This document shows, one piece after another, positions 1 through 64,000 of a stretch of DNA of 64,000 nt. The DNA comes from Martinezella tropici. GTDB taxonomy: Bacteria > Pseudomonadota > Alphaproteobacteria > Rhizobiales > Rhizobiaceae. Under the pieces are notes generated by a model, which saw only the letters and a list, made by a program, of their open reading frames with translations, did no database searches and was not told the origin of the DNA. The stretch is taken from assembly GCF_003287875.1 (NCBI RefSeq), contig NZ_QMKK01000054.1:558001-622000 (forward strand), in the 5' to 3' direction. Numbering within the stretch: position 1 is the first letter of the stretch; each line of letters starts with the position of its first letter. The translations under genes and the position numbers were made by a program.

Positions 1-1
1 C

Positions 2-904
2 CTGACGGCGGTAGCGATGAGCTGCACGGCAGCGGGTGCGGCCGAGAAGTTCAACCTCAGCCCGGACACGTCCAATCGCGTCCGCGCCGAGAAGGACGAG
101 GCGGCGATCAAGGCGATTGCGCCGGGCTTCAAGTTCGTCAATCCCGGCAAGTTCACGGTCGCGATCAACCCGTGGGATCCGCCGATCGCCACCTACGCGA
201 CCGATGCCAAGACGGTCGTCGGCACCGATCCCGATATCGCACAACTGCTTGCCGACTCCCTCGGCCTGCAGCTCGAGCTGGTGCCGGTCGCCTGGGAGGA
301 CTGGCCGCTCGGCGTCTCCTCCGGGAAATATGATGCCGTCATCTCCAACGTGACGGTCACGGAAGAGCGCAAGCTGAAGTTCGATTTCTCGACCTATCGC
401 AGGGACGTGCTCGGCTTCTATGTGAAGGCCGACAGCAAGATCACCTCGATCAAGGAGCCCAAGGATGTCGCAGGTCTCAAGGTGATCACCGGCGCCGGCA
501 CCAATCAGGAGAAGATCATTCTCGAATGGGACCGGCAGAATGTGGCAGCCGGCCTGAAGCCTATCGAGGTGCAATATTACGATGACCGCGCCGCCGCCGA
601 TCTTGCCTTGCAGTCCGGTCGTGCCGATGTCGAGTTCAATCCGAATGCGACGCAGGCCTATAAGGCCGCCATCAACGGGACGAGGAAGCTTGTCGGCACC
701 GTCTCCGGCGGCTGGCCGCTAACGGCCGAAATCGCCGTGACGACGAAAAAGGGCGCCGGCCTTGCTGATGCCATCACCCTCGCACTCAACGATCTGATCA
801 AGGACGGCAAGTATGGCGAAGTGCTGAAGCGCTGGAGCCTCACTGCCGAAGCGATCGATCAATCCAAGACCAACCCTGCGGGCCTGCCGAAGAGCGGTTC
901 GTAA
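2..904 (+). CDS. ABC transporter substrate-binding protein, family 3 (5' end outside window)
   Basis: Periplasmic solute-binding protein of the polar amino-acid type (SBP_bac_3), which would deliver a small solute to an inner-membrane importer not seen here. The first ATG in the window (17) lies inside an export signal: the frame is open to the window edge and reads LTAVAMSCTAAGAAEKF, the end of a signal peptide with a likely AxA cleavage site, so the true start lies upstream. The mature part has the usual two-lobed pattern, for example VPVAWEDWPLGVSSGKYDAV and FDFSTYRRDVLGFYVK. It is a close paralogue of the next gene (982-1920), with shared blocks over the whole length, so a tandem duplication is likely. 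Substrate unknown. Confidence 0.85.
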   Translation: MTAVAMSCTAAGAAEKFNLSPDTSNRVRAEKDEAAIKAIAPGFKFVNPGKFTVAINPWDPPIATYATDAKTVVGTDPDIAQLLADSLGLQLELVPVAWEDWPLGVSSGKYDAVISNVTVTEERKLKFDFSTYRRDVLGFYVKADSKITSIKEPKDVAGLKVITGAGTNQEKIILEWDRQNVAAGLKPIEVQYYDDRAAADLALQSGRADVEFNPNATQAYKAAINGTRKLVGTVSGGWPLTAEIAVTTKKGAGLADAITLALNDLIKDGKYGEVLKRWSLTAEAIDQSKTNPAGLPKSGS

Positions 905-981
905 CGTTGGTCGGGCGGACCGGCGTCAGTGGGGCTCACGCCGGTTTGCTCCCATCCATCTCAAATGGAGATACAGGTTCC

Positions 982-1920
982 GTGACTATCCGCACTATTT
1001 TCAGAACTGCGTTTGCTGCCGCAGTGGCACTTGCCTTCACCGGTCTCGCGCCGGCAATGGCAGCCGAAGATTTCGATCTGAGCCCGGAACAGCCCGGACG
1101 CCTTCACGCGGCGAAAAATGAAGCGGCGATTGCCGCTATCCCAAAGGATTTCAAGTTCGTCACACCAGGCACATTTACCGTGGCGGTCGCACCAGGCGGC
1201 CCGCCGCTCGCGACCTATGCGACGGATGCCAAGACGGTCGTTGGCGCCGATCCCGATTATGCCTATGCCGTTGCCGATGCGCTCGGCCTCAAACTTGAGC
1301 TCGTGCCAGTCGCCTGGATCGACTGGCCGCTGGGGCTGACATCGGGCAAATACGATGCCGTGATCTCCAATGTCGGCGTCACCGAGCAGCGCAAGGAGAA
1401 GTTCGATTTCTCCACCTATCGACAGGGCCTGCACGGTTTCTTCGTCAAGAACGACAGCAAGATCGGCTCGATCAAGGAGCCGAAGGACGCAGCCGGCCTG
1501 CGCATCATTGTCGGCGCCGGCACCAATCAGGAGCGCATCCTGCTGAAATGGAGCGATGAGGATGTCAAAGCCGGCCTGAAGCCGATCGAGCTGCAATATT
1601 ACGATGACGAGGCCGCGAGCCTTCTGGCCCTCCGCTCGGGCCGTGCCGATGTCATCGTGCAGCCGCACGCCCAGCTGGTCTACATCGCGGCTCGCGACAA
1701 GAACATCAAGCGCGTGGGTACGCTAAGCGCCGGTTGGCCGGATCACTCGGACGTCGCGATCACCACGCGCAAGGGCAACGGTCTCGCGGCAGCGCTCACC
1801 ATCGCAACGAATGGGCTGATCAAAGATGGCACCTACTCCAAGATCCTTGACCATTGGCATCTTGCCGAAGAAGCCTTGCCGAAGTCGGAAACCAATCCGC
1901 CGGGCCTGCCGAAATTTTGA
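982..1920 (+). CDS. ABC transporter substrate-binding protein, family 3 (tandem paralogue)
   Basis: Second solute-binding protein of the polar amino-acid type, 312 residues. The open frame extends back to 907, but a GTG at 982 is preferred: a GGAG lies 11 bases upstream (967-970), and the protein then begins with a clean signal peptide (VTIRTIFRTAFAAAVALAF, cleavage after AMA-A). It shares the order of blocks with the preceding gene (VPVAWIDWPLGLTSGKYDAV, KFDFSTYRQGLHGFFVK, IKEPKDAAGLRII, GAGTNQE). The duplicates probably bind related ligands with different specificity. No permease or ATPase follows; the downstream gene is an oxidoreductase 12 bases away, so the pair may serve a membrane unit encoded upstream of the window. 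Confidence 0.88.
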   Translation: MTIRTIFRTAFAAAVALAFTGLAPAMAAEDFDLSPEQPGRLHAAKNEAAIAAIPKDFKFVTPGTFTVAVAPGGPPLATYATDAKTVVGADPDYAYAVADALGLKLELVPVAWIDWPLGLTSGKYDAVISNVGVTEQRKEKFDFSTYRQGLHGFFVKNDSKIGSIKEPKDAAGLRIIVGAGTNQERILLKWSDEDVKAGLKPIELQYYDDEAASLLALRSGRADVIVQPHAQLVYIAARDKNIKRVGTLSAGWPDHSDVAITTRKGNGLAAALTIATNGLIKDGTYSKILDHWHLAEEALPKSETNPPGLPKF

Positions 1921-1932
1921 GGAGACAGCCGC

Positions 1933-2973
1933 ATGAGCCGCCAAGCCCCATCGATCAGCCATATCGGCTTTCTGACGCCGGGAAATTATCCGGATGAGGA
2001 TCCGCTCGCCGGCCTGGAGCAGACCCTGCAATTGCTCGAATACGGAGAGCAGAGGGGTTTCAACAGCGCCTGGGTTCGCCAGCGCCATCTGGAGCCCGGC
2101 ATCTCCTCGGCCAGCGCCTTCCTCGCTGCCGCGACGCAGCGCACGCGCCACATCGAGCTTGGCACCGCCGTCATTCCCATCGGCTACGAAAGCCCGTATC
2201 GCCTTGCCGAGGATCTGGCGACCGTGGATGTGCTGTCACGTGGACGATTGAATATCGGCTTGAGCGCCGGGCGGCCGCTGCATGCGGATCTGATCGGGCC
2301 GCTTGCCTTCGACGGCGATTGGGAGAGCCACGATTTCTCCCATCAGAGGGTGCTGCGCTTTGCCGACAATCTGAGGGGCACTTATCTCGGCAATCAGGAT
2401 ACGGTCATCAAGACGCCGTTCGGCCCGCAGCGTCCGCGCCTCCAGCCCTATGCGAAGGGGCTGATCAATCGCATCTGGTATGGCGGCGGCTCGTTGCGGT
2501 CCGCCGCATGGGCCGGCCGCAACGGCTTCAATCTCCTTATCGGCAACGTCACGACGGGCGAACAGACCGACGATTTCTTCGTTGCGCAATCGCGTCAGCT
2601 GGAAACCTATCGCGCGTCCGGAGGCGATACGCGGCGGGTGGCGCTCGGCCGGGTCATCGTGCCTTTCGACAGCGCCGACGCGATCACCCGCAAACGCTAT
2701 ACGGACTATGCCGCCGGCCGCTACGAGCGCACGCTTTCGCCGCAGGGCGAGCGGCGAACCCTCTTCGCCCGCGATGTCGTCGGCTCATCGGATGAGATAC
2801 TGGAGCGCCTGCGCAAGGACCCGATCCTTACCCATGTGAGCGAATTCCGACTGGAGCTGCCCTATGAGTTCCACGATGAGGAATACCGGCAGATCATCCA
2901 TGATTTCGTGACGCTGATCGCTCCGGAGCTTGGCTGGAAGGAGACCACGCTTCTGCGGCGGACCGCATCCTGA
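1933..2973 (+). CDS. LLM-class flavin-dependent oxidoreductase
   Basis: Luciferase-like monooxygenase family protein, 346 residues, the normal length for the family. These enzymes use FMNH2 and oxygen to oxidise small substrates such as sulfonates, thioethers or aldehydes. Family features are the N-terminal strand with ISHIGFLTPGNY, the run of strand-helix units with TRHIELGTAVIPIGYESPYRLAEDLATVD, and the LSRGRLNIGLSAGR motif. A GAGGAGA ribosome site sits 9 bases before the ATG. It follows the second binding protein by 12 bases and is probably cotranscribed with it, so its substrate is likely what the binding proteins capture. Rhizobial loci that pair such enzymes with family-3 binding proteins often handle organosulfur compounds; that is only an inference here. 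Confidence 0.85.
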   Translation: MSRQAPSISHIGFLTPGNYPDEDPLAGLEQTLQLLEYGEQRGFNSAWVRQRHLEPGISSASAFLAAATQRTRHIELGTAVIPIGYESPYRLAEDLATVDVLSRGRLNIGLSAGRPLHADLIGPLAFDGDWESHDFSHQRVLRFADNLRGTYLGNQDTVIKTPFGPQRPRLQPYAKGLINRIWYGGGSLRSAAWAGRNGFNLLIGNVTTGEQTDDFFVAQSRQLETYRASGGDTRRVALGRVIVPFDSADAITRKRYTDYAAGRYERTLSPQGERRTLFARDVVGSSDEILERLRKDPILTHVSEFRLELPYEFHDEEYRQIIHDFVTLIAPELGWKETTLLRRTAS

Positions 2974-2989
2974 GGGTAGCATAACGGCA

Positions 2990-3023
2990 AGACCGGGCCC
3001 GCGGGATAAAGGCCGCCCGGTCT
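2990..3023. terminator. Bidirectional hairpin between convergent genes
   Basis: A perfect 9-bp inverted repeat, AGACCGGGC (2990-2998) and GCCCGGTCT (3015-3023), with a 16-base loop. It sits between the plus-strand oxidoreductase gene and the minus-strand gene ending at 3051, where a shared terminator is expected. No clear T-run follows on either side. Confidence 0.55.
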
Positions 3024-3050
3024 GCATGGCGGCGCGCTATCCGCGATGCG

Positions 3051-3488
3051 CTAGGGAATTTGCCGGCCCATAGGCGATGTCGTGGTTTCGCTGCCTTCGA
3101 GGATTCGCTTCGCAAGCCGCAGCGCTTCCTCTTGCGACGCGACGAGCTCCATTCTGGTGCCGAACGCCTTTGTGGCAAGAGCCATCTGCACTTGGATGGC
3201 GACGCGCTTGATGGGATTGGCCTCGATCCCGATCACCGCCCTGCAAATGGCCGCAAGCGCCGTCTTATTCTTCTTCAGCCATATGCCGCGAACTTTGCGG
3301 TCCTCGTGATCTTCGGCTGCCTGGTCGCCATCCATGATGACGACGAAGGGCATGGAGATGGCGAGCATGGCGTCCATCTCCCGCTCCCATTGTGCGGCAT
3401 AGCCCGACCGTACGGACCCTGCCGATTGGCGGACGATCGGCCATAGGGAGACATCGTGAAAGGTGAACGTGGAGACGTCGATAGTCAT
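3051..3488 (-). CDS. Conserved hypothetical protein (145 aa)
   Basis: A 145-residue soluble protein without signal peptide or membrane segment. The visible pattern is a strand with PIVRQSAG, a tyrosine-containing helix (SGYAAQWEREMDAML), a hydrophobic strand (PFVVIMDG), an acidic HEDRK turn leading to IWLKKNKTALAAICRA, and a C-terminal helix with FGTRMELVASQEEALRLAK. This layout is reminiscent of SpoIIAA/STAS-like small alpha-beta domains, but I do not recognise a characterised family. It starts 10 bases after the FAD monooxygenase stop with GAGGA before the ATG, so the two are an operon divergent from the AraC gene at 4805. Confidence 0.6.
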   Translation of the reverse strand: MTIDVSTFTFHDVSLWPIVRQSAGSVRSGYAAQWEREMDAMLAISMPFVVIMDGDQAAEDHEDRKVRGIWLKKNKTALAAICRAVIGIEANPIKRVAIQVQMALATKAFGTRMELVASQEEALRLAKRILEGSETTTSPMGRQIP

Positions 3489-3498
3489 GCTATTGTCC

Positions 3499-4686
3499 TC
3501 AAGCGATTTTGTCGGTCATTGCTGCGAACAGCATTGCGGCCCCGCGTTCCGACGCGTCGATGGCGCGGATTGCCCGTTCGCGCATGTCGGCCTCGTAATC
3601 CAGCAAGGCGGTGCAGATCGTCTTTGTTTCCTTGCCGGCCTTCGCGAGGATTTGTGAAAGCATGCGTGCGTCTTCGAGGGCCGTATTGGCGCCGAGGCCG
3701 CCGGCAGGGCTCATCGCGTGGATGGCATCGCCCAGGAGCGTGATGGCACCGAACGGCCGAAGGGCGTCGGGACGCCCGCTTCTGACCGGAAGCGCTGCCA
3801 CCGCTTCGGCCTTGCTCCGGCCGATGATTTGCCTCAGTTCCGGATGCCAGCCGCGCATGGCTGTCCGGAGCAATACGGGCAGGTCCCGCGTGTGGTCATA
3901 TGTCTCCAGGCCCAGCCTTTTACGTGGCCCGATCAACGCCCAATAGAGATAGTCTGTCACCGGCGTCAGCTTGCAATCGGGTGCGCAATCGGCGGCAAGA
4001 CTTTGAAAATCGTCGCCAAATCGCATGAGATCCAAGATCGCCGTGCAGCCATCGGCAAAGATCACAGTCGTCCCGTCCTCAAGCAGGCCGCCGCCGGTCA
4101 ATGGGAGCTCGCTTTTTCCGTAGACGCATATCGAGCCGGTATCCGCCGGCTCGGCATAGGGCGCCAGCTGGCGGCGTACCCGCGAGCTCACGCCATCGGC
4201 ACCGATGAGCAGATTGCAGGAGACCGGGGAGGCACCTTCGAACTGCACCTCCACGCGCCCATCCTCCAAGCAGCGATACTGCGTGAATGCGTGCCCGAAA
4301 TGAACATGGTCCTCGATTCCCGATAGCAGAATTTCGCGAAGAGTGAGGCGATTGACGCTCAGATCTCCGTCGTCTTCGTCCTCGCCGGTATCCCAGCTTG
4401 CCGGTACGCGCCGTGCGATCGGCAGAAGTTGCGGTGTCAGGAAGCGTCCCGCTTTCGGGCTGATGGAGGTCGTGGCTCGAAAAAGCGCGAACAGCTCGAG
4501 TGGCAAGCAAGCTTCCAGCGCCCGCTGCCCGCTCGGATCGATACGGATGCGATAACCTTGTAAGCGGCTATCGGCTGCAGGATCGCGCTCATAGACATCA
4601 AAACGGATGTTGGCGCGCTTCAATCCCTGGGCGAGGCACAGGCCTCCAAGGCCTGCGCCGATGATGACGACATGAAAGTCCTGCAT
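3499..4686 (-). CDS. FAD-dependent aromatic-type monooxygenase
   Basis: Flavoprotein monooxygenase of the PHBH/UbiH-like group, 395 residues from the chosen start; these enzymes hydroxylate aromatic or polyketide-like compounds with NAD(P)H and oxygen. The N-terminus has the FAD Rossmann motif (VVIIGAGLGGLCLAQGL) followed by FDVYERD. The second FAD motif is near the C-terminus (ITLLGDAIHAMSPAGGLGANTALEDA). The open frame extends to 4746, but the ATG at 4686 is chosen because AGAAGG precedes it and the Rossmann strand begins at once. It is divergent from an AraC regulator 118 bases away, which probably controls it in response to the substrate. Substrate unknown. Confidence 0.88.
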   Translation of the reverse strand: MQDFHVVIIGAGLGGLCLAQGLKRANIRFDVYERDPAADSRLQGYRIRIDPSGQRALEACLPLELFALFRATTSISPKAGRFLTPQLLPIARRVPASWDTGEDEDDGDLSVNRLTLREILLSGIEDHVHFGHAFTQYRCLEDGRVEVQFEGASPVSCNLLIGADGVSSRVRRQLAPYAEPADTGSICVYGKSELPLTGGGLLEDGTTVIFADGCTAILDLMRFGDDFQSLAADCAPDCKLTPVTDYLYWALIGPRKRLGLETYDHTRDLPVLLRTAMRGWHPELRQIIGRSKAEAVAALPVRSGRPDALRPFGAITLLGDAIHAMSPAGGLGANTALEDARMLSQILAKAGKETKTICTALLDYEADMRERAIRAIDASERGAAMLFAAMTDKIA

Positions 4687-4804
4687 GGGCCTTCTATTCC
4701 ATTCACTATTCGACTTCGATTTTGTCAGGGAAGAATAGCGTGCCACGACCGGGACGTGGTAACGACATTCGGACTATAAATGTTGCGAAACGGCCAAACG
4801 GAAC

Positions 4805-5599
4805 ATGGGCATCGAAGATATTGGCGAGCGTCTCGACGGGCCACCGCTCATCGCCTTCTGGGGATCGGATGAACCGGGTAGCGCCTTCCGCCTCGGCACT
4901 CAGGAGTATGATTGGCACGCGCATGGCCGCGGGCAACTCTTCTGCATCGAGAGCGGCCTGGTACGCGTCGATACGCCTGGGGGCTCATGGCTGCTGCCGC
5001 CGCAGCGTGCAGGCTGGATTCCGCCAGGTGTGATGCACAAGGCAGGGATCAACGGCGTGCCGAGCGGCTGGGGTATCCTGCTGACACCGGACGCCAGCGC
5101 CGGATTGCCGACGACCCCCTGCGTTCTCAGCGTCAGCGATGTGTTGCGAGCACTGGTGCGGCGCGCGACCACATGGCGCTGGGAGGAAAGACTTACTCCA
5201 CAACAGCGTCGCCTCGCCGCTGTTCTCTTGGATGAGGTACGAGCAGCCCCGCGCGAAAGCCTGCATCTGCCGATGCCGACAGATCGCCGCGTGCTCCGCA
5301 TCGCGGATGCCGTGCTGCAGAATCCGGCCAGCGAGGAAACTTTTCATGCGTTGGCGCAGCAGGCAGGCATATCCGAGCGATCGGCCAGGCGTCTTTTCAA
5401 CGCCGAAACGGGCATGTCCTTTGCCAATTGGCGGCAACAGGCGCGTTTGCTGCTTGCGCTTGAATATCTGAGTACGGGCAAGCCGATCGCTGAAGTGGCG
5501 GATAGCCTGGGATATGCCAGTGCCAGCAGCTTTATCGCCATGTTCAGGAAGGCATTCGGCCTATCGCCGCGCCGCTATCTCTCTGTTCGGAAGACCTGA
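4805..5599 (+). CDS. AraC-family transcriptional regulator
   Basis: A 264-residue regulator with an N-terminal cupin-like sensor domain (DWHAHGRGQLFCIESGLVRV, then WLLPPQRAGWIPPGVMH) and a C-terminal double helix-turn-helix (TFHALAQQAGISERSARRLFNAETGMSF followed by IAEVADSLGYASASSFIAMFRKAFGLSPRRY). The arrangement is that of short AraC regulators that bind a small ligand in the cupin barrel. It is transcribed away from the FAD monooxygenase and its small partner gene; the 118-base spacer would carry both promoters. It most likely activates the monooxygenase operon. Confidence 0.88.
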   Translation: MGIEDIGERLDGPPLIAFWGSDEPGSAFRLGTQEYDWHAHGRGQLFCIESGLVRVDTPGGSWLLPPQRAGWIPPGVMHKAGINGVPSGWGILLTPDASAGLPTTPCVLSVSDVLRALVRRATTWRWEERLTPQQRRLAAVLLDEVRAAPRESLHLPMPTDRRVLRIADAVLQNPASEETFHALAQQAGISERSARRLFNAETGMSFANWRQQARLLLALEYLSTGKPIAEVADSLGYASASSFIAMFRKAFGLSPRRYLSVRKT

Positions 5600-5635
5600 G
5601 GCGAAATGTTGCGGAGGGTTGCGATCGCAGCAGTA

Positions 5636-5661
5636 GGGCGCCGACTTGTCGATCGGCGCCC
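5636..5661. terminator. Bidirectional hairpin terminator
   Basis: Perfect 9-bp inverted repeat GGGCGCCGA (5636-5644) and TCGGCGCCC (5653-5661) with an 8-base loop, placed between the convergent AraC gene and the metal-ATPase gene. It can serve both transcripts. Confidence 0.65.
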
Positions 5662-5670
5662 ATAGCTAGC

Positions 5671-8013
5671 CTAGGCGGCGACCCGACGAGGCCGGAGGGC
5701 GAGCAGGCGCAGGGCATTCATGGTCACCAGCACGGTTGCGCCGGTATCGGCGAGGATCGCCGGCCAAAGTCCGGTGATGCCGACGATGGTGGTGACCAGG
5801 AAGATACCCTTCAGGCCGAGCGCGATGGTGATGTTCTGGCCGATATTGCTCATCGTCCGTTTGGAAAGATCGATCATCTCGATGACATCGCCGACGCGGC
5901 CATGCAGCACGGCGGCATCCGCCGTCTCCAGCGCAACGTCCGTTCCTCCGCCCATGGCAATCCCGACATCGGCGGCTGCGAGCGCTGGCGCGTCGTTGAT
6001 GCCGTCACCGACCTTGGCAACGCGAAAACCTTGCCGCTGCAGATCGCCGACGATCCGCTGCTTGTCTTCGGGCAGCAATTGCGCGCGAACCTCGATGCCG
6101 AGCGTCTTGCCGATCGCCTCAGCCGTGCGCTGGTTGTCGCCCGTCAGCATGATCGTCTTGATACCCGCATCGGCAAGCGCTTTGAGACCGGCGGCGGTAT
6201 CGGTGCGCGGCTCGTCGCGCATGGCGAGCAAGCCGGCTGCCGCACCCTTGGCAACGATGACGGAAACCGTCTTTCCTTCATCGTTGAGTGCGGCGATCCG
6301 GGCAGACTGCTCCGAGGTTAACGATACGTGGTCGGCGGCTGCCCGCGGCGATCCGAGGAACACCTCCAAACCATCGACCGTGCCGCTGACGCCCTTGCCG
6401 CCGATCGCTTTAGCATCCATGACCGGCGGAATATCCGTTCCGGTTTCAGCCGCGTGGCCCAGGATGGCGCGGGCGAGTGGGTGGCTGGAGCCGGTTTCGA
6501 GCGCGGCTGCCAGCCGCAGTACGTCCGTATCGCTCATGCCGAGGCCGACGATATCGGTGACCTTGGGTTTGCCTTCGGTCAGCGTGCCGGTCTTGTCGAA
6601 GGCAATAGCGGTGACCTTGCCGATGTTCTCAAGCACGGCGCCACCTTTCAGCAACAGGCCACGGCGAGCGCCTGAAGACAGTGACGCTGCGATTGCCGCC
6701 GGCGTCGAGATGACGAGGGCGCAGGGGCAACCGATCAGCAGGATCGCCAAGCCCTTATAGACCCACTCGCTCCAGCTGCCGCCCAGGAATAAAGGTGGAA
6801 TCACCGCGACGAGCGCACCGACAACGGCGACCCCAGGCGTGTAGTAGCGAGAGAAGCGATCGATGAAACGCTCCGTCGGAGCCTTCGATTCCTGCGCCTC
6901 CTCGACCAGCTTGACGACGCGGGCGATGGTGTTGTCGGATGCTGCCGCAATTACGCGGACGCGCAGGGCGGCATCGCCGTTGACTGTGCCCGCAAAGACG
7001 GTTGCATCCACCCCCTTGCGCACCGGCGTGCTTTCGCCTGTGACCGGCGCCTCGTCGATAGCGCTTTCGTCGGAGAGTATCACGCCGTCGGCCGGTATGC
7101 GGTCGCCGGGACGAACCAGGATGATGACGCCGACGGCGAGGCTTTCGGCCTGCACTTCGCGGGTCATGCCATTCTCTTCAAGGAGAGCGGTCGTAGGCAC
7201 CAGATCCGTCAAGGATTGAATGCTGGCGCGCGCCTTGCCGGCTGCAACGCCTTCCAGCAGCTCGCCGATCAGAAACAGGAAGACCACGGCTGCCGCTTCC
7301 TCACTGGCGCCGATGATGACGGCGCCGATGGCCGCGATCGTCATCAGCATTTCGATCGAGAACGGCGTTCCCATCCTTGCGGCCACGAAGGCGCGCCTGG
7401 CGATCGGCAACAAGCCCACAAGCATGGCGGCAGTAAAGATCCAGGCGTCGAGTGCGGGAACGAGCTTGCCGATACCCCAGGCAGCGGCCACGGCCACGCC
7501 GGTCGCGATGGTCAACCGGCCCTTGGCAGATTTCCACCAGGGTCCCGAGGTTGGGCCGTGGTCATGACCGTGAAGGCCGGCCGTCGGCGCATCCGCCTCC
7601 TCCGAGGCGTGGTTATGTCCTGCGTGATCGTGTTGATGGTCAGCTGCACCATGCCCGTGATCGCCGTGGTCATGGTCGTGCCCCGTATGGTCGTGGTCGT
7701 GAGCGTTCGGCTTGCGATCATGATGGTCATGGCCGCAGCCGCAGGTGTGAGCATCCGCTGCCACCTTCGGCGCGGGAAGGTTGCCTTGCGGAAGCGGGAA
7801 AACCTTGTAGCCCAGGCCTGAGACCCGCTTTGCAATAGTCGGCAGCAGGTCGGGATCACCTTGATGCCTGACGGTCATCGTACCCGCCGTGACGGAGACG
7901 GAGACGTCCTCCACGCCCTGCAGGCGGCGAACGGCTGTATCGATTTTTGCAGCGCAGGAGGCGCAGTCCATGCCCTCCACGCGATAGCGGCTCTGTTGTG
8001 TTGTCGACGTCAT
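5671..8013 (-). CDS. zntA: Zn2+/Cd2+/Pb2+-exporting P1B-type ATPase
   Basis: Inner-membrane heavy-metal export pump, 780 residues. In order: one heavy-metal-associated domain with MDCASC (Cys17 and Cys20); a histidine- and aspartate-rich linker at about residues 88-152, with a CGC at 91-93; the transport Cys-Pro-Cys motif at 429-431 (IGCPCALVIS); the phosphorylated aspartate in DKTGTLT (Asp473); the SSHPLA nucleotide-binding motif; and GDGINDAP near the C-terminus. The last membrane segments contain the lysine (GLKGIF) and aspartate (LADTGAT) typical of the Zn/Cd/Pb class rather than the copper class. The very long His-rich loop may buffer zinc. Controlled from a MerR-type promoter just upstream; no regulator gene lies next to it. 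Confidence 0.93.
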   Translation of the reverse strand: MTSTTQQSRYRVEGMDCASCAAKIDTAVRRLQGVEDVSVSVTAGTMTVRHQGDPDLLPTIAKRVSGLGYKVFPLPQGNLPAPKVAADAHTCGCGHDHHDRKPNAHDHDHTGHDHDHGDHGHGAADHQHDHAGHNHASEEADAPTAGLHGHDHGPTSGPWWKSAKGRLTIATGVAVAAAWGIGKLVPALDAWIFTAAMLVGLLPIARRAFVAARMGTPFSIEMLMTIAAIGAVIIGASEEAAAVVFLFLIGELLEGVAAGKARASIQSLTDLVPTTALLEENGMTREVQAESLAVGVIILVRPGDRIPADGVILSDESAIDEAPVTGESTPVRKGVDATVFAGTVNGDAALRVRVIAAASDNTIARVVKLVEEAQESKAPTERFIDRFSRYYTPGVAVVGALVAVIPPLFLGGSWSEWVYKGLAILLIGCPCALVISTPAAIAASLSSGARRGLLLKGGAVLENIGKVTAIAFDKTGTLTEGKPKVTDIVGLGMSDTDVLRLAAALETGSSHPLARAILGHAAETGTDIPPVMDAKAIGGKGVSGTVDGLEVFLGSPRAAADHVSLTSEQSARIAALNDEGKTVSVIVAKGAAAGLLAMRDEPRTDTAAGLKALADAGIKTIMLTGDNQRTAEAIGKTLGIEVRAQLLPEDKQRIVGDLQRQGFRVAKVGDGINDAPALAAADVGIAMGGGTDVALETADAAVLHGRVGDVIEMIDLSKRTMSNIGQNITIALGLKGIFLVTTIVGITGLWPAILADTGATVLVTMNALRLLALRPRRVAA

Positions 8014-8018
8014 CTTCC

Positions 8019-8042
8019 GGTTCCGATTTTGCTGTCGGAACC
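8019..8042 (-). promoter_or_regulatory. Leader hairpin overlapping the zntA ribosome-binding region
   Basis: Perfect 8-bp inverted repeat GGTTCCGA (8019-8026) and TCGGAACC (8035-8042) with an 8-base loop, in the 5' leader of the ATPase mRNA. One arm runs into the purine-rich stretch (8014-8020) that serves as ribosome site for the ATG at 8013, so folding could reduce translation. It could equally be structural noise. Confidence 0.4.
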
Positions 8043-8074
8043 ATTGCTACATCCTCTAGCTACTAGAGGAACAA
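8043..8074 (-). promoter_or_regulatory. MerR/CadR-type promoter-operator of the metal ATPase
   Basis: A perfect 7-3-7 palindrome, CCTCTAG-CTA-CTAGAGG (8053-8069), lies in a 19-base spacer between a minus-strand -35 element TTGTTC (8074-8069) and a -10-like TAGCAA (8049-8044). Over-long 19-20 base spacers holding a dyad are the mark of promoters untwisted by MerR-family activators. The pattern closely resembles published CadR/PbrR operators. It predicts control by a CadR/ZntR-like protein encoded elsewhere. Confidence 0.75.
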
Positions 8075-8192
8075 GAGCCATTTTGCATATTCTCGCGGGA
8101 TCGGAATACTCCGCCGGCTCTCGCCCTCACGGGGCGACGCCGTGGCTCACGCCGCCCGAAAGCCCACTGGCGGCGCGCGCTGCCCCAGGAAA

Positions 8193-9170
8193 TTACAGCT
8201 TCAGCAGAACCTTGCCGGCCTTGCCGGGGGCCAATGAGGATTTCACCGCCTGGGCGATTTCCGTAATATCGTAGGAGGCCTCCACCGGCAGCTTGACCTC
8301 ACCGGACGCGACCCGGGTGATCAGTTCGCTGATGAGCCTCCGGCGCTCGTCGGCCGACATGGCGGCGCTGACCTTGATGCCCCAGAAACCCTTGATCGTC
8401 AGCTGCTTGAAGATGACGGCCCTCGAGGCGATCTGCATCGGCTTGCCGGCCGCGGTGCCAAAGGACACCAGCAGGCCGTTTTCACCCAGCAGATCGGCAA
8501 GGTCGTTGCTCGCAACGCCGCCGACGGAGTCCACCGCGGCGCGGATCGGCGCATCGCCGATCATGGCGCGCACTTTCGCCTTCCATTCGGATGCGGCGGT
8601 CGAAACGGCGTTCCCGATGCCGAATGCCGACAGCTCGTCGATGCCGCCGTCGCGCCGCACAAGATTGATCATGTGAATGCCGCGGCTGCGGGCCAGCATG
8701 GCGAGCGTCTTGCCGACCGCGCCATTCGCGGCATTCTGGATGATCCAGTCGCCGCGTTCGACATTAAGGGATTCCAGAAGCGAGATGGCGCTGAACGGCA
8801 TGGCGATCAGCTGTGCTGCGGCCTCGTCGGTAATGACATCAGGCACGGGGACGAGGCTGGCAGCCGGCGCCGTGAATTGCTCGGCCCAGGTGCCATGCAC
8901 ACCGGCGGCAACGACGCGCCTGCCGATCAACGTCTTGTCGACGCCCGCTCCGACGGCATCGACGAAGCCGACCGCCTCGCTGCCGCCGATCGCCGGCAGT
9001 ATGGGTTTGTAGCCGTAGGCGCCGCGCACCGTCCAAAGGTCATGATTATGGATCGGCGAAAGAATGGTGCGAATGCGCACGTCTCCCGCGCCGGGCTCCG
9101 GCAGCGGCATGTCGGCCAGGTAAAGGACGTCTGCAGGGTCGCCGAAGACATCGTGGATGGCACTGCGCAT
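8193..9170 (-). CDS. Zinc-type alcohol dehydrogenase/quinone oxidoreductase-like protein (MDR family)
   Basis: Medium-chain dehydrogenase/reductase of the quinone-reductase/enoyl-reductase type, 325 residues; such enzymes reduce quinones, enones or related electrophiles with NADPH. A GroES-like N-terminal domain (PEPGAGDVRIRTILSPIHNHDLWTVRG) is followed by the Rossmann segment with NAANGAVGKTLAMLARSRG and a C-terminal cap ending in PGKAGKVLLKL. The zinc-binding cysteines of true alcohol dehydrogenases are absent. Three in-frame starts exist; the ATG at 9170 is chosen because AAGGA lies 7 bases upstream. It follows the TetR gene by 41 bases in the same direction, so the regulator probably controls both. 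Confidence 0.85.
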   Translation of the reverse strand: MRSAIHDVFGDPADVLYLADMPLPEPGAGDVRIRTILSPIHNHDLWTVRGAYGYKPILPAIGGSEAVGFVDAVGAGVDKTLIGRRVVAAGVHGTWAEQFTAPAASLVPVPDVITDEAAAQLIAMPFSAISLLESLNVERGDWIIQNAANGAVGKTLAMLARSRGIHMINLVRRDGGIDELSAFGIGNAVSTAASEWKAKVRAMIGDAPIRAAVDSVGGVASNDLADLLGENGLLVSFGTAAGKPMQIASRAVIFKQLTIKGFWGIKVSAAMSADERRRLISELITRVASGEVKLPVEASYDITEIAQAVKSSLAPGKAGKVLLKL

Positions 9171-9211
9171 TTTGTATTCCTTGCGTGTTGACATGCTGGT
9201 CCTGTCGTGGA

Positions 9212-9814
9212 TCAAAGGCTGCCGGGTGCGGTAAGGGCTTGTTCAGTGGCAAGCATGGCCTGGTCGAGCGGTGTCCTGTCCTTGCCGAGCTTCGCCAGGA
9301 TCGCCGCCCCGAGCCAGAGACTATAGAGTGAACGGGCTGTTTTTTCCGGGATGCAGGATGGTGAAATGGAACCGTCCTCACGTCCCTCGGTAATCGTCTT
9401 GGTGAGGCGGCGAATGAGATCCTCGACGCCGCCGAGCAGGATCACGCGCATATTGTCCGAAAGATCGGAGATCTCGGCGGCAAGTTTCACCACCAGGCAC
9501 CGGTCGGCAAGGCTTGCGTTGCCGCCATCCGAGAGCCAGGCATTCCAATAGTGCATCACACGCTGGCGCCCGTTGCCCTTCCAGCCGAAAAGCGCATCGA
9601 GGCGATCCGCATAGTCGGAGCAATATTGCTTCAATAGCGCGCAGCCGAAGGCTTCCTTCGATGCGAAATAATAATAGAACGACCCTTTCGGCACGGCGCT
9701 CTGTTCGAGCAGCTCTTTCAGGCCGACGCCACCGAAACCTTTGCGCAGCACCAATTCCCGCCCGATCGCGAGAATATGGCTCCGAGTGAGCTCTGATTTC
9801 TTCTTTGTCACCAT
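9212..9814 (-). CDS. TetR/AcrR-family transcriptional repressor
   Basis: A 200-residue repressor with the usual N-terminal helix-turn-helix (SHILAIGRELVLRKGFGGVGLKELLEQSAVPKGSFYYYFASKEAF) and a ligand-binding C-terminal domain resembling the AcuR/YcdC group (LADRCLVVKLAAEISDLSDNMR). In rhizobia such repressors commonly sit directly before a quinone- or enone-reductase gene and are released by electrophiles. Here the reductase follows by 41 bases. A 10-bp palindrome 22 bases before the start codon is the likely operator. Confidence 0.88.
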   Translation of the reverse strand: MVTKKKSELTRSHILAIGRELVLRKGFGGVGLKELLEQSAVPKGSFYYYFASKEAFGCALLKQYCSDYADRLDALFGWKGNGRQRVMHYWNAWLSDGGNASLADRCLVVKLAAEISDLSDNMRVILLGGVEDLIRRLTKTITEGREDGSISPSCIPEKTARSLYSLWLGAAILAKLGKDRTPLDQAMLATEQALTAPGSL

Positions 9815-9836
9815 GAGCGGTCCGATAACAAATAAT

Positions 9837-9846
9837 CGACCGGTCG
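9837..9846. promoter_or_regulatory. Candidate TetR operator
   Basis: Perfect palindrome CGACCGGTCG at 9837-9846 inside a longer imperfect dyad reading TAGACGACCGGTCGATTA on the minus strand. GACCGGTC cores are typical of operators of this TetR group. It lies 22 bases upstream of the repressor start, consistent with autoregulation. Confidence 0.6.
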
Positions 9847-9871
9847 TCTATAAACTCGATGCTGTTTGCCG

Positions 9872-11128
9872 TCAGATCACTGCGAGCGTTGCAAGCGAGA
9901 GGATCAGGGCAGGGAGCATGACGATGGCACCGATCCTTAAGAAGGCCAGTGCGCCGATATGGAGCCCCTCGCGACGAAGGGCGGCGAGCCAGAGGATGGT
10001 GGCAAGCGAGCCGGTTACCGAAAGGTTCGGGCCGAGATCGACGCCGATCAACACCGCGCCGGCGATGGAATCGGGAACATGGGCCGCCTGCACCGCGCTG
10101 CCTGCGAAAAGGCCGGCTGGCAAATTGTTGACGAGGTTGGAGACGATCGCGACCGAAAAACCGGCGGCCCCGATCGCCTGCGTCTGGGATTGTGCGGCAA
10201 TGGATGCGAGCCTTTCGGACAGAAGCGTGGTCAGGCCGGTATGATTGACCGCTTCAACGATCACGAAGAGGCCTGCCACCAGGGGCAATACGCTCCAGCT
10301 TATGCCGCGTACCGTCTCCATCGGGCTTTGCCGCGTGAGTGCGAGAATGATCACCGTCGTGATGACGCCTGCGGCAAATGTCGGCATTCCGAGGTCGAAA
10401 TTCATGGCCGATGCAGCGATCAGCACGAGGGCAGTGACCACAAGTCCCCATCCGGCCAGCCGGGCCGTCTGTGAAAGCGAAGGCTGCCCGACATCTCGTG
10501 CGATCGTGTCTTCGGCAAGCGCGCGTCTTTGTGTCCAATAGAGGCAGGCGAAGGTCGCGATGATCGAGACGATCGAAGGCAGAAGGAAGGTCTGCATCCA
10601 TCGGGACAGAGGCGGCATTTCGCCGCCGGCAAAGATAACGAGATTGGCCGGGTTGGAGATCGGCAGCACGAAGCTGGCGGCATTGGCGATGAAGGCGCAG
10701 ATCAGCAGGTAAGGCATCGGGTCCTTCACCCGCGCCGCGCGGCATGCGGCATAAACAGCCGGCGTGAGCACCACGGCGGTGGCGTCGTTCGACAAAAAGA
10801 CCGTGACGACGATGCCAACGCCATAGACAAGTACGAACAGTCTGCGCGGTGAACCCTTGGCATGTGAGGTGGCGATGGCGGCGACCCAGTCGAAAAGCCC
10901 TTCGCGCCGTGCCAGCTCCGACAGAAGCATCATGCCGATCAGAAACAGATAGACATCGAAACCTTTGGAAATGCCCGCCCAAACGTCCGCCGGGCCGATC
11001 AGCCGGAAGGCGAGGAGAACCGCCGCGCCGAGAACCGCCCAGATCGCTTCGGGCCAGCGGAACGGGCGTGCAACGACACCTAAGGCCGTCAGGCCGGCAA
11101 TACTCCAGGTGATGGCGGATTCAGTCAT
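9872..11128 (-). CDS. arsB: ArsB-type arsenite/anion efflux permease (ion transporter superfamily)
   Basis: Polytopic inner-membrane transporter of 418 residues, matching ArsB length (about 420-430), with roughly 11-12 predicted membrane segments. Recognisable ArsB landmarks are FLSNDATAVVLTPAVYAA in the first half, NAASFVLPISNPANLVIFAG, SNLVNNLPAGLFAG, and VDLGPNLSVTGSLATILWL in the second half. ArsB expels arsenite or antimonite using the proton gradient. No arsR, arsC or arsH is adjacent, so either the gene is an orphan resistance gene or it moves another anion. A universal stress protein gene lies 116 bases upstream on the same strand. Confidence 0.8.
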   Translation of the reverse strand: MTESAITWSIAGLTALGVVARPFRWPEAIWAVLGAAVLLAFRLIGPADVWAGISKGFDVYLFLIGMMLLSELARREGLFDWVAAIATSHAKGSPRRLFVLVYGVGIVVTVFLSNDATAVVLTPAVYAACRAARVKDPMPYLLICAFIANAASFVLPISNPANLVIFAGGEMPPLSRWMQTFLLPSIVSIIATFACLYWTQRRALAEDTIARDVGQPSLSQTARLAGWGLVVTALVLIAASAMNFDLGMPTFAAGVITTVIILALTRQSPMETVRGISWSVLPLVAGLFVIVEAVNHTGLTTLLSERLASIAAQSQTQAIGAAGFSVAIVSNLVNNLPAGLFAGSAVQAAHVPDSIAGAVLIGVDLGPNLSVTGSLATILWLAALRREGLHIGALAFLRIGAIVMLPALILSLATLAVI

Positions 11129-11244
11129 TCAGCTCGTCTTGATATCGAAAGGGAGCGGATATGTAGCATTGCAGCGCTGGGGCGCAAACGGTAATTTCGG
11201 CGCGGCCTTCAGGGAAACCGTGAGACGGACGACTTCGCCCGAGG

Positions 11245-11700
11245 CTACGCCTTTTTCGTTCCGGTCCCTTTCGCAGCAGTATCATGTGATTTGTCGGCGC
11301 GCTCGACGAGGACCGAGCATTCCGCATGCCGGATGACATGTTCGACAGTCGAGCCGAAGATGCGGTCGAGAATATCGGACGCATGGGTTGCAAGCACGAT
11401 GAGATCGGCCTTCTGCTCCTGCGCGACCGTCAGCAAGGTTCTCGATGCCGTGCCGGTGCGGACTTCTATCGACGCGGTAATGCCGAGGCGCTTGCACAGC
11501 GCATCGAGCTTGTCTTCCGCTTCCTTGATGACGGACACGGCCCAACTGTCCGGGCTCTCGCTGCCCGAGGGAAAACGCTCGATCACATGAACCACGATCA
11601 GTTCCCCGCCCGGTGACAGAAGAGCGTGGGAGGTGCGCAATAGACGTTCAGCGCGCTCGCGGGATCCCAGCCCTATCGCGCAGATGATTTTCTCGTACAT
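11245..11700 (-). CDS. Universal stress protein (UspA family)
   Basis: Single-domain cytosolic Usp protein, 151 residues from the chosen ATG, which is preceded by GGGAGAG. The fold begins with MYEKIICAIGLGSRERAERLL and contains KADLIVLATHASDI followed by the nucleotide-loop pattern DRIFGSTVEHVIRHAECSVLV, corresponding to the ATP-binding G-x2-G-x9-G-S/T type of motif. A longer frame to 11766 lacks a ribosome site. Rhizobial Usp genes are often induced at low oxygen, and this one stands beside the cytochrome bd operon, facing away from it; shared oxygen control is possible but no clear FNR box was found between them. Confidence 0.85.
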   Translation of the reverse strand: MYEKIICAIGLGSRERAERLLRTSHALLSPGGELIVVHVIERFPSGSESPDSWAVSVIKEAEDKLDALCKRLGITASIEVRTGTASRTLLTVAQEQKADLIVLATHASDILDRIFGSTVEHVIRHAECSVLVERADKSHDTAAKGTGTKKA

Positions 11701-12299
11701 TCCACTCTCCCTATAGTCCACGCAGAAGCCATCGGTAACTCTGTCTGCGATCGCGGCGGCCGTCACCGACAGTATGACGCTTGCTCGTTGATTCGGCGAT
11801 ATCGTTAGCCGAGTGGAGCCTTTTGGCCGCTGTCCGTGCGTTCAATGGCCGCGTGCTTCGGCATTTGCACAGATTTAATCTCATCTCTTCCCAGAACGGA
11901 GCACATGTTCGGATTGCTGCATTGCAAAATGGCAGGGCGCCTGTCACCTGGATGCTGTCGTAACTTGACCTCAGGAATATCATTGGCTTCTGCGTCAATC
12001 TGCCATGGTCGGATAGGTGCCCTGCGACATCCTGCACGCTTTTGCGCACTGCACAATTCGTTTTAGAACCATTTCGCGAATAACTTGCTGTGGGCTCAAC
12101 CCTTCGGCGAGACGGCTCCTGCTATTCTTGTCGCTGACAAGAGGCAGAAAGCCAGTCATATTGGGGCTCCGATATCGTCGATTGCGGCAAGTGCGTTCTG
12201 GGTTCGACGAAGACCAAGGTGTCTGCGATGCAGACACGTCGGTCATCATATGTCGGCGGACCCTCCTTGATGGCACAGTATGGGAAAGGACGGGCTCAC
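11701..12299. other. Long non-coding gap between usp and cydD
   Basis: About 600 bases without a convincing intact gene. Short frames exist on both strands but have no ribosome sites or family resemblance. I found no full TTGAT-N4-ATCAA FNR/FixK box; TTGAT occurs at 11789-11793 without a matching half-site. The segment 11880-12070 on the minus strand may be a decayed Crp/Fnr-type regulator (listed separately). The promoter of the cyd operon must lie in the right-hand part. Confidence 0.5.
11880..12070 (-). pseudogene. Possible decayed Crp/Fnr-type helix-turn-helix remnant
   Basis: Read on the minus strand in two frames, fragments resemble the C-terminal DNA-binding part of rhizobial Crp/Fnr proteins: VQDVAGHL (compare RQDIADYL), then a shifted GLT-AE-like region, then SIQVTG, and in the next frame AILQCSNPNM. 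The pieces are in the expected order but need frameshifts, and nothing upstream supplies an N-terminal domain. Crp/Fnr genes are frequent neighbours of alphaproteobacterial cyd operons, which makes the idea reasonable. The evidence is weak. Confidence 0.25.
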
Positions 12300-14051
12300 G
12301 TGACAGCTTCCTCCGCCACCGATGGAATATTGGAAAGAGGCAAGGCCGCAAATCCCGCTTCGATGGGGAGCCCAGCCGCTGCAGGCGGCGTAGCTGGTCG
12401 GACGACCGAAAACTGTCGCGGTCTCGGTCTGGCTTCGGCACTGCAATGTCTGTCGTCGCTCGGTTGGATCGGGCAGGCGGCGATGCTCGCCGTCGGCGTG
12501 GGTGCGATTGGCCAAGGCGGCGGTGCTGCCGATGTCGCGGCCCCTGCAGCGGTCGTTGTCGGTATTGGCGTTCTGCGCGCTGGATTGGATGCGGCCGGTG
12601 GTCGGCTGGCATTTGGGGCCGCGCGCCGCGAGTTGAGTCTCCGGCGCGCCGCCGCGACCAAGGCGCTTGCACTGCGCTCGCCGCTCGACAGCGGCCGGCC
12701 GGCATCAGGCCTGGCGGCGAGCATCCTGGGCGAGCAGGCGGAGGCGATCGTTCCCTATCTCGCGCGGTTTCGCCCGGTCCGGGTGAAGGCGAGTGTCGTG
12801 CCGCTGGTCATGCTCGCCTGCATCTTGCCGATCTCATGGCTCGCCGCCTTGATCCTGACGCTCTGCGCGCCACTCATCCCGATTTTCATGGCGCTGATCG
12901 GCTGGCGCGCCAAGGCTGCCAGCGAAAAGCAGCTTGCCGAAACCGGCGGCATCAATGCCTTTCTGCTTGACCGCCTGCGCGGCCTCGCGACCATCCGTGC
13001 GCTCGACGCCGTCGATGTGACGGCGCAGCGCCTGCGTGCTGACGCGGAGTCGTTGCGGGTCCGGACCATGGCGGTGTTGAGGATCGCCTTCCTGTCTTCG
13101 GCGGTGCTCGAATTCTTCGCCGCTCTCGGCGTTGCCGCAACGGCCGTTTATGTCGGTTTCAGCCTGCTGGGCTCGATCGGAATCGGCACTTGGGACGGCC
13201 GTCTTACTCTGACACAAGGGCTGTTCATTCTGCTGCTTGCGCCGGCCTTTTTCGAGCCGCTGCGCGAATTGTCTGCCGTCTGGCATGACCGCGCCGGCGG
13301 CGAGGCGGCACTTTCGGCTCTCAAGGAGTTGACCTCGCCGCAGCAAACGATCGTCGGTGGCAGCGATCGGCAGACGTCGGCTTTCATTAGCAATATGTCG
13401 GTCGAGATCGAGGGGCTGGTCTTCCGGCATGGACTGGAACGCGATGTGGCGATCGATCATTTCGATCTGAAGGTCGCGCCGGGAGAACACGTGGCGCTGT
13501 GGGGCGCAAGCGGCTCAGGCAAGACCACGCTCCTGTCGCTGATTGCCGGTCTCGCCCGGCAGGATGCCGGTGTCATCCGGATAGGGGGCATTCCGCTGCG
13601 TGACGAGACCGCGGATGCACTGCGTCGCCGCATGGCCTGGATCGGCCAGCAGCCACACGTTTTTGCCGGCAGCGTGAAGTGCAATATCGCCCTCGGACGC
13701 TCGGGCATCGATGCTGCCGCCATCGCCGAGGCTCTGGAAGGCGTTGCTCTCGATCGCGTCTTTACGCCGGAACGGGTGTCGGCGGTCGGCGAGGGAGGGC
13801 TTGGCCTTTCCGGCGGCGAGGCGCTGCGACTGGCATTGGCCCGCATGATGGTCGACGACGGCGCAGACATTATTCTCGCCGACGAACCGACCGCGCATCT
13901 GGACGCACAAACCGCCGCTGCCGTGACGGATGCGCTGCTCGCACTCGCTGAGGGGCGGGTCCTGATCGTGGCGACGCATGATCCGGTGCTGGTGGCGCGG
14001 ATGCACCGCGTCGTCCGACTTGGCGAGCGGGGAGGGAAGGTGGCGGCATGA
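12300..14051 (+). CDS. cydD: CydD, ABC exporter subunit for cytochrome bd assembly
   Basis: One half of the CydDC heterodimeric ABC exporter, which moves thiols such as glutathione and cysteine (or heme-related cargo) across the inner membrane and is needed for cytochrome bd maturation. 583 residues from a GTG at 12300 with AAGGA 9-10 bases upstream; an ATG at 12219 is possible but lacks a ribosome site and would add a non-conserved leader. Membrane domain to about residue 310, then the ATPase with Walker A (GASGSGKTT), signature (LSGGEALRLALAR) and Walker B (DIILADEPTAHLD). Its stop overlaps the cydC start by 4 bases. Confidence 0.92.
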   Translation: MTASSATDGILERGKAANPASMGSPAAAGGVAGRTTENCRGLGLASALQCLSSLGWIGQAAMLAVGVGAIGQGGGAADVAAPAAVVVGIGVLRAGLDAAGGRLAFGAARRELSLRRAAATKALALRSPLDSGRPASGLAASILGEQAEAIVPYLARFRPVRVKASVVPLVMLACILPISWLAALILTLCAPLIPIFMALIGWRAKAASEKQLAETGGINAFLLDRLRGLATIRALDAVDVTAQRLRADAESLRVRTMAVLRIAFLSSAVLEFFAALGVAATAVYVGFSLLGSIGIGTWDGRLTLTQGLFILLLAPAFFEPLRELSAVWHDRAGGEAALSALKELTSPQQTIVGGSDRQTSAFISNMSVEIEGLVFRHGLERDVAIDHFDLKVAPGEHVALWGASGSGKTTLLSLIAGLARQDAGVIRIGGIPLRDETADALRRRMAWIGQQPHVFAGSVKCNIALGRSGIDAAAIAEALEGVALDRVFTPERVSAVGEGGLGLSGGEALRLALARMMVDDGADIILADEPTAHLDAQTAAAVTDALLALAEGRVLIVATHDPVLVARMHRVVRLGERGGKVAA

Positions 14052-15736
14052 TGCGCTCACTCAAAATTCTGCTTCCGCTTATTGCTCTGTTCTGGCGCGA
14101 GCGTGGTGCAAGCCTGGCCCTTGGCGCTGCACTCTCCGTGCTGGCGATGCTTGCCGGCGGCGGATTGCTGGGATTGTCCGGCTGGTTCATCACCGCTTCG
14201 GCCTTTGCCGGCTTGACCGTTGCAACTGCCGCGGTCTTCGATGTCTTTGCGCCTTCGGCCGGCATACGCATGCTTGCGATCGGCCGCACGGCCGCCCGCT
14301 ATGGCGAACGGCTCGTCACCCATGATGCGACGCTGAGGGTTCTCGCGGCCCTTCGCGAGCGGCTGTTCCGCGGCTGGGCCGAGCCGGCTGCCGCAGCGGC
14401 GATGATCCGCCGACCGGCGAAGCTGCTGTTCCGGTTGACGAATGATGTCGATGCGCTCGATTCCCTATATCTGCGCGTACTGGTGCCAGCCGTCGTCGCC
14501 GTCCTTGCCGCCATCGCCGTCACGATCGCCCTTAGCTTCATCGATCCGTGGCTTGGGCTGATAGCCGGAACATGGCTCATTACGCTCTGTCTCGGTCTAT
14601 CGCTCGCAGCCGGACGTCTGGCGCTGAAGCCGGGCCGCCGTCGCGCCCATGCGATGGAAGCACTGCGCGCACGCGCCATCGATCTTGTCGCCGGCCAGAC
14701 CGATCTCGCAATGGCCGGGCAATTGCAGTCGCAGCGAGCCGCGATTGCGGATGCCGACGCGCGGTTGGCCAGGGCCGATAATGATCTGAACCGCATCGAT
14801 AGCGCCGTCGCAACCGGTTTCTCGCTTGGCGCGACCCTGTTGTTAACCGCCACGCTTTTGACTGTCGCCCTTCTTGCCAAACAGGGGACGATCGGTGCGC
14901 CCGCGGCAGCCTTTGCGTTGCTCATTGCCTTTGCCGCAACCGAACCGTTTGCGGCAATGAGGCGAGGAGCTCTCGAGTTCGGGCGAACCTTGCTTGCCGC
15001 AAGACGCATCGCGCCGCCGCTGAATCCGGCCGCAGTTCGGCTGGAACCCACCGAACAGCAGGCAGGCCATGCATTCCAGCTTGCCGGCGTGGTAGCCGGT
15101 CATGATGAAGCTCATCCTGTCTTGAAGGACGTCTCTCTGTCGCTTTCCGTCGGCGAGCGGCTGGCGATCGTTGGGCAGAGCGGTGTTGGCAAATCGACAT
15201 TGCTGGCCCTGCTCGCTGGCGAGATCATTGCTGCCGGCGGTTCGGTGGCGAGCCTGCGTGCGGCAACGCTGACCCAGCGTACAGAGCTGTTTCAGGATAC
15301 TGTACGGGACAATCTAAAACTCGCGGACCCTCATGCCGACGACAACCGGTTACGCGGCGCGCTCGCTGCGGCTGGCCTGCTTGAGGACATCGAAGCACTG
15401 CCGCACGGCCTTTCGACCCGTCTCGGCGAAGGCGGTGGCGGCTTGTCCGGCGGCCAGCTTCGCCGGCTGGCGCTCGCAAGACTTCTGCTGCGCGATGCCC
15501 CGCTCTGGCTGCTCGACGAGCCGACGGAAGGCCTCGATGCCACGACGGCCCGGACTGTGCTTGAGCGACTGGCCTCGGTTGCCGACGGACGCAGCCTCGT
15601 CATCGCCACGCATATTCGTCGAGAGGCCGCCTTGGCAGACCGCATTGTGCTTCTCGAGGGCGGACGCATAACCGCCAGCGCGCAGCGCGACACACCGGAA
15701 TTCGAAATGCTCCTCGACCGGCTGCGGCCGGATTGA
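14048..15736 (+). CDS. cydC: CydC, ABC exporter subunit for cytochrome bd assembly
   Basis: Partner of CydD in the heterodimeric exporter, 562 residues. N-terminal six-helix membrane domain with a typical CydC pattern (GLSGWFITASAFAGL, IGRTAARYGERLVTHDATLRVL, RLTNDVDALDSLYLR), then the ATPase with Walker A GQSGVGKST, signature LSGGQLRRLALARLL and Walker B LWLLDEPTEGLD. The start overlaps the cydD stop (ATGA), indicating coupled translation. Followed after 79 bases by cydA, giving the order DCAB that is usual in rhizobia, in contrast to the separate operons of E. coli. Confidence 0.93.
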   Translation: MMRSLKILLPLIALFWRERGASLALGAALSVLAMLAGGGLLGLSGWFITASAFAGLTVATAAVFDVFAPSAGIRMLAIGRTAARYGERLVTHDATLRVLAALRERLFRGWAEPAAAAAMIRRPAKLLFRLTNDVDALDSLYLRVLVPAVVAVLAAIAVTIALSFIDPWLGLIAGTWLITLCLGLSLAAGRLALKPGRRRAHAMEALRARAIDLVAGQTDLAMAGQLQSQRAAIADADARLARADNDLNRIDSAVATGFSLGATLLLTATLLTVALLAKQGTIGAPAAAFALLIAFAATEPFAAMRRGALEFGRTLLAARRIAPPLNPAAVRLEPTEQQAGHAFQLAGVVAGHDEAHPVLKDVSLSLSVGERLAIVGQSGVGKSTLLALLAGEIIAAGGSVASLRAATLTQRTELFQDTVRDNLKLADPHADDNRLRGALAAAGLLEDIEALPHGLSTRLGEGGGGLSGGQLRRLALARLLLRDAPLWLLDEPTEGLDATTARTVLERLASVADGRSLVIATHIRREAALADRIVLLEGGRITASAQRDTPEFEMLLDRLRPD

Positions 15737-15815
15737 GGGGTACCCAACATGCCCGCGACGCGTCGAATGGCGTCGCATTCCTGTCAGACACACCGTAGGG
15801 GGTGGGAGAAAGACT

Positions 15816-17411
15816 ATGGAACTCGATATCGTGGCGCTGTCGCGCCTGCAGTTTGCCATGACGGCGCTGTATCACTTCTTATTTGTACCATTGACGCTCG
15901 GTCTTTCCGTGCTGCTTGCCATCATGGAGACGACCTATGTCATGACCGGCCGCCAAATCTGGCGACAGATGACGAAGTTCTGGGGGACGCTCTTCGGCAT
16001 CAACTTCGTGCTCGGCGTTGCAACCGGCATCGTGATGGAATTTCAGTTCGGCATGAACTGGAGCTATTACAGCTATTATGTCGGCGACATCTTCGGCGCC
16101 CCTCTGGCGATCGAAGGGCTGATGGCCTTCTTCCTCGAGGCGACCTTTGTCGGCCTGTTCTTCTTCGGCTGGGACAAGCTGTCCAAGGTCGGCCACCTGA
16201 TCGCCACCTGGGCGGTGGCGCTGGGATCGAACTTCTCGGCGCTGTGGATCCTGATCGCCAATGGCTGGATGCAGAATCCGGCAGGCTCGGCGCTCAACCC
16301 GCAGACCATGCGCATGGAGATCGTCAGCTTCCTCGATGTCCTGTTCAACCCCGTAGCGCAGGCGAAGTTCGTTCATACCGTCTCGGCCGGCTACGTCTGT
16401 GCCTCGGTCTTCGTGCTCGGCGTTTCGGCCTGGTATCTCGTCAATGGCCGCAACATCGAGCTTGCGAAGCGCTCGATGACGGTGGCCGCATCTTTCGGCC
16501 TTGCCTCGGCACTTTCTGTGGTCGTGCTGGGCGACGAGAGCGGTTATCTCACGACCGAGCATCAGAAGATGAAGCTCGCGGCGATCGAGGCCATGTGGAA
16601 GACCGAGCCGGCGCCGGCCGCCTTCACCGCCTTCGGCTTTCCGGACCAGGATGCCCGCGAAACCCACTATGCCATCCATATCCCCTGGGCCATGGGTCTG
16701 ATCGGCACACGATCGCTGACGACGGAAATCGCCGGCATCGACAAGCTCGAAGCACAGGCCAAGGACCATATTCGTCAGGGCATCAAGGCTTATGATGCAC
16801 TGATGAAGATCCGCGCGGCCAAGCCGGCAGCGCCGGGCGAGCCTTCGCAGGACGTCGCCACTGCGCGCACTTCCTTCGAGGATATCGGCCATGAACTCGG
16901 CTACGCGCTGCTTTTGAAGCGCTATGTCGACGATCCGCGCCAGGCAACCGAAGAGCAGATCGCAAAGGCCGCCCGCGATACCATTCCGCATGTGCCGACG
17001 CTCTTCTGGTCCTTCCGCATCATGGTCGGCCTCGGCATATTCTTCATCCTGCTGATGACGGTCTTCTTCTGGCTCTCGGCGCGGCGGAAACTCGATCGAT
17101 ATCCAGCCCTGTTGCGGATTGCGGCCTTCGCCATCCCGTTGCCATGGGTCGCGATCGAACTGGGCTGGGTGGTTGCAGAATTCGGCCGCCAGCCATGGAT
17201 CATCGAAGGCGTACTGCCGACGGCGGCGGCCGTCTCCAATCTCGGCGCCGGCACGGTGCTGCTCACCATCCTCGGCTTTGCCGCGCTTTACACGGTCCTC
17301 ATCGTCATCGAGATGACGCTGATGATCAAGGCGATCCGCAAAGGTCCCGAACCGGATGACGAGCCGGAGGCCAAGCTGATTTCCGAAAACCTCGTTCCGG
17401 CTGCGGAGTGA
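15816..17411 (+). CDS. cydA: Cytochrome bd ubiquinol oxidase subunit I
   Basis: Heme-bearing catalytic subunit of the high-affinity bd oxidase, which oxidises ubiquinol and reduces oxygen to water at low oxygen tension. 531 residues, multi-pass. Expected heme ligands are present: His20 (TALYHFLFVPLTLGLS) and His187 (KFVHTVSAGYV). The GRQPWIIEGVLPT block near the C-terminus is a bd oxidase signature. The length and the long periplasmic loop after the KLAAIEAMW block fit the long-Q-loop class. A strong ribosome site (GGGAGAA) precedes the ATG. cydB follows after 6 bases. Confidence 0.96.
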   Translation: MELDIVALSRLQFAMTALYHFLFVPLTLGLSVLLAIMETTYVMTGRQIWRQMTKFWGTLFGINFVLGVATGIVMEFQFGMNWSYYSYYVGDIFGAPLAIEGLMAFFLEATFVGLFFFGWDKLSKVGHLIATWAVALGSNFSALWILIANGWMQNPAGSALNPQTMRMEIVSFLDVLFNPVAQAKFVHTVSAGYVCASVFVLGVSAWYLVNGRNIELAKRSMTVAASFGLASALSVVVLGDESGYLTTEHQKMKLAAIEAMWKTEPAPAAFTAFGFPDQDARETHYAIHIPWAMGLIGTRSLTTEIAGIDKLEAQAKDHIRQGIKAYDALMKIRAAKPAAPGEPSQDVATARTSFEDIGHELGYALLLKRYVDDPRQATEEQIAKAARDTIPHVPTLFWSFRIMVGLGIFFILLMTVFFWLSARRKLDRYPALLRIAAFAIPLPWVAIELGWVVAEFGRQPWIIEGVLPTAAAVSNLGAGTVLLTILGFAALYTVLIVIEMTLMIKAIRKGPEPDDEPEAKLISENLVPAAE

Positions 17412-17417
17412 CCTGCC

Positions 17418-18572
17418 ATGATCCTGCATGAACTGATCGACTACGAAACCCTGCGCATCATCTGGTGGCTGCTTCTCGGCGTGCTTTTGATCGGCTTTGC
17501 CGTCACCGATGGTTTCGACCTCGGCGTCGGTGCGCTGCTGCCATTCGTCGCAAAGACCGATACGGAGCGGCGCATCGCCATCAATTCGATCGGCGCGACC
17601 TGGGAGGGAAATCAGGTCTGGCTGATCCTCGGGGGCGGCGCCATCTTCGCCGCCTGGCCACCGCTTTATGCCGTGTCCTTCTCCGGCTTCTACCTCGCCA
17701 TGTTCGCCATCCTCTTCGCACTGATCCTCCGGCCGGTTGCCTTCAAATACCGCTCCAAGCGCGATAGCGTCGGCTGGAAGGCCGGCTGGGATTGGGCATT
17801 GTTCATCGGCGGCTTCGTTCCGTCGCTGATCTTCGGCGTCGCCGTCGGCAATGTGCTGCAGGGCGTGCCCTTCCGCTTCGACGACGATATGCGCATCTAT
17901 TACGAGGGATCGTTCTTCGCGCTTCTGAACCCCTATGCTCTCCTTTGCGGCCTTTTGTCAGTCGCCATGCTCGTCATGCATGGCGCCGCCTGGCTGCAGG
18001 TGAAGACCGACGGCACGGTTGCCGAACGCGCTCGCAGCTTTGGCACTTTGGCGGCTTTAGCGGCCATCGTGCTCTTTGCGCTCGGTGGCCTGTTCCTGTG
18101 GATGGGCATCGACGGCTATCGCATCGCAAGCGCGATCGATGCCAATGGGCCGTCCAATCCGTTGCTGAAGACGGTAGAGCATAGTGCGGGGGCATGGCTT
18201 GCCAACTACAGTGCCCATCCGTGGATGATGATCGCCCCGGTTCTCGGCTTCATCGGTGCGGCGGCAGCCCTGCTTGCGATGCTGGGCCGGCGCGAAATCG
18301 CCGGACTGCTCTTCAGCAAACTTGCCATCTTCGGCATCATCTCGACAGTGGGACTGTCGATGTTTCCGTTCCTCTTGCCGTCCTCGCTCGATCCCCGCTC
18401 GAGCCTGACCGTTTGGGATGCATCGTCCAGCCACCTGACGCTGTTCATCATGCTTGTCGTCACCATCATCTTTCTGCCGATGATCCTGGCTTACACCGCG
18501 TGGGTCTATCGCGTGCTGTGGGGCAAGGTCGACGAGGAGACGGTCAACGACAAGAGCGGTCACGCCTACTGA
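17418..18572 (+). CDS. cydB: Cytochrome bd ubiquinol oxidase subunit II
   Basis: Second integral subunit of cytochrome bd, 384 residues, the normal length, with about eight membrane segments. Family blocks include ADGF-like [16 protein letters not shown] near the N-terminus, [25 protein letters not shown], and the C-terminal TVWDASSS and [15 protein letters not shown]. The product pairs with CydA and stabilises the heme groups. It sits 6 bases after cydA and 18 bases before cydX, so translation is tightly linked. Confidence 0.96.
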
Positions 18573-18590
18573 TCCTAAGGGAGATTTCCT

Positions 18591-18719
18591 ATGTGGTACT
18601 TTGCCTGGCTTCTCGGCTTTCCTCTCGCGGCGGCATTCGCCGTCCTCAACGCCATGTGGTACGAACTCATGGACGATCAAGCAAAGGCGAAAGCGGCAGC
18701 TCGCACTCAAGAAAAATGA
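18591..18719 (+). CDS. cydX: CydX, small subunit of cytochrome bd
   Basis: A 42-residue membrane peptide right after cydB, with AAGGGAG 8 bases before the ATG. It begins MWYFAWLLGF, has one hydrophobic segment, then NAMWYEL and a charged lysine- and glutamine-rich tail. This matches the CydX pattern (conserved early Trp and Tyr, a single helix, then a Trp/Glu motif after the helix). CydX stabilises the hemes of CydAB and is required for full oxidase activity in bacteria where it has been tested. Too short for ordinary gene callers. Confidence 0.9.
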   Translation: MWYFAWLLGFPLAAAFAVLNAMWYELMDDQAKAKAAARTQEK

Positions 18720-18752
18720 GTTGCATGGCCGTTGTTTGAAGGCTTTCTGCCA

Positions 18753-18792
18753 GATAAACGGCACGCCGGCTCCAGCCGGCGTGCCGTTTATC
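18753..18792 (+). terminator. Strong hairpin after the cyd operon
   Basis: A perfect 18-bp inverted repeat, GATAAACGGCACGCCGGC (18753-18770) and its exact complement (18775-18792), with a 4-base loop TCCA. It begins 33 bases after the cydX stop. No T-run follows, so it may act in RNA protection as well as termination. Confidence 0.75.
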
Positions 18793-18849
18793 GTCCGAAT
18801 GGTTTCCTTCCATCGGGCCCGGCATCCCGTGAAACGAAATCCTATCATC

Positions 18850-19167
18850 ATCCATTCAATTGCAGCCGCCCGCCAAAAGATGGTGGCGAACATTTTGCCT
18901 TCTCGGAGCTATCGCGCCGATCCCCTCAGCTTCAATATCTGGCTGCCCTTGGGCAATGGCTGGACGCGGGCCACCTTTGCCAGCCATATGCGCAATGCGG
19001 GCATCGGCGTTCTCGCAAGCGATGCTTTCACGGTAGACGGCACGGTGCCCGAAGCCGTGCGGGTCTGCCTCGGCGGCCCGATAAGTCGCGAGGCTTTGAA
19101 GGGGGCGTTGGACTTCCTGGCGCATGCAATGGAGGGACCGCCGGAAATGGCGGCATCGTTCTTTTAG
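18850..19167 (+). pseudogene. C-terminal stump of a MocR-type (GntR/aminotransferase) regulator
   Basis: An open stretch of about 105 codons with no start codon in context encodes the end of a fold-type-I aminotransferase domain as found in MocR/PdxR regulators: ARQKMVANILPSRSYRADPLSFNIWLPLG, GWTRATFASHMRNAGIGVLASDAFTV, PEAVRVCLGGPISREALKGALDFLAHAMEG. The N-terminal helix-turn-helix and the lysine-bearing catalytic part are missing, because the sequence to the left is the cyd terminator. The gene therefore survives only as about a fifth of its length. A rearrangement that joined the cyd operon to this locus would explain it. Confidence 0.75.
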
Positions 19168-19277
19168 AGTTCAACTGCAATTCGCTGCCGATCCTGACGG
19201 AGCGTAAGCTTCAGCTCGGTGGTAATCTTGCATCGCTCGCCGAGCGACCGCCTGCGTCACTCTGGCAGGTGGACTCG

Positions 19278-19315
19278 TTGCATGCATTCATTGTAACTAT
19301 ATTGAATGCATGCAA
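19278..19315. promoter_or_regulatory. 38-bp palindrome, candidate GntR/MocR operator
   Basis: Two perfect 13-base arms, TTGCATGCATTCA (19278-19290) and TGAATGCATGCAA (19303-19315), flank an AT-rich 12-base spacer. The arms contain TGCATGCA. It lies upstream of the DUF983 gene and downstream of the MocR stump. GntR-superfamily regulators favour such sites, so it may be the operator of the lost regulator or of an unlinked one. Confidence 0.55.
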
Positions 19316-19366
19316 TATCCATATTGATCGCATGTCTAGGAATGTTGATTGAGGAGCGATGCCGCC

Positions 19367-19771
19367 ATGGAAACTGAATATCCACCGCTGAGCCCGGTTC
19401 AGACCGGTCTTCGTTGCCGCTGCCCCCGTTGCGGACAAGGGCGCTTGTTCGACGGGTTTCTGACGCTGCGAAAACAATGCGAAGCGTGTGGCCTCGACTA
19501 TTCCTTTGCCGATCCCGCCGATGGGCCTGCTTTCTTCGTCATCTGTTTTGCCTGCATTCCGAGCGTGCTTCTCGGCGTATGGCTGGAGGTTGCCTTCTCG
19601 GCGCCGATCTGGGTTCAGTTCCTGGTGACGGGGCCATTCATGCTGGCGACCTGCATTCCACCGCTGCGGCCGCTCAAGGGGTGGCTGGTTGCCAGCCAGT
19701 ATTTCTACAAGGCCGAGGAGGGCAAGCTCGTTCGTTTGCCCGCGACGGATATGCCGCACACGGCGAAGTGA
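19367..19771 (+). CDS. DUF983 family membrane protein
   Basis: A 134-residue protein of the DUF983 family, common in alphaproteobacteria and of unknown function. The N-terminus holds a treble-clef-like zinc ribbon with two Cys pairs (CRCPRCGQG and CEACGLDY), followed by two hydrophobic segments (AFFVICFACIPSVLLGVWL and WVQFLVTGPFMLATCIPPL) and a short basic C-terminus. The ATG at 19367 has GAGGAG 10 bases upstream. The 38-bp palindrome just upstream suggests regulation by a GntR-type protein. Confidence 0.85.
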   Translation: METEYPPLSPVQTGLRCRCPRCGQGRLFDGFLTLRKQCEACGLDYSFADPADGPAFFVICFACIPSVLLGVWLEVAFSAPIWVQFLVTGPFMLATCIPPLRPLKGWLVASQYFYKAEEGKLVRLPATDMPHTAK

Positions 19772-20000
19772 GCACTGGCAATCCCCGCGCAAACCGAAGC
19801 GGGCCGTCTGCCGGCATGCAGATCATCGGCTGAATGCTGCCGGCCGCGGCGGTTGCAGATGCTTGAAGTATCAGGCCAGCAAGCCCGACCGGGCTTTTCC
19901 GGGCTCAAAAGCAATATCTTCATTGATCGCCTTTGACGGACACAGTCCTGCAAGACTTCCCCCGCTGGATATTGCCTATCTACATGTTCACTTGACGGAT

Positions 20001-20020
20001 ATCCTACAAGTTCATAGGAT
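20001..20020. promoter_or_regulatory. Candidate operator of the FadR-type regulator
   Basis: Inverted repeat ATCCTA (20001-20006) and TAGGAT (20015-20020) with an 8-base spacer, 30 bases before the regulator gene. The spacing and position suit a FadR-family dimer acting on its own promoter. Confidence 0.5.
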
Positions 20021-20050
20021 CATTGCCGATCTCTATGGGAGTCCAGTTCT

Positions 20051-20761
20051 ATGGTCGGGAAAGTAATGCAGCCTTTGACGCGCGCGCCATTGCTGCATGT
20101 CTCCGTGCAGGAAAGCCTGCGCAATTACATCGTGGATAACGCCATTCAGGCCGGTACGATGTTGCCGGCCGAAGGTGAGCTCGCCGTGCAATTGGGTGTC
20201 AGCCGCAATTCCCTGCGCGAAGGCATCAAGGCGCTGGAATCCCTCGGTGTACTAGAGACGCGCCGCGGCATCGGCATCTTCGTCAAGGCCTTCTCCTTCG
20301 CCCCGCTGCTCGACAATCTCGCCTATGGGCTCGGCGATGCGCTGCGGCACATGGAGGAGGTGCTGGAAATCCGCCGCACGCTCGAAGTCGGCCTGATCGG
20401 CAAGACCCTCGAGATGATCGGGCCCGAGGATCTGGCCGAGCTGCGCGCGACCACCGACCGAATGCGCGCCCATGCCGAGCGTGGCGAGCCTTTTGCCGAA
20501 GACGACCAGCTGTTTCACCGGCTGCTGTTTCGCTGCCAGGGCAACGAGACATTCGTTCGTCTGATCGATGTGTTCTGGCTCGCCTTCTACAAGGCGTCCC
20601 GCTTTTTCGATCTGGAGAATATCGATCCCATGGCCACCTGGCGTGACCATGAGGCGATCGTCGATGCACTGGAATCCAAAAATCTCAAGGAGGTGCGCAT
20701 GCGCCTCGACCGCCACTACGAGGGAATTTCGCAGGTGATCGCCAACAACAAGAAAGAATAG
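20051..20761 (+). CDS. GntR-family regulator, FadR subfamily (FCD domain)
   Basis: A 236-residue regulator. The winged helix covers about residues 15-80 (LPAEGELAVQLGVSRNSLREGIKALESLGVLETRRGIGIFVK). An all-helical FCD domain follows, with the metal/ligand-site pattern of Asp and His residues (EDDQLFHRLLFRCQGNETF, WRDHEAIVDALESKN, RLDRHYEGI). FCD regulators usually sense a carboxylate or sugar acid from the pathway they control. It lies 28 bases before the five-gene transporter/lyase operon and very likely governs it. Start ambiguous between 20051 and 20066. Confidence 0.88.
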   Translation: MVGKVMQPLTRAPLLHVSVQESLRNYIVDNAIQAGTMLPAEGELAVQLGVSRNSLREGIKALESLGVLETRRGIGIFVKAFSFAPLLDNLAYGLGDALRHMEEVLEIRRTLEVGLIGKTLEMIGPEDLAELRATTDRMRAHAERGEPFAEDDQLFHRLLFRCQGNETFVRLIDVFWLAFYKASRFFDLENIDPMATWRDHEAIVDALESKNLKEVRMRLDRHYEGISQVIANNKKE

Positions 20762-20789
20762 CGACCACAAACAAGGGAGGAGGATTGCA

Positions 20790-22382
20790 ATGAGGAAAGC
20801 TTTTCATCTGCCGGCAATCGCGTTGGGAGCGCTGCTGTCGGCCACCGCAGTACCGGCCATGAGTGGCATGGCTGCGCCTGCCACCGCCGCAACCATGTCG
20901 GGCGGTTTCGATGTCGGTCCCGGTGGTTTTCAAGGCAACTTCAATCCGCTGGCGGCAACCGCCGGTCTCACTTGGCTCAGTACCTATTTCGAGCCTCTGG
21001 TCAGCTACGACGAAAAGCTGCAGAAGATCGTCGGCGTGCTTGCTTCCTCCTATGAGGTGAGCCCGGATCAACTGACCTATACGTTCAAGCTTGCCGATGC
21101 CAAGTGGCATGACGGCAAGGCTTTTACGGCCAAGGACGCCAAGTTCACCATCGATCTTGCAGCCAACGCCAAGACCGGCTCGATCTTTGCTGCCCGCTTT
21201 AAACTGCTGTCATCGGTCGAGACGCCTGACGATCATACGCTTGTCATCAAGCTTTCCGCGCCTTCCGCGAGCCTGCTCGATACGCTGGCCAAGATCATGG
21301 TGCTGCCTGAGCACGCGCTCGCCGCCGTGCCCGTCGATCAGCTTGCAAAGAGCACTTGGTGGTCGACCTCGCCGATCGGGACGGGGCCGTTCAAATTCGT
21401 CAAATATGTGCAGGATCAATATGTGGAGCTGACAGCCAATCCCGACTATCGCGGCGGCAAGCCCGTTCTCGATCGGCTGATCAACCGCTATTTCGCCAAT
21501 CCGGCCGCGGCGATCTCGGCGCTGCGGGCAGGCGAGATCCAGTTCACCTATGTCGATTCCAACGATGTGCCGACCTTCAAGGACGACAAGTCCTTCCGGG
21601 TCATCGAGGGCGATTCCTTCGTGGTCAATTATCTTGGTTTCAACCAGGATTCGCCGCTGTGGAAGGATCTTCGCGTCCGGCAGGCCGTCATGCACGCCAT
21701 CAATCGCGATGCGATCATCAAGAGCCTGTATGGCGGCGCAGCAAAATCGGCCAATTGCGCTTATGTCGCCAATCAGCTGGTTCCGGACGGCATCGAAGCC
21801 TATCCCTACGATCCGGCCAAGGCCAAGCAATTGCTCGATGCGGCCGGCTGGGACAAGATCAACGGCGGCAAGCCGATCACCTTACTGACCTATTACAACA
21901 CGCCGCTTGCGACGAACGTATTGGCGGCCGTGCAGGCCATGCTGGCGCAGGTCGGCATCAATGTCGTGCCGCGCGCCGTCGATGCGCCGACCTATAATGG
22001 CATCGTGCTGAACCCCAATGCCGACGTATCGCAATTCCAGCTCGTCTACGCCGGCCTGCAGAACGGACCGGATCCAAGCAATATCAATACCGGGCTCAAC
22101 GAAAAGCAGATCCCGCCGGCGGGCGCCAATGTGGTGCGCGCGCGCATGCCCGATCTGACCGAGGCGCTCGATGCGGCGATTGCCGAAACGGACGCCGGCA
22201 AGCGTGATCAGCGCTACCAGGATGTCTGCAAGGTCATGAACAAGGATCTGCCCTGGGCGACCATGTGGGTGGCCAACCGCTATGGCGTGGTTTCGTCCAA
22301 GGTGAAGGATTTCATATGGACACCGGCGCCCGGCGGCGGGCCATACATCGCGCATCCGGAAGCGTGGAAGCTCTCAAACTAG
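20790..22382 (+). CDS. ABC transporter substrate-binding protein, family 5 (peptide/opine type)
   Basis: Periplasmic binding protein of 530 residues for an Opp/Dpp-type importer. A Sec signal peptide is clear (MRKAFHLPAIALGALLSAT, cleavage near TAA-T). The SBP_bac_5 fold is shown by TWLSTYFEPLVSYDEKLQKI, YTFKLADAKWHDGKAFTAKDAKF, VDQLAKSTWWSTSPIGTGPFKFVKY and DLRVRQAVMHAINRDAII. AGGAGGA precedes the ATG. It is the first structural gene of an operon with two permeases, a lyase/aldolase and two ATPases. The lyase suggests that the cargo is a hydroxy-keto acid or a compound yielding one, rather than a peptide. Confidence 0.9.
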   Translation: MRKAFHLPAIALGALLSATAVPAMSGMAAPATAATMSGGFDVGPGGFQGNFNPLAATAGLTWLSTYFEPLVSYDEKLQKIVGVLASSYEVSPDQLTYTFKLADAKWHDGKAFTAKDAKFTIDLAANAKTGSIFAARFKLLSSVETPDDHTLVIKLSAPSASLLDTLAKIMVLPEHALAAVPVDQLAKSTWWSTSPIGTGPFKFVKYVQDQYVELTANPDYRGGKPVLDRLINRYFANPAAAISALRAGEIQFTYVDSNDVPTFKDDKSFRVIEGDSFVVNYLGFNQDSPLWKDLRVRQAVMHAINRDAIIKSLYGGAAKSANCAYVANQLVPDGIEAYPYDPAKAKQLLDAAGWDKINGGKPITLLTYYNTPLATNVLAAVQAMLAQVGINVVPRAVDAPTYNGIVLNPNADVSQFQLVYAGLQNGPDPSNINTGLNEKQIPPAGANVVRARMPDLTEALDAAIAETDAGKRDQRYQDVCKVMNKDLPWATMWVANRYGVVSSKVKDFIWTPAPGGGPYIAHPEAWKLSN

Positions 22383-22390
22383 GTTTTGAG

Positions 22391-22413
22391 CCGGCCGCAG
22401 GCTCTGTGGCCGG
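22391..22413 (+). terminator. Intercistronic hairpin after the binding-protein gene
   Basis: Near-perfect 10-bp stem, CCGGCCGCAG (22391-22400) against CTGTGGCCGG (22404-22413), with a 3-base loop and one G-U pair. It follows the binding-protein stop by 8 bases. Such hairpins commonly let binding-protein mRNA accumulate above the permease mRNA. Confidence 0.5.
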
Positions 22414-22439
22414 CGCCTTCCTCGACACATAGGTTCGAT

Positions 22440-23399
22440 ATGCTTCACTATGGTCTCAAGCGTCTGGTAGTCGGCATCGGCATGCTCATAGCCTTGAGCG
22501 TGCTGGTCTTTGTGTTGCTGCGGCTGACGCCTGGCGATCCGATCGATGCCTATATCGATCCGAGCACGCCTCTGTCTCCCGCAGCCATGGCCGATCTGCG
22601 TGAGCGGCTCGGGCTGGATCGGCCGCTGCCGCTGCAATATGTCGGCTGGCTGCAGCAGGCTCTGCAGGGCAATCTCGGTTATTCCGTCAAGCGGCTGGAT
22701 CAGCCTGTCTTGACGCTCGTGCTGTCCCGCATCGGTCCGACGGTGCTGCTGATGGGCTCTGCCCTGATCATGGCGATCGTCGCCGGCATTGTCGCTGGCG
22801 TCATCGGTGCCGTCAGGCGCAATTCGGTCACGGATATCTCGCTCTCCGTACTGGCGCTCGCCGGCATATCGAGCCCGGCCTTTCTGAGCGCGCTTCTTGG
22901 TCTTTATATCTTTGCCGTGCGTCTCGGCTGGCTGCCCTCGGGTGGCATGCTGACGCCCGGCGAGGACTTTTCCATCAGCGACCTGCTTTGGCATCTCATC
23001 CTGCCGGCCGCACTTCTGGCGATCGCGCAAGCCGCGCTCATCATGCGCTATATGCGCGCTTCGCTGCTGGAGGTCCTCAACCAGGATTATGTGCGCACGG
23101 CGCGGGCCAAGGGCGTGTTCGAGTTCTGGGTGATCGTCAAGCATGCCCTGCGCAATGCGCTCCTGCCTGTCGTCACCGTCATCGGCTCGACCATAGGGCT
23201 GGCGATCGGTGGTGCGATCTTCGTCGAAAGCGTCTTCAACTGGCCAGGCATGGGCCTGCTGCTCGTCGATGCGGTCACGTCGCGCGATTATCCCGTCATC
23301 ATGGGGGCGACGCTCGTCATCGGCGCCTGCGTCATCATCGTCAACCTGCTGACGGATCTCGCCTATGCGGTGATCGATCCGCGCATCAAGGTGGGTTGA
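22440..23399 (+). CDS. ABC transporter permease, Opp/DppB type
   Basis: Inner-membrane permease of 319 residues. It starts with [21 protein letters not shown], the usual first helix of DppB-type subunits, followed by [15 protein letters not shown] and a periplasmic segment ([19 protein letters not shown]). The cytoplasmic coupling loop is visible as [29 protein letters not shown]. The frame is open back to 22386, but the ATG at 22440 agrees with family length. It pairs with the next permease, whose start lies 3 bases after this stop. Confidence 0.92.
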
Positions 23400-23402
23400 G
23401 CG

Positions 23403-24278
23403 ATGCTGGCGCGAACCGAACGACCAAGCCATGGGCCACTTGCCCGGGCATTCGATCGCTTCCGGCTGAACGGGGCTGCCCTTTTCGGCGTCTGCATCGC
23501 CGTGCCCATGCTGCTGCTGATCGTCACCTATCCGCTTTGGTGGCGGTTCCAGCCCAACGACATCGATCTCCTGGCCATGAACGCGCCACCCAATGCGACG
23601 CACTGGTTCGGAACGGACGGCGTCGGGCGCGATGTCTTTGCCAGAGTGCTTGAAGGCGGCCGTATATCGCTGATGGTCGCGGCAGGTTCCACAGTCATTT
23701 CGGCCATTATTGGCTTTCTGTTCGGCTTCGTGTCTGCCTTTGCCGGCCGCTGGGCGGATGCGCTCAGCATGCGCTTCGTCGATCTGGTCATGACCTTGCC
23801 GCCGGTGATCTTCCTGCTGGTGCTGGCCTCCATCACCGGCACGGGCATTTTGCCGACGATAACAGTCATATCGCTGCTGTCCTGGCCGTTATTGGCCCGC
23901 ATGGTGCGTTCCAGGCTGCTGGAACTGCGCGAACGCGATTTCGTCACCGCTGCGCGCGGCATGGGGGCAGGGCTGCCGCACATGCTGCTGCGCCACGGCA
24001 TGCCGAACTGCATCGATATTCTGGTGGTCTACGCCACGACGCAGGTCGCCAATGCGATCCTCTTGGAGGCCGGGCTTTCCTTTCTCGGGCTCGGCATTGC
24101 ACCGCCCGCGGCGAGCTGGGGCAATATGCTGAATACGGCCCGATCCACAGCCGTTCTTGAACAATATCCCTGGCAATGGCTGTTTCCCGGCGCCGCGCTG
24201 GTGCTTGCCGTCCTTGCCATCAATTTCATCGGCGACGGGCTGAGGGATGCCTTCGATCCGCGCGCCGAGCTTCGTTGA
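23403..24278 (+). CDS. ABC transporter permease, Opp/DppC type
   Basis: Second permease of the importer, 291 residues. The N-terminal cytoplasmic tail leads to a first helix ([19 protein letters not shown]), then the DppC signature [21 protein letters not shown], and the coupling loop ([27 protein letters not shown]). The C-terminal [22 protein letters not shown] block is characteristic of the subfamily. The lyase gene begins 20 bases downstream. Confidence 0.92.
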
Positions 24279-24298
24279 ACCCAAGAAAGAAAGAGACA

Positions 24299-25213
24299 AT
24301 GAGCAAATTCAAGGGCGTGGTGCCTCCCGTCGTAACGCCGCTGAACGACGATTTCACGGTGGATTACCCATCCTATACGAGGGTGCTGGAGCATCTCATT
24401 GATGGCGGCTGCCACGGCGTCTTCGTGCTGGGCTCCACCAGCGAAGTCGTCTTTCACGACGAAAAGACGCGGCGCGAGATTATCGAGCATTCCGCCAAGG
24501 TCGTGAACGGTCGCGTGCCGTTGCTGGTCGGCGTCATCGACCCCACGACCGACCGCGTGATCGCGCATTCGAAAATCGCAAAAGAGATCGGTGCCGACGC
24601 CGTCGTCGTCACCGCTCCCTTCTATACCGTGACCAGCCAGTCAGAGATATTGGACCATTTCCGCTATATTCGGGATGCCGTCGATGTACCGCTCGTCGCC
24701 TATGACATCCCGGTCTGTGTGCACGTGAAGCTGCAGCGCCAGACCGTGGTCGCCCTCGCAAAAGAGGGGACCATCATCGGATTGAAGGATTCCAGCGGCG
24801 ACGACGGCAATTTCCGCTATGCGCTGCTCGATCTTGCCGATCACAAGGATATCTTCCTGATGACGGGCTCCGAAATCGTCGTCGACAATGCGCTTCTGAT
24901 GGGCGCGCATGGCGTGGTGCCCGGCATCGCCAATGTCGATCCGCATGGCTATGTGCGGCTGTGGGATGCCGCACAGCGTGGCGACTGGGCGGCGGCCCGG
25001 CGCGAGCAGGAAAGGCTTTGCCGCCTGTTCGAGATCGTCTGGGTCGCGCAGGGGCGCGTCAGCGGCGGTGCCGCCGGCATCGGTGCCTTCAAGGCAGCGA
25101 TGAAAAGTCTCGGCATCATCGATACCGCTATCATGCCCCGTCCGCGCGCGGCGCTGAATGCGGAGGAAACGGCCAGGATCGATGCGATCCTGAAGAATAC
25201 GGGGCTGTTGTAG
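24299..25213 (+). CDS. Dihydrodipicolinate synthase family lyase/aldolase
   Basis: Class I aldolase-type enzyme of the DapA/NanA superfamily, 304 residues, (beta/alpha)8 barrel. The Schiff-base lysine is Lys163 (GLKDSSGD) and the partner tyrosine is Tyr135 (AYDIPVC). The substrate carboxylate loop reads GSTSEV where DapA has GTTGE. Family members cleave or form 2-keto acids with pyruvate; catabolic members split 2-keto-3-deoxy sugar acids or sialic acid, or act as dehydratases. Position inside an Opp-type import operon under a FadR-type regulator favours a catabolic lyase over lysine synthesis. Exact substrate unknown. Confidence 0.85.
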
Positions 25214-25215
25214 GT

Positions 25216-26235
25216 ATGATGATGGTGGCTGCCCAACCCGTTCTCGATATCAGGGGCCTTACGACCGTCTTCCGTACCCGCGGCGGCGAGTTGACCGCTG
25301 TCAGAGATATCGACCTGACCATCGACGCGGGCGAGACGCTGGCGCTGGTCGGCGAATCCGGCTCGGGCAAGTCGGTGACGAGCCTTTCGGTGATGCGGCT
25401 GCTGACGCGTAATGTCGGGAGGATCGCAGCCGGCAGCATCAGGCTGCGGGGCAGGCAGGGTATCGTCAGCGATCTTGCGGCGTTGGACGACAGCCGTATG
25501 CGCGAGATCCGCGGCGGCGATATCGGCATGGTATTTCAGGAGCCGATGTCGAGCCTCAATCCGGTGCTGACAATCGGCGATCAGATTGCCGAGCCGATCC
25601 GCATTCATCGGGGGGCAGATCGTGCCACCGCGATGCGTGAGGCGATCGCGCTGCTGGAAAACGTCGGAATTCCCGATGCGCAACGCCGCGTCAGGCAATA
25701 TCCGCATGAACTATCCGGCGGGATGCGCCAGCGCGCGACCATTGCCATGGCACTTGCCTGCGATCCCGTGCTTTTGATCGCAGACGAGCCGACGACGGCG
25801 CTCGACGTCACGATACAGGCGCAGATCCTCGATCTCCTGCAGCGACTACAGCGGGAGCGCGGCATGGCGATCCTCTTCGTCACGCATAATCTCGGTGTGG
25901 TGGCAGAGATCGCCGATTGCGTCGCCGTCATGTATGCCGGCCGGATCGTCGAGGAGGGGCCGACGGAAGCCGTGTTCCGCAATCCGAGGCATCCCTATAC
26001 ACGCGGCCTTTTGGCCTCCATGCCGCGGCTTGGCGAGGCGACACGGATGCGGCAGGCCGGAGAGCCGCTATACGCCATTCCCGGTGCCGTGCCGAGCCTG
26101 ATGCGAATGCCATCCGGCTGCGCCTTCGCGCCGCGTTGCGCCCATGCGATCGAGGCTTGCAGCGCAACGGTGCCGTCCCTCGAGGCCGTCGACGCAAGCC
26201 ATGCGAGCCGCTGCATCCGCTGGCGGGAGATTTAG
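25216..26235 (+). CDS. ABC transporter ATPase, Opp/DppD type
   Basis: Cytoplasmic ATPase of 339 residues. Walker A is GESGSGKS, the signature is [16 protein letters not shown] and Walker B is [14 protein letters not shown]. The C-terminal oligopeptide-transporter extension has the cysteine-bearing pattern ([22 protein letters not shown]) that binds an iron-sulfur cluster in some family members. Three ATG codons occur in a row at 25216, 25219 and 25222; the first is listed. It starts 2 bases after the lyase stop, showing that the lyase belongs to the same operon. Confidence 0.92.
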
Positions 26236-27189
26236 ATGACGGAAGCGCTCGTCTCCGTTCGGGATCTTGCCAAGGATTATGTGTCCCGCGGTGCAAGGCT
26301 TTCCATCCTTCGTGATATCTCCTTCGACATCGGGAGAGGCGAAGTGGTGGGTCTCGTCGGCGAATCCGGCAGCGGCAAGACGACGATCGGCAGGTCCATC
26401 CTGCGGCTGGTCGAGCCATCGGCTGGCAGCGTGCGCTTCGACGGCACGGAACTGACCAGGCTCGGCGCCGGCGGTCTGAGGCGCATGCGGCCGCGCATGC
26501 AGTATATTTTCCAGGATCCTTTCGCCAGTCTGTCGCCGCGCATGACCATCGGCGAGATCCTGACCGAGGGGCTGAAGATCCAGCGCATCGGGGGCCGTAT
26601 CGATCGGCTGGATCGCGCGCGGGCGGCGCTCGAACAGGTGGATCTGCCGGCGGACGCCATCAATCGCTATGCCCACGAATTCTCAGGCGGCCAGCGCCAG
26701 CGGATCGGCATTGCGCGCGCACTTGCGCTCGGGCCGGAGTTTCTGGTCGCCGACGAACCCGTCTCGGCACTGGATGTCTCCATCCAGGCGCAGGTCATCA
26801 ATCTGCTGCGCGACCTACAGCAACGCCTCGCGCTTACCATGCTGTTCATCTCGCATGATCTTGCCGTGGTCGAATATCTCTGTGATCGCGTCATCGTGCT
26901 TTATCTCGGGCGGATCATGGAGATTGCCGCAAGCGCTGATCTCTACGCCAGACCGCGACATCCCTATACGCGCGCTTTGCTGTCAGCCATCCCGTCGCCG
27001 GACCCGGATCGCAGGCGTAACAGGCAAATTCTGAAGGGCGATATTCCGAGCCCGGCAAACCCGCCAAGTGGCTGTGTCTTCCGAACGCGCTGCCTCTTCG
27101 CGCTCGACGCCTGCGCGACGACAGTTCCGCAATTGCGGGAGGTCGCGCCGGGGCAGTTCAAGGCCTGTATTCGCGACGATCTCGATTGA
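26236..27189 (+). CDS. ABC transporter ATPase, Opp/DppF type
   Basis: Second ATPase of the importer, 317 residues, starting directly after the preceding stop codon. Walker A GESGSGKTT, signature FSGGQRQRIGIARALA and Walker B FLVADEPVSALDVS. The C-terminal extension again carries the oligopeptide-transporter cysteine pattern (PSGCVFRTRCLFALDACATTVP). With the first ATPase it forms the heterodimeric motor for the two permeases encoded upstream. Last gene of the operon. Confidence 0.92.
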   Translation: MTEALVSVRDLAKDYVSRGARLSILRDISFDIGRGEVVGLVGESGSGKTTIGRSILRLVEPSAGSVRFDGTELTRLGAGGLRRMRPRMQYIFQDPFASLSPRMTIGEILTEGLKIQRIGGRIDRLDRARAALEQVDLPADAINRYAHEFSGGQRQRIGIARALALGPEFLVADEPVSALDVSIQAQVINLLRDLQQRLALTMLFISHDLAVVEYLCDRVIVLYLGRIMEIAASADLYARPRHPYTRALLSAIPSPDPDRRRNRQILKGDIPSPANPPSGCVFRTRCLFALDACATTVPQLREVAPGQFKACIRDDLD

Positions 27190-27416
27190 TCCCGCTTTCG
27201 GGCTCATACGGGTCTCGCTATGCGGTTGGCTATGCCGCACTGCACATTTGACCAAACGGGCCGCCTTTGATGTCAAAAAAGTATCGGTTGGACGTACAAG
27301 GCGTAGTAGCGGCGGGCGGCTATGAGGGGTAGGGTTACCACATAAAAGATGCGATGGCCTCTGGGAGGAGGCGCCGTAACCGTAACGAATGCGGACGGAC
27401 GAAAGGAGGTTTGCCG

Positions 27417-28301
27417 ATGAATCCCGATTTGGAAGTGGTCGCGATCGGCAGCGGAGAATCCTTCAAAGCGTGGGAGCACGGTTATCCCTACCGCACGGTT
27501 CGCTGGCATTTTCATCCCGAATATGAAATCCACCATGTCGTCGCGACAACAGGCCAATATTTCATCGGTGACTTCATCGGCGAGTTCGAGCCCGGCAATC
27601 TGGTGCTGACAGGACCGAACCTCCCGCATAATTGGGTGAGCGACGTACCGGTCGGCGTCACCCTGCCGTTGCGCTGCCGCGTCCTGCAATTTTCCGAATC
27701 CTTCTTTGCCGATGCGAGCAAGGTCTTCCCGGAACTGTCGGCCTGCGCCGGCATTCTTGAGACGAGCCGCCGCGGTGCGCTCTTCACGCCTGAGACGGCT
27801 GTCATCGTTGGCCCGATCCTCGGCGAGCTGGTAGAGGCGTCGGGCATCCGCCGCATCGAGCTCTTCATGAATATTCTCGACGCTATGAGCCGCGCTGAAG
27901 GTACGCGCACGCTCGCCAGCGCCGGTTATCAGCCGGATCCCTCAGGCTTCATGTCGGCGGGCGTCAACCAGGCGCTGGCTTACATCAATGCACATCTCAC
28001 CGAGCCGTTCAGTGAGTGCGATCTGGCCGAATTGACCGGTCAAAGCCCAAGCGCCTTCTCGCGCAGCTTCCGCCGCCATACCGGCATGGCGCTGGTGCAG
28101 TATGTCAATCGGCTGCGCATCAACTTCGCCTGTCATCTTTTGATGAGCAAGGCCGAGATGACGATCACCGACATCTGCTTTGCGGCAGGCTTCAACAATA
28201 TCTCGAACTTCAATCGGCGTTTTCTGGATCAGAAGGGCATGGCGCCCTCCCGGTTCAGGTCGCTCTTGGCACAGCACGCACGCGCGGTGGAGGCCGCCTA
28301 A
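27417..28301 (+). CDS. AraC-family transcriptional regulator
   Basis: A 294-residue regulator with a cupin sensor domain (VRWHFHPEYEIHHVVATTGQYFIGDF, then GNLVLTGPNLPHNWVSD) and a C-terminal AraC double helix-turn-helix (FSECDLAELTGQSPSAFSRSFRRHTGMALVQYVNRLRI, ITDICFAAGFNNISNFNRRFLDQKGMAPSRFR). The ATG at 27417 has an ideal AAGGAGGT 6 bases upstream. It precedes the pentose/polyol operon by 200 bases in the same direction and is the obvious candidate for its activator. Confidence 0.9.
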   Translation: MNPDLEVVAIGSGESFKAWEHGYPYRTVRWHFHPEYEIHHVVATTGQYFIGDFIGEFEPGNLVLTGPNLPHNWVSDVPVGVTLPLRCRVLQFSESFFADASKVFPELSACAGILETSRRGALFTPETAVIVGPILGELVEASGIRRIELFMNILDAMSRAEGTRTLASAGYQPDPSGFMSAGVNQALAYINAHLTEPFSECDLAELTGQSPSAFSRSFRRHTGMALVQYVNRLRINFACHLLMSKAEMTITDICFAAGFNNISNFNRRFLDQKGMAPSRFRSLLAQHARAVEAA

Positions 28302-28503
28302 CACAAGGGAGGACAGGGAGGAGAGACAAAATTCAGGGCGAGCGAACGGGCAGGCATCTCTGCCGTCCGAAGGAGAAGGCTTGTCCGAAATTACCGTCGC
28401 GTCGGTCTGAGATCGCCTTCGGCGACGCATCAACAAGAGCATCGCGTGCGGACAGCCGCGATGATCGAGGGAAACCATTACCACTTGGAACGGAGAAATT
28501 CCA

Positions 28504-29589
28504 ATGAACCATTTCGCACTGAAAATCGCCGGCATAACCGCGCTTGCGGTCGGTCTTCTGGCCGGCACTTCCGCCTTCGCGCAATCCGCCAAGGTGACGG
28601 ACGCAACCGTCGCCTTCCTGATGCCCGACCAGAGCTCGACGCGCTATGAGGAGCACGATTTCCCTGGTTTCCAGGCCGAGATGAAGAAGCTCTGCGCCGG
28701 TTGCAAGGTCATCTACCAGAACGCCAATGGCGATGCCTCGCGTCAGCAGCAGCAGTTCAATTCGGCGATCTCGCAGGGTGCGAAGGCAATCGTGCTCGAC
28801 CCGGTGGACTCGACGGCCGCCGCATCATTGGTGAAGCTCGCGCAGAGCCAGGGCGTGCGCGTCATCGCCTATGACCGGCCCATCCCGTCGGCGGCCGCCG
28901 ACTACTACGTGTCCTTCAACAATGAAGAGATCGGCAAGATGATCGCCAAGTCACTGGTCGATCATTTGAAGGCGAAGGGCGTGAAGGCTGGCGATGGCGG
29001 CCTTCTCGAAATCAATGGCTCGCCGACCGATGCTGCTGCCGGCCTGATCAAGAAGGGCATCCATGCCGGTCTGGCCGACGGCGGCTATCCGGTGCTGGCC
29101 GAATTCGACACGCCGGAATGGGCACCGCCAAAGGCGCAGCAATGGGCAAGCGGCCAAATCACCCGCTTCGGCAAGAAGATCCTCGGTGTCGTCGCCGCCA
29201 ATGACGGCACGGGTGGTGCGGCCGTCGCTGCCTTCAAGGCCGCCGGCTACGATCCGGTGCCGCCGGTCACGGGCAATGATGCGACCATTGCCGGCCTGCA
29301 GCTCATCATTTCGGGCGATCAGTATAATACGATCTCCAAGCCGAGCGAGATCGTGGCGGCTGCTGCCGCCAATGTCGCGATCGAGCTGCTCTCCGGCGAG
29401 ACGCCGAAGGCCGACACGAAGCTCTTCGACACGCCGACCAAGCTCTTCACGCCGGCCCTGGTCACGTCCGAAAACCTGAAGGCCGAGATCATCGACAAGA
29501 CGGTCAACGGCAAGCCGATCCAGACGCCGGAACAGCTCTGCAACGACCGTTATGCCGATGGCTGCAAGAAACTCGGTATCGGCAGCTAA
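28504..29589 (+). CDS. Sugar ABC transporter substrate-binding protein (xylose/ribose type)
   Basis: Periplasmic binding protein of the PBP1 sugar class (RbsB/XylF-like), 361 residues. Sec signal peptide ends at AFA-QSAKV. The fold is recognised from ATVAFLMPDQSSTRYEEHDFPGF, VIYQNANGDASRQQQQFNSAIS, GAKAIVLDPVDS, GVRVIAYDRPI and the late ILGVVAANDGTGGAAVAAFKAAG segment. It heads an operon with one ATPase, one permease, a short-chain dehydrogenase and an FGGY kinase. The two enzymes suggest a pentitol or pentulose such as ribitol or D-ribulose as cargo. A GC-rich hairpin follows it. Confidence 0.92.
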   Translation: MNHFALKIAGITALAVGLLAGTSAFAQSAKVTDATVAFLMPDQSSTRYEEHDFPGFQAEMKKLCAGCKVIYQNANGDASRQQQQFNSAISQGAKAIVLDPVDSTAAASLVKLAQSQGVRVIAYDRPIPSAAADYYVSFNNEEIGKMIAKSLVDHLKAKGVKAGDGGLLEINGSPTDAAAGLIKKGIHAGLADGGYPVLAEFDTPEWAPPKAQQWASGQITRFGKKILGVVAANDGTGGAAVAAFKAAGYDPVPPVTGNDATIAGLQLIISGDQYNTISKPSEIVAAAAANVAIELLSGETPKADTKLFDTPTKLFTPALVTSENLKAEIIDKTVNGKPIQTPEQLCNDRYADGCKKLGIGS

Positions 29590-29605
29590 GGCTGCTCCTC
29601 CCAGT

Positions 29606-29629
29606 CTCCGGCCGCTTCGGCGGCCGGAG
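29606..29629 (+). terminator. Intercistronic hairpin with TTCG loop
   Basis: Perfect 10-bp stem CTCCGGCCGC (29606-29615) and GCGGCCGGAG (29620-29629) around a TTCG tetraloop, 16 bases after the binding-protein stop and 45 before the ATPase. It probably stabilises the upstream message or attenuates reading into the ATPase. Confidence 0.6.
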
Positions 29630-29674
29630 GCAAAACGCATCCGATAGCATTTCAACCCGAGAAGGTGGCGAGTC

Positions 29675-30496
29675 ATGAGTAACGCTTCCGATCATAGAGC
29701 CCCGTCCGGCGAGCTTGTGCTCAGCCTCAAAGGGATCTCCAAACACTTCGGCGCCGTCTCGGCACTGACGGATATCAACCTCGATGTGCATGCCGGTGAA
29801 GTGGTGGCGCTTGTCGGCGACAATGGCGCCGGCAAATCGACGCTCGTCAAGGTTCTGGCCGGTGTCCATCAACCGAGTGCGGGCACCATCACATTCCGTG
29901 GCAAGCAGGTAACGCTCAGCGATCCCGCAACGGCTCTTGATCTCGGCATCGCCACGGTTTTCCAGGATCTGGCGCTCTGCGAGAACCTCGATGTCGTCGC
30001 CAACATTTTCCTCGGCCGGGAACTGAGTCCGCTGAAGCTCGACGAAACCGCGATGGAGGTTCGCGCCTGGACTTTGCTCAATGAGCTTGCCGCGCGTATC
30101 CCGAGCGTACGCATCCCCATCGCATCCCTTTCGGGCGGCCAGCGGCAGACGGTGGCGATCGCCCGTTCGCTGCTGCTCGAGCCGAAACTCATCATGCTCG
30201 ACGAGCCTACCGCAGCGCTCGGCGTCGCACAAACCGCCGAAGTGCTGAACCTTATCGAACGCGTCCGCGACAAGGGGCTCGGTGTCATCATGATCAGCCA
30301 CAATATGGAGGATGTGCGCGCCGTTGCCGACCGCATCGTCGTACTGCGCCTCGGCCGCAACAACGGCATCTTCTATCCAGATGCCTCGAACCAGGAACTC
30401 GTCAGCGCCATCACCGGAGCCACGGAAAACGCCGTGTCGCGACGGGCAGGGAGGCGTCAGGCCCAGCAGGAATTGAGGGAAGGGGGCCAGCCATGA
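29675..30496 (+). CDS. Sugar ABC transporter ATPase (single-domain)
   Basis: Cytoplasmic ATPase of 273 residues. Walker A GDNGAGKST, signature LSGGQRQTVAIARSLL, Walker B LIMLDEPTAALGV. Most ribose/xylose-class importers use a fused double ATPase of about 500 residues; this one has a single nucleotide-binding domain, as in the fructose transporter FrcA of rhizobia, and would act as a homodimer. The H-loop is visible as MISHNMEDVRAVADRIVVLRLGR. Its stop overlaps the permease start by 4 bases. Confidence 0.9.
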   Translation: MSNASDHRAPSGELVLSLKGISKHFGAVSALTDINLDVHAGEVVALVGDNGAGKSTLVKVLAGVHQPSAGTITFRGKQVTLSDPATALDLGIATVFQDLALCENLDVVANIFLGRELSPLKLDETAMEVRAWTLLNELAARIPSVRIPIASLSGGQRQTVAIARSLLLEPKLIMLDEPTAALGVAQTAEVLNLIERVRDKGLGVIMISHNMEDVRAVADRIVVLRLGRNNGIFYPDASNQELVSAITGATENAVSRRAGRRQAQQELREGGQP

Positions 30497-31743
30497 GCCA
30501 GGACAGCAAGCAATCGACCATGCTGCTTGACCGCAGCGACGTCCGGGTCAATCATGACACCGGGCTTGGCGCGACCATCCGCTCCTCCATCGACAAGGTT
30601 CGTTCCGGCGATCTCGGCTCGCTGCCCGTCGTCGTCGGTCTCGTCATCATCTGGACGGTGTTCGGCACGCTGAACCCGACCTTCCTTTCAAGCAACAACC
30701 TCGCCAATCTGCTGTTCGATGCTTCGACCGTCGGCATCATCTCGCTCGGCATAGTCTGCGTGCTGATGGTCGGTGAGATCGATCTTTCCGTCGGCTCGAT
30801 CAGTGGCTTCGCTTCGGCCATGGTCGGCATGCTCTGGGTGAATGAGGGCTGGCCGGTGGCCTTGGCGATCCTGGCGGCGCTGGTCGTCGGTGGCGTGATT
30901 GGCGTGATCTATGCCGTGCTGTTCAACCGCCTGGGTATGCCGAGCTTCGTTGCCACATTGGCAGGCCTTCTCGCCGTACTCGGCATGCAGCTCTATCTGC
31001 TTGGCGCCACCGGCTCGATCAATCTGCCCTATGGCTCGGCGATCGTGAATTTCGGCCAACTCCTTGTCATTCCTCGACCGCTTGCCTATCTCTTCGCGCT
31101 CATTCCGGGTGCGGTCCTGCTGGTGACCGGCTTGGGTACTGTGCGGCGACGCAAGCAGGCGAACCTCTCCGCGCCCTCCGTCGGCGGCCTGCTGGCGAAG
31201 GCGGCTGTGATCACCGTGGCCTTGGAGTTCGTCGCCTTCTATCTCAATCAGGATCGCGGCATTCCCTGGATGTTTGCCCTGTTCGTGGTGCTTGTTATCG
31301 TCATGGACTACGCACTGACGCGCACGCAATGGGGCCGGTCGATGTCCGCCGTCGGCGGCAATCGCGAGGCAGCGCGCCGCGCCGGTATCAACGTACGCAG
31401 GATCTATACCAGCGCCTTCGTTCTCTGCGCCATGTTCGCAGCCCTTGGTGGTGTGCTGGCGGCGGCACGTCTCGCCTCTGCCAGCCAGCAGGCGGGTACA
31501 GGCGACGTCAATCTGAATGCGATTGCGGCGGCCGTCATCGGCGGCACCAGCCTCTTCGGCGGCCGCGGCAGCGCCTATTCGGCACTGCTCGGCATCATCG
31601 TCATCCAGTCGATCGCGAGCGGCCTCACCATGCTCGATCTGTCGTCGGCGCTTCGCTACATGATCACTGGGGCAGTTCTTGCCATTGCCGTCATCGTCGA
31701 CTCGCTCGCCCGTCGTTCCCGCGCCTCGCATGGGCGCGGCTGA
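30493..31743 (+). CDS. Sugar ABC transporter permease (XylH/RbsC type)
   Basis: Inner-membrane permease of 416 residues, about ten membrane helices, of the BPD_transp_2 class. Blocks typical of XylH-like permeases are [40 protein letters not shown], and the EAA-like loop ([36 protein letters not shown]), then [17 protein letters not shown]. The length, longer than RbsC (about 320), is that of XylH-like permeases. It likely forms a homodimer fed by the binding protein encoded upstream. Confidence 0.92.
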
Positions 31744-31768
31744 TTTCTTCAAGAAGGTAAGGATTGCT

Positions 31769-32497
31769 ATGAGACAGGATTTTGCCGGCAAGGTCGCCGC
31801 CATCACCGGGGCTGCGTCTGGAATTGGCCTGGAATGCGCCAAATCGCTATTGAACGAGGGCGCCAGTGTCGCCCTCGTCGACCGGGCTGAAGACAGCCTG
31901 AAAAGCCTTTGCGCAGAACTAGGGCCGAACGCCTTTCCCGTCGTCGTCGATCTTCTGAACCCAGAGAGCGTAGCGACGATGATGCCGCAGATTCTTGGCA
32001 AGTTCGGCAAGCTCGATATCTTCCATGCCAATGCCGGCGCCTATATCGGCGGGGAGGTTGCGGAAGGCGATCCCGATTCCTGGGACCGTATGCTGGATCT
32101 GAATATCAACGCGGCCTTCCGCTCGGTTCGCATGGTGCTGCCGCACATGATCGAGCGCAAAACAGGCGATATCATCATGACCAGCTCGATCGCCGGTCTG
32201 GTGCCGGTGGTCTGGGAGCCGATCTATACGGCGTCCAAGCATGCCGTGCAGGCCTTTACGCACACGGTTCGGCGCCAGGTCGCCAAGCATGGCATCCGCG
32301 TTGGCGCCGTGGCGCCGGGGCCGGTGGTAACGGCACTGATCAGCGACTGGCCACAGGCAAAGCTTGACGAAGCGATTGCCGCGGGCGGCCTGATGGAGGC
32401 GACCGAAGTGGCGGAAGCGGTGCTCTTCATGCTATCCAGACCGCGTAACATCGTAATCCGGGATCTGGTGATCCTGCCTTTGAGTACGGATCTCTGA
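31769..32497 (+). CDS. Short-chain dehydrogenase, probable ribitol/polyol 2-dehydrogenase
   Basis: Classical SDR of 242 residues that would oxidise a polyol with NAD+. Cofactor motif TGAASGIG near residue 13, HANAG in the middle, and the catalytic Ser-Tyr-Lys set in [23 protein letters not shown]. The ATG at 31769 has AAGGTAAGGA just upstream. Its stop overlaps the start of the FGGY kinase gene, so the two are translationally coupled. An SDR paired with a ribulokinase-type kinase matches ribitol catabolism (ribitol to D-ribulose to D-ribulose 5-phosphate); D-arabitol or L-sugars are alternatives. Confidence 0.82.
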
Positions 32498-34128
32498 TGA
32501 CGGCACCTTATTTCATCGGCATCGATGTCGGCACCGGCAGCGCCCGGGCCGGGGTTTTCGATGCGCATGGCCATCTGCTCGCCGCCGCCAAGCGGCCGAT
32601 CACCATCTGGCACGAGGCCGGCAGTATCGTCGAGCAGTCGAGCGAGCAGATATGGAAGGCGGTTTGCGACAGCGTCAAAGAGGCTGTCGCAGCGGCAAAG
32701 ATAGCGGCCGGTGACGTTTCGGGCATCGGTTTCGATGCAACCTGTTCACTGGTCGCGGTCAAGGCGGATGGCCGGCCCGTGGCTGTGGGACCATCGGGCG
32801 ATGCCGATCGCAATATCATCGTCTGGATGGATCATCGCGCGGCCGGCGAGGCGGCGGAGATCAATGCCGGCAACCATGCCGTGCTGCGCTATGTCGGCGG
32901 CCGTATCTCACCCGAGATGGAGACGCCGAAGCTCTTGTGGCTGAAGCGAAACCTGCCGCAATCCTTCGCGGCAACGGATCATTTCTTCGATCTCGCCGAC
33001 TATCTGACCTGGCGCGCAACCGGCTCGCTGCAGAGATCGGTCTGCACGGTCACCTGCAAATGGACCTATCTCGCCCACGAAAAGCGCTGGGACGCGCAAT
33101 ATTTCAAGGATATCGGCCTTGGTGAGCTGGCCGACGAAGGCTTTGTGCGGATCGGTACAGAAATCGTCGAGCCGGGTACCGCACTCGGTGGCGGCTTGAA
33201 CGAAGCTGCCGCCGGCGATCTTGGCCTCGTCGTTGGTACGCCGGTCGGTGCGTCGTTGATCGATGCCCATGCCGGCGGCGTCGGCACGCTTGGCGGCCAG
33301 GGACCGGACGGCAAAGCCGATGTCAGGAACAGGCTCGCCTATATCTTCGGCACCTCCGCCTGTTCGATGGCGTCGAGCGATGACGCTGTGTTCGTCGATG
33401 GCGTTTGGGGACCCTATTATTCGGCCATGGTGCCTGGCCTCTGGCTGACGGAAGGCGGCCAGTCTGCGGCAGGGGCTGCGATCGATCATCTCGTTACCAT
33501 GCATCCGGCATCCGGCGAGGCGCATCAGAAGGCCGAGACGGAAGGCTTGTCGCTCGTCGCCTGGCTGGACCGGCAGGCCATGAAGGCGAGCGGAAACACA
33601 TCCGACGCCGTAAAGCTCGCGCAATCCATACAGGTCGTTCCCGAGTTCCTCGGTAACCGGTCGCCCTATGCCGATCCTGATGCGCGCGCCGTCATTTCCG
33701 GCCTTGGGCTCGAAACCGGCATCGACGATCTGATCGCTCTTTATGTCGCCGGCCTCTGCGGTATCGGCTATGGCCTCAAGCAGTTGCTCGAAAAGCTGGC
33801 ACAGGACGGGATCACCTGCGATCTCATCATCGCCAGCGGCGGGGCTGCCCAGAGCGCATTGGTACGTCAGCTTTTGGCGGATACGACCGGCAGGTCGGTC
33901 GCTGTCGCCGATACGGAGGAGCCCGTTCTTCTCGGTGCGGCCATGCTCGGCGCTACGGCTGGCGGACATCGCGGCTCGCTCGTGGAAGCCATGGCTGCCA
34001 TGTCACGGCTGGCGAAGAGGTTCGAGCCGGCGGATGGCGCCGTCAAGGCGCTGCATCAGCGGCGTTACGAAGCCTTCGAGCTGCTGCAGTCGGCAGATCG
34101 CAGCATCCGCGCCTTGATGTCGCGATGA
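32497..34128 (+). CDS. FGGY-family pentulose kinase, probable D-ribulokinase
   Basis: ATP-dependent carbohydrate kinase of 543 residues, the length of the pentulose-kinase group that includes human FGGY. The N-terminal domain begins FIGIDVGTGSARAGVFDAHG. It holds GFDATCSLVAV, and the TCSLV string is described as a signature of D-ribulokinases. WMDHRA and the hinge region (SLIDAHAGGVGTLGG) follow, and the C-terminal domain has IIASGGAAQSALVRQLLADTTG and EEPVLLGAAMLGA. The likely product is D-ribulose 5-phosphate, which enters the pentose phosphate pathway. Last gene of the operon; 175 bases follow before the next gene. Confidence 0.88.
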   Translation: MTAPYFIGIDVGTGSARAGVFDAHGHLLAAAKRPITIWHEAGSIVEQSSEQIWKAVCDSVKEAVAAAKIAAGDVSGIGFDATCSLVAVKADGRPVAVGPSGDADRNIIVWMDHRAAGEAAEINAGNHAVLRYVGGRISPEMETPKLLWLKRNLPQSFAATDHFFDLADYLTWRATGSLQRSVCTVTCKWTYLAHEKRWDAQYFKDIGLGELADEGFVRIGTEIVEPGTALGGGLNEAAAGDLGLVVGTPVGASLIDAHAGGVGTLGGQGPDGKADVRNRLAYIFGTSACSMASSDDAVFVDGVWGPYYSAMVPGLWLTEGGQSAAGAAIDHLVTMHPASGEAHQKAETEGLSLVAWLDRQAMKASGNTSDAVKLAQSIQVVPEFLGNRSPYADPDARAVISGLGLETGIDDLIALYVAGLCGIGYGLKQLLEKLAQDGITCDLIIASGGAAQSALVRQLLADTTGRSVAVADTEEPVLLGAAMLGATAGGHRGSLVEAMAAMSRLAKRFEPADGAVKALHQRRYEAFELLQSADRSIRALMSR

Positions 34129-34303
34129 ACATGGCTGCACGGTCAACCCCAGGGCACTTGCTACGTCCTCCCACTCGAAAGGGATTTATCGTCCCTATTC
34201 ATAAGTCTATGCGTGAACGGCCCTCTACCGCTCCGTGAATCGTGAGCTAAGTTAATTCCCACACGGTCGCGCCAACGCAGCCGATTTCAGGAAGGACGTC
34301 ATC

Positions 34304-34702
34304 ATGGACATCAAGAAGAACGGCACGCAACCCTCCGGCAAAGGCCCCTCCGACTGGTTCACCGGTACGGTCAGGATTGACCCGCTGTTTGCTGCCAATG
34401 ACGCCCGCCGGGCCGCCGCCGGCAGCGTCACCTTTGAACCTGGCGCGAGGACGGCATGGCATACCCACCCGCGCGGCCAGACCTTGATCGTCACCGCCGG
34501 CCTTGGCCTCGCTCAGCGCGAAGGCGGCCCGGTCGAGGAGATCCGGCCCGGGGATGTCGTCTGGTTCGAACCGAACGAGAAGCACTGGCACGGCGCTTCG
34601 CCGACAACAGCCATGACCCATATCGCCATCCACGAACATCTCGACGGCAAGGTGGTGGATTGGCTGGAGCATGTGACGGACGAGCAATATCACGCAAGGT
34701 GA
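34304..34702 (+). CDS. Cupin-domain protein
   Basis: Single-domain cupin of 132 residues. Motif 1 is [26 protein letters not shown], with two His and a Gln where Glu is more common, and motif 2 is [19 protein letters not shown], giving a complete metal site. The pattern matches small cupins often annotated as carboxymuconolactone decarboxylase-like or quercetinase-like proteins, whose real functions are mostly unknown. GGAAGGA precedes the ATG. It stands alone between the pentose operon and the esterase gene. Confidence 0.82.
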
Positions 34703-34898
34703 AGGTCCAACCCCGCGATCGGGCCAGCACCGAGCGGATCGCTCGCGAACACTCAATTCCTGCCATGACTTGGCCATAAGTCAGCCGCACGAGGTCCATA
34801 TAGACGGAACCCTGCCGCTTCCACGGCGCTGGCCTAACGATCCAATGCCCGCGATGCAACTGAGCTCGCGATGGCAGCAACACCGATGAGGAAATATC

Positions 34899-35021
34899 AT
34901 GCTTCGGCTTGTGATTGGCGCGGCTCTCGCGCTTGCAGTACTCACCTGGTCCAACGCGCAATGCATGCAGATGCCTACGGGTTTTTCCCTGCTGTCGAGC
35001 AGCGTATTTGCGGCCGATTGA
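34899..35021 (+). CDS. Possible small secreted peptide (40 aa)
   Basis: A 40-codon frame with GAGGAAA 5-6 bases before its ATG. It encodes MLRLVIGAALALAVLTWSNA and then a short polar-hydrophobic tail with one cysteine, ending in VFAAD. The hydrophobic segment could be a signal peptide cleaved near SNA-Q or a single membrane anchor. I recognise no family. It lies between the cupin and esterase genes on the same strand. Confidence 0.35.
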   Translation: MLRLVIGAALALAVLTWSNAQCMQMPTGFSLLSSSVFAAD

Positions 35022-35136
35022 ACGCGGCGCAACCAGGCAGATGTCGCCATCGCGGCGGTGCTGGCCGTAGGCAGGTAAGCATTCGCTTGCATCGTTGCGC
35101 TATCCTTGATCGATAGGCACGAATCGAGGATATCCG

Positions 35137-36057
35137 ATGGCTACTGCCGAGCGTCCCATGCCGAACGAGGCAGGCATCCTGCAGTTCATGGAGATCTGCG
35201 ACTCCTTTTATCCGCCGGATGCGGTCACGGCCTCCATTACGCAACAGCGCCAATGGTATGACGCCTTATGCGCGCGCTTCGATCGCCCCTTGCCCGACGG
35301 CATGCAGACCGCGGATGATCTCGTATCCGGAACGATTCCCGTCAGGCGTTACAAGCCCGCCAATATCCGTACCGCAACGAAGCTGCTGTGTCTCCATGGC
35401 GGTGGTTTCGTCGTCGGCTCGCTTGAAAGCCATCATGCCATCTGCGCCGAGATCGCCGATCATGCCGGCGCCGAGCTGGTCTCGGTCGATTATCGGCTGG
35501 CGCCGGAATATCGCTGGCCGGCGCAGACGGATGATTGTTTCAGTGTTCTCGAGCAGCTGCTTGCCGAGAAGACGTCGGTCGTGCTGATCGGCGACAGCGC
35601 CGGCGGCAATCTCGCGGCGGGATTGGTCGTGCGGGCGCAAGCGGAGGGGCTTTCGGGAATTGTCGGCCAGATCCTGATCTACCCTGCGCTCGGCGGCGAT
35701 CTCGTCTCCGGCTCCTATGAGGAGATGGCCGACGCGCCGGGGCTGACGACCGCGGATGTCGCCTATTATCGCACCATTCTGCAGGCTCCGTCAGGCAATC
35801 CGGTCGCCGAGCCGCTTGCCTCGTCTTCCGTGGCCGGACTTCCACCAACCTTCATCACGGTTGCGCATTACGATCCTCTGCGCGACGATGGCCGCAATTA
35901 CGCGGCTCGGCTCGCGCAAGCAGGCGTCGAAGTCTGGTTCCGCGAGGAGCCGCAAATGGTGCATGCGTGGCTGCGGGCACGGCATATGAGCGAAGGTGCG
36001 CGGGTCGGCTTTGCCGCCATCTGCGCGGCGGCAAGCCGGTTTGCGGGCTCCCGTTGA
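35137..36057 (+). CDS. Alpha/beta hydrolase of the hormone-sensitive-lipase (esterase) family
   Basis: Carboxylesterase-type hydrolase of 306 residues. The oxyanion motif is HGGGF (LLCLHGGGFVVGSL), the nucleophile elbow is GDSAGGN, the acid is the Asp in VAHYDPLRDDG, and the base is the His in QMVHAWLR. The DYRLAPE block confirms the family. No signal peptide, so it acts in the cytoplasm on a short-chain ester. It converges with the CocE-type hydrolase gene, with only 1 base between the two stop codons, so the two may be functionally linked only by position. Confidence 0.9.
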   Translation: MATAERPMPNEAGILQFMEICDSFYPPDAVTASITQQRQWYDALCARFDRPLPDGMQTADDLVSGTIPVRRYKPANIRTATKLLCLHGGGFVVGSLESHHAICAEIADHAGAELVSVDYRLAPEYRWPAQTDDCFSVLEQLLAEKTSVVLIGDSAGGNLAAGLVVRAQAEGLSGIVGQILIYPALGGDLVSGSYEEMADAPGLTTADVAYYRTILQAPSGNPVAEPLASSSVAGLPPTFITVAHYDPLRDDGRNYAARLAQAGVEVWFREEPQMVHAWLRARHMSEGARVGFAAICAAASRFAGSR

Positions 36058-36058
36058 C

Positions 36059-38068
36059 CTACATCAGGTCGCGCGCGATACGCTTCTCCTCGAAGATCTT
36101 CCGGAAAATCTCGGTCTCGCCTTCATAGGCAACGACCGAGGCGCTGATCACCCAGTCCTTTGCCGTGCACGACATGGACGATGTCGCCACCGTGCGAACG
36201 AACCAGCCGGGGCGGCTCATGTCGCAGGTCCATGTCGAGATGCCCGTCATCGACAGCGGATCGTCCGGCGCGATCGACCAGACCTCTTCGCGCAACTGCC
36301 GTGTGGAAAGTCCCGTGCCGGGATGTTCGAAGAGGCCGGTGTCCTCATGAATTTCATAGCGGGTGACGCCGGCCGAGAGATCGCGCACCACCTGTCGCTT
36401 CGTCGAGCCCGGTGCATGTTCGATATATTTCGGCAGCGGATCGGGGTTGTCGGGCTGCTTGATGTCGATAATCTCATGTGCACCGAGCTGCGGCAAAGCA
36501 AGGCCGATGGAGGCGATATCGATCGTCAGTCCCGGATCTTCAGGTGGCGGCAGCACCATCGGCCAATAGGCTGTCGACAGCGACAGGCGAATGCGGTGCC
36601 CCTTGCGGAAACGATAGCCACAGGCATCGAGCGTCAGAGTCACCTGGACCTGCTGACTCTTAATCAGCGGCTCCGGCGCAGCATTGCCGTTGCGATGGGC
36701 GAGATTGAGGACGCCGAAGGAAACGCGCGTTGCCGTGCCGTCCGGATGGATATCGACGAGCCTCGCGCACAGATTGGCGGTTTCGGCATCGCACCGCAGC
36801 GTCAAGGTGACGACCGGGCGACCGAGATAGTCGTGATCCTCGACCAGTGGCGCTGTCTGGAAGGTCAGCGACCCGGCATCGTCGACACGCTGATCGATCG
36901 CCAATTCCGCATCGGGCTTCAGGGTGAACCATTCGCCCGAGGCCGTGCCCGTGTCGAGCGGCGAGCGCAGGTAGACGGGATGTTCCGGCGCATGCGGGAT
37001 CGGCATGCCTTCCATCAGCGTGCCGAATTGCTCGACATAGAAGCACTGCATCTCGGGCTGCTGCCATTCTTGCTTCGCGATCCAGAAGCCGGGGTCGAAG
37101 TCGCGGCGTGTGGCTGGCTTTATCGAATCGAGAATATAGGCACGCACCGATGGCATGGCCTCGGCGCCGTTAGGTTCGCCACGCAGCCAGTGGTTCCACC
37201 AGGCGATGGCTTCGCCATGAAAATCGACGCGCGGCTTCGGCCAGGCGAAATGCGGATATTTGTGGATCCACGGGCCGAGCAATGCCTTCGCTTTCTCGCC
37301 GAGACCCTCGACGGCCAGCAGCGGCGTGTTGCGATAACCGTCAGCCCAGCCGGCAATAACGATGGCGGGAATATCGAAGCTTGCGAAATCTTCGCAGATC
37401 GACCCGTGCCGCCAGAAATCGTCACGACGCTGATGCTGGAGCCATTCCTCCATGAAGAAAGGTTCCTGCTCAAGGCGCTCCAGCCACATATCGCGCCAGT
37501 CGTCGCCGACGATGGCTGGATCAGGCGAGCGCGACTGGTAGGCAAGCATGGTCGCCGCCCAGGAGAGCTGGGCGGAGAGATGGCAGCCGTTCTTGTAGTG
37601 GATGTCGTCATTATAGCGATCGACCGTGGAGGCGATCGATATTACCGCCTTCAACGCCGGGGGCTTCAAGGCTGCGACCTGCAGGCAGTTGAAGCCGCCC
37701 CAGGAAATGCCCATCATGCCGACCGAGCCGTTCGACCAAGGTTGTGCTGCGATCCAGGCGATCAGCTCACAGGCATTGGCGAGCTCCAGCTCGGTGTATT
37801 CGCCGTCGATAATGCCGCTGGACTCTCCGGAGCCCCTGATGTCGACACGCACGCCGGCAATCCCGGCTGCGGCGAAGACCGGGTAGGTGGATTCATCACG
37901 CGGGCTCGTTCCGTCGCGCTTGCGGTAGGGCAGGAACTCGAAGACCGCCGGCACGGGATCGCTCTCTGCGCCGTCGGGCATCCAGATGCGCGCGGCGAGC
38001 CGCGTGCCGTCCTTCAGGGTGATCCACTGATTTTCGATGGTCGTGAAGCTGCGGTCTGACATGGTCAT
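36059..38068 (-). CDS. CocE/NonD family hydrolase (X-Pro dipeptidyl-peptidase-like)
   Basis: Serine hydrolase of 669 residues. The N-terminal alpha/beta domain begins ITLKDGTRLAARIWMP and has VRVDIRGSGES and the nucleophile elbow GMMGISWGGFN. The C-terminal jelly-roll of the PepX type contains DYLGRPVVTLTLRCDAE and RKGHRIRLSLSTAYWP. Characterised members split esters or amides such as cocaine, glutaryl-7-ACA and alpha-amino acid esters. No signal peptide is visible. It starts 15 bases after a family-5 binding protein gene on the same strand, so it probably hydrolyses what that protein captures. Given the carnitine genes nearby, an acylated quaternary amine is a candidate. Confidence 0.88.
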   Translation of the reverse strand: MTMSDRSFTTIENQWITLKDGTRLAARIWMPDGAESDPVPAVFEFLPYRKRDGTSPRDESTYPVFAAAGIAGVRVDIRGSGESSGIIDGEYTELELANACELIAWIAAQPWSNGSVGMMGISWGGFNCLQVAALKPPALKAVISIASTVDRYNDDIHYKNGCHLSAQLSWAATMLAYQSRSPDPAIVGDDWRDMWLERLEQEPFFMEEWLQHQRRDDFWRHGSICEDFASFDIPAIVIAGWADGYRNTPLLAVEGLGEKAKALLGPWIHKYPHFAWPKPRVDFHGEAIAWWNHWLRGEPNGAEAMPSVRAYILDSIKPATRRDFDPGFWIAKQEWQQPEMQCFYVEQFGTLMEGMPIPHAPEHPVYLRSPLDTGTASGEWFTLKPDAELAIDQRVDDAGSLTFQTAPLVEDHDYLGRPVVTLTLRCDAETANLCARLVDIHPDGTATRVSFGVLNLAHRNGNAAPEPLIKSQQVQVTLTLDACGYRFRKGHRIRLSLSTAYWPMVLPPPEDPGLTIDIASIGLALPQLGAHEIIDIKQPDNPDPLPKYIEHAPGSTKRQVVRDLSAGVTRYEIHEDTGLFEHPGTGLSTRQLREEVWSIAPDDPLSMTGISTWTCDMSRPGWFVRTVATSSMSCTAKDWVISASVVAYEGETEIFRKIFEEKRIARDLM

Positions 38069-38083
38069 ATATCCAGAAGAGGT

Positions 38084-39664
38084 TTAGGCATTAAACCATA
38101 CACGGCTGCCGATGTAGCCGTTGGACATATCGTTGCCGATATCGTCGACATATCCCTTCAGCGTTTTCGAAGAGGCCATGATGTAGTCGTTGAAGACGGG
38201 CAGGATCAGACCGCCATCGTCTCGCACCATCAGCGCCAGCTGCCGATAAAGCACCTTGCGCTTGGCTTCATCGAGTTCAGACCGCGCCTGCAGGACCAAC
38301 TTGTCGAAGTCAGGGCGCTTGAAACGCGTGTCGTTCCATTCTGCGGTCGACAGGTAGGACGTAGAGTAGCGCGAATCCTGGGTCGGACGGCCGCCCCAGA
38401 AGGAGGCGCAGAAGGGCTGCTTGTTCCAGACATTGGTCCAGTAGCCGTCTTCCGGCTCGCGCTTGACGTCGATCGTAATGCCGGCCTTGCGCGCGCTTTG
38501 CTGGAACAGGATCGCCGCATCCACGGCGCCCGGAAAGGCTGCATCGGATGTAAGCAACTGAACGGGGCGATCGAGGCCCGATTTCTTGAAATGGAAGGCA
38601 GCCTTATCCGGATCATACGGCCGTTGCTCGATATCGGTCGGGGCGAGAGCGTAGTTGGAATTGACCGGATAGTCGTTGCCGATCGTTCCATAGCCGCCCA
38701 GAACCTTGTCGAGGATCGACTGACGGTCGATCGCATATTTCAGCGCAAGCCGAAGATCGGCGTTGTCGAAGGGCGCCGTGTCGCAATGCATCAGGAAGCA
38801 GTAGAAGCCCTTGCCGGCATTGCGGAGGATGTCGACGGTCGGTGCCCGCTTCAGCATCGGGACGGTCTTCGGGTCGACATTGTTGACGAAATGGACCTGA
38901 CCGGAGGCGAGCGCTGCAATGCGGGCGGTGTTGTCGTTGATGACGAGGATTTCGACGCTGTCGACAAAGCCGCGGTCGGAGCGCCAATCCGTAGGGTTCT
39001 TCTCGAAGGTGGCGCGAACGCCCGGTTCGAAGCTTTTCAGAATGTAGGGACCTGTACCGATGGCCGCCGCCGGCCTATCGACGCCGCCCTTCGGCTGAAT
39101 GATCAGGTGGTAATCGGTGAGAAGGAGCGGCAGGTCCGCATTGCCTTCCGAAAGCGCCAGGACAAGATCGCCTGCTTTTTCTTCAATACCGGTGATCGAG
39201 GCCATCAGCCCCAGAGCGCCGGACTGCGAATTCTTGTCTGCATGTCGTTTCAGTGTCGCGACGATATCGGCAACGGTCATCTTGCTGCCGTCGTGAAACT
39301 GCACGTCGTTCCTGATCTTGAAGGTCCAGACGGATGCATCCGCCGATGGTGTCCAGGAAATCGCCAGCGACGGCAAGGGTGCGCCGGTCTTAGGGTCGGA
39401 TTCGACAAGTGTGTCGCCCCAGAGGCGGCCAATGACGAATAAGACGGAGGCGCTATAGGTTGCCGGGTCGAGCGCATCGCTGGTGGCGCCGCCCTTGAGG
39501 CCGAGTTTCAGATGACCGCCGCGCTTCGCTTCCTCCGCGCGGGCATCGCGCGGCATCAGGAGACCGGAGGTGAGGGCAGGCAAAGCGCCCAGCGCGACGG
39601 CACCGCCCAGGAAATGGCGGCGGCCGATGCTCAGAGGCGAAGATTGGTCCTTTTCACGTGTCAT
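38084..39664 (-). CDS. ABC transporter substrate-binding protein, family 5 (Tat signal; paralogue of 44240-45829)
   Basis: Periplasmic binding protein of 526 residues. The N-terminus has a twin-arginine signal (SIGRRHFLGGAVALGALPAL), then KRGGHLKLGLKGGATSDALDPA. It is very similar over its full length to the protein of 44240-45829 (shared blocks such as GNADLPLLLTDYHL, SFEPGVRATFE, GFVDSVEI, DPKTVPMLKRAP, GRPTQDSRYSTSYLSTAEWN). The two are probably recent paralogues feeding one membrane unit (42210-44041). The ATG at 39664 is preferred over an in-frame TTG at 39682. It heads a two-gene operon with the CocE hydrolase, divergent from the XRE regulator. Confidence 0.9.
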   Translation of the reverse strand: MTREKDQSSPLSIGRRHFLGGAVALGALPALTSGLLMPRDARAEEAKRGGHLKLGLKGGATSDALDPATYSASVLFVIGRLWGDTLVESDPKTGAPLPSLAISWTPSADASVWTFKIRNDVQFHDGSKMTVADIVATLKRHADKNSQSGALGLMASITGIEEKAGDLVLALSEGNADLPLLLTDYHLIIQPKGGVDRPAAAIGTGPYILKSFEPGVRATFEKNPTDWRSDRGFVDSVEILVINDNTARIAALASGQVHFVNNVDPKTVPMLKRAPTVDILRNAGKGFYCFLMHCDTAPFDNADLRLALKYAIDRQSILDKVLGGYGTIGNDYPVNSNYALAPTDIEQRPYDPDKAAFHFKKSGLDRPVQLLTSDAAFPGAVDAAILFQQSARKAGITIDVKREPEDGYWTNVWNKQPFCASFWGGRPTQDSRYSTSYLSTAEWNDTRFKRPDFDKLVLQARSELDEAKRKVLYRQLALMVRDDGGLILPVFNDYIMASSKTLKGYVDDIGNDMSNGYIGSRVWFNA

Positions 39665-39728
39665 TGCAGTTCCCTTTTTCAACTTCGTTGGGAGGGAACG
39701 TAGAGGTCAGGCTGCTTCACGCAATTTC

Positions 39729-39760
39729 GCGACTTGACGCATCTTTAAGCGAGTTTACGC
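39729..39760. promoter_or_regulatory. Direct-repeat operator candidate between divergent genes
   Basis: Two 12-base direct repeats, GCGACTTGACGC (39729-39740) and GCGAGTTTACGC (39749-39760), matching at 10 of 12 positions with a period of 20 bases (about two helical turns). They lie between the XRE regulator and the binding-protein gene, where a regulator of both would bind. Confidence 0.45.
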
Positions 39761-39786
39761 TAGTTCATTCCAAGACGGAGTTGCGG

Positions 39787-40572
39787 ATGCCTCACCTGGT
39801 CGAGAACCTTAAAATTGCCTGCGCAACGCAGCGTTCCATTTCGCATCTGTGCCGTGCAATCGATATCAACCGGCAACAATTCAACCGATATATCAATGGT
39901 CAGACGCGGCCGTCTGCTCATAATCTGGCGCGTATCGCCAAGTATTTCGATCTGGATGCAGCCGACTTTGGTCTCGCTCCCAGGCTCTTTCGCGAGCGGC
40001 TTCGCAAACCGGCGCTGGACCTCAATCAAAGTTCCGAATTGTTAAAGGCGTTCCCCGGAGATCTAACCGCGCTCCGGCGCCATATCGGCTATTTCCAGAC
40101 CTACCATCGCTCACCGTCCTGGCCTGGAATGGTTGTCTGTTCCTGCAGTCGCATTATCGAGCAGGGCGGGCTGGTGCATGTCAAATCGATGGAGCGCCTG
40201 CGAGACCCCGGAAACGGCATCCAGCAGTTTTCGAAATATGTGGGTTTGGCCGCCTTCTATCGAAACCGGATCTTCATTACGGAGCGGGTCGTCGGCCCAA
40301 ATCCCATACTGTCACAGACGATCCTCCTGCCCTTCGACGAGTATCAGCGCGTCTATCTGCGCGGGACGACTATGGGAGTTTCCTGGCGAAAGGAAAACCT
40401 CCCTTATGCGTCGCGGATGATCTGGCGCCATGTCGGCGCCGAGCCCGATTTGCGCGAGCTTCTGTCGCGCTGCGGGCCGCTGCCGCTATCGTCACGCCGG
40501 CTGCCGCCGACGGTCCGCTCATTCCTCGCTGATCCATCCGCAGAAGTCTATGCGGTGCCGGCAGAGTATTGA
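39787..40572 (+). CDS. XRE-family helix-turn-helix regulator
   Basis: A 261-residue regulator with an N-terminal HTH at about residues 5-60 (ATQRSISHLCRAIDINRQQFNRYINGQTRPSAHNLARIAKYFDL), followed by a C-terminal domain of about 180 residues that I do not recognise (SWPGMVVCSCSRIIEQGG, FITERVVGPNPILSQTILLPFDEYQ). The architecture resembles other proteobacterial regulators with a ligand-binding tail. The start at 39787 is chosen over 39658 because CGGAG precedes it and the HTH follows at once. It is divergent from the binding protein/CocE operon and convergent with the importer operon, so it may govern either. Confidence 0.82.
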   Translation: MPHLVENLKIACATQRSISHLCRAIDINRQQFNRYINGQTRPSAHNLARIAKYFDLDAADFGLAPRLFRERLRKPALDLNQSSELLKAFPGDLTALRRHIGYFQTYHRSPSWPGMVVCSCSRIIEQGGLVHVKSMERLRDPGNGIQQFSKYVGLAAFYRNRIFITERVVGPNPILSQTILLPFDEYQRVYLRGTTMGVSWRKENLPYASRMIWRHVGAEPDLRELLSRCGPLPLSSRRLPPTVRSFLADPSAEVYAVPAEY

Positions 40573-40585
40573 AGATTTCGAGCCT

Positions 40586-42217
40586 TCAATTGCCAGCGCT
40601 TGCCATCCTCCGCGTCGTCAGCACGCGCTCCAGCCAGCCGATCTCCATCTCAGGTACGGATTTCAGCAGCAGGTCGGTGTAATCGTCGAAAGGCGGCGAC
40701 AGCGCCTCCGATTTCGGGCCGAAGCGGACGAGCTTGCCGCGATGCATCACCGCAACGCTGTCGGCGATGGCGCGCACGATGGCGATGTCATGGGTGATGA
40801 AGACGTAGGAAAGATGCGCCTCTTCCTGCAGTTTCAAGAGCAGCTTCAGAATGCCTTCGGCAACCAGCGGATCGAGTGCCGAGGTCGGCTCATCACAGAG
40901 GATGAGTTCCGGTTTGGCCGCAAGTGCTCTGGCGATGGCGACACGCTGCTTCTGCCCGCCGGAAAGCTCGGCCGGATAACGGTCGATGAAGCCATTGCCC
41001 ATCTCGATCTGATCCAGCAACTCCTTCACACGCGCCGTCTTTGCAGCGCCACGGAGGCCGTCATAGAAGGTCAGCGGGCGGCCGATGATATCGCGCACGG
41101 TCTGGCGCGGGTTCATGGCGGTATCGGCCATCTGATAGATCAACTGGATGCGCCGCAGCTCCTGCCGCGAGCGGTCTTTCAAGGCCGGTGTCAACGGCTT
41201 GCCGTCGAAGGAAATCCGCCCGTCGCTTGGCGGCAGCAGGCCGGTGATGACGCGGGCAAGCGTCGATTTGCCGGAACCGGACTCGCCGACGACCGCTAGC
41301 GTCTGGCCTTTAGGAACGTGTAGAGAAACATCGTGCAATACTTTGAAACCATTCGAGTATTGCGCACTGATATTCTCGACTTTCAAAAGTGCGCTCGTCT
41401 GATCGGCGGCTTCTGCACGCGCCTCCTGGCGGACGTTGACGAGGGCGCGGGTATAATCCTGGCGCGGCTCCTCGATGATCTGCTGGACGCTGCCATATTC
41501 CACCGTCTTGCCATGCCTCAATACCATGATGTCGTCGGAAATCTGAGCGACGACAGCGAGGTCATGGGTGATATAGAGCGCGGCCGTATGCGTCTCCTCG
41601 ATGGCGTGTTTGATGGCCGCGAGAACGTCGATCTGCGTGGTGACGTCGAGCGCGGTCGTCGGTTCGTCGAAGACGATCAGTTCGGGATTGGAGCAGAGTG
41701 CCATCGCGGTCATGGCGCGCTGCAGCTGGCCCCCGGAGACCTGATGCGGATAGCGGTCCCCGAAGGTTTCCGGATTGGGCAGGCCAAGCACGCGGAAGAG
41801 ATAGAGCGCCCGCTTTCTTGCCTCTTCCTTCGTCATCAAGCCATGTTTCACGGTTGCTTCGATCACCTGATCGCCCAGCCGATGCGCCGGATTGAAGGCG
41901 GCCGCTGCCGATTGCGCGACATAACAGACCCGGGCGCCACGAATCCTGCGGATGCCGGATTTACCGAGCGGCAGGATGTCGGTGCCGTCAAGCAATACCT
42001 GGCCACCGGTGATCTCGGCGCCGCCACGGCCATAGGCGAGGGCGGAAAGGCCGATGGTGGACTTGCCGGCACCGGACTCGCCGATCAGCCCGAGCACCTT
42101 GCCTTTCTGCAAGTCGAAGGAGACGCCATCGACGATGGTGACGCGTTTCGGTGGCTCGCCCGGCGGATAGCTGGTGGCCTCGATCTTGAGATCGCGAACG
42201 GAAAGAAGCTCAGGCAT
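40586..42217 (-). CDS. ABC transporter dual ATPase (fused DppD-DppF)
   Basis: A 543-residue protein in which the two ATPases of an Opp/Dpp-type importer are fused. First domain: Walker A GESGAGKST, signature VSGGQLQRAMTAMALC, Walker [15 protein letters not shown]. Second domain, from about residue 285: Walker [10 protein letters not shown], signature LSGGQKQRVAIARALA, Walker B LILCDEPTSALDPL. The cysteine-rich C-terminal extensions of ordinary DppD/DppF proteins are missing from both halves. The ATG at 42217 overlaps the permease stop by 8 bases and has GGGAGGG upstream. Last gene of the carnitine-type operon. Confidence 0.92.
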   Translation of the reverse strand: MPELLSVRDLKIEATSYPPGEPPKRVTIVDGVSFDLQKGKVLGLIGESGAGKSTIGLSALAYGRGGAEITGGQVLLDGTDILPLGKSGIRRIRGARVCYVAQSAAAAFNPAHRLGDQVIEATVKHGLMTKEEARKRALYLFRVLGLPNPETFGDRYPHQVSGGQLQRAMTAMALCSNPELIVFDEPTTALDVTTQIDVLAAIKHAIEETHTAALYITHDLAVVAQISDDIMVLRHGKTVEYGSVQQIIEEPRQDYTRALVNVRQEARAEAADQTSALLKVENISAQYSNGFKVLHDVSLHVPKGQTLAVVGESGSGKSTLARVITGLLPPSDGRISFDGKPLTPALKDRSRQELRRIQLIYQMADTAMNPRQTVRDIIGRPLTFYDGLRGAAKTARVKELLDQIEMGNGFIDRYPAELSGGQKQRVAIARALAAKPELILCDEPTSALDPLVAEGILKLLLKLQEEAHLSYVFITHDIAIVRAIADSVAVMHRGKLVRFGPKSEALSPPFDDYTDLLLKSVPEMEIGWLERVLTTRRMASAGN

Positions 42218-43037
42218 CGCCACGCCCTCCCTTGAGGCTGGAGGTGCGCCTTAAGAGCCAGTCGACCACCAGATTGACACAGATTGCGAGTGCCGCGATG
42301 GCAGAACCCGGCACGAGCGCGGCGGAGATGCCGAAGATGATGCCATCCTTGTTGTCCTTGACCATGCCGCCCCAGTCGGCTGCCGGCGGCTGGATGCCGA
42401 GGCCGAGGAAGGAGAGGGTGGAGAGAAACAGGATCGAGAAGGCGAAGCGCAACCCGAATTCGGCCAGCAGCGGCGATAGCGTATTCGGCAGGATCTCGCG
42501 GAAGATGATCCAGATCTTGCCCTCACCGCGCAGCTTCGCGGCTTCGACGAATTCCATGACCGCGACATCGAGCGCCACGGCGCGGCCGAGGCGATAGACG
42601 CGGGTGGAGTCGAGGATCGCCATGACGAGGATCAGCACGATCAGATTCTGCGGCAGAACCGCCAGCACGACGAGCGCGAAGATCAGTGTCGGGATCGACA
42701 TCATCAGGTCGTTGAAGCGCGAAAAGACCGTGTCGATCCATCCGCGCGAGACGGCAGCGGTAAAGCTCAGGATGATGCCGAGCGAAAAGGAAATGATCGT
42801 TGCCGCCAGCGCGACGAAGAGCGTCGTGCGGGTGCCGTAGATCAGACGCGACAGGATATCGCGGCCGAGATTGTCGAGGCCGAAGAAATATTGCGCATCG
42901 GCAGGCTGCCAGACGTTACCGACGACTTCCGTCTCGCCGAAAGGAGCGATCCAGGGCGCGAAGATCGCGCAGATGAAGGCGATCAAGATACCGATGATGC
43001 CGACCCAGGCGGTGATGGGAATATCTCTCAATCTCAT
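42210..43037 (-). CDS. ABC transporter permease, DppC type
   Basis: Inner-membrane permease of 275 residues. The N-terminus (IPITAWVGIIGILIAFICAIFAPWIAPFGE) is followed by the DppC signature YFFGLDNLGRDILSRLIYGTR. The coupling loop reads VMEFVEAAKLRGEGKIWIIFREILPNTL, and [22 protein letters not shown] completes the family pattern. It overlaps both neighbours by a few bases, indicating a tightly coupled operon with the other permease and the dual ATPase. Confidence 0.92.
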   Translation of the reverse strand: MRLRDIPITAWVGIIGILIAFICAIFAPWIAPFGETEVVGNVWQPADAQYFFGLDNLGRDILSRLIYGTRTTLFVALAATIISFSLGIILSFTAAVSRGWIDTVFSRFNDLMMSIPTLIFALVVLAVLPQNLIVLILVMAILDSTRVYRLGRAVALDVAVMEFVEAAKLRGEGKIWIIFREILPNTLSPLLAEFGLRFAFSILFLSTLSFLGLGIQPPAADWGGMVKDNKDGIIFGISAALVPGSAIAALAICVNLVVDWLLRRTSSLKGGRGDA

Positions 43038-44041
43038 CGCGGATGCCTCAGACGCGGGTTGGCGATGATGGCGAGAATGTCCGCCGTCATGTTGAGGAAG
43101 ATGTAGACCGCGGCAAAGATCAGCCCACAGGCCTGGACGACCGGCATGTCGCGCACCGTCACGGCATCGACCATATACTGACCCATGCCGGGATAGACGA
43201 AGACAACCTCGACAACGACGACGCCGACAATGAGATAGGCAAGGTTCAGCGCGATCACGTTAATGATCGGCGCCAGCGCATTGGGGGCGGCGTGCTTGAC
43301 GATGGCGCGGAAGGCGGAGAGCCCTTTGAGTTCGGCAGTTTCCATATAGGCCGAAGACATGACGGACAGAATGGCCGCGCGAGTCATGCGCATCATGTGC
43401 GCGAGCACCACCAGAACCAACGTCGCTGTCGGCAGCGCGATCGCCTTCAGCCGGTCGATGACGCCCATGCCGTCGAAGACCGTCGCCGGAAAGGTCGCGA
43501 TACCGAATTTGACGGAAAAGAACATGATGAGGAGATAGCCGATGAAGAATTCCGGCAGCGAGATCGCCGCTAGCGAGATGACATTGATGATCTTGTCCGG
43601 CATGCGGTTACGGAAGTGGACCGCCAGCATGCCCAGACAGACCGCCAGCGGCACCGAGATCAAGGCGGCAAAGCCAGCGAGAAACAGGGAATTGCCGAGC
43701 CGCTTGCCGATCTGCTCGCCGACAGAATTCTTGCTCGCCCAGGAGGTGCCGAAATCTCCCTGCACGGCGTTGCCGAGCCATTGCACATAGCGGGTGACCA
43801 CAGGCCGGTTGAGGCCAAGCTCCTCGCGGATATTGGCGACGGCCTGCGGCGTTGCGGACTGGCCAAGATAGGTGGTGGCGAAATCGCCGGGCAGGGCTTC
43901 GAGCCCGCCGAAGATCAGGACGGAAACCGCAAAGAGCAGAACGATACTGAGCACGCAACGCTCGATAATAAGGGACAGCAGCGGGAAGCGCTGCTTGAAC
44001 CTCAACCCGGGCAGAACGGTTCCGGGAGGTGAATTGGACAT
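43034..44041 (-). CDS. ABC transporter permease, DppB type
   Basis: Inner-membrane permease of 335 residues. The first helix (LLSLIIERCVLSIVLLFAVSVLIFGGLEALPGDF) is followed by a periplasmic loop (LGLNRPVVTRYVQWLGNAVQGDFGTSW), and the coupling loop is YMETAELKGLSAFRAIVKHAAPNALAPI. It overlaps the DppC-type gene by 4 bases. The two permeases form the channel fed by the binding protein of 44240-45829 and, probably, its paralogue at 38084. Confidence 0.92.
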   Translation of the reverse strand: MSNSPPGTVLPGLRFKQRFPLLSLIIERCVLSIVLLFAVSVLIFGGLEALPGDFATTYLGQSATPQAVANIREELGLNRPVVTRYVQWLGNAVQGDFGTSWASKNSVGEQIGKRLGNSLFLAGFAALISVPLAVCLGMLAVHFRNRMPDKIINVISLAAISLPEFFIGYLLIMFFSVKFGIATFPATVFDGMGVIDRLKAIALPTATLVLVVLAHMMRMTRAAILSVMSSAYMETAELKGLSAFRAIVKHAAPNALAPIINVIALNLAYLIVGVVVVEVVFVYPGMGQYMVDAVTVRDMPVVQACGLIFAAVYIFLNMTADILAIIANPRLRHPR

Positions 44042-44170
44042 GGCCGATGCCTCGCACTGAGAGCGGCTCCATGTTTCATGGGAATCGTTAAGCCGCTCAA
44101 TCTTGTTGTTTTACGCAATTCCGGACGAAAAACAGCTGTGCATTTTCCGGGAATTGCTTGAAACGTCGGG

Positions 44171-44197
44171 AGGACCGCGAAAGGTTTTCGCGGTCCT
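44171..44197 (-). terminator. Intercistronic hairpin after the binding-protein gene
   Basis: Perfect 12-bp stem, AGGACCGCGAAA (44171-44182) and TTTCGCGGTCCT (44186-44197), with a 3-base loop, about 43 bases beyond the binding-protein stop on the minus strand and 130 bases before the permease. Likely reduces expression of the membrane subunits relative to the binding protein. Confidence 0.65.
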
Positions 44198-44239
44198 GGC
44201 TGTGTCAGAGATGAGGGCGTTTTCGCCCGGCTTCGGGCA

Positions 44240-45829
44240 TCAGGCGTCCAGCCAGACGCGGGTCGCGACATAGCCGTTCGACATGTCGTTGCCGATATCG
44301 TGGACGTAACCCTTCACCTGCTTGGTGGAGGCGTTCACGAAATCGTTGAACATCGGCAGGATGACGCCGCCTTCGTCGCGCACCATCATCGCCATGGCGC
44401 GGTAGAGCTCCTTGCGCTTGGCTTCGTCCAGTTCGGAGCGGGCCTGAAGCAGGAGCTTGTCGAAGTCGGGGCGCTTGAAGCGCGTGTCGTTCCAGTCCGC
44501 CGTCGAGAGATAGGCGGTGGAATACATCTGGTCCTGCGTCGGCCGTCCGCCCCAATAGGAGGTGGAGAAGGGCTGGACGTTCCAGACATTCGTCCAGTAG
44601 CCGTCGCCCGGCTCCCGCTTCACCTCGATGTTGATCCCCGCCTTCTTGCAGCTTTCCTGGTAAAGAACGGCCGCATCGACGGCGCCAGGGAAGGCGACTT
44701 CGGAGGTGCGCAGCAAGACCGATCCGCTATGGCCCGACTTCTTGTAATGGAAGGCGGCCTTATCCGGATCGTAGGCGCGCTGCTCTATGCCTTCCGGGAA
44801 GAGGGCATAGGTGCTGTTGATCGGGAAATCGTTGCCGACCTTGCCGTAGCCGCCGAGGATCTTCTTGACCATGGTCTCGCGGTCCATGGCGTATTTCAGC
44901 GCAAGGCGCAGGTCGTTGTTGTCGAAAGGCGCCTTGTCGCAATGCATGATGAAGACGTAATGGCCGCGGCCGGCTGTGGCCAGGATCTCGACGTTCGGCG
45001 CGCGCTTCAGAAGATCCACGGTCTTCGGGTCGACGCGATTGATGTAATGGACCTGACCGGACGAAAGCGCCGCAATACGCGCCGTTGCATCGTTCATGCA
45101 GATGATTTCGACGCTGTCGACGAAGCCGCGGTCGGTGCGCCAGTCGTCCTTGTTGCGCTCGAACGTGGCACGCACGCCGGGCTCGAAGCTGACCATCTTA
45201 TACGGGCCGGTACCGATCGAGGCCAAGGGATCGTCATAACCGCCATTCGGCTGGATGACGAGGTGGTAATCGGTCAACAGCAACGGCAAGTCGGCGTTGC
45301 CTTCGGTCAAGGTCAGAACGAGGTTGTCGCCATCGGCCTTGATTTCCTTGATCGACTTCACGACGCCGAGCGCGCCCGATTCCGATTTCGCATCGGTATG
45401 GCGTTTGAGCGTGGCGACGACGTCGTCGATGGTCAGATCCTTGCCATTGTGGAACTTGACGCCCTTGCGGATCTTGAAGGTCCAGGTAGCGGCATCCTTC
45501 GACGGCTCCCAGGATTCTGCGAGCGAGGGAACGGCAGCACCCGTCAGCGGGTGGGATTCCACCAGCATGTCGCCCCAGCAGCGGCCGATGCAGAACATGA
45601 CCTGCGACAGGAATTTTGCCGGGTCTTTTGAATCGGTTGCAGCACCGCCTTCGAGGCCAAGCTTAAGATGACCGCCGCGCTTCGGCTCAGCTGCCATCGC
45701 ACCTTCGGTGAAGAGTTTGTCGGCGAGCGTCAAAGTCACGCCGGCGGCCATTGCGCGTCCCATGAATTCACGGCGGCTGAGCCCGCCTGCGGTGACGCGG
45801 CTTGCGAGATATTTCGTATAGTCGTTCAT
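44240..45829 (-). CDS. ABC transporter substrate-binding protein, family 5 (Tat signal)
   Basis: Periplasmic binding protein of 529 residues exported folded by the Tat system: the signal reads LSRREFMGRAMAAGVTLTLA, ending near AMA-AEPKRGGHLKLG. SBP_bac_5 blocks include WTFKIRKGVKFHNGKDLTIDDVVATLKRH, GNADLPLLLTDYHLVIQP and DLRLALKYAMDRETMVKK. AGGGGA precedes the ATG. It links the acyl-CoA/carnitine genes (129 bases upstream, same strand) to the permeases and dual ATPase. Family-5 proteins usually carry peptides, nickel or opines, but the context suggests carnitine, gamma-butyrobetaine or a relative. Confidence 0.9.
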   Translation of the reverse strand: MNDYTKYLASRVTAGGLSRREFMGRAMAAGVTLTLADKLFTEGAMAAEPKRGGHLKLGLEGGAATDSKDPAKFLSQVMFCIGRCWGDMLVESHPLTGAAVPSLAESWEPSKDAATWTFKIRKGVKFHNGKDLTIDDVVATLKRHTDAKSESGALGVVKSIKEIKADGDNLVLTLTEGNADLPLLLTDYHLVIQPNGGYDDPLASIGTGPYKMVSFEPGVRATFERNKDDWRTDRGFVDSVEIICMNDATARIAALSSGQVHYINRVDPKTVDLLKRAPNVEILATAGRGHYVFIMHCDKAPFDNNDLRLALKYAMDRETMVKKILGGYGKVGNDFPINSTYALFPEGIEQRAYDPDKAAFHYKKSGHSGSVLLRTSEVAFPGAVDAAVLYQESCKKAGINIEVKREPGDGYWTNVWNVQPFSTSYWGGRPTQDQMYSTAYLSTADWNDTRFKRPDFDKLLLQARSELDEAKRKELYRAMAMMVRDEGGVILPMFNDFVNASTKQVKGYVHDIGNDMSNGYVATRVWLDA

Positions 45830-45958
45830 TCCCCTGTTCCTTCTTCTTGCCGTGTTGACAAATTCCCGGGCAAGCCACTTCAGGTCTCGGTTCCTCTTCC
45901 GCCTGAAGCCTGTTTGTTGCCCGTGACATGCGGGAAATTCAGCGGTTGCTGCCGCCTC

Positions 45959-46741
45959 CTACCTTCCTTTCCAGATTGGAGCTCGCTTTTCCGCGAAAGC
46001 CCGTGCGCCTTCCAATTGATCTTCGCTCGAATAGAGGACGTCGACGGTTGCAAACTGCCGTTTGGTAATCTTATTCATGGCAGTCTGAAACGTCGAACCT
46101 TCCGCTTCACGAACGATTTCCTTGATCGCTGCATAGACGAGCGGCGGCCCGCTTGCGAGCAGGCGGGCGAGCTCCCAGGCCCTGTCCATAAGCTTGTCGG
46201 CGAGAACGATCTGGTTGACGAAGCCCCAGCGATGCGCTTCCTCGACATTGAGCCAACGGCCGGTCAACAGCATATCCATGGCGATATGATAGGGGATGCG
46301 CTTCGGAAGCTTGATCGAAGCCGCATCGGCGACGGTGCCGGAGCGGATTTCAGGCAACGCGAAGGTCGCGTGCGGCGCGGCGATGATCAGATCGGTTGAC
46401 AGAGCGATCTCCAGCCCGCCGCCGCAACAGATGCCGTTGACGGCGCAGATGATCGGCTTGTTGAGGTCGCGCAGTTCCTGCATGCCACCGAAGCCGCCGA
46501 CGCCATAATCGCCGTCGACCGCGTCACCATCAGCCGCGGCCTTCAAATCCCAGCCGGCGGAAAAGAACTTTTCGCCGGCACCGGTGACGATGGCGACGCG
46601 CAGATCCGGGTTGTCGCGGAAATCGCGAAAGATCAGCCCCATCTTGCGGCTGGTCGCGAGATCGATGGCATTCGCCTTGGGCCGGTCGATGATGACCTCG
46701 AGGATGCCGTCTTCGGAGCGGGTTCGAATGGGGTCTTGCAA
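45959..46741 (-). CDS. Enoyl-CoA hydratase/isomerase, carnitinyl-CoA dehydratase-like (crotonase)
   Basis: Crotonase-fold enzyme of 260 residues, the same size as CaiD (261). The oxyanion region is KFFSAGWDLKA and both crotonase glutamates are present, Glu111 (GGGLEIAL) and Glu131 (ALPEIRSG), which are needed for hydration chemistry. In this operon the predicted reaction is hydration of crotonobetainyl-CoA to L-carnitinyl-CoA. It starts 6 bases after the acyl-CoA synthetase stop. A general enoyl-CoA hydratase of another short-chain pathway is the alternative. Confidence 0.82.
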   Translation of the reverse strand: MQDPIRTRSEDGILEVIIDRPKANAIDLATSRKMGLIFRDFRDNPDLRVAIVTGAGEKFFSAGWDLKAAADGDAVDGDYGVGGFGGMQELRDLNKPIICAVNGICCGGGLEIALSTDLIIAAPHATFALPEIRSGTVADAASIKLPKRIPYHIAMDMLLTGRWLNVEEAHRWGFVNQIVLADKLMDRAWELARLLASGPPLVYAAIKEIVREAEGSTFQTAMNKITKRQFATVDVLYSSEDQLEGARAFAEKRAPIWKGR

Positions 46742-46747
46742 CTTCCG

Positions 46748-48805
46748 CTACCTCCTTCGCCGGATGAGGGCATCCGCCGCAATGGCGCCCCGAGATTCTG
46801 CTAGAACCATCAATGGATTAATGTCTAGTTCTTCAAGCTTTGCAGCATTCTTTACGACATATTCTGCCGCTGATAGGACGGCGTCAGCAACGATTTCGAG
46901 GCTGCTGCCTGCATTGCCGCGATAGCCTTCGATCAATTTCCGAACCTTCAGCCGCGAAATCCGCTCGAGAACCTCGGCTTTCGTCACGGGGAGTGGCAAA
47001 ACGACGGAATCCTCAAGCAATTCCACGAGAATTCCGCCCGCGCCGACCGTCAGGGTCAGGCCGACGACCGGATCGCGGACCGCACCAACGATCAGCTCCG
47101 CGATAGGGCGGTCGATCATCCGCTCGACAAGGAATCCGTGTGCGACACCGGCCATGCCGTCCGCCGCGTCCCCGACGGCGTTTCTATCCCACAGGTTGAG
47201 CTTGACCGCGCCGACATCGGACTTGTGCTCGACGCCGAGCGCCTTGAGCGCGACCGGAAAGCCGAGCTGCTCCGCGCAATCGGCCGCCTCGCCTGGCGTG
47301 GTGGCGGTCCTGCCTAGTGGGACGGCAAGGCCCGTTGCTGCAAGCTCTGCCTTGGCGGCAGCTTCACTCAGGGTCTCTACCTCGCCTTCGGTGATGGAGA
47401 CGTTGAGGAGCGGCAATGGCAGCGGCCCATTCCAGGCCTTGGCAATACCGCTGGCGATATCCGCCGCCACCAGCGTCTCGCTGATGCCGCAAAACGGCAC
47501 GATCCCAGCTTCGATCAACTGCTCGGCAATCGGTTCCGGCATGTTTTCCGGCAGGGTCGCCAGAATGCCTGCGCGGGCGCCCGACTGTTTCGCTGCCGCT
47601 GCAACCGCCGCAACAGTAATCATCCAGTCGGCGCCATCACAACGATCCTCGCGTGGGAAATCGAGAACGAGCAGATTGAGGGCATAGCCGCCGGCGAACA
47701 TGGCGCTGAAGGCCTCCGTCTGCCGGGCCAGATCACCCCAGACGAAGGTGTGATAGTCCAGCGGATTGGAAAGCGTCACCATCGGGCCGAGGCTCGCGCG
47801 CAAGGCGGGTAGCTGTTCGGGTTTCAGGGCACGGAATTCGACGTTGCGGCCGACGGCGGCATCCGCCATCAGTGAGGCCTCGCCGCCCGAACAGCTCATA
47901 GAGGAGATGGCATTGCTTTCCAGCGGCCCGGCAACATGCAGGAGTTTCAGCGTCTCTACGAGCTCCGGCAGCGTTTCGACACGACCGATGCCGAGGCGAT
48001 CGAGAACGGCGCCGGCCACCGCATCGCTGCCGGCAAGCGAGGCTGTGTGCGAAACGGTGGCGCGTTGAGCCTGTTCGGATTTTCCGACCTTCAGCGCGAC
48101 GACGGGCTTCTTCAGCTCTCGGGCGCGCATGGCGAGGGCTTCCAGTGCCCTTATATCACCGAAGCCTTCGATATGCAGGCCGACCGCTGTGACGCGCGGG
48201 TCTTCAAGAACGGCCCGCGCAAGGTCCGACAGCCCGGTCTGCGCTTGGTTGCCCGCTGTCATCAGGTAGCTGATGGGCAGGCCACGTCTCTGCATGCTCA
48301 AGTTGATGGCGATGTTGGAGGATTGCGTCAGGATCGCGACACCGCGCTCGGTTCGCACGATGCCATGCTGATCCGGCCAGAGCAGGGCGCCGTCCAACCC
48401 GTTGATCATGCCGTAACAATTCGGGCCGACGATCGGCATGCTACCTGCCGCTTCGACCAGAGCGCGCTGCAAATCCGCTCCGTCAGCCAGTTCCACCACA
48501 GCCTCGCTGAAGCCTGAGGCATAGCAGACGGCGCCGCCGGCGCCTCTGGCGGAAAGCTCGCTCACGATATCGACGGTAAGCACCCTGTTGACGCCGACGA
48601 AAGCGGCATCCGGCGCGCCAGGCAGTTCGGCGACCGACCGGTAGCAGCGGCGGCCGAGCACGTCTTCCTGTGTCGGATGCACCGGCCAGATTTCGCCGGC
48701 AAATCCCATGCGGTCGCATTGCTCGATGACGCGCCGTGCCTCTCTACCGCCGAAGACGGCGATCGTTCTGGGTCGGATCAGGCGGTCGAGCGAACGCTGG
48801 GTCAT
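46748..48805 (-). CDS. Acyl-CoA synthetase, NDP-forming (acetate-CoA ligase family)
   Basis: Fused alpha-beta NDP-forming acyl-CoA ligase, 685 residues. N-terminal CoA-binding domain (LIRPRTIAVFGG, SMPIVGPNCYGMINGLDG), succinyl-CoA-synthetase-like domains with the phosphorylated histidine in VSHTASLAGSD, and a C-terminal ATP-grasp domain (GFPVALKALGVEHKSDVGAVKLNL, LEELDINPLMVL). It would activate a carboxylate with CoA and ATP, releasing ADP and phosphate. In this operon the candidate substrate is gamma-butyrobetaine or carnitine, where E. coli uses the AMP-forming CaiC. The ATG at 48805, 4 bases after the previous stop, is preferred to 48898. Confidence 0.88.
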   Translation of the reverse strand: MTQRSLDRLIRPRTIAVFGGREARRVIEQCDRMGFAGEIWPVHPTQEDVLGRRCYRSVAELPGAPDAAFVGVNRVLTVDIVSELSARGAGGAVCYASGFSEAVVELADGADLQRALVEAAGSMPIVGPNCYGMINGLDGALLWPDQHGIVRTERGVAILTQSSNIAINLSMQRRGLPISYLMTAGNQAQTGLSDLARAVLEDPRVTAVGLHIEGFGDIRALEALAMRARELKKPVVALKVGKSEQAQRATVSHTASLAGSDAVAGAVLDRLGIGRVETLPELVETLKLLHVAGPLESNAISSMSCSGGEASLMADAAVGRNVEFRALKPEQLPALRASLGPMVTLSNPLDYHTFVWGDLARQTEAFSAMFAGGYALNLLVLDFPREDRCDGADWMITVAAVAAAAKQSGARAGILATLPENMPEPIAEQLIEAGIVPFCGISETLVAADIASGIAKAWNGPLPLPLLNVSITEGEVETLSEAAAKAELAATGLAVPLGRTATTPGEAADCAEQLGFPVALKALGVEHKSDVGAVKLNLWDRNAVGDAADGMAGVAHGFLVERMIDRPIAELIVGAVRDPVVGLTLTVGAGGILVELLEDSVVLPLPVTKAEVLERISRLKVRKLIEGYRGNAGSSLEIVADAVLSAAEYVVKNAAKLEELDINPLMVLAESRGAIAADALIRRRR

Positions 48806-48809
48806 GGGC

Positions 48810-49970
48810 TCATGCTCCGAACGGCCGAAGCAGGTCGCGGCTGATGATGTGCCGCTGGATTTCCGAGGTGCCGTCCCAGATGCGTTCGACGCGGGCATCG
48901 CGCCAGAAGCGGGCGAGCGGCAGGTCGTCCATCAGGCCCATGCCGCCAAAGATCTGGATTGCCTCGTCGGTGACGCGAGCGAGCATTTCCGACGCATAGA
49001 GCTTGGCCGAGGCGATTTCGCGATTGGCCGGGATCCGAGCATCGAGCTTCCAGGCGGCCGACAGTGTGAGCAGATCGGCCGCGTCGATCTCAGTGATCAT
49101 GTCGGCGAGCTTGAACGACACGCCTTGATTGGCGCCGATCGGCTTGCCGAATTGCTTGCGCTCAGCCGCATAGGACAGGGCCAGATCAAAGGTGCGTCGC
49201 GCCCGGCCGACGCAGGTGGCGGCAACCGTCAGGCGGGTCCCGTAGAGCCACTGATTGGCAAGATCAAAACCGCGATGCACCTCTCCGAGCACCTGTGATT
49301 TAGGCAGGCGGCAATCGGTGAAGTTCAGGATGCAGTTGTGATAGCCGCGATGGGAGACCGAGTCATAACCCTTCAGTATCTCGAAGCCTGGGGTGCTGCG
49401 ATCGACCAGGAAGGCTGTGATCTTCTTCTTGAGGCCACGATGTGTGTCTTCCTCGCCGGTTGCGGCAAAGACGATGACGAAATCGGCGACATCGGCATGC
49501 GAGATGAAATGCTTCGTGCCGTTGAGTACGAAATCGTTACCATCCTGCCGTGCTGCGCATTTCATGCCGCGCATGTCGGAGCCGGCATCCGGTTCGGTGA
49601 TGGCGAGCGCATCGACCCTTTCCCCGCGCACTGCCGGCAGGAGGTAGCGCTCCCTCTGCTCGCCCTCGCAGGCCATCAGGATGCCGGATGGGCGTCCGAA
49701 GAAGACGGTGAGCCCCATCGAGCCGCGGCCGAGCTCGCGTTCAACGAGCGTGAAGGTGACGTGATCGAGCCCGGCGCCGCCGACCTCCTCCGGGAAATTG
49801 CAAGCATAGAAGCCGAGCTCGATACATTTGCGCTTGATCTCCAGCCCAAGATCGGGTGGCACGAAGCCGGTGCGCTCGACCTCGTTTTCGTGCGGATAGA
49901 TCTCCGTCTCGACGAAGTCCCTGACCGTCTTGACGATCATCTCCTGTTCTTCGCTGAGCCCGAAATTCAC
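48810..49970 (-). CDS. Acyl-CoA dehydrogenase, gamma-butyrobetainyl-CoA dehydrogenase candidate
   Basis: FAD-dependent dehydrogenase of 386 residues. Recognised by the central FAD/substrate motif ALAITEPDAGSDMRGMKCAA, the PIGANQGVSFKLADM block, and the C-terminal QIFGGMGLMDDLPLARFWRDARVERI. The residue at the usual catalytic-base position is Asp366 (IWDGTSEIQ) rather than the Glu of the common IYEGT motif. In context it would oxidise gamma-butyrobetainyl-CoA to crotonobetainyl-CoA and pass electrons to ETF. The adjacent CoA ligase (4 bases) and crotonase supply the step before and after. Confidence 0.86.
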   Translation of the reverse strand: MNFGLSEEQEMIVKTVRDFVETEIYPHENEVERTGFVPPDLGLEIKRKCIELGFYACNFPEEVGGAGLDHVTFTLVERELGRGSMGLTVFFGRPSGILMACEGEQRERYLLPAVRGERVDALAITEPDAGSDMRGMKCAARQDGNDFVLNGTKHFISHADVADFVIVFAATGEEDTHRGLKKKITAFLVDRSTPGFEILKGYDSVSHRGYHNCILNFTDCRLPKSQVLGEVHRGFDLANQWLYGTRLTVAATCVGRARRTFDLALSYAAERKQFGKPIGANQGVSFKLADMITEIDAADLLTLSAAWKLDARIPANREIASAKLYASEMLARVTDEAIQIFGGMGLMDDLPLARFWRDARVERIWDGTSEIQRHIISRDLLRPFGA

Positions 49971-49982
49971 GATCGCTTCCTC

Positions 49983-51473
49983 CTAGCGTTTTTGTCCCAC
50001 ATGACGGCCGGCTCCCTCCGGCACGGCCAAAGCTGCGTGCGCAGCGGCGATCGGCCTTAATTTGCTCAGCACCTCCTCCGGTGCGGCAACGGCTCTGCCT
50101 GCTTTCGCGTCGACATGCAGTAGCATTTGTTCGGCGGTGGCGATCACCTCACCGCTGGCGCTGTCGTGCAGCGCATGGAAGACATGCAGCCGCTTTTCAT
50201 CGGATGCGAGGATCTGCGCCGTCGAATGGATGACCTGTCCGAGCTTAGCTTCGCCGAGATGGCGGATATGGGTCTCTACCGTGTAGTAGCTGTGACCGCG
50301 CTCGACATAATCGAGATCGACGCCGATCAGGCGCAACAGCGCATCCGACGTATCGCCGAACACCTGCAGGTAGCGATGCTCGGTCATATGGCCGTTATAA
50401 TCGACCCAGGCCGGGCTGACCTTCGTGTCGATCAGGCGCAGCGGCCTCGATATGTCGAAACCTTGCTTCGCTCCGCCACCCGCGCTCCAAAGATGCTGCT
50501 CGAAATCCTTCAGCAGCTTGCCCGCGCCCCAGCCCTTGCCGCCATGGCTTCCCTTCAGGCTCTGAAGGATGCCGACGAGATTTTCGTCACGGATGCGCTC
50601 GAGTTCACGGATCGACAGGCCATCGGCCTGTTCATCCGACTGCTGACCGATCTTTTCGACAAGTGCGTCGTCGAGATCGACGACGTCCATCAGCTTCGTC
50701 CAGTTCCACTGCAGGGCAGGGCCGAACTGCGCCAGGAAATGCCGCATGCCCGCCTCGCCGCCGGCGATGCGATAGGTCTGGAACAGGCCCATCTGCGCCC
50801 AGCGCAGGCCGAAAGAATAGCGGATGACATCGTCCAACGTCTCGACGGTGCAGATATCGTCCTTGATCAGCCACAAGGCCTCGCGCCAAAGGGCTTCCAG
50901 CAGGCGGTCGCCGACGAAAGCCTCGATCTCTTTGGCGATATGCACGCCCTTCATGCCGATCGGCGGCAGGCGCTCCATCGCCGCCTGAATGGTGGCAGCG
51001 CTGGTCTTTTCGCCACCGACGATTTCGACGAGCGGCAGGAGATAGACGGGATTATAGGGATGGGCGACGAAGAGGCGCTCGGGATGGCGCATGTCGCGCT
51101 GCAAATCGGTCGGCAGAAGGCCAGAGGTGGATGAGCCGATCAAGGCCTCGGGCTTTGCGGCTGCATCAATCTGCATCAGCACGTTGCGCTTGAGATCCAG
51201 CCGCTCGGGCACGCTTTCCTGAATCCAGTCGGCGCCCTCGACAGCTGCTTCCAGCGTGTCCCTGAAGGTGAGCTTTCCACGCGGCGGCAGCGGCGCACCG
51301 GTCAGCATCGCATAGGCCTTTTCGGCATTGGCCAGAACTTCGCCGACGATGCGCGTTGCCTCTGGATGCGGGTCGTAGACATCGACATCGATGCCAGCGA
51401 GCAGGAAACGGGCGATCCATCCGCCGCCGATGACGCCGCCGCCGATACAGGCCGCCTTGTTGATCTTGGTCAT
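49983..51473 (-). CDS. L-carnitine dehydrogenase fused to a thioesterase domain
   Basis: A 496-residue bifunctional protein. About residues 1-320 are a 3-hydroxyacyl-CoA-dehydrogenase-like NAD enzyme (AACIGGGVIGGGWIARFLL, then SSTSGLLPTDLQ, catalytic histidine in FVAHPYNPVYLLPLVEIVGG), the form known for L-carnitine dehydrogenases. About residues 340-480 are a hotdog thioesterase domain (VSPAWVDYNGHMTEHRYLQVFGDTSDALL, then ETHIRHLGEAKLGQVIHST). The dehydrogenase gives 3-dehydrocarnitine; the thioesterase would release glycine betaine from betainyl-CoA made by the BKACE enzyme encoded 7 bases upstream. This fusion is known in proteobacterial carnitine loci and fits the context well. Confidence 0.88.
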   Translation of the reverse strand: MTKINKAACIGGGVIGGGWIARFLLAGIDVDVYDPHPEATRIVGEVLANAEKAYAMLTGAPLPPRGKLTFRDTLEAAVEGADWIQESVPERLDLKRNVLMQIDAAAKPEALIGSSTSGLLPTDLQRDMRHPERLFVAHPYNPVYLLPLVEIVGGEKTSAATIQAAMERLPPIGMKGVHIAKEIEAFVGDRLLEALWREALWLIKDDICTVETLDDVIRYSFGLRWAQMGLFQTYRIAGGEAGMRHFLAQFGPALQWNWTKLMDVVDLDDALVEKIGQQSDEQADGLSIRELERIRDENLVGILQSLKGSHGGKGWGAGKLLKDFEQHLWSAGGGAKQGFDISRPLRLIDTKVSPAWVDYNGHMTEHRYLQVFGDTSDALLRLIGVDLDYVERGHSYYTVETHIRHLGEAKLGQVIHSTAQILASDEKRLHVFHALHDSASGEVIATAEQMLLHVDAKAGRAVAAPEEVLSKLRPIAAAHAALAVPEGAGRHVGQKR

Positions 51474-51480
51474 CGGGGCC

Positions 51481-52383
51481 TCAGCGCTTCGTCAGTTTCA
51501 ACTTCTTGCGGACATCTTCGGGGCCGATGATGCGCGCGCCCATGCCTTCCACCACCTGCACCGCCTTTTCGACGAGCTGCGCGTTGGTCGCGAGCATGCC
51601 CTTTCCGGCATAGAGATTGTCCTCCAGCCCGACGCGGACATTGCCGCCGGCAAGGATCGCAGCCGCCGGGTAGGCCATCGCGTTGCGACCGATGGAAAAG
51701 GCCGAGAAGGTCCAGCTTTTGGGAACGTTATTGACCATCGCCATAAAGGTGTTGAGGTCATCGGGCGCCCCCCAGGGGATGCCCATGCAGAGCTGGATGA
51801 GAACCGGATCCTCGATCAAGCCCTCCTCGGCAAGCTGCTTGGCGAACCAGAGATGACCGGTATCGAAGGCCTCGATCTCGGGGCGCACGCCGAGATCGGT
51901 CATCTTCTTCGCCATGGCCCGCAGCATCGAGGGCGTGTTGGTCATGACGTAGTCGCCAAGATTGAAGTTCATCGTGCCGCAATCGAGCGTGCAGATTTCA
52001 GGCAGGCATTCGGCGACATGGCTGACACGCTCGGTGGCGCCGGCCATATCGGTGCCCTTGGCATTCAGGGGCAGGGGGCTCTCGACATCGCCGAAAATCA
52101 AGTCGCCGCCCATGCCGGCGGTCAGGTTCAGTACGACATCGATGTCTGCCGAACGGATACGGTCGGTCACTTCCCTATAGAGCTCGTTGCGGCGGCTGGC
52201 GGCGCCCGTTTCCGGATCGCGGACATGGCAGTGAACCACTGCCGCCCCAGCCTTGGCGGCGTCGATCGCGGATTCCGCGATCTGCTTGGGAGTGATCGGA
52301 ACATGGCTGGATTTGGAAACCGTATCGCCGGCGCCGGTGACGGCACAGGTGATGAAGACATCGCGATTCATTGCAAGAGGCAT
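51481..52383 (-). CDS. BKACE-family beta-keto acid cleavage enzyme (DUF849), 3-dehydrocarnitine type
   Basis: Zinc-dependent (beta/alpha)8 enzyme of 300 residues, the family's normal size. Metal histidines are His51 and His53 (VVHCHVRDPETGA); other family blocks are LTAGMGGD, CTLDCGTMNFNLGD and PEIEAFDTGHLWFAKQL. BKACE enzymes condense a beta-keto acid with acetyl-CoA and release acetoacetate. Next to carnitine dehydrogenase the expected reaction is 3-dehydrocarnitine plus acetyl-CoA to betainyl-CoA plus acetoacetate. The frame extends to 52599, but the ATG at 52383 has GGGAGAA upstream and gives the standard N-terminus. First gene of the minus-strand operon. Confidence 0.88.
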   Translation of the reverse strand: MPLAMNRDVFITCAVTGAGDTVSKSSHVPITPKQIAESAIDAAKAGAAVVHCHVRDPETGAASRRNELYREVTDRIRSADIDVVLNLTAGMGGDLIFGDVESPLPLNAKGTDMAGATERVSHVAECLPEICTLDCGTMNFNLGDYVMTNTPSMLRAMAKKMTDLGVRPEIEAFDTGHLWFAKQLAEEGLIEDPVLIQLCMGIPWGAPDDLNTFMAMVNNVPKSWTFSAFSIGRNAMAYPAAAILAGGNVRVGLEDNLYAGKGMLATNAQLVEKAVQVVEGMGARIIGPEDVRKKLKLTKR

Positions 52384-52489
52384 TTTTGTTCTCCCTCGTA
52401 TTAAGGACATTACGAGCCATGAGACGCCTTCATGCTTTGCATTATCGGAGGCATTCGATACAGTTTCGGAACTACTGGAGGAATGCGTG

Positions 52490-53482
52490 ATGCTGACAGC
52501 GGCGAACGAAACACTCGACATCGACCTCCTGATCCTTCCGGAGACGAACCTCATCCTGATCGCTTCGGTGATCGAACCTCTGCGCGGGGCCAACCGCATT
52601 TCCGGAGCCGAGCTCTATCGCTGGCGCCTTTTCACACCGGATGGGTCTCCCGCGGAGACGACGAGCCTTATTCCTGTGCCCGCCTGTTCCAGCTTTCGTT
52701 CGAGCTCGGATACCGCACCGCTTTTCGTGCTCGCCAGCTACAATTGGCGTCGCAACGCGACGCAGGCATTGAAAATGCAATTGTCGCAAACCGCGCGTCA
52801 CAGGTCGATGGTTGCCGGCATCGAGTCCGGCACCTGGCTGCTGGCCGAAGCAAGTTTGTTGGATAATGTCTCCGCCGCCGTCCACTGGGAGGACTACGAC
52901 GATTTTGCGCTGGCCTATCCGCAGGTGCGCGCGGTCAAGGATCGCTACGTGATCGATGGTAAGCGGATCACCACTGCCGGTTCGTTGCCGACGGTCGACC
53001 TCATGCTGGAGATCATCCGGCGGCGGCAGGGCTATTCGCTGGCGCTGGAAGTCAGCCGCCTGTTCATCTACGAGCCGGCAAGCACGCCAAGCGCCGCGGA
53101 GCTTTCACCATCAACGGCCGGTCTGCGCATGCGCGATCCCCGCGTTGCTCAAGCCATTCGCCTGATGGAGGATCATATCGAGCAGCCGCTGGTGCTGACA
53201 CGTCTTGCCCGTCGGGTCGGCGTCAGCGCCCGCCATCTGCAGGCGCTCTTCCAGGAGAGTATCGGTGCGCCGCCGCATGTGCATTACCTGGCGTTGAGGT
53301 TGAATGCGGCTCGGCGCAAGGTCATCGAGACGAAAGCCTCCTTTACCGAGATTGCCGATGCAACCGGCTTCAATTCGGCATCGGCATTCTCCCGCAGTTA
53401 CCGTGCCAGCTTTTCCGAAAGTCCGTCCGAGACGCGCCGCAGGCTGCGCCGGCGCACTACAACTGCAGCAGAGCCGACATAG
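52490..53482 (+). CDS. cdhR: GlxA-type AraC regulator, CdhR-like (carnitine catabolism regulator)
   Basis: A 330-residue regulator with an N-terminal DJ-1/PfpI-like sensor domain (IDLLILPETNLILIASVIEPLRGANRI, AGIESGTWLLAEASLLDN) and a C-terminal AraC double HTH (LTRLARRVGVSARHLQALFQESIGAPPHVHYL, FTEIADATGFNSASAFSRSYRASF). This is the architecture of CdhR and GbdR, which activate carnitine and glycine betaine genes. The ATG at 52490 has GGAGG 8 bases upstream. It is divergent from the BKACE/carnitine dehydrogenase operon across a 106-base promoter region and is the obvious activator. Confidence 0.85.
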   Translation: MLTAANETLDIDLLILPETNLILIASVIEPLRGANRISGAELYRWRLFTPDGSPAETTSLIPVPACSSFRSSSDTAPLFVLASYNWRRNATQALKMQLSQTARHRSMVAGIESGTWLLAEASLLDNVSAAVHWEDYDDFALAYPQVRAVKDRYVIDGKRITTAGSLPTVDLMLEIIRRRQGYSLALEVSRLFIYEPASTPSAAELSPSTAGLRMRDPRVAQAIRLMEDHIEQPLVLTRLARRVGVSARHLQALFQESIGAPPHVHYLALRLNAARRKVIETKASFTEIADATGFNSASAFSRSYRASFSESPSETRRRLRRRTTTAAEPT

Positions 53483-54332
53483 GCTGAAACGCCTCGCGCA
53501 CCATTTCCGCCAGTTCGCGGATTGCCTCGCTCGAATGATAGGGGTTGCGGCGAAGCACGACACGGGAAGAATCGACCGGCGGAAAGCCGTCATCGCTCGT
53601 CAGCTCCCGGCAGCCATGCGGAATGTTGCTGCGCGATAGCGTCGTCACGGCAAGCCCGGCGGAGACGGCATTCTTCAAGCCGGAACTCGTGTCGGCAATG
53701 AAGGCGATACGATAACGCCGCCCGATTTGCTCCAATGATTTCAGGGCGAAATCGCGGCACCATGTCGAATCCCGATAAACAGCGATGGGCAGCGGTGTCG
53801 CCTCATGCACGCGATGGACCAATGATGTCACCCAGACCGTTGGGTCGATACAGAGAACTTCGCCTTTGCTCTGGTTGTTCCAGTCGAAGACGACGGCCAG
53901 GTCCAGCTCATCTTTTTCCAGCGCGGCCAGGTTGTGCACCGTGTAATCGCAGGAGACAGTGACTTCGACGGCCGGATGCCTGATAGCGAAAGCGGCCAAG
54001 GCGGCGGGAAGAATGGTCTGGCTGTATTCCTCCGGAATGCCGATCCGGACTGGGCCGTCCAGGGGCTTCGTGCGGATATTTGCCGCAGCCTCGTTCAGGA
54101 GCTCGATCACCCGCTGCGCGTAGGGAAGCAACTGAGTGCCGGCGCGGGTCAGCACCGCTCCGCGAGCGCTTCTTTCGAAGAGCGTTTCGCCGATCGTATC
54201 CTCGAGCCGCTTGATCTGCGCGCTGACAGCCGATTGGGTGCGGCCGATCCGCTGCGCCGCGATAGAAAAATTAGTTGTCTCGGTGACGACGAGAAAGGTC
54301 CGCAGCAGATCGCTTTCGATAGGTTCGCGCAT
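53457..54332 (-). CDS. LysR-family transcriptional regulator
   Basis: LysR regulator of 291 residues. The N-terminal winged helix is clear (DLLRTFLVVTETTNFSIAAQRIGRTQSAVSAQIKRLEDTIGETLFERSARG), followed by a two-lobed effector domain (VRIGIPEEYSQTILPAALAAFAIRHPAVEVTV, IAFIADTSSGLKNAVSAGLAVTTLS). Its 3' end overlaps the CdhR-like gene by 26 bases on the opposite strand. It is divergent from the EamA permease gene with 110 bases between the starts, the usual arrangement for a LysR protein controlling a small exporter. Confidence 0.9.
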   Translation of the reverse strand: MREPIESDLLRTFLVVTETTNFSIAAQRIGRTQSAVSAQIKRLEDTIGETLFERSARGAVLTRAGTQLLPYAQRVIELLNEAAANIRTKPLDGPVRIGIPEEYSQTILPAALAAFAIRHPAVEVTVSCDYTVHNLAALEKDELDLAVVFDWNNQSKGEVLCIDPTVWVTSLVHRVHEATPLPIAVYRDSTWCRDFALKSLEQIGRRYRIAFIADTSSGLKNAVSAGLAVTTLSRSNIPHGCRELTSDDGFPPVDSSRVVLRRNPYHSSEAIRELAEMVREAFQPMSALLQL

Positions 54333-54442
54333 GGCAGGTCACAAATATTTCTGATAGCCACTATCTCTACTATTCGTTTGCCTGATGTCAAATATCGGTG
54401 CACACAGGGCAGGTTCCTTCTGCTCATTCCCTGAGTCCATAC

Positions 54443-55351
54443 ATGACATTCCAGCTTCCGACCCGCTCCGCTTTTGCCAGCGATTATGAGAGGGGCGTGC
54501 TACTCGTGGCGACAGCAATGCTTGCGTGGAGCTGCAGCGGCATCTACGCACGTCTCCTGACCACGGACATATGGACGGCGATCTCCTGGCGTTCGCTGTT
54601 CGGTGGTCTGTTTCTGCTGATTCCCAGCTTTTTCCTCGAAGGTGGGTTCTCCAGGCGGCAATGGGCATCGATCTTTCATCCCGCCGGGCTGGCGATGCTG
54701 GCTTGCCAGACCATCAGCCAGGCGTGTTTCATCGGCGCACTTTATACGACCACGGTCGCAAACGTGACGATGATCTATGCGACCGCCCCGTTCATCGCCG
54801 CGTTTCTCAGCTGGATCATGCTGAAGGAGCAGGTCGCGAAGCGGACATTGGTGGCCGGCGGCATCTGCCTTGTCGGCGTTGCGGTCATTGTCGCATCTTC
54901 GATTGGCGGCGGTACCGGCGCTGGCGATCTGCTGGCGCTCGGCATGACGGTCACCTTTGCCCTTATCATCGTCATCCCTCGCATGGATCCCGGCATCCCG
55001 ATCCTGCCATCGAGCGTCGTCAGCGGGCTTCTGACCTTCGTGGTCTTCGTGCCCTTTGCCTCGACGAGCTCGGTGGACGTTCACAACTGGCTTCTGCTCG
55101 CCGCATTCGGGGCGACGAATTTTGCGCTGGCTTTCGTCCTTTTCCTGTTCGGATCAAGAAAGATGCCGGCTGCCGACGCTGCACTCATCAGCTCGATGGA
55201 GATCGTGCTGACGCCCTTCTGGGTCTGGCTCTTCTTCTCGGAGATGCCGCCGGTTGCCACTTTTGTCGGCGGAGCGATCATCTTCGCGACGATCGTCTGG
55301 CATACGGCCATCGACCTCAGGCATAGCCGCCGCCGTCGGGCGCCGGTCTAG
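54443..55351 (+). CDS. EamA-family drug/metabolite transporter
   Basis: Inner-membrane permease of 302 residues with ten predicted helices in two EamA repeats. The first repeat holds GVLLVATAMLAWSCSGIYAR and TVANVTMIYATAPFIAAFLSWIMLKEQVAKRTLVAGGICLVGVAVI; the second ends with ADAALISSMEIVLTPFWVWLFFSEMPPVATFVGGAII. Members export amino acids, purines or other metabolites; no specificity can be read here. The ATG at 54443 and a GTG at 54398 are both possible starts, neither with a strong ribosome site. Divergent LysR gene probably regulates it. Confidence 0.87.
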   Translation: MTFQLPTRSAFASDYERGVLLVATAMLAWSCSGIYARLLTTDIWTAISWRSLFGGLFLLIPSFFLEGGFSRRQWASIFHPAGLAMLACQTISQACFIGALYTTTVANVTMIYATAPFIAAFLSWIMLKEQVAKRTLVAGGICLVGVAVIVASSIGGGTGAGDLLALGMTVTFALIIVIPRMDPGIPILPSSVVSGLLTFVVFVPFASTSSVDVHNWLLLAAFGATNFALAFVLFLFGSRKMPAADAALISSMEIVLTPFWVWLFFSEMPPVATFVGGAIIFATIVWHTAIDLRHSRRRRAPV

Positions 55352-55433
55352 CGAGCTATGGCTATAAGCGACCAGCCGAAATCCTCGGCAGCGTATAAAT
55401 ATAACGTAAATGGAATAACTTAATAGATTTTTC

Positions 55434-55520
55434 TGGTGTTATACATGAGGGTGCTCCTGTCTTGGCACGCCATCGAATGCGCCTTCGATCTGCAACAAAA
55501 TGTAACAACTCATAACACCA
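55434..55520. repeat. Separated inverted repeat in an AT-rich intergenic region
   Basis: Two 9-base arms, TGGTGTTAT (55434-55442) and ATAACACCA (55512-55520), are 69 bases apart. The stretch 55390-55440 just before it is markedly AT-rich for this genome. Together they make up much of the 221-base gap upstream of the gene at 55573 and may hold its promoter and a looping or dyad regulatory element. Confidence 0.4.
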
Positions 55521-55572
55521 CGTCACGCCCGAATCGGTATATTCCGCTCGTATTCGAACGAGAGGTCACTTG

Positions 55573-55935
55573 ATGCAGGCTAACCAGGCGCCGTCCCCTT
55601 CACAAACCGATGTGCTGATCTGTCTCGACAATCAGCAGGTGGCGTCCCGCATCGGCACGGTTCTGTCGCAACAGGGATTGACGGTGCTGATTATCCCCAC
55701 GACCGGGCTTCAGGAGTGGTTCGAGCCGAATGGTTGCCAGCTTGTGGTCACGCATACCGCGATGATCGGCCAGGTCCGCAATCGCTTCAACCTGCCCGTT
55801 GTCAATATCGAAGCCTTCATATTCGATCGCCCCGAGCATACGACCGAAGGTGCCGCCCGGCAGTTTGATGGCGACGCCTTCGTCAAACGGGTTTTCCTGG
55901 TCATGAACGGCGGTCAAAAGCGCGCGGCTGAGTGA
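55573..55935 (+). CDS. Hypothetical protein, receiver-like fold (120 aa)
   Basis: A 120-residue soluble protein with GAGAGG 8-9 bases before the ATG. Its strand-helix pattern (TDVLICLDNQQVASRIGTVLSQQGLTVLIIPT, GCQLVVTHTAMI, LPVVNIEAFIFDRPE, DGDAFVKRVFLVM) resembles a response-regulator receiver domain. Asp16 in the first strand region could sit near the acidic pocket, but the position of the phospho-acceptor is not clear and no output domain follows. It is probably a degenerate receiver or small regulatory protein. It stands alone, convergent with the ABC ATPase gene at 55958. Confidence 0.6.
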   Translation: MQANQAPSPSQTDVLICLDNQQVASRIGTVLSQQGLTVLIIPTTGLQEWFEPNGCQLVVTHTAMIGQVRNRFNLPVVNIEAFIFDRPEHTTEGAARQFDGDAFVKRVFLVMNGGQKRAAE

Positions 55936-55957
55936 TCCGAGCCAACCGGCGCTTCTG

Positions 55958-57025
55958 TTATCCCAGCCGTTGCTGGCTGGCCTTGTCGAAGAAGTGGAGG
56001 TTCGGGGTCTTGAGCGAGATCCGAATCGTCTGCCCCGGTGCGAGTTCGGCGCGCTCCCGCATGACCCACGTCAGTTCCTTGCCTTCCAGGTCAAGCGCGA
56101 CATGCGTTTCCGAACCAGTCGGCTCGACGACGGTCACGGTTGCCGCCACCCCGTCTTCCGAGGCGAAGGAAATGTCTTCCGGACGTATTCCCAGGACGAC
56201 CTCCTGGTCCTCCGACTGAGCCGGAGCAGTGGCAAATTCGATGCGGGTGCCGGTCGACAGCACTAGTGCCGGTGACGCGCCGCCGGTGACCTTGCCTTCG
56301 AGGAAATTCATGGCCGGCGAACCGAGGAAACCGGCCACGAAGACATTTTGGGGCCGATCGTAGAGTTCCAGCGGCGAACCGACCTGCTCGACCTTTCCGC
56401 CCTGCAGAACGACGATCTTGTCGGCCATGGTCATGGCTTCGATCTGATCGTGCGTCACGTAGACGATCGTCGTCTTCAAGCGCTGGTGCAGCGCCTTGAT
56501 TTCCGCGCGCATCTTCACGCGCAGCTTGGCGTCGAGGTTGGAGAGCGGTTCATCGAACAGGAAGACTTTCGGATCGCGCACGATGGCCCGGCCCATGGCG
56601 ACGCGCTGGCGCTGGCCGCCGGAAAGCTGGGCGGGCTTGCGATCCAGCAATGGCTGCAACCCCAGTATCTTGGCCGCGTCGCCGACTTTCCGGTCGATCT
56701 CCGCACGCTTCGCGCCGGCAAGTTGCAGCGCAAAGCCCATGTTTTGCGCCACCGTCATCTGCGGATAGAGCGCATAGTTCTGGAATACCATGGCGATGTC
56801 GCGATCCTTCGGCGGCAGGTCGTTGACAACCCGTCCGGCGATCGAGATCTCACCGCCGGTGATGTCTTCCAGCCCGGCGATCATGCGCAGCAATGTGGAC
56901 TTGCCGCAGCCCGAAGGGCCAACGAGAATGACGAATTCGCCGTCCGAGATTTCGACATCCACACCATGGATGATGTTTACCGCGCCGTAGGACTTCCTGA
57001 CGTTCTTAATGGTCAATCCGGACAT
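55958..57025 (-). CDS. Sugar ABC transporter ATPase (UgpC/MalK type)
   Basis: Cytoplasmic ATPase of a CUT1 importer, 355 residues. Walker A GPSGCGKST, signature LSGGQRQRVAMGRAIV, Walker B VFLFDEPLSNLDAKLR, H-loop YVTHDQIEAMTMADKIVVL, and a C-terminal TOBE/OB domain (RIEFATAPAQSEDQEVVLGIRPEDISFA). The frame reaches 57208, but the ATG at 57025 has GGGAAAG upstream and gives the standard N-terminus MSGLTIKNVRKSYG. It lies at the end of the operon with the glycosidase, two permeases and binding protein of 57049-61735. Confidence 0.92.
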   Translation of the reverse strand: MSGLTIKNVRKSYGAVNIIHGVDVEISDGEFVILVGPSGCGKSTLLRMIAGLEDITGGEISIAGRVVNDLPPKDRDIAMVFQNYALYPQMTVAQNMGFALQLAGAKRAEIDRKVGDAAKILGLQPLLDRKPAQLSGGQRQRVAMGRAIVRDPKVFLFDEPLSNLDAKLRVKMRAEIKALHQRLKTTIVYVTHDQIEAMTMADKIVVLQGGKVEQVGSPLELYDRPQNVFVAGFLGSPAMNFLEGKVTGGASPALVLSTGTRIEFATAPAQSEDQEVVLGIRPEDISFASEDGVAATVTVVEPTGSETHVALDLEGKELTWVMRERAELAPGQTIRISLKTPNLHFFDKASQQRLG

Positions 57026-57048
57026 GACATTCTTTCCCTGAAGATCGA

Positions 57049-58563
57049 TCAGTGCTTCTTGCGGATGCGGAGCGCCTGGTATGGCCTGCCCGGCAGCTCC
57101 ACGCCGAAGGCGGCATCCGCCTTGCCGCCGCGCACGATCGCGCCGTGGCGCGTCGGATGCGGAATCGGTGCTTCCACCTTTTTCGCCGGCGTGATCGTCA
57201 TCTCCCATGTGTCGATAATGTCGACATCATAGTCGGTTCCATCCTTGGGCAGCCCAGTGGACCAGACAGTGGGTTGGTGTTCGCCGAGATAGATGTAACT
57301 GACATCACCATCATGCGCGCCGGAAACGCGGGTCCACGGCCATTCGCCATACGAGGACATGGGTTCTAGGCCGTTGACCACATCCTGCTCCAGAAGATCG
57401 CGCAGGAAGCCGATGCGCTTCCAGGCCTCGCCGCGCAGCTCGCCGCCCTTGGCCCACCAGATCAGATCCTCCGGATGCGAATAGGTTTCACCATGGCCGG
57501 CATAGCCGCCGCGTGTCACTGTGATCCAGAAACGATGCACCAGCTCCTGTGCTGTCAGATTGCCCCAGGACTGGATGATGTTGCCCTCATATTCCGGCTC
57601 GTCGTTGACGACAGGCTTGCCATAGGCCTCGCGCCATTCCTGCGTGCGCTTCACGTCCCAGTTCTGAATGCAGGTATGGGTGACCCACGGCTTGCGATGA
57701 TCGAAGTTCATCGTCGGCTCGCCGTTGTGGATCGACTTCAGATGGCCATAGGGATCGTTCTCTTCGAGAATGTGAAAATAGCGGTCCCACTGCTGCAGCG
57801 GCTTGGTGTCGAGAAGGAAGTCGTACTCGTTGGCAAGCGCCCACCAGACATTGCGATAAGCGGCAAGCCGCGCCGCGAGATAGGCGACATAGCGGAAATC
57901 CTGCTCGGCCGTCATGTCGGCATAGCCCCAACGGTCGTAGGGGTGGAACATGATGATATCGGCCTCGATGCCGAGATCGCAGAGGGCTGCGACCTGGCTC
58001 TCGAAATGGCGGAAGAGGACGGGGTTCGGCCGGTCGAAATCTTGCCTGCCGTCCGCACCTTTTTCAAAGCAGGCATAGAGCGGTTCGTTGACGTTATAGG
58101 GGTAATCCTTCGGAAAAACGCCCATGCGGATCTTGTTGAAACGCGCTTTCTTCAGTGTATCGAGCGTCTGGGCCTGCATCTCGAGCGGCTGGTGCGTCCA
58201 GGCATAGCAGGTCGTGCCGAAGGAGAGGAAAGGCTTGCCGTCGGCATAGGCGAAATGGAATTTGTTGCGGACGTGCACGGGGCCGTGATTGCCTTCGGAT
58301 GGCTTGGTCGCAACGAAAGAGCCGGTCTTGTCATCCAGTTCCGATGTCTTCGAGCGCGTGCGGAACGACCAATCGCCTTCATTGTCCGGCATGAAGCGAA
58401 CGCGATAGACGCCGTCGCCATCATAGAAGCCGGGCACGCGTACCTCACGGCTGTTCTGGCTGAAGACGGCATCGAATGCCACATCGAGATAGGGATTGCC
58501 ACCGGAAGGGCCGTTGAAGGCCGCTTCGAAGACTCCCCATTTTTCGACGGACGCGTTGGACAT
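57049..58563 (-). CDS. DUF5060/DUF4038 (apiosidase-like) glycoside hydrolase
   Basis: Predicted cytoplasmic glycosidase of 504 residues, without signal peptide. Residues 5-90 form a DUF5060-type beta domain (WGVFEAAFNGPSGGNPYLDVAF, FYDGDGVYRVRFMPDNEGDW). Residues about 100-415 form a (beta/alpha)8 barrel of the DUF4038 group now called apiosidase-like (FHFAYADGKPFLSFGTTCYAW, IIMFHPYDRWGYADM). Likely acid/base Glu246 follows strand 4 (WALANEYDF); the nucleophile is likely Glu324 or Glu326 (PVVNDEPEYEG). A C-terminal beta domain closes the chain. It lies between the permease and ATPase genes of a CUT1 importer, so the importer probably brings in its glycoside substrate. The ATG at 58563 has GAGGAGA upstream. 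Confidence 0.85.
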   Translation of the reverse strand: MSNASVEKWGVFEAAFNGPSGGNPYLDVAFDAVFSQNSREVRVPGFYDGDGVYRVRFMPDNEGDWSFRTRSKTSELDDKTGSFVATKPSEGNHGPVHVRNKFHFAYADGKPFLSFGTTCYAWTHQPLEMQAQTLDTLKKARFNKIRMGVFPKDYPYNVNEPLYACFEKGADGRQDFDRPNPVLFRHFESQVAALCDLGIEADIIMFHPYDRWGYADMTAEQDFRYVAYLAARLAAYRNVWWALANEYDFLLDTKPLQQWDRYFHILEENDPYGHLKSIHNGEPTMNFDHRKPWVTHTCIQNWDVKRTQEWREAYGKPVVNDEPEYEGNIIQSWGNLTAQELVHRFWITVTRGGYAGHGETYSHPEDLIWWAKGGELRGEAWKRIGFLRDLLEQDVVNGLEPMSSYGEWPWTRVSGAHDGDVSYIYLGEHQPTVWSTGLPKDGTDYDVDIIDTWEMTITPAKKVEAPIPHPTRHGAIVRGGKADAAFGVELPGRPYQALRIRKKH

Positions 58564-58601
58564 GATATTCTCCTCGGAAGATGTATGGATGGTCCGACCG
58601 C

Positions 58602-59489
58602 TCAGCCCTTGACCGCGCCGGAGGTGAGGCCGGAGACGAAGTAGCGCTGGAAGATCAGATAAACGATGGTGGCCGGCAGCACGGTCATGACGATCGCCGC
58701 GTTCAACTGCCCGTAATCGTTGGAAAACTGGCCCTGGAAGGACATGAGCCCGAGCGGCAGCGTCCACATGTGCTGATCCTGCAGCAGCACGAGCGCCATT
58801 GCGAATTCATTCCATGTCGAGACGAAATCCAGGATCAGCAGCGCCGCGAGCACCGGCAGGCAGACAGGCAGAAATATCCGGCGGAAGATGGTGAAATGGC
58901 TGGCGCCGTCGATCAGGGCGGCTTCCGACAATTCCTTCGGAATGCCTTTGAAGAAGCCGTGCAGAATGAAGACCTGATAGGGCACACCGAAGGCGATATA
59001 GGGAAGGATCACGCCGGGATAGGTGTCGATGAGGCCGAGCGAATTGACCAGCGTGAACAGCGGCGCCAGCATCACCTGGAACGGGATCATGGTGCCGAAG
59101 ATGACGAGGAGCAGCAGCAACTTGCCGAACCGCAGGCGGATCTTGGCGAGCGCATAGGCGGCCATTGCCGAGAGGATAAGCCCGAGCGGCACCTTGATGA
59201 CGGTAATGATGGTGCTGTTCAGGAAGGCGCTGGCGAAATTGCCGCGGCCCCAGGCGCTCGAATAATTCTCGAAGGCTGGATCGAGCGGCGGCATGAAGGC
59301 GCCGGTCGACGTCACATCAGCCTGCGTTTTCAGCGAGGTGAAGACGATGAAGACGAAAGGCGCGAGCCAGATCGCAGCGACGACCAGCAGTGCGATCCAC
59401 AGGCCGATCAGGACAGGATCGCGCTTGCGCTTTGCCGGTGCAATCGTTTCGAAGTCGTCCGACATGGATGTGGCCGATGCTGCCGTCAT
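58602..59489 (-). CDS. Sugar ABC transporter permease (MalG type)
   Basis: CUT1 permease of 295 residues with six membrane helices. It has the N-terminal helix LIGLWIALLVVAAIWLAPFVFIVFTSLK and the EAA coupling motif (ELSEAALIDGASHFTIFRRIFLPVCLPVLAAL), then the MalG-like C-terminus QRYFVSGLTSGAVKG. It overlaps the other permease gene by 4 bases and precedes the glycosidase by 38 bases. Confidence 0.93.
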   Translation of the reverse strand: MTAASATSMSDDFETIAPAKRKRDPVLIGLWIALLVVAAIWLAPFVFIVFTSLKTQADVTSTGAFMPPLDPAFENYSSAWGRGNFASAFLNSTIITVIKVPLGLILSAMAAYALAKIRLRFGKLLLLLVIFGTMIPFQVMLAPLFTLVNSLGLIDTYPGVILPYIAFGVPYQVFILHGFFKGIPKELSEAALIDGASHFTIFRRIFLPVCLPVLAALLILDFVSTWNEFAMALVLLQDQHMWTLPLGLMSFQGQFSNDYGQLNAAIVMTVLPATIVYLIFQRYFVSGLTSGAVKG

Positions 59490-60385
59490 TGTTCGGCCTC
59501 CTCATGCTTCTGCGTCCAGCGCAGGTAGGGAATGACGACGACGATGGTGATGAGCAGCAGGACGACCGAGATCGCGGCACCGCGGCCGAAATCGAAGATC
59601 TGCATGGCCTGCGTAAAGGCCCAGAGCGCCAGCATCTGCGTGGATTGCGCCGGCCCGCCGCCTGTCAGGCCATAGACGATGTCGAACGCCTTCAGCGACG
59701 AGATCACCGAGAGCACAAGTACAATCGTCAGCGTCGTGCGCAGCGCGGGCAGGGTGACGTAGCGGAAGATGTTCCAGCGCCCAGCGCCATCGATGCGGGC
59801 GGCTTCGACCAGCGTCTGCGAGACATTTTGCAGGCCGGCGAGAAACAGGACCATGGAGAAGCCGACGGATTGCCAGAGATAGGCAACGAAGACGGAATAG
59901 AGCGCGATATCCTTGTCGCCGAGCCAGTCCTGGATCCAGTCCTGCAGACCCATTGTGGTCAGGATTTCGGTGAAGAGACCGAAGAAGGGATCGTACATCC
60001 ATTTCCACATGGTCGCGACCGCGATCGGGGCGATGATGACGGGCAGATAGAAGATGGCGCGGAAGGTATTGCGGGCGAAAAGCTTCTGATTAAGGCTCAG
60101 TGCGAGCAAGAGGCCGACCATGGGCGGAAAGATCACGCACATGATCGTCCAGATCACGGTGTTGCGGAAAGCGACCCAGAAGACCGGATCCTGCGTGAAG
60201 ATATATTGATAGTTCGCCAAGCCGACGAAGGGGCGCTGCGGATCGAGGCCGTTCCATTTCTGAAAGCTCAGCACCACAACGTTCAGCATCGGATAGAGCG
60301 CGAAAATCACGTAGATCAGCATGGCCGGCGCAAGCAGGATCACTGCCTGGACGCGAGAATCATGAGTACGATTGCGGAATGACAT
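59486..60385 (-). CDS. Sugar ABC transporter permease (MalF/UgpA type)
   Basis: CUT1 permease of 299 residues. First helix AVILLAPAMLIYVIFALYPMLNVVVLSF, then FVGLANYQYIFTQDPVFWVAFRNTVIW, and the EAA coupling motif VEAARIDGAGRWNIFRYVTLPALRTTL. It pairs with the MalG-type subunit. It follows the binding-protein gene by 96 bases that contain a hairpin. Confidence 0.93.
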   Translation of the reverse strand: MSFRNRTHDSRVQAVILLAPAMLIYVIFALYPMLNVVVLSFQKWNGLDPQRPFVGLANYQYIFTQDPVFWVAFRNTVIWTIMCVIFPPMVGLLLALSLNQKLFARNTFRAIFYLPVIIAPIAVATMWKWMYDPFFGLFTEILTTMGLQDWIQDWLGDKDIALYSVFVAYLWQSVGFSMVLFLAGLQNVSQTLVEAARIDGAGRWNIFRYVTLPALRTTLTIVLVLSVISSLKAFDIVYGLTGGGPAQSTQMLALWAFTQAMQIFDFGRGAAISVVLLLITIVVVIPYLRWTQKHEEAEQ

Positions 60386-60430
60386 TTCTGATTGCTCCCG
60401 GCGGCAGCTGACGCATGGGCATGAAGGTGA

Positions 60431-60473
60431 GGGAAGCCGCCGTAGCGATTGGCAATCGGAGTGACGGCTTCCC
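60431..60473 (-). terminator. Intercistronic hairpin after the binding-protein gene
   Basis: Outer 9-bp stem GGGAAGCCG (60431-60439) and CGGCTTCCC (60465-60473), with a small inner stem CGATT/AATCG in the loop. It lies just beyond the binding-protein stop on the minus strand and probably dampens transcription into the permeases or protects the upstream message. Confidence 0.5.
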
Positions 60474-60481
60474 TCGAAAGA

Positions 60482-61735
60482 TCAGGTGCGACCGGCGATG
60501 AAGGTCTGCAGCTGCTTGGCGGCATCGGCCGGCTGGATATTGCCGGAGGCGACATCGTTGATCACCCGGAAGTATTCGGTGGTGATGTCGAGCGGGAAGG
60601 CCTGATCGCCATTCATGTAGACCTTGCTGTAGGTCTTGAAGATCTCCAGCCACTTCGCCTCGAGCGGCTTTTGGTCGGTGTACTGGACATTCTTGTTGAC
60701 CGAGATCGAGCTGATCTGGCCGACGAGATCCTGCTGCACCTTCGTCGAGAGGAAGTAGTCGAGGAACTTTGCCGCAAGATCCGGGCTCTTGCTCTTGGTG
60801 CTGACGTAATTGTACTCGGCAAAGCCATAGAGGCGGTTGGTGTTCGTCGGGAACGGCACGACGCCGTAATCGTCGAGATTGACCTTGCTGCCGCTCAGCT
60901 GGCTGACCAGCCAGTCGCCTTCGAGCATCATCGCGGCGCGGCCGGCGACGAACAGCGTATAGGACTGCTGGTTGCTGATGCCCATGAAGGGCTTCAGCGT
61001 GTAATCCTTCGTCCACTTGGCAAATTCGGTAAATGCGTCGGTCGCGCAGGGCTCCTTGGTCCAGTCGGTCTTCATCGCCATCAGCGCGTCGTGCTTGTCG
61101 GCGCCGCACTTGGTTTCGAGCAGCACATCCATCAGGCGCATGACGTGCCAGTTGACCGAGCCGCCGAAGGTGAAGGCCGGGATGCCTGCGGCCTTGAGCT
61201 TATCGGCTGCGGCCAGCAGCTCCTCGTAGGTCTTTGGTTCCCCTGTGATGCCGGCTTTCTGGAAAAGCTTCTTGTTGTAGTAGATCGCTTCGCCCTTGAA
61301 GGTGAAGGGAACGCCATGCTTGCCGCCCGGATAGAGATCCGCAAAAGCGGCGGCCGACGGGAGCAGCTCGTCGTTCCACTTGTACTGGGTGTAGTATTTG
61401 TCGAGCGGCAGCGAGAGGCCCGCCTTCACATATTCGCCGCCGAGGCCAAGACCGGCCCAGCTGAAATAGATATCCGGGCCCTTGCTGGAACCCGCTGCAA
61501 CACGAAGCGCGGTCTTGTGCTCATCGACGCCGCGCTGGACGATTTCGATGTGGGTGCCGGGGTTGGCGGCTTCGAAATCCTTCGCCACCTTCTTCAGCGC
61601 GCCATTCGCCGCGCCGTTGTCGAAGTTCAATGTCCACAGCGTCAAGTCTTCCGCGGCGACATTGGTTGCCGAGAAAGCCGCCGCCGCTATCGCAGCAGCG
61701 CCGAACCAACGCGCATATTTGAAGTTGCCAGCCAT
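60482..61735 (-). CDS. Sugar ABC transporter substrate-binding protein, family 1
   Basis: Periplasmic CUT1 binding protein of 417 residues. The signal peptide reads YARWFGAAAIAAAAFSATNVAA, cleaved before EDLTLW. Family-1 blocks are FEAANPGTHIEIVQRGVDEHKTALRVA, GPDIYFSWAGLGLGGEYVKAG, KHGVPFTFKGEAIYYNKKLFQKAGI and AAMMLEGDWLVSQL. A GAGGAGG site precedes the ATG at 61735; the open frame continues to 61777 but the extra residues would disturb the signal. It is the first gene of the importer/glycosidase operon and lies directly downstream of a palindromic operator. Confidence 0.93.
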   Translation of the reverse strand: MAGNFKYARWFGAAAIAAAAFSATNVAAEDLTLWTLNFDNGAANGALKKVAKDFEAANPGTHIEIVQRGVDEHKTALRVAAGSSKGPDIYFSWAGLGLGGEYVKAGLSLPLDKYYTQYKWNDELLPSAAAFADLYPGGKHGVPFTFKGEAIYYNKKLFQKAGITGEPKTYEELLAAADKLKAAGIPAFTFGGSVNWHVMRLMDVLLETKCGADKHDALMAMKTDWTKEPCATDAFTEFAKWTKDYTLKPFMGISNQQSYTLFVAGRAAMMLEGDWLVSQLSGSKVNLDDYGVVPFPTNTNRLYGFAEYNYVSTKSKSPDLAAKFLDYFLSTKVQQDLVGQISSISVNKNVQYTDQKPLEAKWLEIFKTYSKVYMNGDQAFPLDITTEYFRVINDVASGNIQPADAAKQLQTFIAGRT

Positions 61736-61770
61736 TTCCCGTCCTCCTCTGAGCAAAGCTGAGGGCGGTT

Positions 61771-61797
61771 TTGACAAATCGTTGTCAACATGTCAAC
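61771..61797 (-). promoter_or_regulatory. Palindromic operator upstream of the CUT1 operon
   Basis: Perfect 18-base dyad TTGACAA-ATCG-TTGTCAA (61771-61788), followed on the plus strand by a further TGTCAAC (61791-61797), so the TTGACA/TGTCAA element occurs three times in 27 bases. It lies 36 bases before the binding-protein start. Such sites suit a LacI- or GntR-family sugar repressor; no such gene is adjacent. Confidence 0.6.
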
Positions 61798-61822
61798 TGG
61801 TATGATGAGCTTATCAGCGGTA

Positions 61823-62461
61823 TCACATGAAGTGGTCGCGGAAGCAGGCGATGACGACCACGGCCGAAGCCGCGCCGGGATCGATGTGTCCCAAGGCCCG
61901 ATCGCCGAGGCGCGACGAGCGGCCCTTTGCCGCGATCATATTTTTGGTTCCTTCCGCGCCCGCTTCGCCGGTTTCAAGGGCGGCGGCCAAGCAGTCGGCA
62001 AGCAAAAGCCCTCGATCCCTGGCCGCGCGGCAGGCGGTGGCGGCGGGTGCCCAGGCATCCACCATGGTCTTTTCGCCGACCTCTGCCTTGCCCCGATCCT
62101 GAATGCCCTTGGCAAAGGCAGAAAATATCTCGACCATATCGTCGTCGCTCAATGACGACTTTCCCTTGGCGACCGCGCCTGCGCGCATCAGGGCGGTCGC
62201 ATAGAGCGGTCCGGACGAGGCACCCACGGCGTTGAGGAAGGACTTCGCCGCCGTGTTGAAGACCAGCGTCGGCTCGGATGTCGATGAATCCAGCTCCGAA
62301 ACCGCCTTGGCGGCGGCGGTAAAGCCGAGCTCCATGGCGATGCCGTGGTCAGCGTCGCCGATCACGCCGTCCAGTTCGCAGAGACGATCCCTCTCGCGGG
62401 CCATCGCTTCGGCGATCCGCACGAAAAGCGATTTCAGATCCTCCGTTGTAACCGTTGTCAT
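61823..62461 (-). CDS. dhaL: Dihydroxyacetone/erythrulose kinase subunit DhaL
   Basis: Nucleotide-binding subunit of a Dha-type kinase, 212 residues, the standard DhaL length. The magnesium-binding aspartates are in DGVIGDADHGIAM, the phosphate loop in GASSGPLYATALMRAG, and the C-terminal block reads LGHIDPGAASAVVVIACF. In E. coli the subunit is charged by the PTS protein DhaM; no dhaM is visible here. Its ATG overlaps the dhaK stop by 1 base. Given the apionate-type neighbours, L-erythrulose rather than dihydroxyacetone may be the substrate. Confidence 0.88.
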   Translation of the reverse strand: MTTVTTEDLKSLFVRIAEAMARERDRLCELDGVIGDADHGIAMELGFTAAAKAVSELDSSTSEPTLVFNTAAKSFLNAVGASSGPLYATALMRAGAVAKGKSSLSDDDMVEIFSAFAKGIQDRGKAEVGEKTMVDAWAPAATACRAARDRGLLLADCLAAALETGEAGAEGTKNMIAAKGRSSRLGDRALGHIDPGAASAVVVIACFRDHFM

Positions 62462-63477
62462 TACAAAACCTCGCCGGAGCGGAACATGGCGCAATCACAG
62501 GGGTGATCGATCAGTCGCTGCAATTCGTCATCGAGATGGATGAGGGTGATGGAGGCTCCAGCCATTTCCAGCGACGTGCAGTAATTGCCGACCAGCGACA
62601 AGTGAATGACGACGCCTGCATCGTCGAGCATGGCCTTGACCTTGCGCATCATGATGTAGAGTTCCATCAGCGGTGTGGAGCCCAAGGAGTTGACGAGCAC
62701 GGCAACCCGGTCACCGCGTGCCGGCTTCATCTCATCGAGAATCTTGCCGACGAGTTCGCTCGTCACCTCGTCCGCAGACCGCATCGGCCCGCGTGCGACG
62801 CCGGGCTCGCCATGGATGCCCATGCCGATCTCCATCTCGTCGGCGCCGATCTCGAAATTCGGTTTGCGCGTCTGCGGCAGAGAGCAGGGCGAGAGTGCGA
62901 CGCCCATCGTATAGGTGCGCTCATTCGCCCAGCGTGCCACCCGTTCGACATCGTCGAAACCGTACATCAGGTCGCATGCGGCACCCGCAGCCTTGAAGAT
63001 GAAGACGTTGCCGGCAACCCCGCGACGGCGCTCCTTCTGATCGACCGGTGCAGACGCGATGTCATCCGTCGTCAGCACGGTACGCGCCTCGATATCGTCC
63101 ATGGCAAGCATTTCCGTCGCCATGTCGAAATTCATGACGTCGCCTGCGTAATTGCCATACATGAACAGCACGCCGGCGCCGCCATCGACAGCCCTGGCAC
63201 ATTCGATGATAGGATCGGGCGGCGGCGAGGCGAAGACATTGCCGATGGCGGCGGCATCGGCCAGTCCCTTGCCGACGAAGCCGAGAAATGTCGGCTCGTG
63301 TCCGGAGCCGCCGCCGATGACCAGGCCGACCTTACCATCTCGCGGACCATGGTTCGCCACGATCGAGCGCGGCGATCCTTCAACGGCGCGGAGATGGCGC
63401 GGATGGGCTGCGAGTATCCCGGCCAGCATTTCATCCACGGCGGCCGCGCCTTCGTTGATCAGCTTCTTCGTCTTCAC
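62461..63477 (-). CDS. dhaK: Dihydroxyacetone/erythrulose kinase subunit DhaK
   Basis: Substrate-binding subunit of a Dha-type kinase, 338 residues. The N-terminal block is GLVIGGGSGHEPTFLGFVGKGL with His60; the covalent substrate histidine is in GMGIHGEPGVARG, around residue 220. GNYAGDVMNFDMA and the C-terminal LNSLGSTP-like VLVNSLGSTPLMELY are also present. The GTG at 63477 is chosen as start because GGAGGA lies 5 bases upstream; a TTG at 63489 would overlap that site. It follows the lactonase-like gene by 57 bases in the same direction. Confidence 0.9.
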   Translation of the reverse strand: MKTKKLINEGAAAVDEMLAGILAAHPRHLRAVEGSPRSIVANHGPRDGKVGLVIGGGSGHEPTFLGFVGKGLADAAAIGNVFASPPPDPIIECARAVDGGAGVLFMYGNYAGDVMNFDMATEMLAMDDIEARTVLTTDDIASAPVDQKERRRGVAGNVFIFKAAGAACDLMYGFDDVERVARWANERTYTMGVALSPCSLPQTRKPNFEIGADEMEIGMGIHGEPGVARGPMRSADEVTSELVGKILDEMKPARGDRVAVLVNSLGSTPLMELYIMMRKVKAMLDDAGVVIHLSLVGNYCTSLEMAGASITLIHLDDELQRLIDHPCDCAMFRSGEVL

Positions 63478-63534
63478 GCAGTCCTCCAAATCATTGCGAT
63501 CGTTGGGACTAACATGCGCGTCTCCGATTGAAGG

Positions 63535-63999
63535 TCAATCCATCAAGGCTGCCGAAACTGTGCTATAGGCATCAAGCAAGAGCCTCTTGCTTTCAGTCTG
63601 TTCCTTCAGCTGGAATGTCTCCAGCTCCACCCGTTGCGGAATGGGTGTGATATTGACCAGATGGAGCGACCGCGATCCGCCGGATCGTACCGTGATGAAG
63701 CTGAGTACCGCGCTCGGATCGGACGACAGGCACTCGTGCCATGGCTGGCCGGCGAGGCGGGATAGCGCCGCGACCGTATTGAACAGCGGTCGTTTAGTGC
63801 CTGCCGCCGATGGCTCGTTCTCTCCAGCGATCAGGCCGAAAGATCCTGTCAGTGCCGAAAGCGTCAGGCATTCCAGTCCGGCATCGAGGACACGGGCAGC
63901 GTAACCCAGCGCAAAGGCTTCTCCAAAACGGGCATTGTGCCGCGGATCGGTGTTGGCCATTGCGATACGGCCGCCGCGGGGATTGTCCATTGTCCTGCT
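63535..63999 (-). CDS. C-terminal end of a D-apionate-lactonase-like protein (5' end outside window)
   Basis: The frame is open to the window edge, so the ATG at 63990 is probably internal and only the last roughly 155 residues are seen. The first part looks like the end of a (beta/alpha)8 barrel (GGRIAMANTDPRHNARFGEAFALGYAARVLDAGLECLTLSALTGSFGLI), the rest like a closing beta domain (FNTVAALSRLAGQPWHE, SLHLVNITPIPQRVEL). From memory this pattern resembles the ends of D-apionate lactonases (ApnL), large proteins of the branched-sugar apiose pathway. That name rests on recall and context (apiosidase-like glycosidase, Dha-type kinase), so treat it as provisional. Confidence 0.45.
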   Translation of the reverse strand, partial: SRTMDNPRGGRIAMANTDPRHNARFGEAFALGYAARVLDAGLECLTLSALTGSFGLIAGENEPSAAGTKRPLFNTVAALSRLAGQPWHECLSSDPSAVLSFITVRSGGSRSLHLVNITPIPQRVELETFQLKEQTESKRLLLDAYSTVSAALMD

Positions 64000-64000
64000 G

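Follow-up and report, generated by a model that had tools for sequence, protein, structure and literature searches.

In the 64,000-nucleotide stretch of Martinezella tropici DNA analysed here (the window: positions 558,001 to 622,000 of contig NZ_QMKK01000054.1), the genes of an XRE-type regulator and of a binding protein, SBP2, lie between the ATPase and CocE hydrolase genes of a carnitine ABC importer (Table 1). The pair is an optional insert in that slot, and its silent sites indicate that it has been moved between species by recombination. Gene order suggests, as the best reading and one to which we give even chances as a whole, that SBP2 shares the importer's permeases with SBP1, the binding protein of the carnitine operon, and that its ligand is cleaved in the cytoplasm.

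Layout of the locus

An earlier note on this DNA described a hydrolase gene cotranscribed with that of a binding protein which lacks dedicated permease genes and is divergent from an XRE regulator. Profile scores and coordinates bear out the presence and placing of all three genes: SBP2 and CocE lie on the same strand with 15 bp from the stop of the one to the start of the other, terminator-like matches are at chance level (2 found and 2.7 expected in 38000-40700), no permease gene adjoins SBP2 in the window, and the divergent regulator scores 29.9 bits with HTH_26 (cut-off 22). CdhA scores 931.2 bits with PRK07531 (cut-off 592), identifying it as a carnitine 3-dehydrogenase; the AraC regulator, at 208.7 bits, falls below the GbdR cut-off of 480. 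The window holds a second dipeptide-type ABC operon (20790-27189) with a binding protein of its own, which is 25% identical to SBP2, and a permease that is 35% identical to PermB. The HSL-type esterase gene is convergent with that of CocE and is kept beside it across relatives.

Table 1. Features of the carnitine importer locus, in window coordinates
Feature	Position	Strand	Basis
HSL-type esterase (Abhydrolase_3)	35137..36057	+	profile search, neighbourhood
CocE/NonD (peptidase S15 family) serine hydrolase	36059..38068	-	profile search; triad alignment; fold match
Approximate exchanged tract (+/- 300 bp): CocE 5' part, SBP2, XRE, ATPase 3' part	37540..41140	.	four-fold-site comparison
SBP2, SBP_bac_5 binding protein, twin-arginine-type N-terminus	38084..39664	-	profile search, tree, alignment
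Candidate XRE operator, conserved block	39722..39762	+	intergenic comparison
XRE-type (HTH_26) regulator, divergent from SBP2	39787..40572	+	profile search, neighbourhood counts
ABC ATPase, 2 ABC_tran domains	40586..42223	-	profile search
Permease PermC	42210..43037	-	profile search
Permease PermB	43034..44041	-	profile search
SBP1, carnitine-operon binding protein	44240..45829	-	profile search, tree
ECH (enoyl-CoA hydratase family), ACS (ADP-forming acyl-CoA synthetase type), ACAD (acyl-CoA dehydrogenase), CdhA	45959..51473	-	profile search; RefSeq-named orthologues
CdhA carnitine 3-dehydrogenase	49983-51473	-	PRK07531
DUF849/BKACE-type cleavage enzyme, start uncertain	51481..52599	-	profile search; RefSeq-named orthologues
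GbdR/CdhR-like AraC regulator, start uncertain	52253..53482	+	profile search

Two binding proteins of long standing

SBP2 and SBP1 are both members of the SBP_bac_5 family (PF00496; 242.3 and 261.3 bits, cut-off 32.4). Such systems are numerous in the genome (25 matches), in a search of which each of the two is the other's best match (816 bits; next 300). The earlier note took them for near-identical in-paralogues. They turn out to be identical at 348 of 514 residues (68%), and in a tree of 95 rows the XRE-adjacent binding proteins form one 47-row clade (SH-aLRT 100) drawn from many genera, with the carnitine-operon binding proteins, also of many genera, all outside it. The split between SBP1 and SBP2 therefore predates the genus, and the tree rules out a recent duplication of SBP1 as the origin of SBP2. 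(This tree and a second one were quick searches from which rows below length or identity limits had been removed; they draw on 16 and 17, respectively, of the 60 Rhizobium stretches described below and on loci L106-L176.)

That SBP2 might bind the same quaternary amine as SBP1 (L-carnitine or gamma-butyrobetaine, for example), with another affinity or under other control, and that CocE might serve the ligands of both, would suit their degree of identity, their presumably common permeases and the retention of CocE in operons that lack SBP2. It is made distinctly unlikely by their long separate history, by 22 positions that are fixed differently in the two groups (some of them, as read from the sequences, changes from large to small side chains) and by SBP2 having its own regulator and candidate operator. 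The AlphaFold model of SBP2 (mean pLDDT 55) is too poor for inspection of the pocket, and setting the WGGRPTQD motif against six other binding proteins of the same genome and that of the 20790 operon does not resolve ligand chemistry. The twin-arginine-type motif of SBP2 was read by eye; its R15 and R16 are invariant in 23 binding proteins.

A cassette in the ATPase-CocE slot

Among 60 Rhizobium stretches, selected among CocE and SBP2 search matches rather than sampled at random from the genus, carnitine operon and CocE occur with the XRE/SBP2 pair in 30 and without it in 24. In the window, as in 30 of the 60, two binding proteins accompany a single permease/ATPase set. The ATPase-CocE gaps of the cassette-free loci contain no remnant of SBP2 or XRE, and in most lineages the cassette may have been either gained or lost.

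Four-fold sites provide the evidence for exchange. Between the R. tropici and R. etli groups, 318/416 are identical in the cassette vs 331/573 in CocE and ATPase together (p 9e-10); a second comparison between these groups gives 304/414 and 319/568, and that of R. tropici CIAT 899 with R. etli CFN 42 gives 277/405 and 304/561 (p 8e-6). The silent-site excess extends into the cassette-near ends of CocE and ATPase, and this spill into the flanking genes, together with the excess itself, points to recombinational exchange; within the R. tropici group no silent-site excess is seen in the cassette. In the R. etli comparisons four-fold identity is 0.65-0.70 for PermC and 0.66-0.72 for XRE and, PermC being as high as XRE, the excess is clearest for SBP2. 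On p42c of R. etli CFN 42 (141-147 kb), ATPase, divergent regulator, SBP2, CocE and alpha/beta hydrolase follow one another as they do in the window, with a cassette that is near the window's and flanking genes that are far more diverged. It is a tentative proposal, whose chances we put somewhat under even, that the slot is an exchange site at which regulator and binding protein are swapped among Rhizobium species by way of the flanking genes, a single swap giving a fixed permease-esterase core both a new ligand and a new inducer.

The CocE hydrolase

CocE scores above cut-off with PF02129 (228 bits), PF08530 (118.5 bits) and TIGR00976, the CocE/NonD family hydrolase profile (218 bits; cut-off 66.3). 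Its triad S122-D243-H269 and oxyanion Y48 align with those of cocaine esterase and are invariant in 16 relatives. The AlphaFold model (mean pLDDT 67, used for fold matching only) has a fold like those of Rhodococcus cocaine esterase CocE (1ju3) and S. aureus SACOL2612 (3ib3), with Z of 23.5 and 24.2, respectively; catalytic residues are alike, but identity in the structural alignment is only ~18-24% and the window's protein has an extra C-terminal stretch of ~140 residues. That stretch, from about residue 530, has no Pfam match and, searched within the whole model, is covered by none of the fold matches listed.

Alpha-amino acid ester hydrolases share superfamily and triad order with the window's CocE (Z about 21); according to an extract of PMC3890990, their acids at positions +2 and +3 from the triad Asp bind the alpha-amino group. 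The Glu and Asp of this carboxylate cluster are replaced in CocE by Y245 and R246, which are invariant in 16 relatives, and its assignment to that class is rejected. So is assignment as a Xaa-Pro dipeptidyl-peptidase (PRK05371: 80.6, 59.5 and 30.4 bits against cut-offs of 642, 711 and 881). No signal sequence is seen by eye in CocE, so that cleavage would come after import, by an enzyme that is probably cytoplasmic.

CocE is a member of the importer operon rather than SBP2's private partner: it adjoins the ATPase gene in 25 of 25 Rhizobium stretches that have permeases and lack XRE, and the 24 of 60 without XRE/SBP2 keep it by the carnitine ABC operon, as a full-length gene in 22 and as a contig-end fragment in 2. 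These stretches rule it out as SBP2's own enzyme and, since it stays where SBP2 is missing, its presence alone is no evidence that SBP2 imports an ester. The earlier note had proposed that the importer is extended to esters or amides through shared permeases and internal hydrolysis; what stands of this is the permease set beside two binding proteins, plausible docking (see below) and a hydrolase devoid of signal sequence, while the pointer to an ester drawn from CocE, and SBP2 as a recent copy, do not.

Regulator and candidate operator

The divergent neighbour of XRE is a binding protein gene at 35/35 Rhizobium, 30/30 other-genus and 6/6 plasmid XRE loci, and the pairing exceeds chance. Between XRE and SBP2 lies a conserved block of ~41 bp with direct repeats (TTGACGC-N3-TTTAAGC-N3-TTTACGC), a candidate XRE operator. 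The intergenic comparison covered 78 distinct sequences. The block is present in 100 of 104 XRE loci, and no site away from XRE is found in 211 loci, though both counts include some places twice (L177-L256 repeat some of L046-L105); the block is absent in front of the carnitine operon.

XRE and SBP2 would, on this evidence, constitute a self-regulated cassette lodged between the ATPase and CocE genes. Acting on the block, XRE would have SBP2 and CocE made in response to an inducer of their own, separately from the regulator of the carnitine operon. SBP2 would bind a further ligand in the periplasm for delivery to the permeases that serve SBP1; CocE, as the cytoplasmic esterase of the importer operon, would cleave the imported ester or amide; and the freed quaternary amine would pass to CdhA in genomes that have the carnitine branch. 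The identity of the ligand is the least certain element: a carnitine-type ester is possible but doubtful.

Other arrangements and the link to carnitine

Outside Rhizobium, XRE-SBP2 is found with its own permeases and CocE, or with CocE alone. In the six loci in which relatives of SBP2 have their own permeases, these are 69-73%, and the ATPase 76-78%, identical to the window's, and this closeness makes docking of SBP2 on a common set plausible. Where XRE-SBP2-CocE lacks adjacent permeases, PermB is found elsewhere in the genome at 60% identity or above in 11 of 11; in nine control genomes, all without the XRE-SBP2-CocE module, PermB matches occur in 9/9 at E 1e-60 and in 4/9 at that level of identity. 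Two Shinella plasmid records in the same search yield one match at 51% and none, respectively. Two SBP2-XRE loci have neither CocE nor permeases alongside. These, and the many SBP_bac_5 matches of the genome (one system in the window), would suit SBP2 as a sensor or buffer that feeds no permease, or as a user of the cell's other dipeptide-type permeases, a suggestion made highly improbable by the six loci in which relatives of SBP2 stand before permeases of the carnitine importer's family and by the low identity of the window's other permease to PermB.

The earlier note also had the cleaved product enter the main carnitine pathway, and on this the evidence divides. Of 59 Rhizobium CocE loci (3 of which are CocE fragments at contig ends), 54 have carnitine genes in the same stretch, whether SBP2 is present or not. 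CdhA is present in 10 of 11 genomes with XRE-SBP2-CocE lacking an adjacent permease, and 4/4 loci of one genus that lack this importer have CocE at a distance of 3.0-3.6 kb from carnitine enzymes. CdhA is found in 64 of 69 CocE-match genomes (3 of the 69 matches at only 48-49% identity) vs 117 of 228 without, as raw counts that ignore kinship. (The CocE family sample comprised 70 places in 69 genomes, 60 of which, in 59 genomes, were analysed; the 10 left out were 4 of the window's own genus, 1 partial, 3 at 48-49% and 2 others.) Against this, complete XRE-SBP2-PermB-PermC-ATPase-CocE modules occur without adjacent carnitine genes in 6 loci, and only one of four whole genomes with the complete module has CdhA. 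SBP1-permease-ATPase-CocE is found without carnitine genes in Thalassospira and several other loci, and no catabolic partner recurs among the neighbours of CocE at 31 orphan, full and lone loci. These observations, and a regulator and operator distinct from those of the carnitine operon, would be expected if SBP2 and CocE handled a non-carnitine ligand (another ester or amide, from plants for instance), the cassette being drawn by an available CocE and a compatible permease; weighed against the carnitine associations just listed, that alternative is unlikely.

Comparison with known systems

The layout logic of the locus resembles that of Pseudomonas CaiX/CbcWV/HocS. As described in an extract of PMC5806209, P. 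aeruginosa caiX-cdhCAB-hocS is a carnitine operon that encodes an esterase along with carnitine dehydrogenase and a permease-less binding protein, and CbcWV is one core transporter served by several binding proteins. The window has the same elements together, with a common core transporter suggested by gene order. In contrast to the Pseudomonas operon as so described, its binding proteins are SBP_bac_5 and its hydrolase CocE/S15 (likened to HocS by layout), the operon also encodes SBP1 with its permeases, and the second binding protein has its own XRE and moves as a cassette. If the preferred reading, permease sharing with cytoplasmic cleavage, is true, this is a second way, built from different protein families, of letting several binding proteins serve one transporter as in Pseudomonas; a large CocE-type esterase family becomes linked to how root-associated bacteria import and use carnitine-like compounds; and importers can be retargeted by exchange of a two-gene cassette.

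Literature searches found nothing joining CocE, carnitine, hydrolase and gene cluster, or carnitine, Rhizobium, ABC transporter and carnitine dehydrogenase; PMC3333776 has no mention of carnitine, betaine or CocE, and a passage of PMC11103875 concerns other genes. An extract of PMC11500405 reports a CocE/NonD protein, not matched to the window's, as strongly expressed in acesulfame-grown Shinella, and one of PMC8751395 lists, for R. leguminosarum 3841, 3-dehydrocarnitine as a reporter metabolite in a sugar beet rhizosphere comparison. The proposal is directly testable in strains that carry the cassette (R. etli CFN 42 and R. tropici CIAT 899) and in R. johnstonii 3841, which is without SBP2/XRE.

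Gene arrangement and ancestry of the second binding protein

The gene set described in the earlier note, a CocE/NonD-type serine hydrolase (CocE), a binding protein (SBP2) and a divergent XRE regulator, is present in the window as described (table), with SBP2 and CocE 15 bp apart on a common strand. The adjoining operon is a carnitine cluster: its carnitine 3-dehydrogenase, CdhA, reaches 931 bits where the curated profile requires 592, and the orthologues in R. etli and R. johnstonii are annotated in RefSeq as carnitine 3-dehydrogenase and carnitinyl-CoA dehydratase. This operon has a GbdR/CdhR-like AraC regulator of its own, which scores below the GbdR cut-off. The genome comprises 6.95 Mb in 61 contigs. 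The 9.8-kb core matches 240 plasmid records, 190 of them from Rhizobium; among the matches listed, Rhizobium sp. 11515TR and R. tropici CIAT 899 come first (91.7%).

Features of the cassette and its surroundings in the window
Feature	Position	Strand	Remark
Dipeptide-type ABC operon	20790-27189		unrelated, own SBP; permease 35% identical to PermB, SBP 25% to SBP2
Esterase, Abhydrolase_3/HSL type	35137-36057	+	convergent with CocE
CocE/NonD hydrolase	36059-38068	-
CocE residues ~530-669	36062-36480	-	~140 residues past the CocE fold
SBP2, SBP_bac_5 binding protein	38084-39664	-
Conserved block (candidate operator)	39722-39762		in XRE-SBP2 spacer
Helix-turn-helix (XRE) gene	39787-40572		divergent from SBP2

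SBP2 had been taken for a near-identical in-paralogue of SBP1, the carnitine-operon binding protein, and is neither: the two are 68% identical and their separation is old. A tree of 95 SBPs places all 47 XRE-adjacent rows in one clade (SH-aLRT 100), comprising 23 from hybrid loci (carnitine operon with XRE-SBP2 inserted), 16 from orphan loci (XRE-SBP2-CocE without adjacent permeases), 6 from complete modules (own permeases and ATPase) and 2 without CocE. The carnitine-operon SBPs fall outside that clade, and the tree leaves their own base unresolved. Since each group spans Rhizobium and other genera, the split is older than Rhizobium. Comparing 47 carnitine-operon with 41 XRE-adjacent SBPs, 22 positions differ between groups and are at least 90% conserved within each; several change a large side chain to a small one.

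CocE as a component of the importer operon

It is the importer to which CocE belongs. Gene order was mapped with the window's genes in 60 stretches of Rhizobium genomes. In thirty, carnitine genes, permeases and ATPase are accompanied by XRE, two SBPs and CocE; another 24 have the same operon with one SBP and neither XRE nor SBP2, CocE being full-length in 22 and a fragment at a contig end in 2. The others hold CocE, SBP2 and XRE only (4, CocE a fragment in one), permeases and ATPase with CocE but no carnitine genes (1), or SBP2 and XRE without CocE (1). In each of the 25 stretches that have permeases and lack XRE, CocE adjoins the ATPase. Over all loci measured, the ATPase-CocE gap is 12-91 bp in 34/49 and the SBP2-CocE gap 11-38 bp in 42/60. 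CocE is still found with CdhA and the BKACE-type gene in three Rhizobium stretches from which the genes for the enoyl-CoA hydratase-family protein (ECH), the synthetase and the acyl-CoA dehydrogenase are missing. XRE-SBP2 also stands without adjacent CocE or permeases in R. leguminosarum Ta9k (L115) and in L095, and S. meliloti AK57 pSymA (L112) has broken CocE-like pieces close to insertion-sequence genes.

Exchange of the XRE-SBP2 cassette

The firmest new result, from sequence comparison, is that XRE-SBP2 is an exchanged cassette occupying a fixed slot in the operon. Between the window and seven R. etli-group loci (L087, L091, L093, L102-L105), agreement at four-fold sites is 0.76-0.80 for SBP2 and 0.66-0.72 for XRE, against 0.54-0.59 for CocE and 0.52-0.56 for the ATPase; in an eighth, L067, CocE is also raised (0.68). 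PermC (0.65-0.70) is on a level with XRE, and it is therefore SBP2 that stands out most clearly. Codon constraint does not account for the difference, since inside the R. tropici group SBP2 is generally no more alike than its neighbours. Identical four-fold sites in the cassette versus CocE plus ATPase number 318/416 versus 331/573 (Fisher p 9e-10), in a second comparison 304/414 versus 319/568 (p 2e-8), and between R. tropici CIAT 899 and R. etli CFN 42 277/405 versus 304/561 (p 8e-6). In 300-bp steps, identity is 0.84-0.94 between the 5' end of CocE and the 3' end of the ATPase, mostly 0.68-0.79 over the remainder of CocE (0.75-0.89 in L067), and falls to 0.72 inside the ATPase, with 0.73-0.87 thereafter; an additional gene is present here in R. 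tropici CIAT 899 (see below). A CocE tree of 85 rows does not separate operons that have the cassette from those that lack it (the 23 hybrid rows require 12 changes), implying repeated gain, loss or replacement.

XRE and ATPase lie more than 1.2 kb apart in 13 of the 30 Rhizobium loci with the cassette. The one such insert examined (L052, 7300-8406) encodes a third hydrolase, with a Thioesterase domain (PF00975, 53.3 bits); a thioesterase-domain gene is absent from the window's XRE-ATPase gap (40572-40586).

Distribution beyond Rhizobium

Of the 297 genomes in the family sample, 69 have a CocE match (E <= 1e-200), spread over 33 of 109 genera; identity is 63% or more in 66 and 48-49% in 3. CdhA (E <= 1e-100) accompanies it in 64/69 genomes, versus 117/228 without CocE (Fisher p 5e-11, uncorrected for kinship). 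Among 60 stretches from other genera are carnitine operons with XRE-SBP2 inserted (15) or without it (14), XRE-SBP2-CocE alone (11), CocE alone (7), SBP-permeases-ATPase-CocE lacking carnitine genes (5), XRE-SBP2 with its own permeases and CocE (4; complete modules number 6 counting the Nitratireductor OM-1 and Martelella NC20 plasmids), and CocE close to carnitine enzymes with this importer absent (4). The last, all from a single genus, have CocE 3.0-3.6 kb from ECH; in L162, the one inspected, an opposite-strand gene separates the two. In Neorhizobium and related bacteria (L240, L226, L256, L117), a unit of SBP1, permeases, ATPase, CocE and an HSL-type esterase adjoins, by eye, apparent cobalamin-synthesis genes, not carnitine genes.

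Proposed permease sharing and the ligand

PermB of at least 60% identity is found elsewhere in 11/11 genomes that have XRE-SBP2-CocE without an adjacent permease, and in 4/9 control genomes without that module. Ten of the 11 also have CdhA, and in seven no more than ~8 kb separates PermB from CdhA; of four whole genomes bearing complete modules, one has CdhA. The best reading, to which we give about an even chance, is of one importer serving two binding proteins, with CocE cleaving the second ligand: SBP1 and SBP2 would both feed the importer, and CocE would then act on what SBP2 had delivered. A carnitine-type ester is a plausible ligand, though this is the least certain element of the proposal. 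In P. aeruginosa (PMC5806209), the binding protein CaiX uses the Cbc core, and its operon also has cdhA and an acylcarnitine hydrolase gene, hocS; by analogy the present arrangement would work alike, built from other protein families.

A candidate operator

The XRE-SBP2 spacer contains a block conserved across 78 distinct sequences and found (at most 6/27 mismatches) in 100 of 104 XRE loci, the four exceptions being complete modules (L108, L109, L166, L175). At that threshold no site distant from XRE appears in 211 loci. The block occurs once in the window, with one further match in the genome (3 mismatches). Within it are three direct repeats of 10-bp period, which overlap a possible promoter recognised by eye, CTTGACG ... 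TACGCTA. For XRE itself, BetR is matched below threshold (E 0.031).

CocE chemistry and neighbouring hydrolases

S122, D243, H269 and Y48 of CocE align with cocaine esterase and are invariant in 16 relatives; the structural model (mean pLDDT 67) matches CocE/NonD structures with Z 23-24. Its C-terminal extension (table) is beta-rich in the model and has no Pfam match. In alpha-amino acid ester hydrolases (PMC3890990), amino-binding acids lie at +2 and +3 from the triad Asp. Tyr and Arg replace them in the window's CocE, so that alpha-amino esters are not its expected substrates. The convergent HSL-type esterase, whose best PDB match is 8yqj ('Lipase'), accompanies CocE in 52/59 Rhizobium and 28/60 other-genus loci, and the two enzymes may have a common substrate.
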